A stretch of DNA of 64,000 bases from an uncultured Euryhalocaulis sp. (GCA_913055605.1 CAJXKJ010000007.1:1-64000); one strand, 5' to 3'; numbered from the stretch's first letter, positions 1 through 64,000 are shown. Numbers and translations: made by a program. The notes: generated by a model from the letters alone, not told the origin.

Positions 1-8
1 CGCCGGGA

Positions 9-440
9 TCACACGCCGGTGGAGCCGAAGCCCCCGGCGCCGCGCGCGGTCTCGTCCAGCGAGTCGGCGAGCGCGAAGCGCGCCTGCACCACCGGGGCGA
101 CCACCATCTGGGCGATGCGGTCGCCGCGGCTGACCGTGAACGGCTCCGCGCCGTGATTGATCAGGATGATCTTCACCTCGCCCCGATAATCCGAATCGAT
201 CGTGCCCGGCGTGTTCAGACAGGTGATCCCGTTCTTGATGGCGAGGCCGGAGCGCGGACGGATTTGCGCCTCGAAGCCCGGCGGCAGGGCCATGGCGAGC
301 CCGGTCGGGATCAGCGCGCGCTCCCCCGGCGCCAGGGTCACCGGCGCGCCGTCCTCCACCGCCGCGCACAGATCGACGCCGGCGGCCTCCGCCGTCTTGT
401 ATTGCGGCAGGTCCAGCCCCTCGAAATGCGGCAAGGGCAT
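9..440 (-). CDS. dut: dUTP diphosphatase
   Basis: Trimeric dUTPase motifs: [34 protein letters not shown]-terminal [13 protein letters not shown] extends to 539 but [12 protein letters not shown] is the likely start. Confidence 0.95.
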
Positions 441-722
441 CAGGGCTACCAGCGGACCCGACGAAGCGTCCGAACCGCCTGTCGTCTCAACACCGATTCT
501 GTTGTCCGTAAGCTTTCGAGCTGCGTTGCCCGCACCCATCGTCGTCTACCCCACCCGTATGCGTTCCACACGCTATCGCGTCGCGCTGCGTGTGCCGACT
601 GACGGTAGGGGGTAGACCCTACGCACTCAACATCTGGTAGGTACACGCGCAAACATACCCACAATATTGCTCAATTTTGCGCAGTGGATGAGTCTGGGGG
701 GAAGTTGTGGGCAGGCTGTGGG

Positions 723-1949
723 TTACTGCGCCGCCGCCGCGTCGCTGTCTGCGTTCAGCGCGGCGGCCATGCGCTCGGCCAGGCGGCGCGCAACTTCGTC
801 CTTCGGCAGGCGCGGCCAGGGCTCTTCGCCGCCGGGGCTGACCAGCACGACCTGGTTTTCGGCGCCCCCCATCGCGTCGCCCGTCACGTCGTTGGCGACG
901 ATCCAGTCCGCGCCCTTGGCGGCCAGCTTGGCGCGGGCGTTGGCGATCAGATCGTCGGTCTCCGCCGCGAAGCCCACCACCAGACGCGGCCGGCTCGCGG
1001 CATGGCCGACTTCGGACAGGATGTCCGGATTTTCGGTCAGGGCGAGCGGCGGCGCGCCTTCGGCGGTTTTCTTTCGCTTGCGAAGCTCTTCCTGCGCCGG
1101 GCGCCAGTCGGCCACCGCCGCGACTGCCGCGAACAGGTCCGCCGGCAGCGCCGCGAACACCGCGTCGCGCATCTGGCGCGCCGATTCCACGCCGACATAG
1201 TTCACACCCGAAGGAATGGGCAGCGCGGTCGGGCCGGAGACCAGCGTGACCTCCGCCCCCAGCGCCGAAAGCGCAGCGGCCATGGCGTATCCCTGCTTGC
1301 CGGAAGACCGCGCGGCCAGATAGCGCACCGGGTCCAGCCGCTCCCAGGTCGGGCCGGCGGTCACGACGGCCCGCCGCCCGGCCAGCGGGCGCGCCCCGCC
1401 CCCGGCCAGCAGATTTGCGGAAGCGTCCAGGATCGCCTGCGGCTCCGCCATCCGGCCCATGCCGAATTCGCCGCACGCCATCTCGCCCTCGTCCGGGCCG
1501 ACGAAATGCACGCCGTCGCCGCGCAGGGTCTGCAGATTGCGGCGCACGGCCGGATGCTCCCACATGCGCACATTCATCGCCGGGGCCATCAGGACCGGTT
1601 TGTCGGTCGCCAGCAGCGCGGTGGAGGCCAGGTCGTTCGCCTGGCCGTTCGCGCATTTGGCCATCAGGTCGGCGGTGGCCGGCGCGACGACGACCAGATC
1701 GGCGCTGCGCGACAGCTCGATATGGCCCATCTCCGCCTCGTCGGTCAGGGAGAACAGATCGTCATAGACCTTGTCCCCGGACAGCGAGGCGGCCGACAGC
1801 CGCGTCACGAATTCCTTGCCGGCTTTGGTCAGGATCACGCGCACGCCGATCCCGCGCCCGCGGAACAGGCGGATCAGCTCCAGCGATTTATAGGCCGCGA
1901 TCCCGCCGCCGATGATCAGCAGGACCCGGCGCATGTCGTCATTCGCCAT
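723..1949 (-). CDS. coaBC: Bifunctional phosphopantothenoylcysteine decarboxylase/phosphopantothenate-cysteine ligase
   Basis: N-terminal flavoprotein GGGIAAYKSLELIRLFR, APAMNVRMWEHPA, and CoaB domain VTAGPTWERLDPVRYLAARSSGKQGYAMA. Confidence 0.96.
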   Translation of the reverse strand: MANDDMRRVLLIIGGGIAAYKSLELIRLFRGRGIGVRVILTKAGKEFVTRLSAASLSGDKVYDDLFSLTDEAEMGHIELSRSADLVVVAPATADLMAKCANGQANDLASTALLATDKPVLMAPAMNVRMWEHPAVRRNLQTLRGDGVHFVGPDEGEMACGEFGMGRMAEPQAILDASANLLAGGGARPLAGRRAVVTAGPTWERLDPVRYLAARSSGKQGYAMAAALSALGAEVTLVSGPTALPIPSGVNYVGVESARQMRDAVFAALPADLFAAVAAVADWRPAQEELRKRKKTAEGAPPLALTENPDILSEVGHAASRPRLVVGFAAETDDLIANARAKLAAKGADWIVANDVTGDAMGGAENQVVLVSPGGEEPWPRLPKDEVARRLAERMAAALNADSDAAAAQ

Positions 1950-1973
1950 GGCGTCGCCTCAATAGCACGTCCG

Positions 1974-3551
1974 TCAGCCCAGCCACACCGTCAGCGAGAC
2001 CGCGAGCGCGGCCAGCGCCATGACCCAGAGGGCCAGCGTCGTGCCTCGGCGCGACCGGCCGATGCGGCGCGACAGCGCGTCCATCGTGGCAGGGTCCAGC
2101 GCGATTGCCCCGTTGCGCCAGGCCGCGGCCATGGCCGAGACGTCCTCCATCGTGCGCGGCAGGTTGCGCGCCGCGGCGCGCAGACGGCGCAGATCGTGCG
2201 CAGCGTCTTCCAGCGCCGCCTCGGCCCCCAGCTCGCTGCGCAGGAAGCGCTCCACGACGGGGCGGGACACCGCCCAGATGTCCAGCTCCGGGTCCAGGGT
2301 CCGCGCGACGCCCTCGGCCTGCACCATCGTCTTCTGCAGCAGGATCAGCTCGGGCCGCAGGCGCATATTGAACAGCTCGGTGATCTCGAACAGCTGCAGG
2401 AGGACGCGGCTCATCGGCACTTCGCGCGCGGTCTTGCCGAAGATCGGCTCGCCCACCGCGCGCAGGGCGGCGGCGAACTCCGCCCGCGCGAAATCGCCGG
2501 GCACATAGCCCGCCTCGAAATGCGCGGCGGCGGCGCGCTCGTAATCGCGCTCCAGAAAGCCATAGATAATGTCGGCCAGATAGCGGCGCTCCGCCGCGCC
2601 CAGCCGGCCCATGATGCCGAAATCGACCAGGACCAGCGCCCCGTCCGGGGCAACGAACAGATTGCCCTCGTGCATGTCGGCGTGGAACACGCCGTGCTCC
2701 AGCGCCGAGGACAGGAAGACCTCCATCACCTTGGCGGCCAGCGCCTTCGGATCGGCGCCGACGGAGACCGCCGCGCCCGGATTGCTGAGCGGCGCGCCCT
2801 CGATCCAGGTCGTGGTCATCACCCGCCGGCCGCAGCGCGGCCAGTCCGGCATCGGCACGCGGAAGCCCTCGAAGCAGGCAGCGATCTCCGCCATTTCGCT
2901 CGCCGCCGCCGCCTCCAGCCGCAGATCGATCTCCAGCGCCAAAGAGCGGGCCAGCGTCTCCACGAAGGCGCGCGGCTCCATGCGCCGGGCGGCCGGCGCG
3001 AACCGCTCCAGCAGGCGCGCGGCCAGGCGGAAGGACTCCACGTCCCGCGCCATGCGCGCCTCCACGCCGGGGCGCAGGATCTTCACCGCCACGGCTGCTC
3101 CCTCCCCGCCTTCCGGACCGGGCAAGGCGGCGCGGTGGACCTGCGCGACGGAGGCCGCCGCCACCGCCTCCCCGAACGAGGCATAGACGTCGTCGGCCGG
3201 GCGGCCGAACTCCGCCTCGATCGCGGTCAGCGCCTCGGCGCGGGGAAAGCGCGGGGCGTTGTCTTTCAGCCGCGCCAGGCCTGCGGCGAAGCGCGGCTCC
3301 AATATGTCGGCGCGAGTGGACAGGAACTGGCCCAGCTTCACATAGGTCGGGCCCAGCTGCTCCAGCGCCCGGGCGAAGCGCTCGCCCGGATTGGCCGCGC
3401 GCTCCGGCTTGGCCACGACACGGGACAGGCGCGCCGCGGCGCGCGCCCAGACCGGCAGCAAAGCGTGATATTCGCGCGGCAGCAGCGCGTCGTGCCGCGC
3501 CATCACGAATCCCGCGCGCAGCAGGCGCATGGCCGCCCCGAACGTAGACAT
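1974..3551 (-). CDS. ubiB: ABC1/UbiB-family atypical kinase, ubiquinone biosynthesis
   Basis: LGPTYVKLGQFLSTRADILE, AAASVAQVHRA, HADMHEGNLFV, LVDFGIMGRL. Start MSTFGAAMRLLRAG at 3551, overlapping the ubiE stop (ATGA). Confidence 0.93.
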   Translation of the reverse strand: MSTFGAAMRLLRAGFVMARHDALLPREYHALLPVWARAAARLSRVVAKPERAANPGERFARALEQLGPTYVKLGQFLSTRADILEPRFAAGLARLKDNAPRFPRAEALTAIEAEFGRPADDVYASFGEAVAAASVAQVHRAALPGPEGGEGAAVAVKILRPGVEARMARDVESFRLAARLLERFAPAARRMEPRAFVETLARSLALEIDLRLEAAAASEMAEIAACFEGFRVPMPDWPRCGRRVMTTTWIEGAPLSNPGAAVSVGADPKALAAKVMEVFLSSALEHGVFHADMHEGNLFVAPDGALVLVDFGIMGRLGAAERRYLADIIYGFLERDYERAAAAHFEAGYVPGDFARAEFAAALRAVGEPIFGKTAREVPMSRVLLQLFEITELFNMRLRPELILLQKTMVQAEGVARTLDPELDIWAVSRPVVERFLRSELGAEAALEDAAHDLRRLRAAARNLPRTMEDVSAMAAAWRNGAIALDPATMDALSRRIGRSRRGTTLALWVMALAALAVSLTVWLG

Positions 3552-4345
3552 CAGAGCGCCCAGCCGGTGTGCAGCGCGGCGACCCCGCCGCCGAAATTGG
3601 TGAAGGCCACGCGCGCGAAGCCCGCCGCGCGCATCTCCCCGGCCAGGGTCTGCTGGTCCGGAAAGCGGCGGATGGATTCGACGAAATAGCGATAGGGCTC
3701 GGAGGTCCCGGCCGCCATCTTGCCCAGCGCCGGGATCACATGGTCGGAAAACCGCCGGTACAGCGCCTCTAGCGCCGCGGTCGTGGGATGCGACATCTCC
3801 AGACACAGGAAGCGCCCGCCCGGCCGCAGGACGCGCCGCATTTCGGCCAGCGCCGCGGCCCGCCCGGTGATATTGCGGATGCCGAAGCCGATCGTGACGC
3901 AGTCCGCGCTCGCGTCGGCGAAGGGCAGTTTTTCCGCGTCCGCCTGCAGCCACATCACGTCCCGCGCCCCGCGACGGGCGCGCCCGGCGGTCAGCATGTC
4001 GGCGTTGATATCGGAGACCACGGCGGATGCCGGCGGCCCGCCCCGGCGCGCGGAGGTCTTCGCCCCGGCGCGCATCCAGCGCAGGCCCAGATCGCCGGTG
4101 CCCCCGGCCACGTCCAGCAGCAACTCGCCCGGCTGCGGATTGGCGCGCGCGATCACGATGTCCTTCCAGACGCGGTGCGCGCCGCCGGACATCAGGTCGT
4201 TCATCAGGTCGTAGCGGCCGGCCACCGCGTCGAACACGCCGCGCACCAGAGCCGGCTTTTCGCCGGGCGGCACGTCGCGCGCGCCAAAAGAGACGAAGCC
4301 GCCGGGCGGGGTTTCGGGCTGTTCTTCAAACGGGGGCCGGGTCAT
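3551..4345 (-). CDS. ubiE: Demethylmenaquinone/ubiquinone biosynthesis C-methyltransferase
   Basis: VFDAVAGRYDLMNDLMSGGAHRVWKD, LDVAGGTGDLGLR, GFGIRNITGRAAALAEMRRVLRPGG. Confidence 0.96.
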   Translation of the reverse strand: MTRPPFEEQPETPPGGFVSFGARDVPPGEKPALVRGVFDAVAGRYDLMNDLMSGGAHRVWKDIVIARANPQPGELLLDVAGGTGDLGLRWMRAGAKTSARRGGPPASAVVSDINADMLTAGRARRGARDVMWLQADAEKLPFADASADCVTIGFGIRNITGRAAALAEMRRVLRPGGRFLCLEMSHPTTAALEALYRRFSDHVIPALGKMAAGTSEPYRYFVESIRRFPDQQTLAGEMRAAGFARVAFTNFGGGVAALHTGWAL

Positions 4346-4412
4346 CGCCGGGCAATCTAGTGGCGAAGCGCCCGAGCGCCTAGGCGCGGATTCCGTGAGA
4401 CGCCGCCGCCCG

Positions 4413-5063
4413 TTACGCCGGCGCCGGCGCCGGCAGCGGACAGGTCACGCCGGACCCCGCCAGACCGCAATATCCGTCCGGATTCTTGTGCAGATATTGC
4501 TGGTGATAGTCCTCGGCGAAGAAGAAGTCCGGCGCCGCGGCGATTTCGGTCGTGATCGTCCCGCGCCCGGCGGCGGTCAGGGCCGCCTGATAGGCCTCTC
4601 GGCTGGCCAGCGCCGCCTGCAGCTGGTCCGTACCGTGCGTATAGACCGCAGAGCGGTATTGCGTGCCGACATCGTTGCCCTGGCGCATGCCCTGGGTGGG
4701 GTCGTGCGCCTCCCAGAACGTCTTCAGCAGCGCGTCGAAGGAAATCCGCGCCGGGTCGAAGACCACGCGCACGATCTCGGCATGGCCGGTGCCGCCGCTG
4801 CACACTTCGCGATAGGTCGGATTGGGCGTCGCGCCGCCCTGATAGCCCACGGCGGTGACCCAGACGCCCGGCAATTCCCAGAACAGGCGTTCGGCGCCCC
4901 AGAAACAGCCCAGGCCGAAATCGGCGACCTGCAGCCCTTCCGGATACGGGCCTTTCAGGGGATTTCCGTTCACGGCGTGGACGTCCGCCGTCGGGATCGG
5001 ATCGGGGCGGCCGGGCAAAGCGCTGTCCGCGGCCGGCATACGCAGCTTTTCAAACAGGGCCAT
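4413..5063 (-). CDS. msrA: Peptide-methionine (S)-S-oxide reductase MsrA
   Basis: [57 protein letters not shown]. Confidence 0.95.
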
Positions 5064-5222
5064 GGGAATCCTCCGGAATTCTCCGCGTTGGGGGAGCCCA
5101 TGAGATAGGAATCCGGACCGCCTGTTTCCAGACGCAGCGGGCGGTTGCCGGACGCCGCGCCGCCGCTATAGTCCGCCGCTCCGCGCGGGGGGCCGCTTTG
5201 GCGCCCCCTGCGATTCTGCGCC

Positions 5223-5312
5223 GGTGAGGTGGCCGAGTGGTCGAAGGCGCACGCCTGGAACGCGTGTAGGCGGGAAACCGTCTCGTGGGTTCGAATCCCA
5301 CCCTCACCGCCA
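5223..5312 (+). tRNA. tRNA-Ser, anticodon GGA (5257-5259), CCA encoded
   Basis: GGTGAGG acceptor arm pairs with CCTCACC, TGGCCGAGTGG D-arm, long variable arm, GGGTTCGAATCCC T-arm, GCCA 3' end. Confidence 0.95.
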
Positions 5313-5351
5313 CGCTGGCCGGACATCTCCCCTCCCAGGGCGACATGGCGT

Positions 5352-5379
5352 AAAAGCCCCCGAAATTTGGGGCGATTTT
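5352..5379 (+). terminator. Possible intrinsic terminator downstream of tRNA-Ser
   Basis: AAAAGCCCC-CGAAATTT-GGGGCGATTTT; 5-bp GC stem followed by a short T run. Confidence 0.4.
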
Positions 5380-5606
5380 CCCCGCTCCCGGCTTCCAGAG
5401 ATGCTCGCCAATACGGCAACGCCTGCGAAAGCAAAGCTCGGTCTCCAAGGCTACAATCACGCGCTTTGGTTATCGCAATTAGCCCAGTTCAGGCCTGTCA
5501 TCGCGCTCAAAAAAAGGAACACGGCAGCCCGCCACGTCAATCCGGCTGCCATCACCGCCGGTCCGGTCTAGTCTCTCCTTCAACGCCAGCTTTTTAGGAT
5601 CGAACG

Positions 5607-6113
5607 ATGGAATCGATTATTTCCAAGGCAGTCAGCAGCTTCGAGGCCGGCAAGCTGTCGCGGCGGGATCTGGTGCAAGGACTGAGTGCGCTAGTGATGG
5701 CCGGCGGCGGCGCAGGCGCGGCGAAGGCGCAAGCGGGACCTGGCGCTTTTATTGCTCCAGGATCGGTGGACAGTCTGCTCACGCCTGTCGCCGTCGATCA
5801 TGTGTCGATGACCGTCCAGAATCTGGAAACCTCGAAGACATTCTATCGTGAGGTGTTCGGGCTTGTTCCCGTCAACGAAGATACGGTGAACCGGATTTCC
5901 CGCCTGGGCGTGGCTGGCCAGCGCGGCGCCATGGTCTCCATCCGGGAGGAGCCGATCACCGGACTGATCGACCATATCGCGCTGCGCATCGATGGCTGGG
6001 ATCGCGAGCGAGACGAGCCGAAACTGGTCGAATACGGCCTGACGCCCCAGTCGAATCTGGATTTCGGCTATTTTGTGCGCGACCCCGACGGTGCGCCCGT
6101 GCAAATCGTCTAA
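5607..6113 (+). CDS. VOC (glyoxalase/dioxygenase) superfamily protein with N-terminal SRRDLVQGL twin-arginine-like signal
   Basis: DHVSMTVQNLETSKTFYREVFGLVP ... YFVRDPDGAPVQIV. Confidence 0.8.
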   Translation: MESIISKAVSSFEAGKLSRRDLVQGLSALVMAGGGAGAAKAQAGPGAFIAPGSVDSLLTPVAVDHVSMTVQNLETSKTFYREVFGLVPVNEDTVNRISRLGVAGQRGAMVSIREEPITGLIDHIALRIDGWDRERDEPKLVEYGLTPQSNLDFGYFVRDPDGAPVQIV

Positions 6114-6171
6114 CGTCATTCAGAGGCGGTCGGGCGGAGACGGATTTCGCCCGCCACGCTCCGGCCCCGCC

Positions 6172-7533
6172 CTAGGCGCCGCGAACAGCGTCCCAGTCGC
6201 CCGTGATCGCGAGGGTCAGGCCCGGGCGCTGGATGTTGAAGAACAGTGTCGAGCCGTCCGGCGAGAAGCACGGTCCGGTCAGTTCGCTGATCTCGTTTTC
6301 ATGGACCAGGGCGTTGGAGCCGACCGGGTAGAGGCCGCCGTCCGGGCGGAGGCCCCACAGCCGGTTTCCGCCGGGGCCGTCTTCGGCGACGATCAGGTCG
6401 CCCCAGGGCGCGACCGTGAGATTGTCGCACATCTCCATCTGGCCGGCGGATTCATGGAACAGGTCGAGCACACCGCCGTCCGGTCCCGACGGCCGGTACC
6501 GCCAGATCTGGCCGAGCTGGGCTGCGCCCCCGTCGGTGCAGGTGAAGAAGACCTCCCCCTGTCCCATCGCGCAGCCTTCGCCGCGGGTGAACTGCGCCGC
6601 GCCGGCGGCAATGCTCCGCTGGGCCAGATCGCCGTCCGGATTGTCGATATCCTCCAGGTCGATCCATACCGCCTCGAGCGGCTGGCCCGGAAGGATCGCC
6701 CGGCCGCTCCAGTTGCGCGTGTCCATGCCGGGCTGGCCGCGCACCGCCAGCGCCTGCAGCCGGCCGCCGCGCGCCAGCTCGCCGGGGGCATCCGGCAGAA
6801 AGCGGTAGAACAGCGCCGCGCCCGCCTGATCCTCCGTCAGATAGAGCGCGCCGCTCGCCGGGTCGACGGCGACGGCTTCATGCTTGAAACGTCCCATCGC
6901 CTTGAGGGGGACCGGATCGACCGGCCCCTCGTGCGCGGCAGGCACTTCGAAGACATAGCCATGCGCCAGCGCGCCGTCGCCAGCGCCGATATCGATCACT
7001 TCCTCGCAGCTCAGCCAGGAATTCCACGGGGTCGGTCCGCCGGCGCAATTGACCAGCGTGCCGGCCAGGCTCATCCAGCTCCGCTCGACCGCTCCTGTCT
7101 GCGGATCGTAGACCAGCGTCGTCGTCCCGCCGGGCGCCGGAGCGCCGTCGGAACTGCGGTCATAGACGCTGGCGTCAGGAAGCGCGCCGCCGCCCGCGAA
7201 GGCGTCCGTTGTCGCCCCGGCCCCGGTTCCGTCGACCGTATGCCAGCGGGCCAGCTCATGATTGCGCACGATCCGGACTTTCCCGTCCGAATCCGGAAAG
7301 GCCGCCATGCCGTCCGGGGCGCCCGGCGTCAGCAGGCCGTCCGACATCGGATCGCCGGTGCGCGTCAGGATGCGGCAGGACAGGCCCCGGGCCAGATCGA
7401 AAACGCCCTCGGGGTCCCGCACCAGCCCCGCCCCCGACGCCCCGGCCCGGTGCTGGGCCCAGCCGGGGGCGGCGCGGAACGCCGCGCTCGCGGCGGCGGC
7501 GGAGAGAAAGGCGCGGCGGGACAAGCGTTTCAT
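6172..7533 (-). CDS. Exported DUF839/PhoX-like phosphatase family protein
   Basis: Tat-like signal MKRLSRRAFLSAAAASAAF; VRNHELARWH, NCAGGPTPWNSWLSCEE, HGYVFEVP, LYLTEDQAGAALFYRF, CMGQGEVFFTCTDGG. Confidence 0.72.
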   Translation of the reverse strand: MKRLSRRAFLSAAAASAAFRAAPGWAQHRAGASGAGLVRDPEGVFDLARGLSCRILTRTGDPMSDGLLTPGAPDGMAAFPDSDGKVRIVRNHELARWHTVDGTGAGATTDAFAGGGALPDASVYDRSSDGAPAPGGTTTLVYDPQTGAVERSWMSLAGTLVNCAGGPTPWNSWLSCEEVIDIGAGDGALAHGYVFEVPAAHEGPVDPVPLKAMGRFKHEAVAVDPASGALYLTEDQAGAALFYRFLPDAPGELARGGRLQALAVRGQPGMDTRNWSGRAILPGQPLEAVWIDLEDIDNPDGDLAQRSIAAGAAQFTRGEGCAMGQGEVFFTCTDGGAAQLGQIWRYRPSGPDGGVLDLFHESAGQMEMCDNLTVAPWGDLIVAEDGPGGNRLWGLRPDGGLYPVGSNALVHENEISELTGPCFSPDGSTLFFNIQRPGLTLAITGDWDAVRGA

Positions 7534-7608
7534 CGGAACGGCCTCTGCAAACTGGCGGTGCGGGCCAGAATAGCGCCCCTGAGTGACGGCCACATGATCC
7601 GTCTTCCG

Positions 7609-8460
7609 TCAATCCAGGGGTTTGCGGAAGCGGAGTGTCATCCGGTCGCTTTCGCCGATCGCGTCATATTGGGCCCTGTCGAACCCTTCGGCGTCGGGCG
7701 AGTCCGGGCGCGGGGCCGCGCGCGCGGGCGCCAGGGTCCAGACGCCCACAGGATGATCGGCGTCGTCCGCCGGGTTGGCGTTGATCTCGCTCTGCGCCTC
7801 CAGCACGAAGCCCGCGGCCTCGGCCAGGGCGATCACATGGCTGGGCCGCACATAGCCGGTGCGGCCCGTGTTTCCGATGGACGCGCCTTCGGGCAGCCGG
7901 TGCTCGACCAGGCCCAGAACGCCGCCCGGCTTCAGCGCGGCGTAAAAATCCGCGAACGCCTTGTCGGCGTATTCGCCCATCATCCAGTTATGGACGTTGC
8001 GGAATGTGAGGACCGCATCCAGCGATCCGGGCGCCGCCAGTTCGGGGCTGTCGGCGGTAAACAATGCGGGCTGGATGTCGATCCTGGCGCCGGCCCGATC
8101 CGCATCCTCGCGCAGCGCCGCGATCTCGGCCTCCATGTCTATCGGCTGGCCGGTCGTCGAGCCGATCACCGCGACATAAACGCCGTCATGGGCGGCAAGC
8201 CAGGGCAGCAGGATCCGCGCATAATAGCCGCCCATCGGCATCACCTCGGCCACCTTTCCGGCGGGATCCAGGCCGAAGAAGGCCAGCGTCTCCCGCGGGT
8301 GGCGCCACTGATCGCGCACTGTGTCGGAGTCCGGGCGCCATTCGCCGGCGACGGCCTCGTCAAGCGAAAGCGCCGCGGGCTGCGACTGGGCGGTTCCGGC
8401 GCCCGCGGTGGCGAACGCCAAGCCTGCGACGAGCAGGCCGATACAGGTTTTCGAGATCAT
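7609..8460 (-). CDS. Class I SAM-dependent methyltransferase-like protein with N-terminal signal peptide
   Basis: MISKTCIGLLVAGLAFATAGAGTAQSQPA signal; KVAEVMPMGGYYARILLPWLA, LDAVLTFRNVHNWM, ALKPGGVLGLVEHR. Confidence 0.75.
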   Translation of the reverse strand: MISKTCIGLLVAGLAFATAGAGTAQSQPAALSLDEAVAGEWRPDSDTVRDQWRHPRETLAFFGLDPAGKVAEVMPMGGYYARILLPWLAAHDGVYVAVIGSTTGQPIDMEAEIAALREDADRAGARIDIQPALFTADSPELAAPGSLDAVLTFRNVHNWMMGEYADKAFADFYAALKPGGVLGLVEHRLPEGASIGNTGRTGYVRPSHVIALAEAAGFVLEAQSEINANPADDADHPVGVWTLAPARAAPRPDSPDAEGFDRAQYDAIGESDRMTLRFRKPLD

Positions 8461-8491
8461 GCCGGTTTCCTCCTCCAGTGTGATTGTTCGC

Positions 8492-9208
8492 TCAGGCGCA
8501 CAGGGACCAGCCGCGGATCCACAGCCCGGCGTAGAACAGCCGCCTGTCGCGGAAGCCCGCTTCGGCGAGCAGCGCCTCGTGGCGGTCCTGCGGAAGGGGA
8601 AACACCTCCCCGTTCCTCATGACCTGGACCATGCGCGCGATATCCTCCTCGCGCGCGCCCATGCGCCGCGCGAAGCCGACATAAAGCCGCAAATCCCGCT
8701 CGAACTCCGGCCCCTGCATCTGCGAACAGCCATCGATCAGCAGAAAGGGAGCGCCCGGCTTCAACCGGCGGCGAATTTCCCGGAGGGCGCGAAGCCGCCG
8801 CCCGTCATCCGGAATGAAATGCAGGGCCAGGAAGGCGGTCGCCGCGTCGAAGGGGCCGTGCGGAGCATCCTCGACATAGGCCTGCACCCAGTTCACGCGC
8901 GAGGGGTCCACGCGCGAGGCGACATGCGCCTTGGCGCTGGCGATCATGTCGGCCACCGGATCCAGCGCAACGAAGCGCCAGCCGGGCCGTTCGCCGGCCA
9001 AGGCGCCGAGTTCGATGCCGCCGCCGGCCCCGACGACCAGAATTTCGGCGGCGTCCGTCAGGCAGTCCGACAATATCGTGCGGGCCATCACGTGGCTCGC
9101 GTCGTACCCGGGAACGAAGCGCCGCGGCCCCTTTTCGGCATAGCTGGCCGCCATGTCGCCGGTCAGAAACGCGGGCGCGTCCGCTCCCGGAGCGGCGGGG
9201 GCGGTCAT
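8492..9208 (-). CDS. Class I SAM-dependent methyltransferase
   Basis: ILVVGAGGGIELGALA, FVALDPVADMIASAK, AATAFLALHFIPDD, RRLKPGAPFLLIDG. ATGA overlap with the DUF1826 gene. Confidence 0.8.
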   Translation of the reverse strand: MTAPAAPGADAPAFLTGDMAASYAEKGPRRFVPGYDASHVMARTILSDCLTDAAEILVVGAGGGIELGALAGERPGWRFVALDPVADMIASAKAHVASRVDPSRVNWVQAYVEDAPHGPFDAATAFLALHFIPDDGRRLRALREIRRRLKPGAPFLLIDGCSQMQGPEFERDLRLYVGFARRMGAREEDIARMVQVMRNGEVFPLPQDRHEALLAEAGFRDRRLFYAGLWIRGWSLCA

Positions 9209-9876
9209 GCGGGCGCACTCCCCGCGCCGTCACAGCATGAGCCGCCCCAGTCCGCTGCATCCGGCGGCTCGTTCAGGCACAGCACCAGCCGGACGGCGCC
9301 CGTCCCCTCCACCGGGGGCGAGCGATGCACGGCGGCGCGGTGGCCCGGGCTTTTCCAGCCCTTCAGCAACACGACGGCGAAGCGCGGCGCCGAACAGACC
9401 AGCCCGTCATAGTCGCGCTGTTCCGCCACCGCCCGGGGGCCCCAGCAATCCGGCGCATATTGCGTGCCGGGTCCGAGATACGTGCACAGCGCACGCACGC
9501 GGACATTGTCGCGGTGGAAACGCCAGCACGCGTCGTCCGTGACCTTGTCCAGACGGATATGCACGCGCGAAATGCCGAGGAACCGGGCAAAGCCCGATGC
9601 GACCTCGTAAATGTCCCGCCGCAACGCCGCGCGGCCGGCATCGTCCGGCGTTCCGGCCGCGGTGAAGAGCGCGTCCAGAAATCCAGGAACATCGGACGGA
9701 CCTATGATCGCCCGGCCGTGCGGCAGGAGGGACGGCGGCAGGCCGTCCAGCCAGGCCGGCAGCTCAACGGGCGCCGCCCGCCGCGACACGGCATGCGCCG
9801 CCATGGAGGCGGAGAAGCCCTCCCAGCCGCCGGCCGGGAACAAGGGCGCCGACAGCTCCCCGACGGGCGCCGTCAC
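9205..9876 (-). CDS. DUF1826 domain protein (commonly beside ZigA)
   Basis: [71 protein letters not shown]. Overlaps the ZigA stop. Confidence 0.85.
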
Positions 9877-11102
9877 GCCGCTTCCCGATTCCAGACAGGG
9901 AACGGATCATCAAGATCGGTGCGCGGCACGATGCGGCCGTCGGCGTCCCGCGCCGGCTCGGTCAGGCAGGCGTCCAGCTCTGCGCGGATCGCGGCCTCGT
10001 CCATTGCGATGCCGATTACGACGATCTCCTGCCTGCGGTCGCCGAACGGCTCTTCCCAGGATTTGCCGATATAGGCGTCGAACTCCGGCCCTTCCGGCCA
10101 GTGGTCGCGCGGCACCGCCGCCCACCACCGCCCCAGGGGACTGTTCTGCACCAATGCGCCGGCCTGGCTGACCTCGCCCAGCCAGTCGGGCCGGGTCGCA
10201 ATCCAGAAAAACCCCTTCGCGCGGACAACGCCCGGCCACGGCCGGTTGAAGAATGCGTGCAATCTGGCGGGGTCGAAGGGACGCCGCGCGCGATAGACGA
10301 AGTGTCCGATCCCGTATTCCTCGGTCTCGGGCACGTGATCCGCGAAGCCGTAGAGCTCCTTGGCCCAGAGCGGGTGGTCGTGCGCCCGCTCGAAATCGAA
10401 CCGGCCGGTCGCCAGCACTTCGTCCAGCGGCACGCGGGCGTAGTCGGTTTCCAACACCCGCGCGTCCGGATTGAGACCATGAACGATGGCGCGGATGGTC
10501 TTCAGCTGCGCCGCCGACACCTCCGAAACCTTGTTCAGGATGATGACGTCGGCGAACTCGATCTGGTCGACCAGAAGTTGGACCAGCGCGCGGCCGTCTT
10601 CGTCGCCAGCGGTTTCGCCGCGATCGCGGAGGAAATCCGAGCTCGAATAGTCGCTCAGGATGTTGGCTGCATCGACGACCGTCACCATGGTGTCGATCGT
10701 GGTGACATCGCCCAGCGAGGCGCCGTTTTCCGCCCGGAAATCGAACGTCGCGGCGACCGGAAGCGGCTCGGATATCCCGGTCGACTCGATCAGCAGATAG
10801 TCGAAGCGGCCCGAACCGGCGAGCGCGGCGACCTCCTGCAGCAAATCCTCGCGGAGCGTGCAGCAGATGCAGCCATTGGACATCTCGACGAGGGATTCAT
10901 CGGTGCGGGAAAGACTCGCGCCGCCGGAGCGCACGAGTTCGGCGTCGATGTTCACCTCGCTCATGTCGTTGACGATGACCGCGACGCGCCGCCCCTCCTG
11001 ATTGTTCAGAATGTGATTGAGCAGGGTCGTCTTGCCCGCGCCCAGAAAGCCGGAAAGCACGGTGACGGGAAGTTTCTCGGCGTTCATCGGCGTGACGTCC
11101 AT
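9873..11102 (-). CDS. zigA: COG0523/CobW-family GTPase, ZigA-type zinc metallochaperone
   Basis: Walker [25 protein letters not shown] in [36 protein letters not shown]. Next to zur and a Zur-like box. Confidence 0.9.
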
Positions 11103-11116
11103 TCTCCTTGGCTCCA

Positions 11117-11139
11117 GTTATGTTATGATATAACATAAC
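11117..11139. promoter_or_regulatory. Zur-box-like palindrome between zigA and zur
   Basis: GTTATGTTATGATATAACATAAC; 23 bp, palindromic except at the centre. Core TGTTATGATATAACA at 11121-11135. Confidence 0.88.
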
Positions 11140-11169
11140 CTATCGTTGACGCCAGAGGAGACGGCGGTC

Positions 11170-11592
11170 ATGCCGGACCGGCCTCATTCTCCCGTAAAGC
11201 TGACCCAGAACGACCGCGAGATTCTGGCGGTGCTGCACGCCGCCGGGACGCCGATCACCGCCTACGCCATCATCGGCCGGATCGACCGGGAAAAGGTCTT
11301 TCCTCCAACGGTCTACCGCTCGCTCAACCGCCTGCTGGAGGCCGGGCTGGTCCATCGGATCGAGAGCAAGAAGGCGTATTTCGCCTGCCCCTCCGACCGA
11401 AGCTGCGCCGGGGAATCCATTTTCATGGTGTGCAGCGATTGCGGACAGGTCGCGGAGATCAGCAACCACGCGATCGAACGCCAGCTGACAGCGGCCGCGC
11501 GGGATGCGGCCTTCGAACCGGCCGGCTTCACGCTGGAGGCCCATGGTCTTTGCGCCAACTGCAAGAACGGCCAGACCCGCGCGGCCGGCTGA
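11170..11592 (+). CDS. zur: Fur-family zinc uptake regulator Zur
   Basis: VFPPTVYRSLNRLLEAGLVHRIESKKAYFAC, CSDCGQVAEI, HGLCANC. GAGGAG about 9 nt before the ATG. Genomic context supports Zur over Fur. Confidence 0.88.
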   Translation: MPDRPHSPVKLTQNDREILAVLHAAGTPITAYAIIGRIDREKVFPPTVYRSLNRLLEAGLVHRIESKKAYFACPSDRSCAGESIFMVCSDCGQVAEISNHAIERQLTAAARDAAFEPAGFTLEAHGLCANCKNGQTRAAG

Positions 11593-11613
11593 GACCGCTC
11601 CAACCCCGACCGC

Positions 11614-12888
11614 CTATAGCCGGACCGTCAGCCCGTCCGCCAGGGAGTTCCGGTAGGCCCGCCAGGCCGGCAGGATCGCGAGAAGCGCGGCGCACGCCAC
11701 CGCGGCCAGGATCGCGGCAGCGTCCAGAAGGCCGGGCCGCACGCCCATGAGCCGCACGCCCATGGCCGATTCAATGGCCGGGCCGCCGAGCGCCAGGCCG
11801 CCATACAGGATGACAAGCGACAGGAGCCCGCCGGCGAGCGCGAGCAACGCCGCCTCGCTGACCAGCAGCGCGAAGATATGCCAGGGACGCGCGCCGATCG
11901 CCCGCAGGACCGACATCTCCCGCCGCCGTTCGTTCAGACTGGTCAGGATGCTGGTCAGGATCGTCAACAGGCCCACGAACACCACAAAGAGCGAAACGCC
12001 GGACAGGGTCTTTTCGACGACGCCGATGACATCCCACATCTGGCGCAGGGCGATGGCGGGGATCACGGCGGTGAGCGGCTCCTCCCTGTAGGTATTGATC
12101 GCGCGCTGATAGCGCAGAAGCGCCGTCCGGGAGGACATGCCGACATAAAAGGCCGTAACCTGAGTGGGCTGCAGGTCCAGCGCGCGCACGCGATCCGGCG
12201 TGACGGCGCGCGCCATCTGGGTGGGCGCGCCGCTCTGCCAGCCGACATGGATCGCCTCGATCGCCTGCAGGCTGACCATCAAGGTCCTGTCCACGGGCGT
12301 TCCGGTGCGATCGAGGATTCCGGCGATCCTGAAAGGAAGATTGTCGTGCTGGCTGAAACTGACCGCGCCGATCCCGTGGGAGAGGACGATCTGGTCGCCG
12401 ATTTCATATCCGAGTTCGCGCGCGACATCGGCGCCGATCACGACGTCGAACAGATCGCCGAACGCGCCGCCGCCGGCGAACCGCACGGTCTGGCCGCGCC
12501 CGTACTCATAATGCTCAAAAAACGCGTCCGTCGTCCCGACCACGCGAAAGCCCTTGTGGGAGTCGCCTAGGGCCAGGGGGATCGTCCAGGCGATTTCCGG
12601 CAGGCCGTCTATCTCCTGATACGTCTGCCAGGTGACGTTCGCCGTCGGAGAGCCGATATGAAAGACCGAATACAGGATCAGATTCACATCGCCGCCGCGG
12701 GCGCCAACGATCAGGTCGACGCCCGAAACGGTCTGTTCGAAACTGGCCTCCGCGCCCTCTTTCACCTTCTGTACGCCGAGGAAGAGCGCCATGCTGAGCG
12801 ATATGGCCAAGATGGTCAGCAGCGCGGTCAGCTGGCGATTGGCCACGCTCCTGAACGCGAGCCTTGGGATCGGACCGGCTCCGCTCAT
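11614..12888 (-). CDS. MacB/FtsX-type ABC transporter permease (zinc-regulated type)
   Basis: Four TM segments with a large periplasmic domain; LTSILTSLNERRREMSVLRAIGARPWHIFALLV. ATGA overlap with the ATPase gene. Confidence 0.85.
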   Translation of the reverse strand: MSGAGPIPRLAFRSVANRQLTALLTILAISLSMALFLGVQKVKEGAEASFEQTVSGVDLIVGARGGDVNLILYSVFHIGSPTANVTWQTYQEIDGLPEIAWTIPLALGDSHKGFRVVGTTDAFFEHYEYGRGQTVRFAGGGAFGDLFDVVIGADVARELGYEIGDQIVLSHGIGAVSFSQHDNLPFRIAGILDRTGTPVDRTLMVSLQAIEAIHVGWQSGAPTQMARAVTPDRVRALDLQPTQVTAFYVGMSSRTALLRYQRAINTYREEPLTAVIPAIALRQMWDVIGVVEKTLSGVSLFVVFVGLLTILTSILTSLNERRREMSVLRAIGARPWHIFALLVSEAALLALAGGLLSLVILYGGLALGGPAIESAMGVRLMGVRPGLLDAAAILAAVACAALLAILPAWRAYRNSLADGLTVRL

Positions 12889-13595
12889 GCCGCCGCCCGG
12901 TTGATGTCGTCCAGATCGACGGTCCGGTGAAAATTCCCCGCGAGCGTCCGGTCGTGGCTGACGAAGATCAGGCTTGATCCGGTCGCCTCGCACTCCTCAA
13001 GGAACAGCCGCAGGAAGGCCGACTTCGTATCCTCGTCCAGCGCGGATGTCGGCTCGTCCGCCAATAGCAGCTCCGGCGCGCCGATGAGCGCACGCGCGAG
13101 CGCCACGCGCTGTTGCTGGCCGACGCTGAGGGCGCCCGGCGGGCGAGCGAGAAGGTCACCGCCGATTCCGAGGCGCCCCAGCAGCCGCTCCGCTTCGCTG
13201 CGGCGCCCGCCCCTGGCGTCGGCGGCCCGGGCGCGGCGTTCTGAGAACTGGCACGGCAACAGCACGTTCTCGACGACGCTGAGATACGGCAGCAAATTGA
13301 ACATCTGAAAGACGACCCCGAGATGGCCCGCGCGGAACGCATCGCGCCGGCCGCCGCTCATCGCGCCCGGATCGGCGCCCAGGATCCGCACCGCGCCGGC
13401 GGGAGGGCGCAGAACCCCGCCGATCAGCCCCAGCAGCGTGCTCTTGCCGCTGCCGCTTGGCCCGCGCAGGAAAATGCGCTCGCCCGCCTGGAGGCTGAAC
13501 GCCGGGATGTTCAGGATCTGCGGCCCGCCGGGCCACGCAAAGCGTAGCCCGGAGATATCCACCACCGGCCCGCCGGACACCGCCTCAGTCGTCAA
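12885..13595 (-). CDS. LolD/MacB-type ABC transporter ATP-binding protein
   Basis: FLRGPSGSGKSTLLGLIGG, LSVGQQQRVALARALIGAPELLLADEPTSALDEDT. Start uncertain (TTG at 13595 or GTG at 13580). Confidence 0.88.
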   Translation of the reverse strand: MTTEAVSGGPVVDISGLRFAWPGGPQILNIPAFSLQAGERIFLRGPSGSGKSTLLGLIGGVLRPPAGAVRILGADPGAMSGGRRDAFRAGHLGVVFQMFNLLPYLSVVENVLLPCQFSERRARAADARGGRRSEAERLLGRLGIGGDLLARPPGALSVGQQQRVALARALIGAPELLLADEPTSALDEDTKSAFLRLFLEECEATGSSLIFVSHDRTLAGNFHRTVDLDDINRAAA

Positions 13596-14196
13596 AGGGC
13601 GCGTCTTCGGTCTCGTACGCAGACATGCTCGCAAAGCTGAGCGTGTAGGCCGCGTCGCCCAGATCGTTCTCGTGCCGGGCGGTGTGGAGCGTTCCCTCAA
13701 TCCAGACCGCAGGCCAGATATCCTCGATCTTGATCGGCTTGTCCGACTTTACATAGACGATCTGGTTTGGCGGCGGCGGCGGGGAATGGATGCAGGCGCC
13801 GAAATACGGCGCCAGCAGGAATTCCTGATAGGTGTCGTCTGCGCTGAAATCGAACGGCACGATATAGCCCGGAATGCGAACTTCCTGACCGTCCAGCTCG
13901 TCCACCGTGTTGAAGGTGCCGAGCTGGACCATCTGGTCCAGCGCGCTGCCCTCCATGATGCCGCCCGCCATGCCGCCGCCGAAATCGAACAGGCTCTGGG
14001 CGCCGCCGATGCTGGCGCGCGTCTGCCGCTCCAGTTCGGCGAAATAGTCCAGATACATCTGGTCCAGCTTTTCCTCCTCGCCGGGCGGCATCAGATCCTC
14101 CCATTCGAGTTCCCGGGGTTCGGCGGCGCAGGGCGCGGCGTGCGCGAACGCCGCCAGGGCTGCGGCGGCGGAGACGGCGAGGACTTTGCTGTTCAT
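13585..14196 (-). CDS. DUF3299 exported protein
   Basis: Signal MNSKVLAVSAAAALAAFAHAAPCAA; QEVRIPGYIVPFDF, EFLLAPYFGACIHSPPPPPNQIVYV. Confidence 0.85.
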   Translation of the reverse strand: MNSKVLAVSAAAALAAFAHAAPCAAEPRELEWEDLMPPGEEEKLDQMYLDYFAELERQTRASIGGAQSLFDFGGGMAGGIMEGSALDQMVQLGTFNTVDELDGQEVRIPGYIVPFDFSADDTYQEFLLAPYFGACIHSPPPPPNQIVYVKSDKPIKIEDIWPAVWIEGTLHTARHENDLGDAAYTLSFASMSAYETEDAPFDD

Positions 14197-14216
14197 GGCT
14201 CCTTCTCCCGGCAGGG

Positions 14217-14846
14217 TCAGCGCAAGACAAAAACGGCGTCGCCCGGGGTCAATGTCCCGGCGAAACTGCCGTCGCCAACGTACAGGACGTCCAGTTCCTG
14301 GAAACCAGGATACCGGTCGAACAAACCGACATCGATCCTGTCCAGCCGGTCGAGCGACGCGCATTCGAATTGATATTCGATCCGCAGATCGGCGTGGGCG
14401 TGCTCGCTGTCCCCATCGTGCGTCTCGTGGTCGTGCATCTCGTGGTCGGCATGGCCTTCGGCCGCCGCCTCGGAATGCCCGTCTTCGTGGTGATGTTCGT
14501 CTTCGTGGTGATGGTCGTCCGCGCTGAAATCCGGCTGATCCATGTTGACGCTGGCCAGTGCGCATTGTCCGCGGGAAAGGTCGAAAAGATTCGCCGGGTC
14601 GGCCAGCTCTGACACCGCGTCATCATAGGCCTGACGCTCCGCCTCGGTTTCCGGCGCATGCTCGAAGCCCACCAGGTTCGCCAAAGGCGTTTCCAGTTCG
14701 GCGACCAGGGACGCGCCGTCAGCGACAAAGCCGAGATGACCGACCCCGTGGACATGCGCTTCGAGCTGCCGGAACCCGGTTTGCGCCAGCGCGGGAGCCC
14801 CCGCCCCCAGCAAGACGAGAACGGCGGGAAAAGCGCTGCGCACCAT
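14217..14846 (-). CDS. DUF2796 (ZrgA-like) His-rich periplasmic zinc-binding protein
   Basis: Signal MVRSAFPAVLVLLGAGAPALA; QLEAHVHGVGHLGFV; DDHHHEDEHHHEDGHSEAAAEGHADHEMHDHETHDGDSEHAHAD; FECASLDRLDRIDVGLFDRYPGFQELDVLYV. Confidence 0.88.
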   Translation of the reverse strand: MVRSAFPAVLVLLGAGAPALAQTGFRQLEAHVHGVGHLGFVADGASLVAELETPLANLVGFEHAPETEAERQAYDDAVSELADPANLFDLSRGQCALASVNMDQPDFSADDHHHEDEHHHEDGHSEAAAEGHADHEMHDHETHDGDSEHAHADLRIEYQFECASLDRLDRIDVGLFDRYPGFQELDVLYVGDGSFAGTLTPGDAVFVLR

Positions 14847-14948
14847 GGATCGGCCTCCGGTCAACCGCTTCGATCAAACGGGCTTCCGGTCCCGGGCGAA
14901 ACTCCTGACGCGCCCTTTGCCATTCCCGTCAAACCTGCTAATTCGTAA

Positions 14949-14963
14949 TGTTATAATATAACG
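14949..14963. promoter_or_regulatory. Zur-box-like palindrome between DUF2796 and ZIP genes
   Basis: TGTTATAATATAACG, within AATGTTATAATATAACGTT. Confidence 0.87.
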
Positions 14964-14981
14964 TTTTTTAGCTCAGGCCAA

Positions 14982-15842
14982 ATGTCACCAGCAGTCCTCG
15001 TCACGCTTTACGCCGCCCTGTTTTCCGCAGCGGCGGCGGCGGGAGCGCTCATTCTCGGAACCCGGATTCGCTCCGTCAGCGCCGTCAGCGCGGCGACCAG
15101 CGCGGGGGCGCTTCTGATCGTGGCGGTGCTGCACCTGACGCCGGCGAGCGCCGCCCTCAATCCCGCGGCCCCGGTTTTCGTGGTCGCCGGGCTGGCGGGC
15201 GCCGTCCTCGCGCATCTGGCGTTCGAGGGGTTCGGCGTGCGCATGGCGACCCTGGCGCTGATCCTCGCCGGCGTGGGAGTGCACTCCTTCGCCGACGGGC
15301 TGGTGATTGCTGTCGTGGGCGTCGCCGGCGCGGACATCCTTCGCTCCAGCGCTCCAGGGATGCTGTTGCACGAAGTCCCCGAAACCGTCTTCTGCTATTT
15401 CGCCGCCAGCCGCGCCGGAATCCGTCCCGCCGCCGCAGCCGGCGTCAGCATCGGGATCGGAGGCGGCGCCACGCTGGTTGGCGCATTGGTCAGCGGTCCG
15501 CTGGTCGCCGGGGCGACGGACGCGCAGCTGGGCGGCCTCCTGGCGCTGAGCGCCGGCCTGATGGTCTATTCCGGCGGCTCGATCCTTCTGGCCGGACCGC
15601 GAACCACGCTCTGGAAACGCGGCGCCGCCGCCGGCGCCGGCGCCGCGACCATCTCAGCCATGATTGCGCTTGCCCCGGCGCACCGGCACCTGCCCGGAAG
15701 CTCCTCGGCGAGCCATCCGGGCCATATCCACGCAAGCCTGGACCGCCGGGCCCCTGTCGCCGGCGGCCTCGACGGCACGGCGTATCGCTTCGACCCCAAC
15801 CGGACCAGTCAGCCTCCGCCCCGAAAGGACGATGAGAAATGA
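14982..15842 (+). CDS. ZIP-family metal transporter
   Basis: Hydrophobic helices with GVGVHSFADGLVIAVVG and PGMLLHEVPETVFCYFAA (ZIP TM IV/V metal-site pattern); short His-containing C-terminal tail. Confidence 0.82.
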   Translation: MSPAVLVTLYAALFSAAAAAGALILGTRIRSVSAVSAATSAGALLIVAVLHLTPASAALNPAAPVFVVAGLAGAVLAHLAFEGFGVRMATLALILAGVGVHSFADGLVIAVVGVAGADILRSSAPGMLLHEVPETVFCYFAASRAGIRPAAAAGVSIGIGGGATLVGALVSGPLVAGATDAQLGGLLALSAGLMVYSGGSILLAGPRTTLWKRGAAAGAGAATISAMIALAPAHRHLPGSSSASHPGHIHASLDRRAPVAGGLDGTAYRFDPNRTSQPPPRKDDEK

Positions 15843-16240
15843 CGGACGCCGCATCCGCTTCCCTGCTCGAGATGACGAAGGACATCGTCGCCGCCTATGT
15901 GACCAAGAACGTTCTGGCCGCGAGCGAGCTGCCGGCCTTCATACGCGCCATGCACGCCGCGCTCAGCGAGGCGGAAACGGGAAACATCCCGAAGCCGCGG
16001 CCGGAACCGCCCGTACCGATCCGCAAGTCGGTCCAGCGGGACTATATTGTGTGTCTGGAGGACGGAAAAACATTCCAGTCCCTGAAGCGCCACCTCCAGA
16101 CCCGCTACAATCTGACGCCGCAGGAATATCGCGACCGATGGGGGCTGCCGGCGGACTATCCGATGGTGGCGCCGAGCTACTCGGAGAAACGATCCGAACT
16201 CGCGAAAAAACACAAATTGGGACGCAAACCCCGCGGATGA
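15839..16240 (+). CDS. MucR/Ros-family transcriptional regulator
   Basis: SVQRDYIVCLEDGKTFQSLKRHLQTRYNLTPQEYRDRWGLPADYPMVAPSYSEKRSELAKKHKLG. ATGA overlap with the ZIP gene. Confidence 0.9.
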   Translation: MTDAASASLLEMTKDIVAAYVTKNVLAASELPAFIRAMHAALSEAETGNIPKPRPEPPVPIRKSVQRDYIVCLEDGKTFQSLKRHLQTRYNLTPQEYRDRWGLPADYPMVAPSYSEKRSELAKKHKLGRKPRG

Positions 16241-16484
16241 TGCGGCCCTCCGACGGAATGCGATTCAGAGGCCCGCCCTATCAACAATACTTCAGGCCGA
16301 ACTCACGGTGGATGACCGTCCGCGGCCCCGGATTGCCTTGAGGCGGTCCTAGCCGCGATCAGTGAGCCCACACCAATGGGTCGTTCGCGAGTACCGTCAC
16401 GCAGACCAGACCTGCAGGTCCGGATGGTACGGCCGAACTGCCCGGATATTGCCGGTTCGAGGCTTTCTTCGCAGACGGCGAGCT

Positions 16485-19400
16485 CTAGCCGCCCCTGACG
16501 CCGCGCCAAGCCGCGCCGGCGCCGACCAGCCCGGCCGCGACGAGGAAGACCAGGATGACGCGGCCGTCCAGCGGCTGGTCCGAGGGCGCGGACGCCGACG
16601 GGGTTTCCTCTATCGCGAAGCCTTCCACCTGCGCCGCCTGCCGACCGGACGGCGCCCGGGGCGCGGGGCTGCTGGCGGCCGGCTGCTCTGCGGCGGCCTG
16701 CGCCGCTGCCTCCGGCGGCGGGGCTGCGGCGGACAGAGCCGGATCGAGCGCGGCGTCAACGGCCACGGGCACGATGGATGCGGGCGCGGCGAGCGCACTG
16801 CTGGAACAATTGCTGACGTCGCAGGCGCGCCCGACCTCGGCGATCAAGCGCTGGTTGAACGCCTCCAGCTCGGCGCGGGTCTGGGCGTCCGCATCCCAGT
16901 AGCCTTTCTCGATCACCGTGAGCATGCGGTCCGCCATGGCCTGGAGGGCGCGAAGATTGTCGGCCTCACGGAACCGCTCTTCGATCTCCAGCCCGTTCTC
17001 ATCGAGGACATAGGTCTCGTAGGTTTCCCGCCACTTGTCGTCATCGACGGCGTCGGGGTCGGTTACCTCCCACCCCCAGAGGTTTTCCACCGTCTGGGCG
17101 ATGAAGCGGGCGCCGGCATACCCCTCGTCCAGCATCTCTTCGATCCATTTCGGATTGAGATAGCGGGACCGCATTTCCCGGCCCAGATAGCGTTCCAGCG
17201 TTTCGTGGCGCGGGTCGGCGGGGTCGGCGAGATTGACCATGAAGATGTCCGGCGTGGCGCCGTCGATCTGGCGCACGGCCATCGCCGCGCCGCCGACATA
17301 TTGATAGACGTCGTCATTATCCAGCACGCCGTAAAGATTGCTGGAACTGGAGTGCAGGACGGCCTTGCTGCCCGACAGCGCCTGCTTGAAGACGCCGATC
17401 GTGGCGTCGTCGCCCAGCGGCCTGTCGCCCCAGAAACCCTGACCGAACAGATAGCCGACGCGGTTGAAATAGACGTCCGCCACCTGGCTGTCCGCGTCCC
17501 AGTAATTGCTGGCGCCGACCACGTCCGACACGCCGGTTCCATAGGAGCCCGGCGGTTCGGTGAAGATGCGAACCGCGGCGATGCGCGCGGCGTCCTCCGC
17601 GTTGACTCCGCCGGCCTCAAGCCCGTTGCGCACGGTCAGCCAGTTCATGCGGATCGGATTGCCCGGCTCGTCCAGCGCGACCAGTTGGGAGACCGCGTCG
17701 TCCAGGACCTCCATGAGATTGGGCAGGCTGTCGCGATACAGGCCGCTGGGCACGATCGTGACGTCGACGCGGGGGCGGCCCAGCTCCTCCGCCGGAATGA
17801 CCTCCACGCCCTGGATCCGGCCGCGGGCGTTCCAGGTGGGGCGGACGCCCATCAGGGCCATGATCTCGGCTTCCGTCACGCCCTCGTGCCGCATGGCCTC
17901 GACGGCCCAGAGCGTGAAGGTGACGCGGTCCGGATAGGCGCCGTCATTGCGCGCGCGATAGTCGTCGATGAAGGCTTCGGCCAGGTCCTGGCCCTGCGCC
18001 CATGTGCCCGGCGTCGGAATCCGTGTGGGGTCGAAGCCGTACATGTTGCGCCCCGTAGGCAGCGCGCCGGGATTGCGGATCGGGTCGTTGCCCGGCCCGG
18101 CCGGCACATAGCGTCCGTCCAGCGCAGCCATCAGGGCGTCCATCTCCGCCGGGCCGCTTCGCTCTATCGTTGCAGCCAGGGACTCGGCCTCCGCTGCGCG
18201 CTCCGCATCGTCCAGCCCTGGGATGACGGACAGAATGGCCTCCGCCGTCTGACGCCGCTCCTGCGGCCCCGGCGAGACGCCGAATGTGTGCAGGCCGAAG
18301 GGCGTCTGGATGCCGGCGACCTCCTCCAGATAGTGCGCCAGCTCGTCGGCGTCCTGGGCCGTCTCCACGCGTTCCAGACCGATATCGCTGAGGATTCCGG
18401 TCTCCGTCGCGAACGCGTCGATCTGGCCGAGGGCGGCCTCCGCGGCCGACACGCTCTGTCCGGCGACGCGCAGATAGTCGCTGACCAGCCCGTTCAGCTG
18501 GCGCAATTCCGGGCTGAGCGTGGCGGCGTCGAAAGGCGGCGTCATATGGGAGATCAGCGCGGCCATGCCCCGGCGCTTGGCCTGCAGCCCCTCGCCGATA
18601 TCGTCGACGATATAGGGGTAGATTTGCGGTACGGCGCCCATCAGGACTTCGCCCGGGTCGGCCCCGGTGAACCCTATCTCCCGCCCCGGCAGCCATTCGT
18701 GAGTGCCGTGCGTGCCCACATGCACCATCGCGTTCGCGCCGAAGCCGTGCTGGAGCCAGAGATAGAAAGCCAGATACTGGTGATGCGGCGGCAGGTGGCT
18801 GGAGTGATAGGCCGCGCTGGCGTCCTGATGGTCATGCGGCTCGCCGTCGTGATCGTGGCCGCCCTCTCCCTCGCCGGACTCATCGCCGTGCGCGTCTTCG
18901 TGCGCGTCGTGGGCCGTTTCCTCCCACCCCCGCGACGGCTGGGCGGCGAGCAGGACGCCGCCGAAGCGGTGCGCGGGGAACACGAAAAACGGCTCGCCCG
19001 CCTCGTTCCGCCAGACCATGACGTCGGCGTCTTCCGGCGCGCCCCATTCGTCCGCCACGCTATCGCGGAGCGAAGCCGGCAGGTCATCGAACCATCCGCG
19101 ATAGACCGACACCGGCAGCAGAATTGCCTCGCCCGACCCGGCGACGCGGGCCAGTTCGTCCGAATCCCAGGAGGCGGCGTTGACCGCATGGTCCTGCACG
19201 ATCAGGCCCAGCTCCCGCTCCGTCGCCGGCAGGTCGCCGACATCATAGCCGTCGTCCCGCATGCGGTTGAGCATTTCCCAGAGCGAGCGGGGCAGGACGT
19301 TCAGATAGGAGGCGCCGACATTCTCCCGGCCCGGCGGATAATTGTAATAGACGAGCGCAACGCGCTTTTCGGCGTTCGGGGTCTGGCGCAGCCGGACATA

Positions 19401-20555
19401 TTCGGCGATCCGGTCGGCCAGCCGCTCCACCCGTTCGGGAACGGCGCTTTCGACCGTATAGGTCAAGCCGGACGCCTCATCCCGCGCCTGTTCCTTGGTG
19501 GCGTAGACCGTGGGCGCCACCAGACCGGCGAATTCCGGCGTGGCGATCTGGAAATTCCGCTCCCCGATGGACAGGCCGTCGGTTGAGGCCTCCCACTGTT
19601 CCAGGGTTTTGTCGTAGAGGGCGATGGCGTTGACGATCGGCACGTCGGCGACCTGCAACAGGGGGACGGTGCGCTCCGGCACATTGTTGAAGCGGAAGGC
19701 CGTGCCTACGATGGCCTCCACATAGGCGCCGCCCCCGGGACGGGTCAGCAACTGCTCCACCGCCAGTTCGGACGGATAGCTATAGGCGGGCGCGACGTTC
19801 AGGCCGCGGCTCTCCAGCGCTTCCGCGATCGGCGCGATGTTCTCGCTGGCGCCCATGACGGCCGTGCCGCGATCGAAGGCGATGGCGACGAAGGGGGCGT
19901 CGGCCGCGGCGGCGGGCCGGCCCTGCAGATAGGCCTGACGGTAGGACTCGAATGAGTCGTGCACCCGGCCCGTGCGCCAGTCCCACAGGGCCACCATCGG
20001 CAGCGCGGCAGGCGGGTCATAGGTCAGGTCGTATCCGAAATCCCGCGCCAGCACGTAGCGGATCATGGAAATCCAGTTCGCCTTGCCGCCCGCCTCGCCA
20101 TAGGCGAGCAGCTGGGGGTCGGGCGTCATGCCGGCCTGCGCCTCCGCCGCCTCGAACCCGCCGCCAAAGGCATAGGCCCGCGCGTCCCGCGTTTTCATTA
20201 CGGAGATGGCGGGCGCCACGGCCTCTGCGATGTCGCGGCCCATATTGGAGACCAGAGCCACGTCCGCTTCGGACATCGCCGCGACGTCTTCCTGTGTCGA
20301 CCCCTGCCACGGAAACAGGGTGAACTCGACATTGGCGAGGGCCGGGTCCTGTTTCAGGGTTTTGACGACCTCGATGGCCATCCGGGATTCGGCGTCGCGC
20401 GGCGCCAGGGCGACCGTCAGCGTATCGTCCTGGGCGCGCACGGGTCCGGGCGCTGTCAGGGACAACGCGCCGAAAAGAACGAAGGCCAGCGCATTCAGCG
20501 CGCGGGACGCCGCGGCGCGGCCGCGCGCGCCCGGCCAGGGTCCGGCCGCCGCCAC
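16485..20555 (-). CDS. CobN/Mg-chelatase H-like protein, signal peptide plus C-terminal TM anchor, His-rich insert
   Basis: MVHVGTHGTHEWLPGREIGF chelatase signature; RGRIQGVEVIPAEELGRPRVDVTI; N-terminal hydrophobic ALNALAFVLFGALSLTAPGPVRA; C-terminal VILVFLVAAGLVGAGAAW. Confidence 0.88.
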   Translation of the reverse strand: MAAAGPWPGARGRAAASRALNALAFVLFGALSLTAPGPVRAQDDTLTVALAPRDAESRMAIEVVKTLKQDPALANVEFTLFPWQGSTQEDVAAMSEADVALVSNMGRDIAEAVAPAISVMKTRDARAYAFGGGFEAAEAQAGMTPDPQLLAYGEAGGKANWISMIRYVLARDFGYDLTYDPPAALPMVALWDWRTGRVHDSFESYRQAYLQGRPAAAADAPFVAIAFDRGTAVMGASENIAPIAEALESRGLNVAPAYSYPSELAVEQLLTRPGGGAYVEAIVGTAFRFNNVPERTVPLLQVADVPIVNAIALYDKTLEQWEASTDGLSIGERNFQIATPEFAGLVAPTVYATKEQARDEASGLTYTVESAVPERVERLADRIAEYVRLRQTPNAEKRVALVYYNYPPGRENVGASYLNVLPRSLWEMLNRMRDDGYDVGDLPATERELGLIVQDHAVNAASWDSDELARVAGSGEAILLPVSVYRGWFDDLPASLRDSVADEWGAPEDADVMVWRNEAGEPFFVFPAHRFGGVLLAAQPSRGWEETAHDAHEDAHGDESGEGEGGHDHDGEPHDHQDASAAYHSSHLPPHHQYLAFYLWLQHGFGANAMVHVGTHGTHEWLPGREIGFTGADPGEVLMGAVPQIYPYIVDDIGEGLQAKRRGMAALISHMTPPFDAATLSPELRQLNGLVSDYLRVAGQSVSAAEAALGQIDAFATETGILSDIGLERVETAQDADELAHYLEEVAGIQTPFGLHTFGVSPGPQERRQTAEAILSVIPGLDDAERAAEAESLAATIERSGPAEMDALMAALDGRYVPAGPGNDPIRNPGALPTGRNMYGFDPTRIPTPGTWAQGQDLAEAFIDDYRARNDGAYPDRVTFTLWAVEAMRHEGVTEAEIMALMGVRPTWNARGRIQGVEVIPAEELGRPRVDVTIVPSGLYRDSLPNLMEVLDDAVSQLVALDEPGNPIRMNWLTVRNGLEAGGVNAEDAARIAAVRIFTEPPGSYGTGVSDVVGASNYWDADSQVADVYFNRVGYLFGQGFWGDRPLGDDATIGVFKQALSGSKAVLHSSSSNLYGVLDNDDVYQYVGGAAMAVRQIDGATPDIFMVNLADPADPRHETLERYLGREMRSRYLNPKWIEEMLDEGYAGARFIAQTVENLWGWEVTDPDAVDDDKWRETYETYVLDENGLEIEERFREADNLRALQAMADRMLTVIEKGYWDADAQTRAELEAFNQRLIAEVGRACDVSNCSSSALAAPASIVPVAVDAALDPALSAAAPPPEAAAQAAAEQPAASSPAPRAPSGRQAAQVEGFAIEETPSASAPSDQPLDGRVILVFLVAAGLVGAGAAWRGVRGG

Positions 20556-20558
20556 GGT

Positions 20559-23500
20559 CTAGACGGGTCCGCCGCGGAACCAGCCCAGCCCTGCGACGCC
20601 CAGGCCGGCGATGACCAGGACGATAAGGATCATCCGCGACTGGCCGAGATCTTCGGCGGCGGCGGTCAGCACCTCCTCCACCACGCGGCCGGTGACGGTC
20701 GGGTCCGGCGCCGGGCCGGCGGAGCCGCCGCCCCCGCCGCCGGTCGCCGCCGAGATCGCGCTGGCGTAGCCGGCCATGAGCGGCGCGGCGTCCGGCAAGC
20801 TTGAAAGCGCCGTCTCCACGAATTCCGTCATCGCGGGATTGGCGCACTGATTGGCCTCGCAGGCCGGGCCGTGCTCGGCCACGCTTTGCGCCAGACGCGC
20901 CGCGATCTGCGCCAGCTCCTCGGCCGTGGCCTCCCACTGGCCCCGCTGGGCGGCGCCCAGCAGGTTTGTCATCAGCATCTGGTGGGCGAACGGATTGGCC
21001 TGATCGAAGAATGCGTCCATGCCCAGCTCGAACTTGTCGTCCACGAAGACCGACTTTACCTCCGCCCAGTCGTCGGACGAGACGGTTTCGGTCGCCGTGC
21101 TGTCCCACAGGTCCAGATGATCGGTCAGGAACATGAAATTGCGCGCGCCGTCATAGCCGTGCGCCTGATTTTCCTGCAGCCATTTGGGATTGAAATAGCG
21201 GGTGCGCAGCTCCGTCTGGATCGCCCGCGCCGCCGTCTCGATCTGGGGATTGGACAGATCGGCGAGCTTTGAGACGAACAGGTCCGCGTCTTCGCCGGTG
21301 ATGTCCTTGTGGGCCAGGTTCAGGCCGCCCAGGAAGGCCGCGGACATCGGCTGGTCCAGCATGCCGTTGACGTCGCTGGTGCGCGGCAGCATGGCGGCGT
21401 CCATTTCCGCCACGCCGCTCTTGAACGCGCCCTGCGAATATTCGCCGTACAGGCCGCCGCCATAGGCGTGGCTCATGCGGCGGGTGAACAGTTCGGCCAT
21501 GCGCGCCTCGTCCCCGCGGCGTTCGCCGGACTTGGCCAGAAACTGGATGCTGGGCGAATAGGCGCCCGGCGCCGGCGAAAACACGCGCGCTGCGGCCAGC
21601 AGCCGTGCGTCCGCGTCGCCATGCCCTTCCTCTTTCAGCGCCTCGACCGCATCTTCGATATTCTTTGCGACGGGGTTGTCGTCCTCCGGACTGGCGGCGG
21701 CCAGCGCGGTGGCCTGGGTGATCAGGTCCACCTTGTCCTGATAATGATCGCGATAGGTTCCGCTGGTCGTGACCAGAACATCCACGCGCGGCCGGCCCAG
21801 CTCCTCCCGCGGAATGAGAGAGACGCCGATCACCTCGCCCCGCCAGTTGCGCTCCACGCGCGTCCCCAGCAGGCGCAGGATCTGCCCCTCCGATACGCCG
21901 GCGGTTTTCGCGATGTCAGCGGAGAACAGCACGACGGCCAGCTTGTCCGGATAGGCGCCGTCATTTTCCGCGCGGTAAGCGTCGATCAACGCCTCGGCCT
22001 GGCGGGCGCCGATGTCTTCGGCCTCCGGCGTCGGCAGGCGCGCCGGGTCCAGATTGTACAGCGTCCGGCCCGGAGGCAGCGTGTCGGGATTGCGGAACGG
22101 TTCGCCCATCGGACCCGGCTCCAGCCAGGCGCCGCTCAGCGCCGCGAACAGGGAATCGACCTCCCGCGGGGCGGTGCGCAGGCGGGCGGCGAAATCGGCC
22201 GCCAGGGCCAGCCCTTCCTGCAGTCCGGGAACGGGATCGCCGGCGACCGTGGCCGCGGCCGCCTGCGGGGACCGGCCCTGCTCCACGACCATGGCGATCA
22301 GCTCGCGCGCACCGGCGCGGCCGATATCGGGGCGTTCCTCGAACAGGGACTGGAAATCCCGGCCCAGCATGCCCTCCACCATCGCGGCCATGGCGCCGTC
22401 CTCCGGCGCGGAGCCCAGAAGCTTGCCGCCCCAGGGCATGTTGCTGGCCTCCAGCTCCGCGATATAGGTCTCAAGAGCGGCGGTCAGCTCCGGCAGGGGC
22501 GCTGTCCGGATGTCCAGGTCCAGCGCGCGCGACAGGCCGGATTCCTCCGCCTCCTCCCGGATCGTGGCCTCGAAGGACCGCTTCTGCTCCTGCGTGGCGG
22601 CGGCGTAGCGGCCGAGCACGCCGCGCAGGTCGCCGATGGCCTCGCCGGCGTCCGACGGCGTGACGATATTGTACCAGCCATAGGCCAGGGCCATGCCCTT
22701 GCGCCGGTTGCTGACGCCGCCATTGCCGCCCAGGCGTTCGGGATGGATATGCGGCAGGCCGCCCAGCAGGACGCCGATATGGTCGTCCGCCAGCGGACCT
22801 TCATTCTTGCCCGGCTGCAGCACGATATTGGAGAACAGGCTGACCCAGGCGTCGGCTTTCCATTCCTTCTGCATATAGAGGAAGAAGGCCAGATACTGGT
22901 GATGGGGCGGCAGCGCGTCCTTCGACATCAGCGCCTTTTCATCCTCCAGATACCCCCACATCGGATGCGGGGCGATCAGGACGTTGCCCAGCTGGATCTT
23001 GGGAATGACGATGGCGCGGGTTCCGTCCTCCATCGCCGCGGTCATCACGTCGCCCGGCGGGGGACCCCAATATTCCTCGATCTCCGCGCGGCGCTGTTCC
23101 GGCAGGGCGTCGTACCATTCCCGGTACTCCGCTTCCGGCAGCAGGAAGACGTCGCCGCCGCGGACGCGCCGGGCCAGTTCGCCCGGCGCCCAGGCGCCGA
23201 CATTCGACGCATCGCGCGCCATCTTGTCGGCGATCTGCTTCGCATCGGGCAGCGGGCCGCCGCCCAGATCGTAGCCTTCGGCCTGCATCCGGCCGATCAG
23301 GTCCGCCAGCGTGCCGGGCACGTCCAGGAAATCGTCGGGGTCGCCGCCAATGTCGGACTTGCCGCCGGCCTCGCTCCAGAAGGTGAACAGGATGCGCTTG
23401 TCCGCATTGTCCAGACGGGACAGCCGGGCCCAGCTGAGCGCACGCTGAATGCGCCAGCGGACCTGCTCGGGCATGACCACATACTCCCGGATATCCGCCT

Positions 23501-24512
23501 CCGGATTTGTGGCGCCCACGACCATAGGTTCGATCTGGCCTTCCCGCTCCGGATCGACGACGCGGGCCGTCAGCTCCGGCGCCATTCCGCCGGGAGAGGC
23601 GCGATAGTCCGCCGCGCTGCCCTTGGGATAGGGAACCGCGCGCAGGACCGGAACGCCGAGCCGGCGCAGCTCCGCGATCCCGGCCTCCAGATCCTGGGTG
23701 TTCAGGCGTTCGCTGTCGTTCAGCTGCACGTCGACCAGCGGCGCGCCATCGCACACGAAGGGCGACAGATCGATCGCGCCGTCGCGCAGTTGCGTGATCG
23801 CATTGGCGCCCTGGCTTTCGATCTCCGCGATCTGGGCATCCAGCAGCGCCGTGTTCTCCTGGCGGTAGTAGACGATATAGGAGCTGATGCCGACAGAGGG
23901 CGCCTGGGCGTCATAGGCATGGCCGTCGGTGCGGGCGGCGTACCAGTCCAGATACTCGTCCATCGTGTCGAACAGGGCGCCGGCGTCCGGATGGTAGAAC
24001 CCCGATTGCGGATAGACGACGGGCGCGGGCGCGTCCTTTCCGCCGTCCATCTCCGCCACGTTGCGGCGCAGATAGGACAGCAGGGCGCGGTCGTTTTCGA
24101 ACGACCGGTTCGCCCAGTAGGTCTCGATATCCGGATGCCGGTCCAGCGGCACGTTCCCCTGGAGCGTTTCGTCCGGATTGACGACGACAAGGCGCGTGTC
24201 GCGGCGCAGGCGGGCGATGTCGTCCGCCGAGAACGGCAGGCCGTCCGCCGCGCCGTCGATCATCACGACATCGAAGCCTTCCAGATCCGCCACGCCGTCC
24301 AGCGGGGATCCTTCGGCCTCTCCGGTAAAGGCCTGCGCCTGCACGAGGTCGGAAACCGCGCCGGCCGCCTCCAGCAATTGCGCGGCGCCGTTCGACTCCT
24401 TGCCCTCGAAGACCATCGCGATACGCGCGGTTTCGTGCTCCCTGGAGCAGGCCGCGGCGGCGAACGCCAGGACCCCGGACAGGATGAGCTTCCAGCAGCG
24501 ATCAAACGCCAT
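20559..24512 (-). CDS. CobN/Mg-chelatase H-like protein, divergent paralogue, lipoprotein-like signal plus C-terminal TM anchor
   Basis: LSGVLAFAAAACSREHE lipobox; LPPHHQYLAFFLYMQKEWKADAW; REELGRPRVDVLVTTSGTYRD; C-terminal MILIVLVIAGLGVAGLGWF. Confidence 0.86.
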   Translation of the reverse strand: MAFDRCWKLILSGVLAFAAAACSREHETARIAMVFEGKESNGAAQLLEAAGAVSDLVQAQAFTGEAEGSPLDGVADLEGFDVVMIDGAADGLPFSADDIARLRRDTRLVVVNPDETLQGNVPLDRHPDIETYWANRSFENDRALLSYLRRNVAEMDGGKDAPAPVVYPQSGFYHPDAGALFDTMDEYLDWYAARTDGHAYDAQAPSVGISSYIVYYRQENTALLDAQIAEIESQGANAITQLRDGAIDLSPFVCDGAPLVDVQLNDSERLNTQDLEAGIAELRRLGVPVLRAVPYPKGSAADYRASPGGMAPELTARVVDPEREGQIEPMVVGATNPEADIREYVVMPEQVRWRIQRALSWARLSRLDNADKRILFTFWSEAGGKSDIGGDPDDFLDVPGTLADLIGRMQAEGYDLGGGPLPDAKQIADKMARDASNVGAWAPGELARRVRGGDVFLLPEAEYREWYDALPEQRRAEIEEYWGPPPGDVMTAAMEDGTRAIVIPKIQLGNVLIAPHPMWGYLEDEKALMSKDALPPHHQYLAFFLYMQKEWKADAWVSLFSNIVLQPGKNEGPLADDHIGVLLGGLPHIHPERLGGNGGVSNRRKGMALAYGWYNIVTPSDAGEAIGDLRGVLGRYAAATQEQKRSFEATIREEAEESGLSRALDLDIRTAPLPELTAALETYIAELEASNMPWGGKLLGSAPEDGAMAAMVEGMLGRDFQSLFEERPDIGRAGARELIAMVVEQGRSPQAAAATVAGDPVPGLQEGLALAADFAARLRTAPREVDSLFAALSGAWLEPGPMGEPFRNPDTLPPGRTLYNLDPARLPTPEAEDIGARQAEALIDAYRAENDGAYPDKLAVVLFSADIAKTAGVSEGQILRLLGTRVERNWRGEVIGVSLIPREELGRPRVDVLVTTSGTYRDHYQDKVDLITQATALAAASPEDDNPVAKNIEDAVEALKEEGHGDADARLLAAARVFSPAPGAYSPSIQFLAKSGERRGDEARMAELFTRRMSHAYGGGLYGEYSQGAFKSGVAEMDAAMLPRTSDVNGMLDQPMSAAFLGGLNLAHKDITGEDADLFVSKLADLSNPQIETAARAIQTELRTRYFNPKWLQENQAHGYDGARNFMFLTDHLDLWDSTATETVSSDDWAEVKSVFVDDKFELGMDAFFDQANPFAHQMLMTNLLGAAQRGQWEATAEELAQIAARLAQSVAEHGPACEANQCANPAMTEFVETALSSLPDAAPLMAGYASAISAATGGGGGGSAGPAPDPTVTGRVVEEVLTAAAEDLGQSRMILIVLVIAGLGVAGLGWFRGGPV

Positions 24513-24565
24513 GTCGTCTTCCCTCTACTTTCCTTGCGGTGCGCGCCCCGCAACGCGGGGGCGGG

Positions 24566-24937
24566 TCATGGCGCCGCGCCCGGAGGAGCCTCGCCTTCGG
24601 GCACATAGACCACCTGGCCGTCGGCCAGCTCGTAGGCGACGCCCAGGCGCGTGCCCTGTCCCGACAGGTTCCGGTCGGTGACCTTCTGCACCGTGATCGT
24701 CTCGCGGGTCTTGGAAATGATTTCCATGGACCCGTCGGCGTTGGTCTTCACCAGCGTCGTACTGCTGTCCGGGTCCAGCAGGTCGGCGCTGGAGAACAGC
24801 GTGAACAGGGCGATCAGCAATGCGACGATGAACGCGACGCTGACATCGAACAGATTGGCGAGACCGGCAAGCGGATCCTCGTCCTCTCCCGGAGGGGGGC
24901 CGTGGCTGCCATAGCGGTGCCGGTGGACGAAGCGCAT
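24566..24937 (-). CDS. DUF2149 (ExbD-like) single-TM protein
   Basis: EDPLAGLANLFDVSVAFIVALLIALFTLFSSADLL followed by a small extracytoplasmic domain. Confidence 0.82.
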   Translation of the reverse strand: MRFVHRHRYGSHGPPPGEDEDPLAGLANLFDVSVAFIVALLIALFTLFSSADLLDPDSSTTLVKTNADGSMEIISKTRETITVQKVTDRNLSGQGTRLGVAYELADGQVVYVPEGEAPPGAAP

Positions 24938-24940
24938 GGC

Positions 24941-25504
24941 CTATTCCCCCGACGCCGGCGCGCCCGAGGCGCGCAGCAATTCCTCCGCGCGGAATGTCAG
25001 CTCCCGCGTGTCGGAACGCACCCAGGCCTCCCGCGAGGCGGCGATGAGATAGGCGATGACGCTGATCGCCAGGCCGATCACGGTCGCGGCGAAGGCCGTC
25101 ACCATATTGCTGGCCAGGGCGGGCAGATTGCCCTCGGACAGGCCTTTCAGCGCATAGGCCATCGGGATCAGCGTGCCCATCAGGCCAAGGGCGGGGCCGA
25201 CCCGGACCGCCAGGCGCAGGCGGGACAGCGCGCCCCACAGCGCGCGCTCCTCGGTCTGCAGGGCTTTTTCCAGGCGCAGGTCGATCGGGTCCGGCCCGCC
25301 TTCGGCGGCGACGGCTTCCAGCCGCGCGCGGGCCGCAGCTAGCGCGGCGCGGCGGCCGCGGCTGCGCTCCCACACCTCGCGCAGATAAGCGCCGATGACG
25401 AACAGCGTCGCCGCAGACAAGGCGATCAGGCCGAGCATCACCGGCCAGATCAGAAGCCCGGCGATCAGATGGAGGATTTCCCGGATGTGGTCGATAGGGG
25501 TCAT
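24941..25504 (-). CDS. MotA/TolQ/ExbB proton channel family protein
   Basis: Three TM segments; LRLAVRVGPALGLMGTLIPMAYALKGLSEGNLPALASNMVTAFAATVIGLAISVIAYLIA. Start MTPIDHIREIL at 25504. Confidence 0.85.
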   Translation of the reverse strand: MTPIDHIREILHLIAGLLIWPVMLGLIALSAATLFVIGAYLREVWERSRGRRAALAAARARLEAVAAEGGPDPIDLRLEKALQTEERALWGALSRLRLAVRVGPALGLMGTLIPMAYALKGLSEGNLPALASNMVTAFAATVIGLAISVIAYLIAASREAWVRSDTRELTFRAEELLRASGAPASGE

Positions 25505-25660
25505 GCGCGGCGGCCCCGCCGGCCCGGATACGCAACAGACATAGTGACAGGTCTCATTTGTTGGCGCGGCGAACGCTCGCCGCCGTAAGTGAAGGTTCCG
25601 CAGGGCGCTCTGAAACGGTGCGCCCGCAGAGGGCATCCGCTCTTTCCGGGCGCGGCGTAG

Positions 25661-25675
25661 TGTTAACTTATAACA
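25661..25675. promoter_or_regulatory. Zur-box-like palindrome upstream of the MotA/DUF2149/CobN/CobN operon
   Basis: TGTTAACTTATAACA; both TGTTA/TAACA half-sites perfect with the same spacing as the other three boxes. Confidence 0.75.
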
Positions 25676-25725
25676 TTTGTGCGGGAGCGCTAGACGGGCG
25701 TCAAGCCTGCCGCCCGCCGCATACG

Positions 25726-26976
25726 CTAGGCAATCAGCCCCTCGAACTGGCCGCCCGAATAGCCCGGGAACACCGATTGCGGATTGTCCAGCCCGAGCTG
25801 GCGGCCCGCCGCGGCGGCGAGCACGGATCGGTAGTCCGTCGTCACGGGCAGATCCATCTGGTCCTCCAGCGCGTCCCGTTCGAACCGCTCGGGAAGCTGG
25901 CCATAGACCTTGCCGCCGTTCACGCCGCCGCCCAGCACCATCATCATCGTGGCGCGGCCGTGATCGGTGCCGATCCCGTCATTCTGGGGCACGTTGCGGC
26001 CGAAATCGGTCATGTTCACCAGAACCACGTCCTCGGCCCGGTCGCCCAGATCGGCCCAGAAGGCGGCCAGGGACCGTGCGTAGTCGTCCGCGATGGCGGC
26101 GAAGCCGCCGGTCATCGAAGCCTGGTCCGAATGCGAGTCCCAGGACCCCTGCCCGTTCGCGCCGTTGCGCGATTCTGCGAACGCGACACGCAGCCCGACA
26201 TCCGCCTTGATGACGCGCGCGATGTCGCGAAGGCTGTCGCCGAAGGCCGAATTGCGCGGATAGCGCGCGGCGTGCGCCGAATCCGCCGGCGCCGCGGCCA
26301 GCGCCCGGATCGCCTCGGCCCCGACGGCCGCATTCTTCAGCTCCGGGTTGCCGGTGGCCTCGTACAATTGCGCGATACGCGACTGAAGGTCGCCCTGGGT
26401 CGACGCCAGAAGGCGGTCCAGCGAGCCGGTCGAGGTGACGGCCGTGTCGCCATAGAAGGCGCGCGGCCGCTCATCCGTCATGGCCATGGCGTGCAGGTCG
26501 GATGCGCCATGGGGCGTATCCGCAGCGGCGCGGGCCATCCAGCCGTCGCGCACGGAGCGGTCGCCCGGGGCGCCGGACTCCCACCACAGCGCAGCCACCG
26601 AATGGGACCGCGTGGTGTCCGGGGAGCCGGCAGCATGGATAAAGGCGAGATCGCTGGAACGGTACAGCGGCTCCAGCGGAGCCAGCGAGGGATGCAGGCC
26701 GAACTGGCCGTCGAGGTCGATCCGCGCATCGTCCGCCGAAGAACCGGGGCGGGACAGCATCAGGCTCGGCCGCAGGGCGGCCAGCCGCTCGTCGCCATAC
26801 GGGGTTACGGCGAAAAGGCCGTCCATGCCGAAGCGCTGATACACCGCGACCAGGATCTTGTTGCGGCCAAGCGGTTCGGCCTGCGCGGCGGCGGCAGTCA
26901 GGAACGCCGGAACCGCGCCCAGTCCGGAGGCGAACATCACCGCGCCGGCGGACTTCAACAGCATTCTGCGATTCAT
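25726..26976 (-). CDS. DUF1501 exported protein
   Basis: Tat-like MNRRMLLKSAGAVMFASGLGA; ILVAVYQRFGMDGLFAV, HPSLAPLEPLYRSSDLAFIHAAG, GTDHGRATMMMVLGGGVNGGKVYG. Confidence 0.87.
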   Translation of the reverse strand: MNRRMLLKSAGAVMFASGLGAVPAFLTAAAAQAEPLGRNKILVAVYQRFGMDGLFAVTPYGDERLAALRPSLMLSRPGSSADDARIDLDGQFGLHPSLAPLEPLYRSSDLAFIHAAGSPDTTRSHSVAALWWESGAPGDRSVRDGWMARAAADTPHGASDLHAMAMTDERPRAFYGDTAVTSTGSLDRLLASTQGDLQSRIAQLYEATGNPELKNAAVGAEAIRALAAAPADSAHAARYPRNSAFGDSLRDIARVIKADVGLRVAFAESRNGANGQGSWDSHSDQASMTGGFAAIADDYARSLAAFWADLGDRAEDVVLVNMTDFGRNVPQNDGIGTDHGRATMMMVLGGGVNGGKVYGQLPERFERDALEDQMDLPVTTDYRSVLAAAAGRQLGLDNPQSVFPGYSGGQFEGLIA

Positions 26977-27013
26977 TGCATATCTCCCCAAACTGGGTTT
27001 GTGACGGGCGCGC

Positions 27014-28774
27014 TCAGCGCGTCTGGAATTGCGGACTGGCGATAAGCATCGCCCAGACCTGATCTGGCGACGTATCCTGCGCGGCGGCGTGCTCTATCGC
27101 CGCGACGAGGGCATTCACGTCCCGTTCCGGCAGGGCCAGGCCCGCCAGGTCTCCGGGCGCCGCCGCGGCCGGATCGACGCCCATGGAAACCCCGGCGAGA
27201 CGGCCCTGAGAGAGCCGCTCCGCGAACGCGAAACGGGCGGTCAGGCTGGCGGGATCCAGCCAGTAGTCGTTGCGGTCGGGATAGCCGACAGGCTCCACAT
27301 AGGCGTACAGCGGCTGGCCCATACGGCCGATGCTCTCGGCGAGCGCCGCCGCCTGGTGCACCGTGCCGTCGCTGCCCCGGATCGCGCTGACGGCGTATTC
27401 GAACGGCGTCTTGATTTTTGAACGCTTGGCGGCCTCGACCCAGAACGCCTCGCTCTGCGCCATCGTCCGGATCACCGCGGCGATGTCCCCGCCCGACGAC
27501 AGGAACGCACCGGCCATCGCGTCGACCAGCGCCTCGGGCGGCGTTTCGCTGACGAACCGCGTCGCGATCTTGCCGGAGATATGGCGCGCCGTATCGGCCT
27601 GGCCGGCGATAACCTGCAGGGCGCGACGCCCTTGTTGCAGCCCCTCGCCGGCGGCGAACGTCTCGCCCAGCAGGGTCTTGGCCGAAGCATCATGCAGATC
27701 GGAGCGGAACAGGAAGCTGCCATGCTGCTCCACGCCCAGCGCCGCGGCGTTTTCCATCCCGCCCTGGAACCAGTCCTCCGTCGGGCCATAGAACGCCACG
27801 TCCCAGCCGGTCAGCATCCGGGCGAGCGCAGCGATGTCGGCGTCGGTAAAGCCGCCGCCGGCCCCCATCGTCTGATCCGCCAGGATCAGCCGCGCGAACG
27901 CTTCGTTCGGGCCGGTTCCGGCCCAGTTTTCCCGGGACAGGATTTCGTCTTGCTCCGCCTCCAGCGCCGCGATTTCGTCTCTCGCCGCGCGGACGCGCGC
28001 CGGGCCGGCGTCGGCGCCGAGCCGTCCCATGAGCGATTGCGAAAATTCGATCTCCGACGGCGCTGCGAGATCCTCATGATAGGCGAGCATGCCGGGATGC
28101 GAGACGGCGGCCGTCAAAAGATCGCCGAAATGCCCGAGCGCGTTGGGGCGAACAGCTTCGCCCTCGAACGCGAGCACCCAGAGCCGGGCGTCGAACGCCG
28201 TGGGCGTCACATAGAAATGGTTCTGCCAGAAATCCGTCATGACCTCGCGCAGCTGGTTCTCCGAATGAACCGCGCGCACGAGTTGCTGCTCGATCAGCTG
28301 GCTGTGCAGGTCTTCTTCCTGGGTCCGGAAGCCGAGTTTCGCGGACAGCTCTTCCAGAGCCCGGTTCTGCGCCGCCCGATCCGTCACCACGACGTCCCGG
28401 CCGGGAATCAGATCCAGGCGGCGCGCATGGGCGCGCACCTGGGAGCTGGTCGGATAGCGCCGGACCAGCGCCTCGTGCGTAAGGGACAATGCCTCAAGCC
28501 CCGCCAGCCGATCCTGGACATAGGCGTCCGGCGCGTTCGCGGAGAGCTGGCCCTCCAACCATTGGTCCAGGCCCATCGCAACAACCCGATCGACGTCGCC
28601 CGGACGCGCGCCGAAGGTAAAGCGGTCGATCAGCAGGGCCGCCGCCTGCCGCTCCCCGAGGCCCGCCGCCTCATAAGGGAACGCCGCATCCTCCGCGGCG
28701 AGCGCCGGCGCGGCGCCGGCCGCGGCGAGAAACAGTGACGAGCACGCCGCCAAGGCTGCGCGAATTGTGGACAT
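27014..28774 (-). CDS. DUF1800 exported protein
   Basis: LLIDRFTFGARPGDVDRVVAMGLDQWLEGQL, MTDFWQNHFYV, FTDADIAALARMLTGWDV, HDASAKTLLGE, AVIRTMAQSEAFW. Confidence 0.87.
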   Translation of the reverse strand: MSTIRAALAACSSLFLAAAGAAPALAAEDAAFPYEAAGLGERQAAALLIDRFTFGARPGDVDRVVAMGLDQWLEGQLSANAPDAYVQDRLAGLEALSLTHEALVRRYPTSSQVRAHARRLDLIPGRDVVVTDRAAQNRALEELSAKLGFRTQEEDLHSQLIEQQLVRAVHSENQLREVMTDFWQNHFYVTPTAFDARLWVLAFEGEAVRPNALGHFGDLLTAAVSHPGMLAYHEDLAAPSEIEFSQSLMGRLGADAGPARVRAARDEIAALEAEQDEILSRENWAGTGPNEAFARLILADQTMGAGGGFTDADIAALARMLTGWDVAFYGPTEDWFQGGMENAAALGVEQHGSFLFRSDLHDASAKTLLGETFAAGEGLQQGRRALQVIAGQADTARHISGKIATRFVSETPPEALVDAMAGAFLSSGGDIAAVIRTMAQSEAFWVEAAKRSKIKTPFEYAVSAIRGSDGTVHQAAALAESIGRMGQPLYAYVEPVGYPDRNDYWLDPASLTARFAFAERLSQGRLAGVSMGVDPAAAAPGDLAGLALPERDVNALVAAIEHAAAQDTSPDQVWAMLIASPQFQTR

Positions 28775-28971
28775 GGTTTCCCCCTTACGGCCGGACCGCA
28801 AAATCTGCGGCCAATCAGTGACGGGCGCGCCCGGACAGCAAGGAAATTACAGTTACCCCCTGCCGGTAACGCCCGGCGCGCACAGCATCTCGGGCACGTC
28901 GCCGACACCCGCGCGACGCAGGGCGCCGGCCGGCGAGCGAACGCAATAGCCGCCTGCTGGCGCAACGGAAG

Positions 28972-28986
28972 CGTTATGATATAACA
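28972..28986. promoter_or_regulatory. Zur-box-like palindrome between DUF1800 and PepSY/TonB-receptor operons
   Basis: CGTTATGATATAACA; one mismatch to the zur-proximal box. Confidence 0.87.
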
Positions 28987-29246
28987 TTACGTTACGTAAC
29001 GTGAGTGAATCCTTCCCGAAACCGTAATTCGCTTTGGCTGCACCATTTTCTGCACCAGAACCCGTGCCTTGCGCCGGGGCGGCACATGTCGGCCCGGCGC
29101 CGGGGCAAGGCGTCTTTTGGGGAGGCGCCAAGACACAGGAACGGACGCGTTTACCGCAGCCATCGCGCGAAGCCACCAGGCATGGACCCGCGCGCCGGAT
29201 GCGGACGCAGCGGCTGCACGCACGGGGCGCGCCGGCCGTCAGCACA

Positions 29247-30533
29247 ATGTTCGCCGGGGGCTGGAAGGATCTCATGCGCAAGGGCTTGACGCTCGTGCAC
29301 CGATACGCGGGTCTCGCCATGGCGATGTTTCTCATCGCAGCGGGGCTGACCGGGAGCATTCTGGTCTGGCACGAAGAGATCGACGGCGCGCTGAATCCGC
29401 GCTGGTTCCACGCACAATCGGACGGGCCGACCCTGTCGATTCCGGCGCTGATCGCGGCGTTCGAGCGGCAGGCGCCGGAGGCGGAGATCAGCTTCATTCG
29501 CCTGCCCGTGCACGAAGGGCGCAGCGTCGAAGCCAGCATGAGCGGATGGACCGACCCGGCCCGGCCCGGAGTCCGCATCAATCGCGTCTTCCTCGATCCG
29601 GCCACCGGGGACATCCTGGGCGTGCGCAGCACCGTGGAGCCCAGCGCCCTGCGGGCCGGGGAAATCATACCCTGGCTGTACCGCTTCCATTACTCGCTGA
29701 CCCTGGGATCGACCGGCAGCTATCTGATGGGCTTCGCCGCGCTGGCCTGGCTGATCGACACGTTTGTCGCGTTCTATCTGACCCTGCCGCGGGGGAAATC
29801 CGTCTGGAGCCGCCCGTTCTGGAGCAAGTGGAAGCCGGCCTGGGGGATCAAGAAAAAGCGGCTGAATTTCGACCTCCACCGTGCGTCCGGCTTGTGGTTC
29901 CTGCCCGTCCTGTTCGTGCTGGCGCTGAGCGGCGTCTATCTGAATCTGAACGACGAGGTGTTCCGCCCTGTCGTCCACGTTTTCTCGCCGACCACGGACC
30001 CGCCCTATAAAGAGCCGGCCCTGTCCCAGCCGGTCCGCGAGCCGGCCCTGAGCTGGGGCGACGCGATCGCCCGCGCCGAGGCGGATATGGACGCCTCTGG
30101 CCGCGAACATGCGGGCGTGGCCTACATGAACCACTCCGCCGCGCGCGCCTATTACACCGTTTCCTTCAGGACGGCGCGCGATCTGGCGCCCGACCGTTCC
30201 GGCGCGCGCATCTATGTCGACAGCCGTACGGGCGAAATCCGCCACCGGGAAATGGTCGGCGAAGGGACGGCCGGCGACATCCTGATGGAGTGGCAGTTCC
30301 CGCTGCATTCGGGACATGCGTTCGGCTTGGCCGGCCGGATCATCATCTTCGTCGCCGGCCTCGTGATCACCGCGCTGTCCGTCACGGGAATCATCATCTG
30401 GCTTCGCAAACGGCGCGCGCGCATGGGCATTCCCCGCGCCGCGCGGCGGCCGGGCGGCGCCCCTGCCGGCACGTCGGCGCCGTCCGCAGGCGCAGGCGCA
30501 GGCGCGGCCTCCCCCAGTTTTCGCAGTTCGTAG
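29247..30533 (+). CDS. PepSY-associated TM helix protein
   Basis: LVHRYAGLAMAMFLIAAGLTGSILVWHEEIDGALNPRW; YSLTLGSTGSYLMGFAALAWLID; FDLHRASGLWFLPVLFVLALSGVYLNL; HSGHAFGLAGRIIIFVAGLVI. Confidence 0.88.
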   Translation: MFAGGWKDLMRKGLTLVHRYAGLAMAMFLIAAGLTGSILVWHEEIDGALNPRWFHAQSDGPTLSIPALIAAFERQAPEAEISFIRLPVHEGRSVEASMSGWTDPARPGVRINRVFLDPATGDILGVRSTVEPSALRAGEIIPWLYRFHYSLTLGSTGSYLMGFAALAWLIDTFVAFYLTLPRGKSVWSRPFWSKWKPAWGIKKKRLNFDLHRASGLWFLPVLFVLALSGVYLNLNDEVFRPVVHVFSPTTDPPYKEPALSQPVREPALSWGDAIARAEADMDASGREHAGVAYMNHSAARAYYTVSFRTARDLAPDRSGARIYVDSRTGEIRHREMVGEGTAGDILMEWQFPLHSGHAFGLAGRIIIFVAGLVITALSVTGIIIWLRKRRARMGIPRAARRPGGAPAGTSAPSAGAGAGAASPSFRSS

Positions 30534-30572
30534 CGGCGGGTCGGACAGACCCGTCATTCATTCACCAGGAGT

Positions 30573-32690
30573 ATGACAATGTTCAAACCGACCCGGCCGT
30601 CCAGACGGTCCCATCTTCTGCGCACGGCCGCGCCGGCGCTGACGGCGGCGCTGATCTCCGCGCCGGCCCTTGCCCAGCAGTCCGCGGTTTCGCAACGGGA
30701 CACGATCGTGGTGACCGCAAGCCGCACCGCGCAGAGCGTGCTGGACATCCCCGCCTCCGTCGAAGTGATCAGCGAGGCGTCTCTGCTGAATACGCCGGGC
30801 GCGGACATCACCGACCTTCTGAAGAAGAACGCGTCGGTCGACGTGATCCAGTACCCGGGCGGTCTGGCGGGCGTCGGCCTGCGCGGCTTCCGCCCCGAAT
30901 TCTCCGGAACGAACAAGCGCGTGCTTGTCCTGATCGACGGCCGGCCGGCCGGCGCCGAAAGCATGGGCAATATCGCCACCGCCGGGCTTGCGCGGGTGGA
31001 AGTGCTCAAAGGCTCCGCATCCGCCATCTATGGCGCATCCGCCATGGGCGGCGTCGTGAACTACATCACGCGCAAATCGGAAGGCGAGATCACCGGCAGC
31101 ATCAACGCCGGCTACGGCAGCTATGAGACGGCCAAGCTGGGCGCGAACATCGGCGGATCGCTGACCGAATCGTTCAATTTCGACCTGGGCGTCACCCACC
31201 TGTCCCAGAACGAAGACTATGAACTGGGCTCGGGCGGCGAAACGCTTGGCGCGTTCGTGCAGGGCAACGGCGCCACCCGCCCGAATACGGAGTTCGTGAA
31301 CAATAATTTCTATGCGCGCGGCGCGGTGAAACTGGGTGGCGACTGGGAAGCGCAGATCCGCATCCTGGGCTATGACGCGCCGGACACCGAAACGCCGGGC
31401 GCCGAATCCGACGGGACCTCCGCGCAGAGCGACAAGGACGAATCCAATATCGGCGGCGACCTGTCGCTGACCGGCTCTCTGGGCGCGCACCAGCTGATGG
31501 CGCTGTACTATCAGACCGAGGAAGAACAGGCCTATACGGACAAGCCGCCGAACGCCCAGCAATTTGTGAGTTCCACCAACGACATCAGCTGGAGCGGCCT
31601 GCAGCTTCAGGACAACTGGTCGCTGGGCGCGAACTATGACCTGATCCTGGGCGCCGACTATCAGAAGGTGGAGGAAGAATCCGCTTCCTTCGACGCGGCC
31701 GGCGCGCCGCTCGGCTCCTATTCCCCGGACTATGAGCGCGAGACCATGGGCGTGTTCGCGGACCTGACCGCGCGCCTGTTCGGCGAACGCCTGATCGTCA
31801 ATGTCGGCGGCCGGTACGACGAGATCGAGACCAGCACGCTGGCCACGCTGGGCCGCGCGCGCGTGTTCGCGCCCGGCGAGTCCAAGCTGGACACGTTCAA
31901 TCCCCGCGCGGGCATCGTGTATCGCCCCGATGCGGACGGACCGTGGCGCATCCACGCCAGCGCCGGCACCGGCTTTGTCGTGCCGGACCCCGGCCAGGTC
32001 TCCGGCTATTACGAGCAGATCGTGGGCGGCCAGCGCCGCGTCACCCAGGGCAATTCCGGCCTGGCCCCGGAGGAGAGCGAAAGCTACGACCTCGGCGTCG
32101 GCTATGACGGCTTCCTGTTCGGCCTGGACGTCACGCTGTTCAAGCTGGACGTGAAAAACCGCATCGCCAGCGTGCTGACGACCAACACGCCGGCCCTGCG
32201 CGTGACCAGCTATGAAAATGCGGCCGGATCAACCGCCGAGGGCCTCGAGGCCCAGGGCCAGTTCGATCTGGGCGGGCTGTTCGGCGGGCGCGAAGGCGTC
32301 TGGCAGGCGGACACCACGCTGACCTATTACTTCACGCGGGAGGAAGAGCTTTCCACCGGTCCGAGCACGATCCGCAACGTCGCCAAGTTCAAGGCGAATT
32401 TCGGCCTCGGCTTTGACGACGGCGTGTTCTCGGCCCGGATCGGCGGGCGGCACGTGTCCGGTATGGAGGATCAGGACTTCAGCGCCGGCCGGGTGTTCAC
32501 CAACGGCGCCGGAGGCACGTTCGAATATCCCGAATTTGTCGTGTTCGACATCACCGCGGGCTGGCAGATCGACGACGTCAACCGCCTCTCGGTGAAGGTC
32601 GATAACATCACGGACAAATATTATTACGAGAAGGCGGACTATCCGTTCCGCGGCCGCAACTTCCTCGTCGAGTACCGCAGGGATTTCTGA
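30573..32690 (+). CDS. TonB-dependent receptor
   Basis: Plug RDTIVVTASRTAQSVLDIPASVEVIS, LAGVGLRGFRPEFSGTNKRVLVLIDGRP, VEVLKGSASAIYGASAMGGVVNYIT; C-terminal aromatic YPFRGRNFLVEYRRDF. Confidence 0.93.
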   Translation: MTMFKPTRPSRRSHLLRTAAPALTAALISAPALAQQSAVSQRDTIVVTASRTAQSVLDIPASVEVISEASLLNTPGADITDLLKKNASVDVIQYPGGLAGVGLRGFRPEFSGTNKRVLVLIDGRPAGAESMGNIATAGLARVEVLKGSASAIYGASAMGGVVNYITRKSEGEITGSINAGYGSYETAKLGANIGGSLTESFNFDLGVTHLSQNEDYELGSGGETLGAFVQGNGATRPNTEFVNNNFYARGAVKLGGDWEAQIRILGYDAPDTETPGAESDGTSAQSDKDESNIGGDLSLTGSLGAHQLMALYYQTEEEQAYTDKPPNAQQFVSSTNDISWSGLQLQDNWSLGANYDLILGADYQKVEEESASFDAAGAPLGSYSPDYERETMGVFADLTARLFGERLIVNVGGRYDEIETSTLATLGRARVFAPGESKLDTFNPRAGIVYRPDADGPWRIHASAGTGFVVPDPGQVSGYYEQIVGGQRRVTQGNSGLAPEESESYDLGVGYDGFLFGLDVTLFKLDVKNRIASVLTTNTPALRVTSYENAAGSTAEGLEAQGQFDLGGLFGGREGVWQADTTLTYYFTREEELSTGPSTIRNVAKFKANFGLGFDDGVFSARIGGRHVSGMEDQDFSAGRVFTNGAGGTFEYPEFVVFDITAGWQIDDVNRLSVKVDNITDKYYYEKADYPFRGRNFLVEYRRDF

Positions 32691-32807
32691 CCCCGCGGCG
32701 CGCCCCCGGTGGGCTTCGGCTCCCGGGGCAACCCCTCCGCATCCCTCTCATCGGCGCACAAACCCGGCGCAGCCCCGCCGGCTCCGTCCTCCGGCGTTCC
32801 GAACAGG

Positions 32808-33206
32808 CTAGTCGGCGCCGGTGACGTTGCCGATCTGGGTTCCGTCGGGCGTCATGACCGCGGTCACATAGCCGCCGTCGGCGCCGCTTTTCATCGGCGC
32901 GATGCGGATCGTGATCGTGTCGCCGGCCTCGAACATGTCCGGGCGGAAGCCCTGGCGGAACATGTTGTTGCGGCTGTGACCCTCGAACTCGATTTCGCGG
33001 GTGCCGCGTTCCTCGTCCGTGACCTCGAGGATCAGGCGCATATGCGGGTTTGCGAAACGGGCCCGCACGACCTCGCCCTCGACCAGAACGGTGTTCTGGA
33101 AGTCGAACTGGGCGGCGGAGTGGTGGGCCATGGCCGGGGCGGTCGTCAGCAGGGTCGCCCCGGAGAGGGCGGCTGCGGTCAGCACGGCTGCGATCGGCTT
33201 TTTCAT
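32808..33206 (-). CDS. DUF6152-like exported protein
   Basis: Signal MKKPIAAVLTAAALSGATLLTTAPAMA then HHSAAQFDFQNTVLVEGEVVRARFANPHMRLILEV. Confidence 0.72.
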   Translation of the reverse strand: MKKPIAAVLTAAALSGATLLTTAPAMAHHSAAQFDFQNTVLVEGEVVRARFANPHMRLILEVTDEERGTREIEFEGHSRNNMFRQGFRPDMFEAGDTITIRIAPMKSGADGGYVTAVMTPDGTQIGNVTGAD

Positions 33207-33236
33207 TGTCTCTCTCCTTTATCGCGTCGGGCGCGT

Positions 33237-33986
33237 TTATTCCTGGACCATTTCGAGACCGGCCTCTTCATAGAGGCCCGCCATTTCGTCCAGCCATTTG
33301 GGTTCGCTGCATTCGTAGGTGAGGACGTGGTAGTCCTCCATTTCCTGCCAGCGCTTGGTCGTCGTGAACGGCTCTTCGAGGAAGACCGGATCGGTCATCG
33401 TCATTTCGGCGACCAGAATGCGGGCGCCGTCCTCGGTTTCGCCGTCCAGATAGTATTCCTCGACGATATGGGCCTGGTCGCTGTGCGGATACCGCGTGTC
33501 GACCTGGGTCTTCAGATTGGTCGTTTCCACGATCAGGCGGTCGCCTTCCCAGCGGGCCGTCGAGTAGCCGTTACGCTCCGGGAAGAACATGGAGGCGTCC
33601 TGCGCCTCGTCGCCGATATAGAGACGGCGGATTTCGGCGTGCGCCTCGTACAGCACGAAGACCTGTTCGGGGCGCTGGATGATCTCCATCGGGTAGCCGC
33701 CGGAGCCCAGCATCGAGGCGGGCATGCCGCTGCCGACGCAGGAATTGCCGGCGCCGTGGTCGGTGCCCTCGATCAGCGAATTGAAGTCGTCGGCGGCGCG
33801 CTGGCCGAATTCGGTCAGCTGCATCTGGTCGCCGGTGCCGGTGAAGGCCCCGGCCACGTTGCCGGCGCGGTAATTGGTCCAGGAGCCGGTGAAGTCCGGC
33901 TTGCCGCCGGTGGCGTCCTGTGCGGCGGCGGCGCCGGCGAGGGTGAGCGCGGCGCCCGCAAAAAGAGCGGTTTTCAGATGTGACAT
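33237..33986 (-). CDS. Exported hypothetical protein (often paired with DUF6152)
   Basis: MSHLKTALFAGAALTLAGAAAAQD; GKPDFTGSWTNYRAGN; RNGYSTARWEGDRLIVETTNL. Confidence 0.65.
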   Translation of the reverse strand: MSHLKTALFAGAALTLAGAAAAQDATGGKPDFTGSWTNYRAGNVAGAFTGTGDQMQLTEFGQRAADDFNSLIEGTDHGAGNSCVGSGMPASMLGSGGYPMEIIQRPEQVFVLYEAHAEIRRLYIGDEAQDASMFFPERNGYSTARWEGDRLIVETTNLKTQVDTRYPHSDQAHIVEEYYLDGETEDGARILVAEMTMTDPVFLEEPFTTTKRWQEMEDYHVLTYECSEPKWLDEMAGLYEEAGLEMVQE

Positions 33987-34094
33987 TCGGTTTTTCCTCC
34001 CTTCGCCCGCCACCCGAACGGCGGGCGTATCCCATTTCATGGTGTTTGTTTTGCTTCTACCGAAGGGTCCTAACCCTGTCACCTTGCCAATGTT

Positions 34095-35255
34095 TTAGAT
34101 TGGCGCGGCTGAACCTGACCTGAACCGGGCCGCGAGCGATGCAACCGGGGCCGGGCGGATGACCGCTTCGGGCGGCCGGCGCAGCGACCGGGGCAGGTCC
34201 GGCCCCCGGCCGAAGCGCATGACCAGATCGGGCCGCCGGCCGGGAAAGCCGGCCAGCGCCGCGACGTCCGGTCGGAAGCGCGCGACCTCCACCGGCTGGT
34301 TCAGGAAGGCGGTCTTCAACCCCCGCGCCGCCGCCTCCAGGGCGAAGCGCTGGCAGGCGCGGCCCGCGGCGAACCAGCCGGCCGGCGAATCCTCATGCGC
34401 GGCGATCACCGCGAGGCCGGCGGAGGAACGCACATGGCCGGCGTATTTATCGTTCTCCGCCTCGGCCTTGAACCCGGACTCGAAGAACGCGTCGGCGATC
34501 CAGCCGGGCATGACCGGATTGCCGGATGCGCCGGTATAGAGCCCGTCGCGCGTCCGCGCCGCCTCGACCCGGTTGAAGCGCAGCCAGTGTTTCAGCTCGG
34601 CGACAAAGGCCGGGTCCGCCATCTGGGCGGTGTTGCCGGCGACGACCAGCTCCAGCATCCGCTCCATCGCGGCCGGCTCGGTCAGCAGCGCGATGTCGGC
34701 GTCCGCCCCGCCCGCCGCCGCCAAGGCGCGCAGATCCGTGGCGGGCGCCGGGGCGCCGTCATAATCGGCGCGGACCGACATGCGCCGGGGAATGGCGGCA
34801 AAGCGCGCGCCGGCCTGCGCCGGGGCGGGCTCCAGACCGATGGCGATCCGCTCCGCCGCGAAATCCACGGCCGTGCGCAGGCCGGAGGCGCGGGCGGCCG
34901 TATCCAGATTCTCCGCCGCACAGCCGAGGCTGGCGTAAAGATGGTGATCGTCGGGATCGACGACCGGGGTGCGGCGGCCGAAATCGGGCGTCAGCGCGAT
35001 CTCGCGCTCGGCCAGCGTGAACCGCCAGGGCTGGGTGTTGTGGCCGTTGGCGGCCAGCGTTGCGTAATGGACGAGGGCGTGATGGCTCTGCGGAAACGCG
35101 CCTGTGGCCGGTTCCGCCGGGGCGTAGGTCCGTTCCGCCAGCGCGTCATACCGCCCGGCCTCTTGCCGCCGCCAGGCATACAGCCCGCCGGCGCTGAGGA
35201 CGGCCGCGCCGCCCGCGCCCAGGATTACTTGTCTGCGACTTGGCTGCGCCATCAC
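34095..35255 (-). CDS. Acg/nitroreductase-family protein with N-terminal signal
   Basis: HYATLAANGHNTQPWRFTL, SSAGLAVIAAHEDSPAGWFAAGRACQRFALEAAARGLKTAFLNQPVEV. Confidence 0.75.
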   Translation of the reverse strand: MMAQPSRRQVILGAGGAAVLSAGGLYAWRRQEAGRYDALAERTYAPAEPATGAFPQSHHALVHYATLAANGHNTQPWRFTLAEREIALTPDFGRRTPVVDPDDHHLYASLGCAAENLDTAARASGLRTAVDFAAERIAIGLEPAPAQAGARFAAIPRRMSVRADYDGAPAPATDLRALAAAGGADADIALLTEPAAMERMLELVVAGNTAQMADPAFVAELKHWLRFNRVEAARTRDGLYTGASGNPVMPGWIADAFFESGFKAEAENDKYAGHVRSSAGLAVIAAHEDSPAGWFAAGRACQRFALEAAARGLKTAFLNQPVEVARFRPDVAALAGFPGRRPDLVMRFGRGPDLPRSLRRPPEAVIRPAPVASLAARFRSGSAAPI

Positions 35256-35348
35256 GGCGGCTCGTGCGCTGCGCCCGCGCCCAGTCTAGCGGCCGCGGAC
35301 TGCAGCAGGATGCGGCGGCTGGTCGCCCCCGCCCGCCGCCGGTCCGGC

Positions 35349-36740
35349 TCAGATCACCTTGCCGGGGTTCAGCAGACCCTTGGGGTCCATCGCCGACTTG
35401 ATCGAGCGCATCAGGGCCAGCTCCTCCGACGACCGCGAGTAGTGCAGATAGGGCTTCTTGTGCAGGCCGATCCCGTGCTCGGCGGAGATCGAGCCGCCCC
35501 ATTCGCCGATGAGCTCGTAGAGCATCTCGTCCATCTCGTGCTCGGTCCCGGCGTTTTCGTCCAGCTTGACCGAGACGTGCAGATTGCCGTCGGCGATATG
35601 GCCGAAATAGAGCGTCTTGTGCTTCGGCCATTTGGCGGTGAGGCGTTCGTCGACCTGGCGGGCGAACTCCCCGATCTGACCGGTGGGGACGGAGACGTCG
35701 AAGCCGAGCTGGGGCATGTGGCCGGCGGCCTGGAACTCGCCGGGGCAGTCGCGGATCGCCCATAGCTCCCGGGCGTCCTTGTCCGACTGGGCGACGACGG
35801 CGTCCAGCACCAGGCCCTGTTCCAGCGCCTCGCCCATCACGCTGGCGAAGCGTTCGGGGTCGCCGTCGGGGTCGCCGCCCATCGCCTCCATCAGCACATA
35901 GATGCCGGTCTCGTCGTTCAGCGGCAGCGGCGGGGTGCGGTTCAGCTTCACCGTGCCGGTCTCGTAGAAGCCGGGCCACATGACCTCGAACGCCGAAAGC
36001 TGGCCGCCCAGGCGTGGGCGCACATGGTTCAGCAGCTTCACCGCGTCGTCGAAGCCGGGCAGGGCGCACAGCGCGGTGGAGACGCTGAGCGGCTTGGGAT
36101 GCAGGCGCAGGACCAGCCGGGTGATGACGCCGAGCGTGCCCTCCGAGCCGATGAAGAGCTGCTTCAGGTCGTAGCCGGTGTTGTTCTTGATCATCCGGTT
36201 CATGGAGGAGATCACCGTGCCGTCCATCAGCACCGCCTCCACGCCCAGGATCAGGTCGCGCATCATGCCGTAGCGCAGCACGCGGTTGCCCCCGGCGTTG
36301 GTGGACGCGTTGCCGGCGATGTGCGCATGGCGCCCGCCGGTATCGAGCGGGAACAGCAGGCCGTTCTCGTCCGCCGTCTTCTGCACGGTGTCCAGGGTGA
36401 CGCCAGCCTGCACCGTCATCGTGCCGCCGCTGGTGTCCACGTCCTGGACCGCGCGCATGCGCTCCAGCGACATCAGCAAAGACGGGCGCACCGGCACCGC
36501 GCCGCCGCACAGGCCGCTGAGGCCGCCCTGCGGCACCACGGGGATGTCGTGGTCGTTGCAGTATTTCAGGATTTTCGAGACGTCCTCGGTCGAGGACGGA
36601 TAGGCGACCGCGACCGGCGCGGCGGCGTCGCCCTTGGCCTCGATGTTGAAGTCGCGCAAATGGCGCTCGGTGAAGGCGTCGGAGGCCCCGAGGACCGTCT
36701 TTTCCCCGACCAGCGCCTGAAGTTCTGCGGCCGCGTTCAT
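35349..36740 (-). CDS. FAD-binding (GlcD/D-2-hydroxyacid dehydrogenase type) oxidoreductase
   Basis: AVAYPSSTEDVSKILKYCNDHDIPVVPQGGLSGLCGGAVP, GNASTNAGGNRVLRYGMMRDLILGVE, GSISAEHGIGLHKKPYL. Confidence 0.9.
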   Translation of the reverse strand: MNAAAELQALVGEKTVLGASDAFTERHLRDFNIEAKGDAAAPVAVAYPSSTEDVSKILKYCNDHDIPVVPQGGLSGLCGGAVPVRPSLLMSLERMRAVQDVDTSGGTMTVQAGVTLDTVQKTADENGLLFPLDTGGRHAHIAGNASTNAGGNRVLRYGMMRDLILGVEAVLMDGTVISSMNRMIKNNTGYDLKQLFIGSEGTLGVITRLVLRLHPKPLSVSTALCALPGFDDAVKLLNHVRPRLGGQLSAFEVMWPGFYETGTVKLNRTPPLPLNDETGIYVLMEAMGGDPDGDPERFASVMGEALEQGLVLDAVVAQSDKDARELWAIRDCPGEFQAAGHMPQLGFDVSVPTGQIGEFARQVDERLTAKWPKHKTLYFGHIADGNLHVSVKLDENAGTEHEMDEMLYELIGEWGGSISAEHGIGLHKKPYLHYSRSSEELALMRSIKSAMDPKGLLNPGKVI

Positions 36741-36810
36741 CGCGCCTTCCTCCCGTTTGTTCTCTGTTGGGAGCGGTCTAGCGCGCGCGCGCCGGTATGG
36801 TCCAGAAGGT

Positions 36811-37653
36811 CTAGCGGAAGCGCCCGCCGCCGCGGCCCAGCATCTGTTCCCCGATCAGGCAGTTCGCGCGGGATTCCTCCTGCCCCTCGAAGACGAACTG
36901 GGCGGGACGGACTTCGCGGGGGGGCAGGAGGCTGGCGATCTCCAGAACCAGCTTGCCGCGGATCGTGGCGGCCAGCTCGCTGATATTGTGCACCGGGGCG
37001 ATGAAGGAGCCGGAGCCGGCGATCACGCAGTCCTCGTAATACTGGTCGAGGTCCGGGATGTCGTACCATTCCAGCGTGTCGTTCAGCAGGATCGGCAGGC
37101 CGTTGATGACGATGCCGCGCTCGGCCACCGCGTCGCGCGCTTCCTCCACCGGGCCGCCGGTATTGTTCGGGCCGTCGCCGGAAATGTCGATGACCTTGCG
37201 CGCGCCGTCATACTCGTTGTTGTCGATCATCTCCGCGGCGGCGAACAAAGCGCGGGAGATGGAGGTGCGGCGTTCGGGATAGACGGGCCGGGTCTCCAGC
37301 GCGTCGGCGAAGCGCAGCGCGTCCTCGCGCGAGCGGATCAGCGTCCAGGGAACGATGGTGTTCTGGGCGTAGGCGTCGCCCCATTCGACATAGGTCACGA
37401 CCACGCCGCCGCGCGCGCCATAGACGATGGCGTCGATCACATCTTCGTGGCGGAACGCCTCCGCATAGCCGTGACGCTGGAGCTGGTGCTCGTCGTAATC
37501 CATGGACTGGGAGACATCGACGGCCAGAACCAGCTCCAGATCCACCGGCCGCATCGACTGGGCCGGAGCCGCCGAAGGCGCGGCGATCGCCAGCGCGGCA
37601 AGCGATGCGGCGATGGCGGCGAGCGGGAGGGACGGTCCGTCGGATGGGTTCAT
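36811..37653 (-). CDS. DUF1194 (VWA-like) exported protein
   Basis: VDLELVLAVDVSQSMDYDEHQLQRHGYAEAFRHEDVIDAI; KVIDISGDGPNN; start MNPSDGPS. Confidence 0.85.
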   Translation of the reverse strand: MNPSDGPSLPLAAIAASLAALAIAAPSAAPAQSMRPVDLELVLAVDVSQSMDYDEHQLQRHGYAEAFRHEDVIDAIVYGARGGVVVTYVEWGDAYAQNTIVPWTLIRSREDALRFADALETRPVYPERRTSISRALFAAAEMIDNNEYDGARKVIDISGDGPNNTGGPVEEARDAVAERGIVINGLPILLNDTLEWYDIPDLDQYYEDCVIAGSGSFIAPVHNISELAATIRGKLVLEIASLLPPREVRPAQFVFEGQEESRANCLIGEQMLGRGGGRFR

Positions 37654-37798
37654 ACTGCCCCGGCCTTGTTCTGGTGCTGCGACCCTTTTCGGAAACGATT
37701 GTAGGCGCCTATCCGTCCGCTTGGAAACAGGCCCGTGCGGTTCGCCGCGCCGCGCCTGTGTGTATAGTCCGGCCAACAAGAAGACCGGGAGGACGAGC

Positions 37799-38713
37799 AT
37801 GAACGGACCGGACCTGCGGCCCTGGACGCGGCGCGCGGTGATGCAGGCGCTGGGCGTGGCGGCGCTGCCCGGCGCGGCGCTGGCGCAGAGCGCCAATCCG
37901 GGCGCATCCGTCGTCGGCGACATCGCCCCCCATGCCGGCCCGATGGACCTGCCGCTGCGCGCGACGATCCTGGAGCATATCGGAACGGTCGTGCCGGACG
38001 TGGCGGCCTCCACGCGCTTCCACTCCAGACTGTTCAACCCGAACATTCGCAAGGAGAACGCCGGCGCGCTGCGCGCCTATGTCGATCTCAGCGGGCCGGA
38101 CGGGGAGTGGGGCTATCTGGCCTTCGGCGACCGCGGCGAAGAGGCCGCCTATTTCGACCATTTCTGCGCCACCATCGCGGACTATAACCCCGAGGCGATG
38201 GCCGAGACGCTGCGCGCGCAGGGCATCGACCCGGGCGCGAACTGGGCGACCTTCGGCCAGTTCTTCGACCCCGACGATATCGGCGTGCAGGTAATCGCCG
38301 ATCCGGGCGGCTGGTTCCCCACGGTGATCGACGCCGAGCCGATGGTGGAGGGGCCGGCGGTTCTGACCCCGAAGGGGCTGGCGCATGTGACCCTGCGGAC
38401 CGGGGACATCGACCGAAGTGTGGAATTCTACCGCAAATGGTTCGGGCCGGAGGCCGGATCGAACGAGACGGGGCAGGTCTGGTTCCGGCTGGGCTCTGGC
38501 ACAGTGACGCTGATGCCGCCGCGCGCGGACGGGCCGGGGCCGGGGATCGACCATATCTGCGTGCGCACGGCACCGTTCGACCGGGACGCGGTGATCGAAA
38601 CCCTGACCGCCATGGGCGCGACGGCCAGCGCGGTCGAGGCCCCGTCCGGGGCGACGGTGCGCTTCACCGACCCGGCGGGCCTGATTTTCGAGCTGCAGCC
38701 GGAGGGCGCCTGA
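37799..38713 (+). CDS. VOC superfamily protein, exported (Tat-like RRAVMQALG)
   Basis: Two VOC repeats; HIGTVVPDVAASTRFHSRLFNP, LAHVTLRTGDIDRSVEFYRKWFG. Confidence 0.78.
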   Translation: MNGPDLRPWTRRAVMQALGVAALPGAALAQSANPGASVVGDIAPHAGPMDLPLRATILEHIGTVVPDVAASTRFHSRLFNPNIRKENAGALRAYVDLSGPDGEWGYLAFGDRGEEAAYFDHFCATIADYNPEAMAETLRAQGIDPGANWATFGQFFDPDDIGVQVIADPGGWFPTVIDAEPMVEGPAVLTPKGLAHVTLRTGDIDRSVEFYRKWFGPEAGSNETGQVWFRLGSGTVTLMPPRADGPGPGIDHICVRTAPFDRDAVIETLTAMGATASAVEAPSGATVRFTDPAGLIFELQPEGA

Positions 38714-38840
38714 GGAGTAACGAGGCTGTAACCCCCGTGTTACTGCAGGTGGAACGGTAATAATCTGTCTGTGCGCCGCGATCGGCGCCATGCCGGTAAG
38801 GTCTGCGCGCACTGCGCAGCGGACAAGGGAGGAAGTATCG

Positions 38841-39542
38841 ATGGTTCGCAGAATGACGCTGCTGTCCGGGGCCGCCGTCGCCATGGCGCTGGCCGCCTGC
38901 GGCGCGCCGGACGAGGCCGCCGAGACGCCGGCGCCGGTCCAGAGCGCCGAAGCCGACCCGGCCGCCGCGCCGGCCGGTCCTGACCGCATGATCGAGACCC
39001 CGGCCGGGCAGACCGCGCCCTTTACCCAGGCGCTGCACGACGACCCGCCCTACCGGGCCGAGCACGACCTGCTGTGGCTGATGGAAAACATCATGCAGCC
39101 GGCGGCGGACGTGTTCTGGGGCTCCGCCGGGTTCGTGATCGACGCGGACGGGGAGCACAATCTGCGCCCGACGACCGAGGAGGGCTGGGCCGACGTGGTG
39201 ACCCACGCCGCCATCGTTGCGGAGATGGGCAATCTGCTGATGACGCCGATCTATTCGGCGGACAAGGGCGACGACTGGTTCCAGTACGCCGACTCCCTGG
39301 TCGGCATCGGCATGCGCGCCCAGGCCGCGGCCGAGGCGCGCGATGAGGAGATGATCTTCGACGTCGGCGCGACGATGGACCGGGTCTGCGAGGGCTGCCA
39401 CATCGGCTATATGGACCCCGACAAGATCTATGATCCGATCGGCCTGCCGAGCGCGGCGGACGTATCGGATGACAGCCAGGCCAACGACCTGCCCAACGCG
39501 GCCGAACAGTCCGATGACCGGGCGGACGACGGCATCCAATGA
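38841..39542 (+). CDS. Lipoprotein c-type cytochrome-like protein
   Basis: Lipobox LAACGAPDE; CEGCHIGYMDP haem-binding CXXCH; ATGA overlap with HupE/UreJ gene. Confidence 0.75.
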   Translation: MVRRMTLLSGAAVAMALAACGAPDEAAETPAPVQSAEADPAAAPAGPDRMIETPAGQTAPFTQALHDDPPYRAEHDLLWLMENIMQPAADVFWGSAGFVIDADGEHNLRPTTEEGWADVVTHAAIVAEMGNLLMTPIYSADKGDDWFQYADSLVGIGMRAQAAAEARDEEMIFDVGATMDRVCEGCHIGYMDPDKIYDPIGLPSAADVSDDSQANDLPNAAEQSDDRADDGIQ

Positions 39543-40231
39543 TCCCTGCCGCGCGCGCGGCCCGGCTGATTGCGCCGGTCCTGCTGCTGGCATGCCTGCC
39601 CGCGGCCGCGTTCGCGCACGATATTTCGGAGGCCAACGCCCGGTTTGTCGCCAGTATCGATGGGCCGGCGCCGATCCCGTTCCTGTATCTGGGCGCCAAG
39701 CACATGGTCACCGGGATCGACCATGTGCTGTTCCTGGTCGGGGTCGTCTTTTTTCTGTACCGGCTGCGCGACGTCCTGATCTACGTATCCATGTTCACGC
39801 TGGGCCACTCCGCGACGCTGCTGCTGGGCGTGCTGATGGGGTGGAACGTCAATGCGTTCCTGATCGACGCGATCATCGGGCTCAGCGTTTGCTACAAGGC
39901 GTTCGAGAATATGGGCGGCTTCGACCGCCTGCCGTTCCGCATCGACACCCGCGCGGCGGTGTTCGCCTTCGGCCTGGCGCACGGGCTGGGCCTGGCGACC
40001 AAGCTGATGGACGTGGTGGTCACCGATAACGGCCTGCTGGCCAATCTGATCAGCTTCAATGTCGGGGTGGAGCTGGGCCAGGTCATGGTGCTGGTCGTGG
40101 TGGTCGCGCTGCTGAATCTGTGGCGGGCGACGCCGACCTTCCGCCCCGGGGCGTTCGCGGCGAACGTGGCGCTGATGGCGGCGGGCTTTGTCCTGACCGG
40201 ATACCAGCTGGCGATGTGGGCCCAGAGCTGA
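39539..40231 (+). CDS. HupE/UreJ family membrane protein
   Basis: FLYLGAKHMVTGIDHVLFLVGVVFFL, FTLGHSATLLLGVL, AFGLAHGLGLATKLMD. Confidence 0.85.
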   Translation: MIPAARAARLIAPVLLLACLPAAAFAHDISEANARFVASIDGPAPIPFLYLGAKHMVTGIDHVLFLVGVVFFLYRLRDVLIYVSMFTLGHSATLLLGVLMGWNVNAFLIDAIIGLSVCYKAFENMGGFDRLPFRIDTRAAVFAFGLAHGLGLATKLMDVVVTDNGLLANLISFNVGVELGQVMVLVVVVALLNLWRATPTFRPGAFAANVALMAAGFVLTGYQLAMWAQS

Positions 40232-40272
40232 GGAGATACGGGCCGCCATAAGCCGGCCCCGAGGAGAAACGC

Positions 40273-40917
40273 ATGAACGACACCAGCCAGATGAAGGGCC
40301 CGCACCAGAGCGAGCCGGGGGGCGAGCCGGGCAGCGAGAAGCCGAGCGGCAAGGCGCTGTGGATCGGCGTGGCGGCGGCGGCCGTGGTCGCTGTCGTGGT
40401 TCTGGTCGTGGCCGTCCTGCCGGCGGAGTTCGGCGTGGACCCGACCGGCGCGGGCGAGGCGACGGGCCTGTCGGGCCTGGCCGACGCCGGCGAGCTGTCG
40501 GAGGCCGAACGCGGCGCGCTGCGCGGCGAGGGCGTGTTCACGACCTATGACGAGGCGATGCGCTATGACCGGCGGGAATTCGAAATCCCCTCCTATGGCT
40601 CGCTGGAGTTTAAATACACGCTGGAAGAGGGCGCGCCGCTGGTCTTCAACTGGACCTCGACCGCGCCGGTGACGATCGACATGCACGCCCACCCGTTCGA
40701 CGGCGGCGAGGCGCTGACCGAATCCTATAGCCAGGGCGAGAGCGAGGGCGAGAGCGGCGTCTATATCGCCCAATTCACCGGCATCCATGGCTGGTACTGG
40801 CAGAACCGCACGCTGGACCCCGTCACCGTGACCATCAACGCCGCCGGGCCGTTCACCGAGACCACGATCTTCGACGATCTGGGCGAGACGCCGGAAGCCG
40901 CCGCCCCGGTCGACTAG
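40273..40917 (+). CDS. Transmembrane anchor protein associated with HupE/UreJ
   Basis: Single TM VVAVVVLVVAVLPAEFGVDPTGAGEATGLSGL; FTGIHGWYWQNRT. Confidence 0.65.
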   Translation: MNDTSQMKGPHQSEPGGEPGSEKPSGKALWIGVAAAAVVAVVVLVVAVLPAEFGVDPTGAGEATGLSGLADAGELSEAERGALRGEGVFTTYDEAMRYDRREFEIPSYGSLEFKYTLEEGAPLVFNWTSTAPVTIDMHAHPFDGGEALTESYSQGESEGESGVYIAQFTGIHGWYWQNRTLDPVTVTINAAGPFTETTIFDDLGETPEAAAPVD

Positions 40918-40975
40918 GGGCCACTAAGCGTCTGGGCGGCCTCCCGCATTCCTGCGAACGCTGTTACGCAGGGCC

Positions 40976-42181
40976 ATGCTGCGCGCCGCCCGATTCGCCC
41001 TTGCGGGATGCGTTTCGCTGACCGCCTTCGGCGGGGCGGCGCTGGCGCAGCAGCCGCTCTCCCGCATCGTCACCGACGGCCAGCTGTTCGGCGACGTGCG
41101 CGTGCGCGGCGAGCGGATCGAGGATGGAAGCAAGACCGAGCCGGCGGAGGTCGCCTCCGCCCGCGTGCGCGTCGGTTTCCAGACTGCGGAGTTCCAGCGC
41201 CTGTCTTTGCTGGTGGAGGCCGAGGGCACGGCGGTGACCGGGGACACTGCGCCGCCGGGGGCCACTGGCTATCCCTATCCGTCCGCGCAGACCGCCGGGA
41301 ACGTCGAGCTGAACCGCATCCAGGTCAGCTATGAGAGCGACTACGCCTACGCCGCCGTCGGCCGGCAGCTGCTGGAATATGGCGACGAGCGCTATGTCGG
41401 GGACGAGGATTTCCGGCAGGACGACCGCACGTTCGACGCGCTGTACGCCGAATGGGAGGCGGTGCCCGGCGCGACGCTGTCCTACGCCTATGCCTGGCGG
41501 ATGAACGACACCTATCGCGACGACTATCTGCTGTCCGACAGCCATCTGGTGCAGCTGGAATATATCCAGTCCAACGCCCTGCGCGCGGCGGCCTTCGCCT
41601 ATCTGATCGATCTGGAGAAGGCGCCGGAAATGTCCGCGGTGACCTATGGCGCGCGGGTCTGGGGCAGCCTGCCGTTCTGGCGGCTGGTGTTCGATTACGA
41701 CGCGCAATGGGCGCGGCAGTCCGACTGGGGCGCGGCGACCGGCTCCTTCGATCTGGACGACATCTCGGCGGCGGGCACGCTGGCCTACGGCCCGCTGTCG
41801 GCGACCGCGCGTTACCAGCGGCTGGAGGGCAACGGCGTGCGCGGGGTCACCTATCCATTCGCCAGCCGGCACGGCCAACGCGGCTGGACCGAGCTGTTCG
41901 AACAGGGCCCGGCGAGCGGGCTGGAAGCCTGGACGCTGGAGGCCGAGGCCAATCTTTCCGCGCTGGAATTCTTCCGCGGGCTGGCGCTGCAGGGGGCGGT
42001 GCACCAGTACGACGCCCTCCTGAACGGCGGGCCGTCGCTGGGCTGGGAGTGGGACGCCGGGGCGCGCGTCACGTTCAGCCCGAATGTCAGCGCGGCGCTG
42101 TCCTATGCCGACTTCAACGGCGAGACGGCCGGACCGCCGGACCGGGAGCGGGTCTGGTTGGAGCTGAACGTCCGGCATTGA
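40976..42181 (+). CDS. Outer-membrane beta-barrel, alginate-export/porin-like
   Basis: Signal peptide; VTDGQLFGDVRVRGERIEDG, NRIQVSYESDYAYAAVGRQLLEYGDERYVG; alternating amphipathic strands to C-terminus. Confidence 0.68.
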   Translation: MLRAARFALAGCVSLTAFGGAALAQQPLSRIVTDGQLFGDVRVRGERIEDGSKTEPAEVASARVRVGFQTAEFQRLSLLVEAEGTAVTGDTAPPGATGYPYPSAQTAGNVELNRIQVSYESDYAYAAVGRQLLEYGDERYVGDEDFRQDDRTFDALYAEWEAVPGATLSYAYAWRMNDTYRDDYLLSDSHLVQLEYIQSNALRAAAFAYLIDLEKAPEMSAVTYGARVWGSLPFWRLVFDYDAQWARQSDWGAATGSFDLDDISAAGTLAYGPLSATARYQRLEGNGVRGVTYPFASRHGQRGWTELFEQGPASGLEAWTLEAEANLSALEFFRGLALQGAVHQYDALLNGGPSLGWEWDAGARVTFSPNVSAALSYADFNGETAGPPDRERVWLELNVRH

Positions 42182-42218
42182 TAGTCTGACCGCCGGTTGG
42201 GCCGTCGGGGAGGGCGCC

Positions 42219-43043
42219 ATGACCGCTGCCGATACTGTGAGCGTGAGCGACGGCGGCCGGGCGCCGTTCTGGAAGGTCTGGGCGATCCTGACGGCGGCCG
42301 GCGTTCTGGGCGTGCTGGCGATCCTGCCCTATTCGCTGGCGGCGCAGGCCGGGGCGCTGGAACAGATTGCCCACGAAGCGCCGATCCCGCTGTCCGCCAT
42401 CCTGGCGATCCAGCTGGTCCAGAACGCGGTCTTTGTGGCCATCGCTGTGGCGGCGGGCCTGTGGGCCGCGCGGCGGCTGGATCTGGCCACGCCGATCGTC
42501 GACGCGCTGGCCGCCGGGCGCGCCGTTCCGTGGAAGCCGCGCGCCGCCGCGATCAGCGCGGCCGTCGGCGTTGCGGCGGCGCTGCTTCTGCTGGGGCTGG
42601 ACGTCTATGTGTTCGGCGGGCTGGACGGGATCGATCCCGCCGCGCCGGCGGCGCGCCCGCCGGTCTGGACCGGCTTTCTGGCCTCTTTCTATGGCGGGAT
42701 CACCGAGGAGCTGTTCCTGCGCCTGTTCCTGCTGTCGCTGATCGCGCTGGGCCTGCACGCGGCGGCGACGGCCGGCCGGCCGGGATCGCGGCCGCTGTCG
42801 GGCTGGGCGTTCTGGACCGCCAATCTGGCCGCGGCGGTGATTTTCGGACTAGGCCATCTGCCGGCGACCGCCATGCTGGTCCCGCTGACCGGCGAGGTGA
42901 TCCTGCGCGCGGTCGTGCTGAACGGGATCGTCGGGGTCGCGTGCGGCGTTCTGTACCGGCGGTTCGGGCTGGAATGGGCGATCCTGGCGCATTTCAGCGC
43001 CGATATCGTGCTGCACGTCCTGTTCCCGCTGATCTCCCCGTGA
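42219..43043 (+). CDS. CPBP-family intramembrane metalloprotease
   Basis: GGITEELFLRLFLLSL, AAVIFGLGHLPATAM, LEWAILAHFSADIVLHVLF. Confidence 0.88.
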   Translation: MTAADTVSVSDGGRAPFWKVWAILTAAGVLGVLAILPYSLAAQAGALEQIAHEAPIPLSAILAIQLVQNAVFVAIAVAAGLWAARRLDLATPIVDALAAGRAVPWKPRAAAISAAVGVAAALLLLGLDVYVFGGLDGIDPAAPAARPPVWTGFLASFYGGITEELFLRLFLLSLIALGLHAAATAGRPGSRPLSGWAFWTANLAAAVIFGLGHLPATAMLVPLTGEVILRAVVLNGIVGVACGVLYRRFGLEWAILAHFSADIVLHVLFPLISP

Positions 43044-43092
43044 TTGCTGCGGACGCTTGCCAGCCCGGCCCGGCTTACGCTTAGCTGGACCG

Positions 43093-44955
<1,863 letters not shown>

Positions 44956-44985
44956 GCGCGCACCGATAACACTCGGGGAGACGTC

Positions 44986-47931
44986 ATGAGCGACCGCACT
45001 TCGTTTCGGACCCTGATTCCGGGCGCCGCCCCGGCCCTTGGGGCGGGCCTGACCCTGCTGCTGGTGGCCTGCGGCGACAATGCGCCGTCCGCGCCGGACC
45101 TGCCCGATCCGGGCGAGCCGGAGCTGAGCGAGGCCGCGCCGGAGGACAGCGCGCCCCAGATCGACATCGCCGATGCGCGCTTCCCGCAGGAATACAGCGA
45201 TATCAGCGTCGATCCCGCGGTCCGCTATGGCGAGCTGGAGAACGGGTTCCGCTACGCCATTCTGGAGAACGATACGCCGAGCGGCACCGCGGCGCTGCGC
45301 CTGCGCTTCGATATCGGCGCGCTGATGGAAGGCGAGGATCAGCGGGGACTGGCGCACTTCCTGGAGCACATGGCCTTCAACGGCTCCGAGAACGTGCCCG
45401 AAGGCGAGATGATCAAGATCCTGGAGCGGCATGGCCTCGCCTTCGGCGCGGACACCAACGCCTACACCAGCTTCGGCGAGACGGTGTACATGCTGGACCT
45501 GCCGGAGACGGACGACGAGACGCTGGACGTCAGCTTCATGCTGATGGACGAGCTGAGCGCCCTGACCATCGCGCAGGACGCGGTGGACCGGGAGCGCGGC
45601 GTGGTGCTGTCGGAAATGCGCACCCGCAATTCGCCCAGCTATCGCGCAGCGGTGGAGCAGTACGCCTATCTGCTGGACGGCACGCTGGTGCCCCAGCGCA
45701 TGCCGATCGGCGTGCAGGACGTGCTGCAGAACGCGCCGGCCGAGCGCCTGCGCGACCTGTACGAGCGCTATTACACGCCGGAGCGCGCCTTCTTCGTCGC
45801 GGTCGGGGATTTCGATCCGGACGATATCGAACAGCGCATCATGGAGGCGTTCGCGGACTGGGAAGAACCGGCCAACGCCGGGGCCGACCCGGATGTCGGC
45901 GCGGTTACGGCCGAGGGACCGGCCGCCGAGTTCTTCCACGACCCGTCACTGCCGATGATGATCGACATCAATTATGTCGCGCCGGCCGAGAACCTGCCCG
46001 ACATGCAGGAGACGCGGCGGGAGAACCTGTTGCAGACGCTGAGCATGGCGATGCTGAACCGGCGCTTCGACGCACTGTCGCGCGCGCCGGACGCCAAATT
46101 CCTCCAGGCCGGGGCGAACGCCGGCGAGATGGAGGACGTGGCCGACATCGCCTCTGTCACCATCTATTCGGAGCCGCAGAACTGGCAGGCGGCGATGATT
46201 GTGGCGGAGAATGAGCTGCGCCGCGCCATTGCCTACGGATTCAGCGACGCGGAGCTGGCCGAGCAGATGGCCAATCTGCGCGCCTCCCAGGAAAACGCGG
46301 CGGCGCAGGCCGATACGCGCCAGACGCCGGGCCTGGCCAGCGGCGTGGTCGGCGCGTTCGGCGGCGACCAGGTGTTCAGCCATCCGGTGGATTCGCTGGC
46401 CCGCTTCAACGCCTATACCGAGGGCCTGACGGTGGAGGAGGTCAACGAGGCCTTCCGCGAGGCCTGGGAGGGCGGCGAGCCGCTGATCTGGGTGACCTCG
46501 CCGGAGGATATCGAGGACGCGGAGGCCACGATCCTGGCCGCCTATGAGGACGCCGCCGCCATGGAGGTGGAGGCGCCGGAGGACACTGCGGCGGGCGAGT
46601 TCGCCTATCAGGATTTCGGCGAGCCGGGCGAGGTCGCCGAGCGCGATGTCGTGGAGGATCTGGGCATCGTCCGCATCCGCTTCGACAACAATGTCATGCT
46701 GAACTTCAAGCAGACCGATTTCGAGACCGGCGCGGTGCGCGCCGCCATCCGCTTCGGCGGCGGCCTCTTGGAAACGCCCGAGGACGGCGCGGCGCTGCAG
46801 ATGGTGGCGTCCAGCATTCTGGGGCCGGGCGGCACCGGGGAGCATTCGCTGGACGAGCTGGACCGGCTGCTGGCCGGCAAGACGGTCAGCGCCGGCTTCG
46901 GCGCGGGCGAGGACGCCTTTTCGTCCGGCGCGCGCACCATCCCGCAGGACCTGGAGACCCAGCTTCAGGTCTGGGCGGCCTATCTGAGCGATGCGGCCTT
47001 CCGGCCCGAATCCATCAGCCAGTTCCGCCAGCGCTACGCCATCGTCTATCCGACGATGTCGGCCACGCCGGGCTCCGTCGCCCAGCGCGACGTGCAGCAG
47101 ATCCTGGCCGGCGGCGATCCGCGCTTCGGCTATCCGACGCTGGAGGCCGTGCAGGCGGTGGAGCTGGACGAGGCCCGCGCGCTGCTGCAGGACACGCTGT
47201 CCAATTCGGCGGTCGAGGTCGCCATCGTCGGCGACGTGACCGAGGAGCAGGCGGTGGCCGCCGTGGCGCGCACCCTCGGCGCGCTGCCCGAACGGGCCGC
47301 GGCGCCGGAGGAATTCGCGGACGTGCGGTCGGTCTCGTTCCCGTCGCCGGCGCCCGATCTGGTGACGCTGCGCCATGACGGCGAGGCGGACCAGGCCGCG
47401 GCGATGGTCTACTGGCCGACGCCGGACGCCGAGGACGTCGTGCTGGCCCGCAAGCTGACCCTGCTGCGCGAGGTGCTGCAGATCCGCCTGATCGAAAAGG
47501 TGCGCGAGGAGCTGGGCACGACCTATTCCCCGCGCGTGGGCAGCCAGTTCTCCCGCACCTTCCCCGGCTATGGCTATATCGGGGTGAGCATGGAGATCGA
47601 CACCAGCAAGGTCGACGAGACGTTCGAGGTCGTGGACGAGATCGCCGCCGATTTCGCCGCCGGCAATATCAGCGAGGACGAGTTCGAACGCGCCCGCCGG
47701 CCGCTGCTGGAGGGGATCGAGGAGAACCAGGAGCAGAACGGCTACTGGGCCCAGCTGCTGGCGCAGGCGCAGACCGAGCCGGACAATCTGGAGCGCCACC
47801 GGACCCAGATGGCGGACTATGAGGCGGTGACGCTGGACGATATCAAGGCGCTGGCGCAGGAGTATCTGACGCCGGAGGCGGCCCTGCGCATCCAGATCCT
47901 GCCGCAGGACGCCGAGGGCGCGGAGCTGTAA
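44986..47931 (+). CDS. M16 family metallopeptidase (lipoprotein)
   Basis: HXXEH in GLAHFLEHMAFNGSENVPEGEM; lipobox LLLVACGDN; repeated M16 C-terminal domains. Confidence 0.92.
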   Translation: MSDRTSFRTLIPGAAPALGAGLTLLLVACGDNAPSAPDLPDPGEPELSEAAPEDSAPQIDIADARFPQEYSDISVDPAVRYGELENGFRYAILENDTPSGTAALRLRFDIGALMEGEDQRGLAHFLEHMAFNGSENVPEGEMIKILERHGLAFGADTNAYTSFGETVYMLDLPETDDETLDVSFMLMDELSALTIAQDAVDRERGVVLSEMRTRNSPSYRAAVEQYAYLLDGTLVPQRMPIGVQDVLQNAPAERLRDLYERYYTPERAFFVAVGDFDPDDIEQRIMEAFADWEEPANAGADPDVGAVTAEGPAAEFFHDPSLPMMIDINYVAPAENLPDMQETRRENLLQTLSMAMLNRRFDALSRAPDAKFLQAGANAGEMEDVADIASVTIYSEPQNWQAAMIVAENELRRAIAYGFSDAELAEQMANLRASQENAAAQADTRQTPGLASGVVGAFGGDQVFSHPVDSLARFNAYTEGLTVEEVNEAFREAWEGGEPLIWVTSPEDIEDAEATILAAYEDAAAMEVEAPEDTAAGEFAYQDFGEPGEVAERDVVEDLGIVRIRFDNNVMLNFKQTDFETGAVRAAIRFGGGLLETPEDGAALQMVASSILGPGGTGEHSLDELDRLLAGKTVSAGFGAGEDAFSSGARTIPQDLETQLQVWAAYLSDAAFRPESISQFRQRYAIVYPTMSATPGSVAQRDVQQILAGGDPRFGYPTLEAVQAVELDEARALLQDTLSNSAVEVAIVGDVTEEQAVAAVARTLGALPERAAAPEEFADVRSVSFPSPAPDLVTLRHDGEADQAAAMVYWPTPDAEDVVLARKLTLLREVLQIRLIEKVREELGTTYSPRVGSQFSRTFPGYGYIGVSMEIDTSKVDETFEVVDEIAADFAAGNISEDEFERARRPLLEGIEENQEQNGYWAQLLAQAQTEPDNLERHRTQMADYEAVTLDDIKALAQEYLTPEAALRIQILPQDAEGAEL

Positions 47932-47962
47932 GACCCCTGAAGGGACACTGACGAGGATTCCG

Positions 47963-48679
47963 ATGAAGCGGACAGCCATGGTCGCCGCGCTCGCCATTCT
48001 GGCGGCGTGCGGACAGGAAGCGGCGGACACGGCCGAGGCCGACGCCCCGGACGCAGCCGAAACGGACGCCGCCATCGCGGAGGCGGACACGGACGCCGTT
48101 CCAGTGGCGGACGAGCCGGAGATCGACCTGCCGACGGACGAGAGCCCGGCGGAGCGCAATCTGGCGATGTCGCGCCAGTTCCTGTCACAGAACGCCGAGC
48201 GCAGCGAGGTGACGATCACCACCAGCGGCCTTCAGTACGAGGTGTTGGAAAGCGGCCCGGCCGGTGCGGCCTCGCCGACGATGCAGAACTGGGTGTGCGT
48301 GGACTATACCGGCGCGCTGCCGGACGGGTCGGTGTTCGACTCGACGCAGGGGGCGCAGCCGCTGGCCCTGCCGCTGACCGGCATCATCCAGGGCTGGCGC
48401 GAGGCGCTGCCGCTGATGGCCGAGGGCGATGTCTGGCGGCTCTTCATTCCGCCGGAGCTGGGCTATGGCCCCAACGGCGCCGGGGCGGTGATCCCGCCGA
48501 ACGCGGCGCTGGTGTTCGACATCGCGCTGCTGCGCGTGCTGGGCCCGTCCGACATCGCGGTCCTGCCCGACCGCCGGGTCGACCCGGACTGGAACTGCGC
48601 GCAGGAATTCAATCCGGACGCCGACGCCGATGCGGACGCGGATTCCGAAGAGATGACGGACGGCGACGGGGGACAATAG
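47963..48679 (+). CDS. FKBP-type peptidyl-prolyl isomerase (lipoprotein)
   Basis: VCVDYTGALPDGSVFDSTQGAQPLALPLTGIIQGWREALPLMAEGDVWRLFIPPELGYG. Confidence 0.92.
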   Translation: MKRTAMVAALAILAACGQEAADTAEADAPDAAETDAAIAEADTDAVPVADEPEIDLPTDESPAERNLAMSRQFLSQNAERSEVTITTSGLQYEVLESGPAGAASPTMQNWVCVDYTGALPDGSVFDSTQGAQPLALPLTGIIQGWREALPLMAEGDVWRLFIPPELGYGPNGAGAVIPPNAALVFDIALLRVLGPSDIAVLPDRRVDPDWNCAQEFNPDADADADADSEEMTDGDGGQ

Positions 48680-48709
48680 CGCGGCGGTTCGAGCGCTGCG
48701 CTCTGCCCG

Positions 48710-49264
48710 ATGAAGACCGGCGAAGCGGACATCCTGATCCTGCCGGGCCTGGGCGATTCCGGACCCGAGCACTGGCAGCGGCGCTGGAGCGCGCGCTTGT
48801 CCACCGCGCGCGTGGTGGAGCAGACCGACTGGCACGCGCCCGACCGCGACGAGTGGGTGGAGACGGTGCTGGAGGCGGTGCGCATGGCGACGCGGCCGGT
48901 GGTGCTGGTCGCCCATTCGCTGGGCGTGTCCACGGTCGTCCACGCCGCGCACGAACTGGCCGACACCAAAGTGCGGGGCGCCTTCCTGGCCGCGCCGCCG
49001 GATCACGAGCGCGAGGGGGCGCCGGAGGCAACCGCGAGCTTCGCGCCCACGCCGCGCGACCCGCTGCCCTTTCCGTCGATGCTGGTGGCCTCCAGCGACG
49101 ATCCCTATTGCGCGCTGGAGCGGGCGGAGGACATGGCCGCGGCCTGGGGCTCCGACTTCCACGTCCAGCGCAACGCCGGGCACATCAATCCGGTCTCCGG
49201 CCACGGGCCGTGGCCGGAAGGGCTGATGATGTTTGCGCGGCTGATGAAGCGGCTGAAGGCCTGA
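48710..49264 (+). CDS. RBBP9/YdeN-family alpha/beta hydrolase
   Basis: ILILPGLGDSGPEHWQRRW, VVLVAHSLGVSTVVHAAH. Confidence 0.85.
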   Translation: MKTGEADILILPGLGDSGPEHWQRRWSARLSTARVVEQTDWHAPDRDEWVETVLEAVRMATRPVVLVAHSLGVSTVVHAAHELADTKVRGAFLAAPPDHEREGAPEATASFAPTPRDPLPFPSMLVASSDDPYCALERAEDMAAAWGSDFHVQRNAGHINPVSGHGPWPEGLMMFARLMKRLKA

Positions 49265-49281
49265 AACAGACCTGAGCCGGC

Positions 49282-50478
<1,197 letters not shown>

Positions 50479-50669
50479 CATCCCTCTCGCAGTTGCGGGA
50501 TGGCCCCGTGTCCCCGGGGCCTGTGCGCGCCGGACAGTTTTGGCCGGTTCGCGGAAACGTGACAAGCCCGCGTCGCCGCCCGGGGGCCCCTGAAATCATT
50601 GAAATTGCCGCGTTGTCGCGGGGGCGGGGGGCCTCTAGGGTCGCCCGCCTCGCCGAAAGGAGACCCAGC

Positions 50670-51485
50670 ATGCCCCCCGCCGAGGCTGACGCCGCCCTGC
50701 TCGAAGCGATGGCCCGCGCCGCCCTGCGGGCCGGGGAGGCCGCCATGCAGGCGCGCGAGGCGGCGCTGGAGGTGCGCCACAAGACCGACGACAGCCCGGT
50801 GACCGGCGCCGATCTGGCGGCCGAGGCGGTGGCGCTGGAAATCCTCTCCGTGGCGGCGCCGGACATTCCGGTCGTTGCCGAGGAGCGGGTCTGCGCCGGG
50901 GATATCCCGGACACGGACGGCGAATTCTTTCTGGTCGACGCGCTGGACGGCACCAAGGAGTTCATCCGGGGCGGGGACGACTTCACGGCCAATGTCGCCC
51001 TGATCCGCGGCGGGCGCCCGGTGATGGGCGCGGTCGCCCAGCCGGCGGCGCAGATCCTGTACGGCGGCGGGCCGGAGGGCGCCTGGCGCCAGCAGGCCGG
51101 GACGCGCAGCGCGATCCGGGTGCGCACGGCGGACGCGGGCGCCGTCGTCGCGGTGGCCAGCAAGAGCCACCGCACGCCGGAGACCGACGCCTATCTGGCC
51201 CGCTTCGCGGTGGCCGATGCTGTGTCCATCGGATCGTCGCTGAAATTCTGCCTGCTGGCGGAGGGGCGGGCCGATCTGTATCCGCGCATGGGCCGCACCA
51301 TGGAATGGGACACCGCCGCCGGCCACGCCGTGCTGCTGGCCGCGGGCGGTCTGGTTCACGTCCTGGACGCCGAGGGGCGGCAGGGCGCGCCTCTGGCCTA
51401 TGGCAAGCGCAACCAGCCTAGCGACAGCGATTTCGCCAATCCGTTCTTCGTGGCGGCGGGCGATCCGGCGCTGCTGCGGGACTAG
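50670..51485 (+). CDS. cysQ: 3'(2'),5'-bisphosphate nucleotidase / inositol-monophosphatase family
   Basis: KTDDSPVTGADLAAE, FFLVDALDGTKEFIRGGDDFTANVALI, GRTMEWDTAAGHAVLLAAGG. Confidence 0.9.
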   Translation: MPPAEADAALLEAMARAALRAGEAAMQAREAALEVRHKTDDSPVTGADLAAEAVALEILSVAAPDIPVVAEERVCAGDIPDTDGEFFLVDALDGTKEFIRGGDDFTANVALIRGGRPVMGAVAQPAAQILYGGGPEGAWRQQAGTRSAIRVRTADAGAVVAVASKSHRTPETDAYLARFAVADAVSIGSSLKFCLLAEGRADLYPRMGRTMEWDTAAGHAVLLAAGGLVHVLDAEGRQGAPLAYGKRNQPSDSDFANPFFVAAGDPALLRD

Positions 51486-52363
51486 TCCTCCAGCAGCGAT
51501 TTCGCGACGGCGCGCGCCTCTTTCCCGATTTCCCCGTTCTTCAGGGCGAGGCCGAGGAAGGCGGTGAAATAGCCGATTTTCGATCCGCAATCATAGGTGT
51601 CGCCGGTGAACTGGACGGCGTGGAAGGGCTGGTCCTGCATCAGGCGCGCCATGGCGTCGGTCAGCTGGATCTCGCCGCCCGCGCCCGCGCCCTGATCGGC
51701 CAGCAGGCGGAAGATTTCCGGCTGCAGGATATAACGGCCGGTGATCGACAGGTTCGAGGGGGCGTCAGCGGGCTTGGGCTTTTCCACCATGCCCTGCATC
51801 CGGATGGCCCCGTCCTCCGCCGCGCCGCGCGGGTCGATCACGCCGTATTTGTCGACCTCCTCATGCGGCACTTCGTTCACCGCGATGATGTTGCCGCCGC
51901 CCACGCGCTCATAGGCCTCGGTCATCTGGGCCAGGCACGAGGGCTTGGCGTCCACGATCACGTCGGGCAGCAGCACCGCGAAAGGCTCGTGGCCGATAAT
52001 GTCCCGCGCGCACCAGACCGCGTGGCCGAGGCCCAGCGGCGCCTGCTGGCGCACGAAGCTGGTGGCGCCGGCGCGCGGCGTGGCGCGGCGCACCGCCTCC
52101 AGAACCGCGGTCTTGCCCTTCTTCTCCAGCGTCGTTTCCAGCTCGAACGCCTGGTCGAAATAGTCCTCGATCGAGGATTTGTTGCGGCCGGTGACGAAGA
52201 CGATGTGCTCCACCCCGGCCTCGAACGCCTCGTCCACCACGTACTGGATGGCGGGCTGGTCGACGACGGGCAGCAATTCCTTCGGAATCGACTTGGTGGC
52301 GGGCAAGACTCGGGTGCCGAGCCCGGCGACCGGAAGCACGGCTTTGCGGATCGGTTTGGACAT
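51482..52363 (-). CDS. galU: UTP-glucose-1-phosphate uridylyltransferase
   Basis: KAVLPVAGLGTRVLPATKSIPKELLPVVDQPAIQYVVDEA. Confidence 0.96.
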   Translation of the reverse strand: MSKPIRKAVLPVAGLGTRVLPATKSIPKELLPVVDQPAIQYVVDEAFEAGVEHIVFVTGRNKSSIEDYFDQAFELETTLEKKGKTAVLEAVRRATPRAGATSFVRQQAPLGLGHAVWCARDIIGHEPFAVLLPDVIVDAKPSCLAQMTEAYERVGGGNIIAVNEVPHEEVDKYGVIDPRGAAEDGAIRMQGMVEKPKPADAPSNLSITGRYILQPEIFRLLADQGAGAGGEIQLTDAMARLMQDQPFHAVQFTGDTYDCGSKIGYFTAFLGLALKNGEIGKEARAVAKSLLED

Positions 52364-52500
52364 GGAGCTCCTGCAGGCTGGGCGTCGATATGGACTGTAA
52401 TGTCCGCGAGCAGTAAGGCCAGACGGCGGACGGGCCGAACGCGCGCACTCTATCATCCGTTAACATCGCTGTGCGACAGTACGGTGGGAGCCTCCGAAAG

Positions 52501-53853
52501 ATGACTAAACGCTATTTCGGCACCGACGGGGTGCGCGGACAGGCCAACCGGCCGCCGATGACCGCCGAGACCGCGCTGCGCCTGGGCCAGGCCGCCGGCC
52601 GGTATTTCCGGCGCGAGGCCGGCCGCCGCCACTCCGTGGTGATCGGCAAGGATACGCGCCTGTCCGGCTATATGATCGAGACCGCGCTGGTCGCCGGCTT
52701 CACCTCCATGGGCATCGACGTATTCCAGTTCGGACCGCTGCCCACCCCGGCGGTGGCGCACATGACGCGCAGCCTGCGCGCCGATCTGGGCGTGATGATC
52801 TCCGCCTCCCACAACCGGTTCGAGGATAACGGCATCAAGCTGTTCGGGCCGGACGGGTTCAAGCTGGCCGACGCGGCGGAGCTGGAGATCGAACAGCTGA
52901 TGGACCGGGGGCTGGAGGAAGAGCTGGCCGCGCCGGCCGCCCTCGGCCGCGCGACGCGGGTCGACGACGCCCAGGCCCGCTATATCGAGATCGTCAAGGC
53001 GACCTTCCCGCGCCAGCTCAATCTGAACGGATTGCGCGTGGTGGTCGATTGCGCCAACGGCGCCGCCTACAAGGTCGCGCCCAAGGCGCTGTGGGAGCTG
53101 GGAGCCGAGGTCATTCCGGTCGGCGTCCAGCCGGACGGGTTCAATATCAACGCCAAATGCGGCTCCACCGCGCCGGACCTGATGGTCGACAAGGTGCGCG
53201 AGGTTCGCGCCGACATCGGCCTGGCGCTGGACGGCGACGCCGACCGCCTGATCGTCTGTGACGAGAAGGGAAACCTGATCGACGGCGACCAGATCCTGGG
53301 CCTCTTGGCCGGGCGGATGATGGCCGACGGCGCGCTGAAGGACGGCGTGGTCGTGGCCACCGTCATGTCCAATCTGGGCCTGGAGCGGCACCTCAAAGAT
53401 TCCGGCATGTCGCTGGAGCGGGTGCAGGTCGGCGACCGCTATGTGGTCGAGAAGATGCGCGCCGGCGGCTACACGCTGGGCGGTGAACAGTCCGGCCATA
53501 TCGTGCTGTCGGACTACGCCACGACCGGCGACGGGCTGATGGCCGGCATCCATGTGCTGGCCGCGCTGGTGCAGGCGGGCAAGCCCGCCAGCCGCGTGTT
53601 GAAGGTGTTCGATCCCGCGCCGCAAATTCTGAAAAATATCCGCTATGACGAGGACGGCGCTCCGCCGCTGGAGCGCGAATCCGTGAAGACCGCCATCCGC
53701 GCGGCGGAGGACGAACTGAACGGCGCCGGCCGGCTGCTGGTCCGCAAGTCGGGCACCGAGCCGCTGATCCGCATTATGGCCGAGGGCGACGACGAGACCC
53801 GCATCCGCCGCATCGTGGACGATCTGGCCCAGACCGTGAGCGCGGACGGCTGA
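52501..53853 (+). CDS. glmM: Phosphoglucosamine mutase
   Basis: [70 protein letters not shown]. Confidence 0.97.
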
Positions 53854-53927
53854 CCGCACGTTTGCGTCGCCCCTCTTGAGATTCCCCCGCAGGCTGGCGC
53901 ACTGTCCGGTCCGGGAGGAATAACAAC

Positions 53928-56018
53928 ATGCTTCAAGCTCGCCATGCCCTGGCCCGGATTCCGGCCGTCCGCTCCATTTCCGCCAAAGCCCTGACGCTGG
54001 GCGCGTTCGCCGCGCTGGCCGCAACGGCCGCGCAGGCGCAGGACGCCGAATGGCCGATGTATGGCGGCGCGCCGGGGGAGGCGCATTTCTCCCCCCTCAC
54101 GCAGATCAACGACGAAAACGTCGGCGAACTGCGCCCGGCCTGGTTCTTCGAATACGACACCCAGCGCGGGCAGGAGGGCGAGCCGGTCGTGGTGGACGGG
54201 GTGATGTACGTCTCCACCGCCTGGTCGAAAGTCTATGCGCTGGACGCCGCGACCGGGGAGCAGGTCTGGAAATACGACCCGCAGGTGCCGGGCGAGGCCG
54301 GGCCGAAGGGCTGCTGCGACGTGGTCAATCGCGGCGTGGCGGTCGAGGACGGGCGGGTGTTCATCGGCACGTTCGACGGACGGCTGGCGGCGCTGGACGC
54401 CGCGACCGGCGCGGAGCTGTGGGTCGTCGACACGGTCGACAATCACGCCATGGACTACACCAGCACCGGCGCGCCGCGCGTGGCGAAAGGCAAGGTCATC
54501 ATCGGCAATGGCGGGTCGGAGCGCGGGGTGCGCGGCTATGTCACCGCCTATGACGTCGCGACCGGGGAGCAGGCCTGGCGCTTCTATATCGTGCCGGGCG
54601 AACCGGGCGTGGAAGACGGCGAGGTCTCCGACGCGCCGCTGGAGGAGATGGCGCGCGAGACCTGGTCCGGCGACACTTACTGGAAAGGCGGGGGCGGCGG
54701 CGCGCCCTGGGACTCCATCGTCTATGACGAGGAATTCGACGCGCTCTATATCGGCACCGGCAACGGCGCCCCGCACAGCCATTATCTGCGCTCGGCCGGG
54801 GAGGGGGACAATCTGTTCCTGGCGTCGATCCTCGCGCTCGACCCCGACACCGGCGAATACCGCTGGCACTACCAGCAGACGCCGGGCGACAGCTGGGACT
54901 ATACCTCCGTCCAGCCGATGATCCTGGCCGACCTCGAACTGGACGGCGAAACGCGTAAGGTGATCCTGCACGCGCCGAAGAACGGCTTTTTCTATGTCGT
55001 GGACCGGGAGACGGGCATGCCGATCTCCGCCCGCCCGTTCGTGGAGGATATCCGCTGGGCCAGCGGGATCGATCTGCAGACCTGGCGGCCGGTCGAGATC
55101 GAAGGCGCGCGCTATGTCGGCGAGTCGTTCCTGGGCAGCCCGCATGTCGGCGGGGCGCATAACTGGCAGCCCATGGCGTACAGCCCGCTGACGGGCCTCG
55201 CCTATATCCCGACGGTGAAGAATTATTTCTGGTTCAACGCGGTGGCGGGCAATCAGGAGGGCGGATCGGCCATCGCCAACCAGGCCGAAATTCCAGAGAC
55301 GGACGCCTATCTTCAGGCCTTCGATCCGGTGACCGGCGAGCAGGCCTGGCGCGTGGACGCAAACGGCTGGATCCCGGATTCGGGCGGCGGCGGCGCGCTG
55401 GCCACCGCCGGCAATCTGGTGTTCCAGGGCCGCGGCGACATCACCGGCGAGATGCTGGCCATCGCGGCGGACAGCGGCGAAGTGCTGTGGCGCTGGGACA
55501 CGCCCAACGCGGTGATGGCCGCGCCGGTCACCTATACGATCGACGGGCGGCAATATGTGGCGGTGTCGACCGGCGGGGGCGGCGGCGGCGCGCCGCTGAT
55601 GGGCTCCACCAACCCGCCGCGGGAGCAGCAGCCCGGCCGGATGATCGTGTTCACGCTGAATGGCGAGGGGGATTTGCCGCCCGCGCCCCCGCTGGCCGGT
55701 CCCGCCACCGATCCGGACGAGGAGTTCGACGCCGCGCGCGCGGCGCAGGGCGCGGGCATGTACGCCGGCAATTGCGGCATGTGCCACGGCATGCCGGGGA
55801 TGCAGAGCAATATCATCACCGATCTGCGCCGCTCCCCGCTGATCGCCAGCCCCGACGCCTTCATGGCGGTGGTGCATGACGGGGCGCTGATCCCGATGGG
55901 CATGCGCAGCTTCGAGGGCAGCCTGACGCCGGAGCAGATCGAGACGATCCGGCAATATCTGGGCACGGCTTCGCAGCAACTGGCCGAGGATCAGCGCAAC
56001 GGGGTGCCGGAGCGCTAG
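53928..56018 (+). CDS. PQQ-dependent (methanol/ethanol-type) dehydrogenase with fused C-terminal cytochrome c
   Basis: Quinoprotein repeats, GCCDVVNRGVAV vicinal Cys pair, GSPHVGGAHNWQPMAYSP, C-terminal GNCGMCHG CXXCH. Confidence 0.92.
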   Translation: MLQARHALARIPAVRSISAKALTLGAFAALAATAAQAQDAEWPMYGGAPGEAHFSPLTQINDENVGELRPAWFFEYDTQRGQEGEPVVVDGVMYVSTAWSKVYALDAATGEQVWKYDPQVPGEAGPKGCCDVVNRGVAVEDGRVFIGTFDGRLAALDAATGAELWVVDTVDNHAMDYTSTGAPRVAKGKVIIGNGGSERGVRGYVTAYDVATGEQAWRFYIVPGEPGVEDGEVSDAPLEEMARETWSGDTYWKGGGGGAPWDSIVYDEEFDALYIGTGNGAPHSHYLRSAGEGDNLFLASILALDPDTGEYRWHYQQTPGDSWDYTSVQPMILADLELDGETRKVILHAPKNGFFYVVDRETGMPISARPFVEDIRWASGIDLQTWRPVEIEGARYVGESFLGSPHVGGAHNWQPMAYSPLTGLAYIPTVKNYFWFNAVAGNQEGGSAIANQAEIPETDAYLQAFDPVTGEQAWRVDANGWIPDSGGGGALATAGNLVFQGRGDITGEMLAIAADSGEVLWRWDTPNAVMAAPVTYTIDGRQYVAVSTGGGGGGAPLMGSTNPPREQQPGRMIVFTLNGEGDLPPAPPLAGPATDPDEEFDAARAAQGAGMYAGNCGMCHGMPGMQSNIITDLRRSPLIASPDAFMAVVHDGALIPMGMRSFEGSLTPEQIETIRQYLGTASQQLAEDQRNGVPER

Positions 56019-56022
56019 GGGC

Positions 56023-57522
56023 TCAGACCTTCTGGTCGAACTCCCCGATCTCGGGGTGTTTGGCCAGGCGGGCCTCGATGTCCTTGAAGATCGCGACCAT
56101 GTCGTCGCGGGATTTCGGGCTTTCGACCACGACGACCAGGTTCGGCGTGTTCGATGAGGCGCGGACCAGGCCCCAGGCGCCGTCGCTGAGGATGAAGCGC
56201 ACGCCGTTGACGGTGACGACCTCCGAAATGTCGCGGCCGAGGATGCGGTCGCCGTTTTCGGCGGCCTGTTCGTATTCCTCCACGATGCGCTGGATGACGT
56301 CGTATTTCACCTCGTCGGGGCAATGCGGCGACATGGTGGGGGAGGTATAGGCCGGCTGCAGCGCCTCGCGCAGATCGGCCAGCGTCTTGTCCGGATTGCG
56401 GTCCAGCATGCGCATGACCGCGACGGCGGAGACCAGGCCGTCGTCATAGCCGCGGCCGATGGGCGCGTTGAAGAAATAGTGGCCGGACTTTTCGAAGCCG
56501 GCGAGGGCGCCCAGCTCCTTCACCCGGCGCTTGATGTAGGAGTGGCCGGTTTTCCAGTAGTCGGTCTTGGCGCCGTTTTCCTTCAGCACCGGGTCGGTGC
56601 GGAACAGGCCGGTGGACTTCACATCCGCCACGAAGACCGAGTCCGGATACTGGCGGCTGAGGTCGCGGGACAGCATGACGCCGACCTTGTCCGCGAAAAT
56701 CTCCTCGCCCGTATTATCCACGACGCCGCAGCGGTCGCCGTCGCCGTCGAAGGCCAGGCCCACGTCCGCGCCGGCCTCTTTCACCTTGGCGGCGAGGTCG
56801 TGCAGCATGCCCATGTCTTCGGGGTTCGGGTTGTAGTTCGGGAAGCTGTGGTCGAGCGCGCAGTGCAGCTCGACGACCTCGGCCCCGATAGCCTCCAGCA
56901 CTTTCGGCGCGAAGGCGCCGGCGGTGCCGTTGCCGCAGGCCACCACGGCTTTCAGTTTGCGGGACAGTTTGATGTCGCCGGCCACGTCCGCGATGTGCTT
57001 TTCGGCCAGGCCCATTTCGCGCACATAGCCGCCGCCGCCGCGCGACACGCCCCGGTTTTCCAGCACGATGGATTTCAGGCGCCGCATCTCGTCCGGACCG
57101 AAGGTCAGCGGCGCCTCGACGCCCATCTTCACCCCGGTCCAGCCGTTCGCGTTGTGGCTGGCCGTCACCATCGCCACCGCCGGGATGTTCAGCGCGAATT
57201 GCGCGAAATAGGCGGTGGGGGACAGGCACAGCCCGATATCGTGGACGACGATCCCGGCGTCCATCAGGCCGACCATCAGGGCCTGTTTGATGGACAGCGA
57301 ATAGGAGCGGTAGTCGTGGCCGACCACGCATTTGGGCTCCACATCGTGCTCGCGGATCAGCGTGCCCAGGCCAAGGCCCAGGGCCTGAATGCCGTAGAGG
57401 TTGATTTCGCTGCCGAATTTCCAGCGGGCGTCGTATTCGCGAAAGCCGGTCGGTTTGACCAGCGGCTCGGTCTCGAACGCCCAAGTGTTTTCCGGAATGG
57501 CGTCCTTCGGATCGGGCAGCAT
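56023..57522 (-). CDS. Phosphomannomutase/phosphoglucomutase
   Basis: VGHDYRSYSLSIKQALMVGLMDAG, MVTASHNANGWTGVKMG, GLAFDGDGDRCGVVDNTG. Start uncertain (57522/57543/57588). Confidence 0.92.
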   Translation of the reverse strand: MLPDPKDAIPENTWAFETEPLVKPTGFREYDARWKFGSEINLYGIQALGLGLGTLIREHDVEPKCVVGHDYRSYSLSIKQALMVGLMDAGIVVHDIGLCLSPTAYFAQFALNIPAVAMVTASHNANGWTGVKMGVEAPLTFGPDEMRRLKSIVLENRGVSRGGGGYVREMGLAEKHIADVAGDIKLSRKLKAVVACGNGTAGAFAPKVLEAIGAEVVELHCALDHSFPNYNPNPEDMGMLHDLAAKVKEAGADVGLAFDGDGDRCGVVDNTGEEIFADKVGVMLSRDLSRQYPDSVFVADVKSTGLFRTDPVLKENGAKTDYWKTGHSYIKRRVKELGALAGFEKSGHYFFNAPIGRGYDDGLVSAVAVMRMLDRNPDKTLADLREALQPAYTSPTMSPHCPDEVKYDVIQRIVEEYEQAAENGDRILGRDISEVVTVNGVRFILSDGAWGLVRASSNTPNLVVVVESPKSRDDMVAIFKDIEARLAKHPEIGEFDQKV

Positions 57523-57683
57523 GTAACGAAAACTCCCTCGCATCGGCTCGGTCTTGGTTAGCTGCGTGCGGGGCAAAACGCCACCCATGCGTTTGTGACA
57601 ACGGGCCGGCGCTTTGCGCCGGGGGCCGGCCCGTGTAGACCCGGCGCGGGTCCGGTCCGGGTCCGCAACCCAGCAGGGAGATC

Positions 57684-58406
57684 ATGCCGACGCTCGCTCT
57701 CGTCCGCCACGGCCAGTCGCAATGGAATCTGGAAAACCGCTTCACCGGCTGGGTCGATGTCGACCTAACCGAAAAGGGCGAGGCGGAAGCGAAGAAGGCC
57801 GGCCAGCTGCTGGCCCAGACCGGCGTAGGGTTCGACCAGGCGTTCGCCTCCCTGCAGACCCGCGCGATCCGCACGCTGTGGCTGGCGCTGACCGAGATGG
57901 GCGCGGTGTGGCTGCCCATCGAGAAGGACTGGCGGCTGAACGAGCGGCATTACGGCGCGCTGACCGGCCTGAACAAGGCCGAGACGGCCGAGAAGCACGG
58001 CGATGAGCAGGTGAAGATCTGGCGCCGGTCCTATGACACGCCGCCGCCGCCGCTGGATCTGGGCGCGGACATCGATCCGGCCGCCGACCGGCGCTATGCG
58101 GCGCTGGACGCCGCGCATCTGCCGCGCACGGAGTCGCTGCAGACGACGCTGGAGCGGGTGCTGCCCTATTGGAACGAGACGATCCGCCCGGCGCTGGCCG
58201 AGGGCAAGAACGTCGTCATCAGCGCCCACGGCAATTCGCTGCGCGCGCTGATGAAGCATCTGTTCGGCGTCAGCGACGCCGAAATCCCGGGCTATGAAAT
58301 CCCGACCGGAAATCCGCTGCTGATCGACCTGTCGGACGATCTGGCGGTGACCGGCGCGCGCTATCTGGACGACGAGCGGGCCAAGCCCCTGCCGCCCACG
58401 CCGTGA
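57684..58406 (+). CDS. gpmA: 2,3-bisphosphoglycerate-dependent phosphoglycerate mutase
   Basis: [65 protein letters not shown]. Confidence 0.97.
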
Positions 58407-58849
58407 GCGCGGCGGACGCCCGCTATATGGCGCGGGCCCTGGAGCTTGCGCGGGCGCAGGCCGGGCGCACCGGCGTCAATCCGGCCGTCGGCTGCGTCAT
58501 CGTCCAGCGCGGAAATATCGTGGCCGAAGGCGCGACGGCCGATGGCGGCCGCCCGCATGCCGAGCGCATGGCGCTGAACCTGGCCGGGCCGCTGGCCCGC
58601 GGCGCGGATATCTATGTGACGCTGGAGCCGTGCGCGCACGAACGGCCCTGGGGCTGCTGCGCCGATGCGCTGACGCGCGCCAAACCCGGGCGGGTGGTGA
58701 TCGCCTCCCTGGACCCCGACCCGCGCACAAACGGCGCCGGCGAGGCGAAGCTGCGCGCCGCGGGGATCGCGGTGGAGACCGGGCTGATGGAGGCCGAGGC
58801 GAAGGCGATCAACAAGGATTTCTTCGCCCGCAACTGGGGCAAGGGCTGA
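58403..58849 (+). CDS. RibD-type deaminase domain protein (no reductase domain)
   Basis: HAERMALNL and [17 protein letters not shown] zinc deaminase motifs; 148 aa only; GTG start overlapping gpmA stop. Confidence 0.78.
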
Positions 58850-58868
58850 CCGGAATTAAGTCGGATCG

Positions 58869-59531
58869 CTATTCCCGGCGCAGCACGCGATCGACGAAGA
58901 AATTGCCGGCGGTCGAGGTGCGGAAGCGGGCGCGGATCTCCTTCGGGTCGTAGCCGGCGCGGACCCAGTCCTCGAACCCGATGCCGGTCCGGTCGCGCGC
59001 GCGCAGATATTCGTCGAAATAGAAATCCAGCACGCCGGTCTTGCCGGCCTTCACGTGCAGATAGCGCAGATGCAGCTGGTCGCGCGCCTGTTCGACGTCC
59101 AGCCCCTCCTGAAAGATCATGTAGAGCGCGGCCGCGATCCCGGCGCGGTCCGCGCCGGACTTGCAATGCATCAGCACCGGATATTCGATCCGGCCCAGCA
59201 AATCCTTCCAGGCCAGCACATCCTCCGCCGAGGGCACGTCGCGCGAGCGGAAGCGGAAATCGACCAGGTTCAGGCCCAGCCGTTCGCACGCCTCGCACTC
59301 CAGCGCGTAATAGCCGGTCTCCGACGGGCCGCGCAGGTTCAGAACCGTGCGCGTGCCGAGTTTTGCCTCTTCCTCCAGATGCACGGGGCTCGGCTGATTC
59401 GAGCGCGCCATGTTCGGCGTGATCTGCCAGCGATTTCGGAAGCGCAGGCGCAGGAAGCCGTGATCGCCCCAGATCAGGTCGCGCCAGGCGCGTTTGCGCC
59501 CGGCCGGGGAGGTCAGGTCGAACCGGCTCAT
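58869..59531 (-). CDS. Dual-specificity/tyrosine phosphatase-like protein
   Basis: VLMHCKSGADRAGIAAALYMI (CX5R P-loop); GTRTVLNLRG. Confidence 0.85.
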   Translation of the reverse strand: MSRFDLTSPAGRKRAWRDLIWGDHGFLRLRFRNRWQITPNMARSNQPSPVHLEEEAKLGTRTVLNLRGPSETGYYALECEACERLGLNLVDFRFRSRDVPSAEDVLAWKDLLGRIEYPVLMHCKSGADRAGIAAALYMIFQEGLDVEQARDQLHLRYLHVKAGKTGVLDFYFDEYLRARDRTGIGFEDWVRAGYDPKEIRARFRTSTAGNFFVDRVLRRE

Positions 59532-59637
59532 CGGCGGCGGCTTGTACAGGCAAAGCCGCCCGATGTGTATGGCGGGGTTCGCTTTTCGGGCGCGCCGCAT
59601 TTTGCCCCCCGCCCGGGCGCGCTATAGCTCGCCGGCG

Positions 59638-60381
59638 ATGCTGAAACGGCTGATCCGGTCCCCGCTTGCGCAGGGCGTGCTGAGCGCGATCGCGGCGGCC
59701 TATATGTGGCTGGTCGCGCGCACGACGCGTTGGCGCGTGGAAGGCCTGGGCGTCGCCGAGGCGGCCTGGCGCTCCGGCGAGGGGCTGTGCGTGGTGACCT
59801 GGCACGGGCGGCTGATGATGATCTTCGCGTGCTGGCCGCCCGAAGCGCCGCAGAAGCCGGGCGTGCTGATCTCCCTGTCCCGCGACGGCCAGTTCATCGC
59901 GCGCGCGACCGAGATGCTGGGCGGAACGGTGATCCGCGGGTCGACGCGGCGCGCCGACCGGCCGGGCAAGCGCAAGGGCGGGGAGGGCGCCTATCGCGGC
60001 ATGATCGATTTCGTGCGCGGCGGCGGCGCGCTGTGCCTGATGCCGGACGGGCCGCGCGGCCCGCGCATGCACGCCGGGCCGGGCGCGGCGCGGCTGGCCC
60101 GCCAGACCCAGGCGCAGACGCTGTGCCTGGGCGTCACCACGAAATGGCGCATCGTGCTGAAGAGCTGGGACCGCTTCATCGTGCCGCTGCCCTTCGGGCG
60201 CGGCGCCATCGTGTGGGACGGGCCGGTTGCGCCGGCGCCCGCCGAGGCGGGGCCGGAGGCCGTCGAGCGCGCGCGCGCCGATCTGGAGGCGCGCCTGCGC
60301 GCGGTGTCGCAGCGGGCCGAGACGCTGGCCGGCGTGCGCGTGATCGCGCCCGCGGACGCGGCCCCCGTGGAGGCCGCATGA
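59638..60381 (+). CDS. DUF374 lysophospholipid acyltransferase-family protein
   Basis: VVTWHGRLMMIFACWP, LISLSRDGQFIARATEMLGGTVIRGSTRR, LCLMPDGPRGPR. Confidence 0.9.
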   Translation: MLKRLIRSPLAQGVLSAIAAAYMWLVARTTRWRVEGLGVAEAAWRSGEGLCVVTWHGRLMMIFACWPPEAPQKPGVLISLSRDGQFIARATEMLGGTVIRGSTRRADRPGKRKGGEGAYRGMIDFVRGGGALCLMPDGPRGPRMHAGPGAARLARQTQAQTLCLGVTTKWRIVLKSWDRFIVPLPFGRGAIVWDGPVAPAPAEAGPEAVERARADLEARLRAVSQRAETLAGVRVIAPADAAPVEAA

Positions 60382-61664
60382 CCCGCCCCTTCCTGCTTTC
60401 GCTCTATGGCGCGGCGCTGTCCGCCCTGTCGCCGCTGGCCGGGCCGGTGTTCCGCGCCCGCGCGGCCAAGGGCAAGGAAGACCGCGCCCGGATCGGGGAG
60501 CGGATGGGCCGTACGGACATCGCACGGCCGGACGGCCCGCTGGTCTGGCTGCACGGGGCCAGCGTGGGGGAAACGCGGGTGAATCTGGCGCTGGCCGGGG
60601 CGCTGGCCGCTGCGCGGCCGGGGCTGAACCTGCTGCTGACGACCCAGACGCGCACCGCCGCGCAGATCGTCCAGCGCGACGCGCCGCCGGGCGCGATCCA
60701 TCAATTCGTCCCCCTCGACGCGCCGGCGCCCGCGCGGCGCTTCCTGGACCACTGGCGGCCGGACCTGGCGGTGTTTGCGGAATCGGAGCTGTGGCCGTCT
60801 CTGATCGCCGGGGCGGCGGCGCGGGGCATTCCGCTGGCGCTGGCCAATGCGCGGATGAGCGCCAGCTCTTTGCGCGGCTGGGCGCGGTTTCCGCGTTGCG
60901 CCGCCTGGCTGCTGTCCCGCTTCAGCTGGATCGGGGCGGGGGATACGGCCACGGCGGGGGGCCTGGCCGGCCTGTCCGGCCGGGCGGTGGCCTTCACCGG
61001 CAACGTCAAGCTGGACGCGCCGCAGCCGGCCTATGACACCGCCGCGCTGGCGGCGCTGAAGGAAGCCATCGGCGCACGCATGACCTGGTGCGCAGCCTCC
61101 ACCCATGAGGGGGAGGAGGAGACGATCCTGGAGGCGCACCGGGCTTTGCGCTTCGGCGCGCCGGACGCGCTGCTGATCCTGTGTCCGCGTCATCCGGAGC
61201 GCGGCGACGCGGTGGAAGCGACGATCCGGACCGCCGGGATGACTTCCGCCCGGCGTTCGCGCGGCGAGGCGCCGGGGGCGGATACGGATGTCTATCTGGC
61301 CGACACGATCGGGGAGATGGGCGTGCTGCTGCGCGCCGCGCCGGTCGTGCTGCTGGGCGGGGCGCTGGTCCCCGGGATTGGCGGCCATAACCCGGCCGAG
61401 CCGGTGCGGGCGGGGGCGGCGCTGATGTCCGGCCCCCACACCCATAATTTCGCGGACGTGTTCAGCGCACTGGCCGAGCGCGGCGGGGCGGCCGTGGTGG
61501 AGGAGGAAGGCCAAATCGCCCAGACCTGCGCCGGGCTGCTGGCCAATCCGGAACGCCGCGCGGCGATGCGCCGGGCCGCCGAGACGGTGCTGTACGAATC
61601 GGCGGGCGCCACGGCGCGCACGGTGGAGGCGCTAACCGGCCTGCTGGACGGGGCGGGCCAATGA
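60378..61664 (+). CDS. waaA: 3-deoxy-D-manno-octulosonic acid transferase
   Basis: LVWLHGASVGETRVNLALAGAL, DLAVFAESELWPSLI, GGHNPAEPVRAGAALMSGPHTHNFADVF. Confidence 0.95.
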   Translation: MTRPFLLSLYGAALSALSPLAGPVFRARAAKGKEDRARIGERMGRTDIARPDGPLVWLHGASVGETRVNLALAGALAAARPGLNLLLTTQTRTAAQIVQRDAPPGAIHQFVPLDAPAPARRFLDHWRPDLAVFAESELWPSLIAGAAARGIPLALANARMSASSLRGWARFPRCAAWLLSRFSWIGAGDTATAGGLAGLSGRAVAFTGNVKLDAPQPAYDTAALAALKEAIGARMTWCAASTHEGEEETILEAHRALRFGAPDALLILCPRHPERGDAVEATIRTAGMTSARRSRGEAPGADTDVYLADTIGEMGVLLRAAPVVLLGGALVPGIGGHNPAEPVRAGAALMSGPHTHNFADVFSALAERGGAAVVEEEGQIAQTCAGLLANPERRAAMRRAAETVLYESAGATARTVEALTGLLDGAGQ

Positions 61665-62671
61665 GGGCCCCGGCCTTCTGGTATGCGCGCGAGGGGCGGG
61701 AGGCCGCGCCGCTGACCCGTGCGATGCTGACGCCGCTGTCCTGGCTGTACCGGGCGGGGGCGGATCTGCGCCGGCGGCGCGCAACGCCGTTCGACCCCGG
61801 CGTTCCGGTGATCTGCGTTGGCAATGTCACGCTGGGCGGGGCGGGCAAGACGCCCGTGGCGCGCGCCATCCTGTCCCGCCTGCGCGCGGGCGGCGTGGAG
61901 GCGCATGCGCTGTCGCGCGGCCATGGCGGGCGGGAAACAGGGCCGCTGCGCGTCGATCCCGCGGCGCACGAATGGAGCGAGGTGGGGGACGAGCCGCTGT
62001 TGCTGGCGCGCACCGCGCCGGCCTGGATCGCACGGGCGCGGGAAGACGGCGCGCGGGCGGCGGCGGCGGCTGGGGCGCAGGCGATCGTCATGGATGACGG
62101 GTTCCAGAATCCGGGCCTCACCAAGACGCTGTCCCTGCTGGTGATCGATGCGGAGGCGGCCTACGGCAACGGCCGCGTGTTCCCGGCCGGGCCGATGCGC
62201 GAGACGCTGGCCGCCGCGCTGTCCCGGGCCGACGCGGTCGTGCTGATGACGCCGGGTCCGGCATTCGCCGCCGATCCGGCGCGTCTGGGCCTGTCGGGGT
62301 TCGACGGTCCGGTGCTACGCGCTTGGCTGGCGCCGGCCGCGCCGCCGCCGGACGGGCCGCTGGTCGCCTTCGCCGGGATCGGCCGGCCGCAGAAATTCTT
62401 CGACACGCTGCGCGCAACGGGCGGGGAGATCGTCGAGGAAACCGGGTTTCCGGACCACCATCCGTTCAGCGAGGGCGATCTGGACTGGCTGGCGGCGTCC
62501 GCGCGGGAGCGCGGCGCGACTCTGATTACGACCGAGAAAGACCATGTGCGCCTGCCCGCAGAAATGCGGGACAGTGTGGGGGTCCTGCCGGTCGAGGCGC
62601 GGTTCGCGGATGATACGGCGCTGGGGACCCTCCTAGAACGGGTGATGGACGCGGGCGCGGGCGGCGGCTAA
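61661..62671 (+). CDS. lpxK: Tetraacyldisaccharide 4'-kinase
   Basis: VPVICVGNVTLGGAGKTPVARAIL, ALSRGHGGRE, VMDDGFQNPGLTKTLSLLVID, ITTEKDHVRLP. Confidence 0.95.
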   Translation: MRAPAFWYAREGREAAPLTRAMLTPLSWLYRAGADLRRRRATPFDPGVPVICVGNVTLGGAGKTPVARAILSRLRAGGVEAHALSRGHGGRETGPLRVDPAAHEWSEVGDEPLLLARTAPAWIARAREDGARAAAAAGAQAIVMDDGFQNPGLTKTLSLLVIDAEAAYGNGRVFPAGPMRETLAAALSRADAVVLMTPGPAFAADPARLGLSGFDGPVLRAWLAPAAPPPDGPLVAFAGIGRPQKFFDTLRATGGEIVEETGFPDHHPFSEGDLDWLAASARERGATLITTEKDHVRLPAEMRDSVGVLPVEARFADDTALGTLLERVMDAGAGGG

Positions 62672-62680
62672 TCCGCCCGC

Positions 62681-63586
62681 ATGGCGGGACTGGGCCAGGA
62701 TCTGTTGTGGCGGGCGGAGGCGGGCGGCCACGCGCTGTTCGGCGCGGCGCTGCGCGCCATGCCGCTGGACCGCGCCTCCGCGCTGGGGGGGCGCGCGCTA
62801 CGCCGGCTGGGCCCGATGACGTCCACCCACAAGGTGGCGGAGCGCAATCTGGCCATCGCCTTTTCGGAACAGGACGCGGCCTGGCGCGCCGCGGTGCTGG
62901 ACGGGGTGTGGGACAATACCGGCCGCACCTTCGCGGAGATCCCGCATCTGCACGCGCTGCGCTGCTACGAGCCGGGTAGCCGGATCGAGGTGGAGGGGGC
63001 GGAGCGTCTGGACGCGGTGCGCGATTCCGGCCGGCCGGCGGTCTTCATCTCCGGCCATTTCGCGAACTGGGAAGTGATGGCGATGGCCATCGTCCAGCGC
63101 GGCGTCGATGTCGCCATCACCTACCGCGCCGCGAACAACCCGTATTTCGACCAGCAGATCAAGGACGCCCGCACCGCCTATGGCGTCGATACGCTGACGC
63201 CCAAGGCCGGGCCGCGCGGGGCGAAACAGCTGCTGGAGCATCTGGATTCGGGGCGGTCCGTCGCCCTGATGAACGACCAGAAATTCAATGAGGGGATCGC
63301 CGTTCCGTTTTTCGGGCGGGTGGCGATGACCGCGCCCGGGCCGACGCGCCTGGCCATGCGCAGCAATGCGCCGCTGATCCCGATGTCGGCGCGGCGCACC
63401 GGCGGGGCCAATTTCCGCGTCACGGTGCACGCGCCCATCGAGGTGGAGCGCACCGGAGACCGCACCGCGGACATCGCGGCGACGGTGCTGAAGATCAACC
63501 GCTTTCTGGAAGACCGAATCCGCGAGGCGCCGGCGGACTGGTTCTGGGTCCACCGGCGCTTCGCCAAGGACGTCTACCGGGCCTAG
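62681..63586 (+). CDS. LpxL/HtrB-like lipid A acyltransferase
   Basis: AVFISGHFANWEVMAMAIVQRGVDVAITYRAANNPYFDQQI, VALMNDQKFNEGIAVPFFGRVAMTAPGPTRLA, WFWVHRRFAKDVY. Confidence 0.9.
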   Translation: MAGLGQDLLWRAEAGGHALFGAALRAMPLDRASALGGRALRRLGPMTSTHKVAERNLAIAFSEQDAAWRAAVLDGVWDNTGRTFAEIPHLHALRCYEPGSRIEVEGAERLDAVRDSGRPAVFISGHFANWEVMAMAIVQRGVDVAITYRAANNPYFDQQIKDARTAYGVDTLTPKAGPRGAKQLLEHLDSGRSVALMNDQKFNEGIAVPFFGRVAMTAPGPTRLAMRSNAPLIPMSARRTGGANFRVTVHAPIEVERTGDRTADIAATVLKINRFLEDRIREAPADWFWVHRRFAKDVYRA

Positions 63587-64000
63587 GCCGCGGCCTTTTC
63601 GATCGCGGCGAGGTCGATCCGTTTCATCTGCATCATCGCCTCGAACACGCGCTTGGCGCGCGCGGCGTCGGGATCGGCGATCAGGTCCAGCAGGCGCGTC
63701 GGCGTGATCTGCCAGGACAGGCCGTATTTGTCCTTCACCCAGCCGCATTGCTCGGCCTCCGGCACGGCGGACAGGGCGTCGCTCAGCCGATCGATCTCCG
63801 CTTGCGTTTCGGCGGGGATCATCAGGGAGACCGCCTCGGTAAACTGGAAGATCGGGCCGCCGTTCAGGCCGACAAAGGGCCGGCCCATCAGCGTGAACTC
63901 CACGGTCAGGACGTCGCCTTCCTTGTTGGAGGGATTGTCCGCCGGCGAGCGATGGACCGCGTCCACGCGGCTGTCGGGCAGGAGGGAGGCGTAGAAATTC
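63583..64000 (-). CDS. PhnB-like VOC protein, partial (5' end beyond window)
   Basis: VEFTLMGRPFVGLNGGPIFQFTEAVSLMI, CGWVKDKYGLSWQITP; frame stays open to the edge as NFYASLLPDSRVDAV, typical of an internal PhnB segment. Confidence 0.85.
   Translation of the reverse strand, partial: NFYASLLPDSRVDAVHRSPADNPSNKEGDVLTVEFTLMGRPFVGLNGGPIFQFTEAVSLMIPAETQAEIDRLSDALSAVPEAEQCGWVKDKYGLSWQITPTRLLDLIADPDAARAKRVFEAMMQMKRIDLAAIEKAAA

Follow-up and report, generated by a model that had tools for sequence, protein, structure and literature searches.

A zinc-linked tandem of CobN-like proteins as a possible periplasmic metal-extraction module

Two adjacent CobN-like genes in an uncultured Euryhalocaulis sp. 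may belong to a zinc-starvation module for metal extraction. The CobN-like proteins would be periplasmic de-chelatases of the same kind as HmuS and PA1923 but specific to zinc, and the proton motive force may drive them; we hold this reading tentatively and give it slightly less than an even chance. The window analysed here is the whole stretch of 64,000 nucleotides (GCA_913055605.1 CAJXKJ010000007.1:1-64000). Neither CobN-like proteins in the periplasm nor a cobN operon under Zur control is new. Judged against the open-access literature (subscription journals may differ), the new elements are the A branch with its rewritten site, the tandem of two lineages, the His-rich gate of CobN-B, the survey of a gene trio across metals and the motor hypothesis. 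Most proteins of the CobN superfamily beyond three named families have no function that can be assigned yet (PMC12583661), and periplasmic metal release from imported chelates is little understood beyond haem. The locus links two unassigned CobN branches to zinc. Furthermore, CobN-A provides a natural control on the role of a conserved histidine, and the ExbB-like/DUF2149 pair is a possible energy source for ATP-independent relatives. The operon comprises four genes in the same direction, in the order ExbB-like, DUF2149, CobN-A and CobN-B, with 3 bp between the last two:

24941..25636, minus strand: MotA/TolQ/ExbB-family proton channel protein (PF01618, 55 bits); the real start is probably an internal ATG near 25504
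24566..24937, minus strand: DUF2149 protein (PF09919), one TM helix with an Asp in NLFDVSVAFIVALL, and a short exported domain
20559..24512, minus strand: CobN-A, 1317 amino acids, ATG start; lipoprotein signal, C-terminal TM helix, rewritten active site
16485..20555, minus strand: CobN-B, 1356 amino acids, GTG start; class I chelatase family member with a type I-like signal peptide and a C-terminal TM helix

Translation and the PF02514 profile bear out the two large reading frames described in a first-pass annotation of this DNA. The profile matches are near full length (764 bits for CobN-A, 1001 bits for CobN-B). Both proteins lie far under all NCBIfam CobN/ChlH equivalog cut-offs; with the best-scoring equivalog model of each, CobN-A reaches 670 bits against a cut-off of 1619 and CobN-B 863 bits against 1248. 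The best relative in the PDB is HmuS, with 1214 bits, and CobN scores 789 bits. The annotation had called the two proteins paralogues, which holds at the level of the superfamily only, as they are about 27% identical and fall into different clades. The A clade (support 100/100) groups CobN-A with proteins of Alloalcanivorax gelatiniphagus and genome G1121 and a fragment from genome G285, while the B clade (support 100/99) contains CobN-B and proteins of Trichlorobacter lovleyi, genome G668, Runella and G1121. A recent local duplication is excluded by this tree, in which each protein has its own relatives elsewhere. In G1121, which belongs to the same order, A and B belong to two distinct modules that lie next to each other, and each module has an ExbB and a DUF2149 of its own. 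Given the split in the tree and these separate modules, the tandem in the window looks like two modules merged onto a single motor pair rather than a duplication. The genes of the G1121 A module are broken over several reading frames. A contig scan with CobN-A and its orthologue, based on two peptide patterns, returned Alloalcanivorax gelatiniphagus as the sole match, and the CobN-A query alone returned none; the rarity of the A type is thus an impression from two patterns and not a census.

Both proteins carry export signals. The N-terminus of CobN-A consists of MAFDRCWKLILSGVLAFAAAAC followed by Ser, which forms a lipobox (AAAC-S), and the type I-like signal of CobN-B ends in ALAFVLFGALSLTAPGPVRA ahead of QDD. 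Outside the signal, each protein contains one strongly hydrophobic 19-mer, after which only a short basic tail remains:

20577..20633, minus strand: C-terminal TM helix of CobN-A (residues 1294-1312), from hydropathy; basic tail, preceded by VTGRVVE
16509..16565, minus strand: C-terminal TM helix of CobN-B (residues 1331-1349), from hydropathy; basic tail, preceded by VEGFAIE

The signals, the lipobox in one protein and the single C-terminal helix with its short tail had been noticed at first pass and are confirmed. Hydropathy together with the positive-inside rule, and the homology with HmuS, support for both predicted proteins the topology proposed there, periplasmic and anchored at the C-terminus. 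The localisation of Porphyromonas gingivalis HmuS in E. coli supports periplasmic exposure (PMC13227078).

The zinc connection comes from the regulatory sites and the neighbouring genes:

9873-11102: ZigA GTPase
11121..11135, plus strand: Zur box in the zigA/zur divergent promoter region, pattern match
11146-11592: Zur-like FUR protein
14949..14963, plus strand: Zur box between the zrgA-DUF3299-ABC-FtsX operon and a ZIP-like gene, pattern match
25661..25675, plus strand: Zur box upstream of the ExbB-DUF2149-A-B operon, TGTTAACTTATAACA, pattern match
28972..28986, plus strand: Zur box between the DUF1800/DUF1501 and the PepSY/TonB-receptor genes, pattern match
30573..32690, plus strand: TonB-dependent receptor, whose orthologue lies directly upstream of ExbB-DUF2149-CobN-A in Alloalcanivorax, G1121 and G285

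With at most three mismatches, the Zur pattern matches eight times in the window versus 0.22 expected, and none of 100 shuffles reaches eight; these eight include overlapping registers of one site, and four palindromic boxes are marked above. The first-pass annotation had proposed the link to zinc while overlooking these boxes, which now support it. The neighbours comprise ZigA, DUF1826, Zur, ZrgA, DUF3299 and an ABC pair, and published Zur regulons have matching gene content (PMC2770081, PMC4542158). Zur boxes also precede the A-type modules of Alloalcanivorax (two mismatches) and G1121. The nearest NCBIfam models of the TonB receptor belong to receptor families for haem, siderophores and B12, and it scores below cut-off with each of them.

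The catalytic region distinguishes the two proteins from each other and from HmuS:

22806..22844, minus strand: rewritten loop of CobN-A (residues 557-569), VSLFSNIVLQPGK in place of HxGTHGxxEWxPGK; HmuS His-538 becomes Asn-562
18681..18722, minus strand: active-site motif of CobN-B, HVGTHGTHEWLPG, with intact HVGTHGTHEW; the second His (H616) corresponds to HmuS His-538
18822..18914, minus strand: His/Asp/Glu-rich insertion of CobN-B (about residues 548-578); 31 residues, 7 of them His and 12 acidic, where Loop I begins

The HxGxHG motif is present in 66 of the 68 aligned superfamily members and absent only from CobN-A and its Alloalcanivorax orthologue. The A-type protein of G1121 also lacks it and carries VSKFSNIVLQPGK instead; VSxFSNIVLQPGK is the conserved replacement in CobN-A and its orthologues. 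Residues 552-569 are unchanged between CobN-A and the Alloalcanivorax orthologue, which is 48% identical overall, so the loop appears to be kept by selection and not to be decaying. In the alignment, HmuS His-538 and His-1209 become Asn-562 and Met-1056 in CobN-A, whereas CobN-B retains the first histidine and has Asp-1082 at the second site, like CobN-type proteins. The HmuS pair His-1209/Glu-1212 is replaced by Asp/Gln in CobN-B and by Met/Ala in CobN-A. In HmuS, the H538A mutation eliminates activity (PMC12583661). With both HmuS histidines missing from CobN-A and only the first present in CobN-B, the two proteins cannot both work as HmuS does. The analogy with HmuS drawn at first pass, supported by the best PDB match and by the absence of CobJ, is wrong or incomplete on this point.

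Loop I forms the gate of the central cavity (position according to PMC12583661). In CobN-B this gate loop spans 50 residues, versus 17-24 in every other full-length row of the alignment, and its insertion, unique to CobN-B, has the highest local His density among the 68 proteins. The HmuS Met-rich insertion sits elsewhere and is absent from CobN-A and CobN-B (never more than 6 Met per 80 residues, versus 21 in the Prevotella protein). The HGR motif, which in HmuS holds the head/neck His-254, was not found in either of them. AlphaFold models of CobN-A and CobN-B, built on 3-row alignments, had mean pLDDT values of 45 and 52 and were too poor for interpretation.

As the first-pass annotation stated, the window encodes neither an AAA+ partner nor a cobalamin gene. 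That annotation overlooked the adjoining ExbB-like and DUF2149 genes, which are a candidate partner. The ExbB-like protein weakly matches ExbB and PomA in the PDB. Across 16 sequences the DUF2149 helix contains Asn in all and Asp in 15, with Glu once, an arrangement reminiscent of ExbD. Homology between DUF2149 and ExbD found no support in profile comparison: hhalign gave a probability of 3.6%, and PF02472 gives no match on the DUF2149 gene.

In a survey of 73 CobN-superfamily loci, a C-terminal helix accompanies DUF2149 in 29 of 29 cases, 22 of which pass a hydropathy cut-off of 1.6 while seven, at 1.15 to about 1.6, were accepted by inspection. Neither DUF2149/ExbB nor a helix occurs at 37 loci. 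The helix is found without a detected DUF2149 at seven: four have ExbB (mostly with short flanks), L102 duplicates L087 in truncated form, and the real exceptions without motor genes are L131 and L103, which are related to each other. The loci are related, hence these counts are not 66 independent observations, and the association of helix and motor rests largely on a few deep branches, that is, on few independent events. A basic C-tail is present in all 36 helix-bearing CobNs. The juxtamembrane motif VxGxxxE occurs in 21 of the 36 (1.5 in shuffles); CobN-A and CobN-B have it in common despite their low identity, and L131 and L103 lack it.

The trio of CobN, ExbB-like and DUF2149 proteins recurs with different metals. 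A haem version is found in Prevotella (HmuY-receptor-CobN-ExbB-DUF2149), a corrinoid version near cobalamin riboswitches at L087, L092, L094 and L129, a nickel version within the hyp cluster (nickel hydrogenase genes) of Runella slithyformis, and a zinc version with Zur boxes at L044, L046, L048, L095, L091, L144, L146 and in the window. CbiZ, CbiK or cobamide genes accompany some of the riboswitch-linked modules. The operons of T. lovleyi and G668 additionally contain a complete, separate ExbB-ExbD-TonB set, and a profile search located four ExbD/TolR and three TonB genes elsewhere in the source genome; the pair is thus dispensable as a TonB energiser. DUF2149 is also found in Methanosarcina acetivorans, and the Methanosarcina lineage has no outer membrane. 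Taken together, the trio across metals, the separate ExbB-ExbD-TonB sets and the archaeal DUF2149 favour, though they do not prove, that the pair acts on CobN rather than on the receptor.

Several known systems resemble the locus in part. HmuS, the haem de-chelatase of Bacteroidota (PDB 9D26; BtuS1/BtuS2 in B. fragilis), belongs to the same superfamily and matches both proteins over their full length; it shares the signal, the C-terminal TM helix and an operon that also encodes a TonB receptor, an ExbB-like protein and a DUF2149 protein (PMC10434189). In contrast to HmuS, the two proteins follow a Zur box and have neither a Met-rich insertion nor a counterpart of the haem-binding His-254; CobN-B differs further by the Asp at His-1209 and the His-rich gate loop, and CobN-A by the loss of both histidines. 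In the open-access literature covered, five papers mention DUF2149, and the HmuV protein of P. gingivalis is said to resemble no known family (PMC13227078). Pseudomonas aeruginosa PA1922-PA1925 combines Zur-controlled genes for a TonB receptor, a CobN-like protein and ExbB/ExbD-like and DUF2149 proteins (PMC4542158, PMC9431628), but with a single CobN, whereas here two stem from other clades, and in one of them the site is rewritten. The Zur-linked single-copy modules of G037, G195, G323 and G1063 form a different clade, in which HGTHGTQEW and DHPFEY are retained. T. lovleyi (pGLOV01, L129) and G668 (L087) share TonB receptor, ExbB-like, DUF2149 and CobN; their CobNs are 44-46% and 36% identical to CobN-B, respectively. 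However, they have a cobalamin riboswitch and corrinoid genes in place of the Zur box, and no His-rich insertion. CobN-CobST and ChlH-ChlID share the large-subunit superfamily but are cytoplasmic, ATP/AAA+-driven, insert metal and lack the TM helix.

In the proposed mechanism, the TonB receptor would import a zinc complex into the periplasm, where CobN-A and CobN-B, tethered to the inner membrane through the C-terminal helix of each, would bind it in the CobN/HmuS central cavity. The metal would be released and then passed to the Zrg or ZIP importers. We infer that CobN-B, and probably CobN-A, perform this release. CobN-B would use the usual histidine and hand the zinc to its His-rich gate loop. 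CobN-A may rely on other conserved chemistry, with Asn and Met where HmuS has two histidines; it probably takes another zinc complex or acts as a subunit for binding and presentation. The ExbB-like and DUF2149 proteins might surround the CobN tail as a proton-driven complex and do the work of AAA+ CobST/ChlID. This motor step is speculative and the least certain part of the proposal. Purified HmuS without its TM helices is active, and iron release from haem by this membrane-anchored enzyme in lysates uses NADH and not ATP (PMC12583661), so de-chelation need not involve a motor. Further points against the de-chelatase/motor reading are the loss of both catalytic histidines from CobN-A, the two TM-bearing CobNs without motor genes, the few independent events behind the association of helix and motor, and the unsupported homology of DUF2149 to ExbD. 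More broadly, the ExbB-like/DUF2149 proton motor might replace AAA+ proteins for the whole class of membrane-anchored CobN de-chelatases (iron, cobalt, nickel, zinc), with CobN-A as the branch doing so without the supposedly essential histidine; we regard this extension as conceivable but doubtful.

The pair could instead energise outer-membrane import only, as a dedicated TonB-type system, leaving the CobNs as passive, motorless periplasmic binders or de-chelators. The module nearly always occurs with a TonB receptor, HmuU/V (PMC12583661) and PA1924 (PMC4542158) are described as TonB transport components, and the ATP-independent activity of HmuS in lysates fits as well. Against this stand the absence of TonB from the operon, the additional ExbB-ExbD-TonB sets, DUF2149 in Methanosarcina and the invariable TM helix of CobN wherever the pair is present, and we consider import alone rather unlikely. 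It is improbable, too, that the operon scavenges cobalt or corrinoids under zinc starvation, with cobalt substituting for zinc and CobN-B stripping it from corrinoids. Sister proteins of CobN-B do lie in cobalamin-riboswitch or corrinoid operons, its second site carries the Asp of true CobN, and cobalt eases zinc starvation of P. aeruginosa (PMC13083405). Nevertheless, a Zur box and not a riboswitch precedes the operon, the window contains no cobalamin riboswitch, the His-rich gate insertion is found only in CobN-B, and Zur boxes accompany the A-type modules of three organisms.

CobJ is required for the corrin ring. A profile search of the genome did not find it, yielding only a weak, sub-cut-off methyltransferase match, and a role in B12 synthesis was dismissed on its absence. 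The first-pass annotation had suggested checking the genome for cobST and further cobN copies: the whole genome (3.16 Mb, 98 contigs, listed as 100% complete) encodes no PF02514 protein besides these two, but CobS is encoded elsewhere (C81, 630 bits), unlinked to the locus. That CobS is the one argument for ordinary cytoplasmic B12 cobaltochelatase subunits, which the export signals, the C-terminal helices, the missing CobJ, the sub-cut-off CobN scores and the Zur box make barely credible. A further alternative takes CobN-A to be inactive as a catalyst and to serve as the regulatory subunit in an A-B heterodimer in which CobN-B does the work, in keeping with its two missing catalytic histidines and with the adjacency of both genes behind one motor pair. 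We judge this unlikely, since the A-type protein is the only PF02514 protein in the complete Alloalcanivorax genome, A and B have separate ExbB and DUF2149 genes in G1121, and the new loop of CobN-A is conserved to the degree of an active site.

Outside the window, the receptor-ExbB-DUF2149-CobN module, a candidate de-chelatase system, or components of it occur in several settings (L-numbers denote compared CobN-superfamily loci):

L087, 7993-10065: BtuF-like binding protein/CbiZ fusion
L130, 2572-13289: receptor-ExbB-DUF2149-CobN module, Runella plasmid
L131, 6380-15465: TM-anchored and ordinary CobN genes in proximity, Cupriavidus campinensis
L144, 12573-19654: A module with split reading frames, genome G1121
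L015 (G285:C501): receptor-ExbB-DUF2149-CobN-A module fragment, small contig

The cobalamin-riboswitch operon of L087 encodes a CobN-B-type protein together with CbiK, ExbB and DUF2149, and the single-protein fusion lies in the same operon. On the Runella plasmid, the module is enclosed by a hyp nickel-hydrogenase gene cluster, a location which suggests that its CobN is a nickel-complex de-chelatase. The mutually related loci L131 and L103, the latter from genome G669, each have a TM-anchored CobN close to an ordinary one and lack ExbB and DUF2149.

In G1121, the receptor and CobN-A of the A module are each broken across different reading frames, reflecting decay or sequencing errors; the CobN of the adjoining B module is intact. 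L015 carries part of the module found in other CobN-A loci. This contig is small and its source genome has 10% contamination; it may derive from another organism.

Further genes belong to the window's zinc locus:

8492-9208, minus strand: methyltransferase, within the Zur locus
14982-15842, plus strand: ZIP-like membrane protein, Zur box at 14949
27014-28801 and 25726-26991, minus strand: DUF1800-DUF1501 pair (domains of unknown function), putatively zinc-controlled, with an upstream Zur box at 28972

A methyltransferase also adjoins the receptor gene in the Zur-box locus L048, and PA1921 at the Zur-controlled P. aeruginosa cluster is likewise a methyltransferase; this recurrence suggests that the window's enzyme may modify the imported ligand. 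The ZIP-like protein contains HSFADG and HEVPE motifs and matches the Pfam Zip model only marginally (E 0.27). It is probably a divergent zinc importer.
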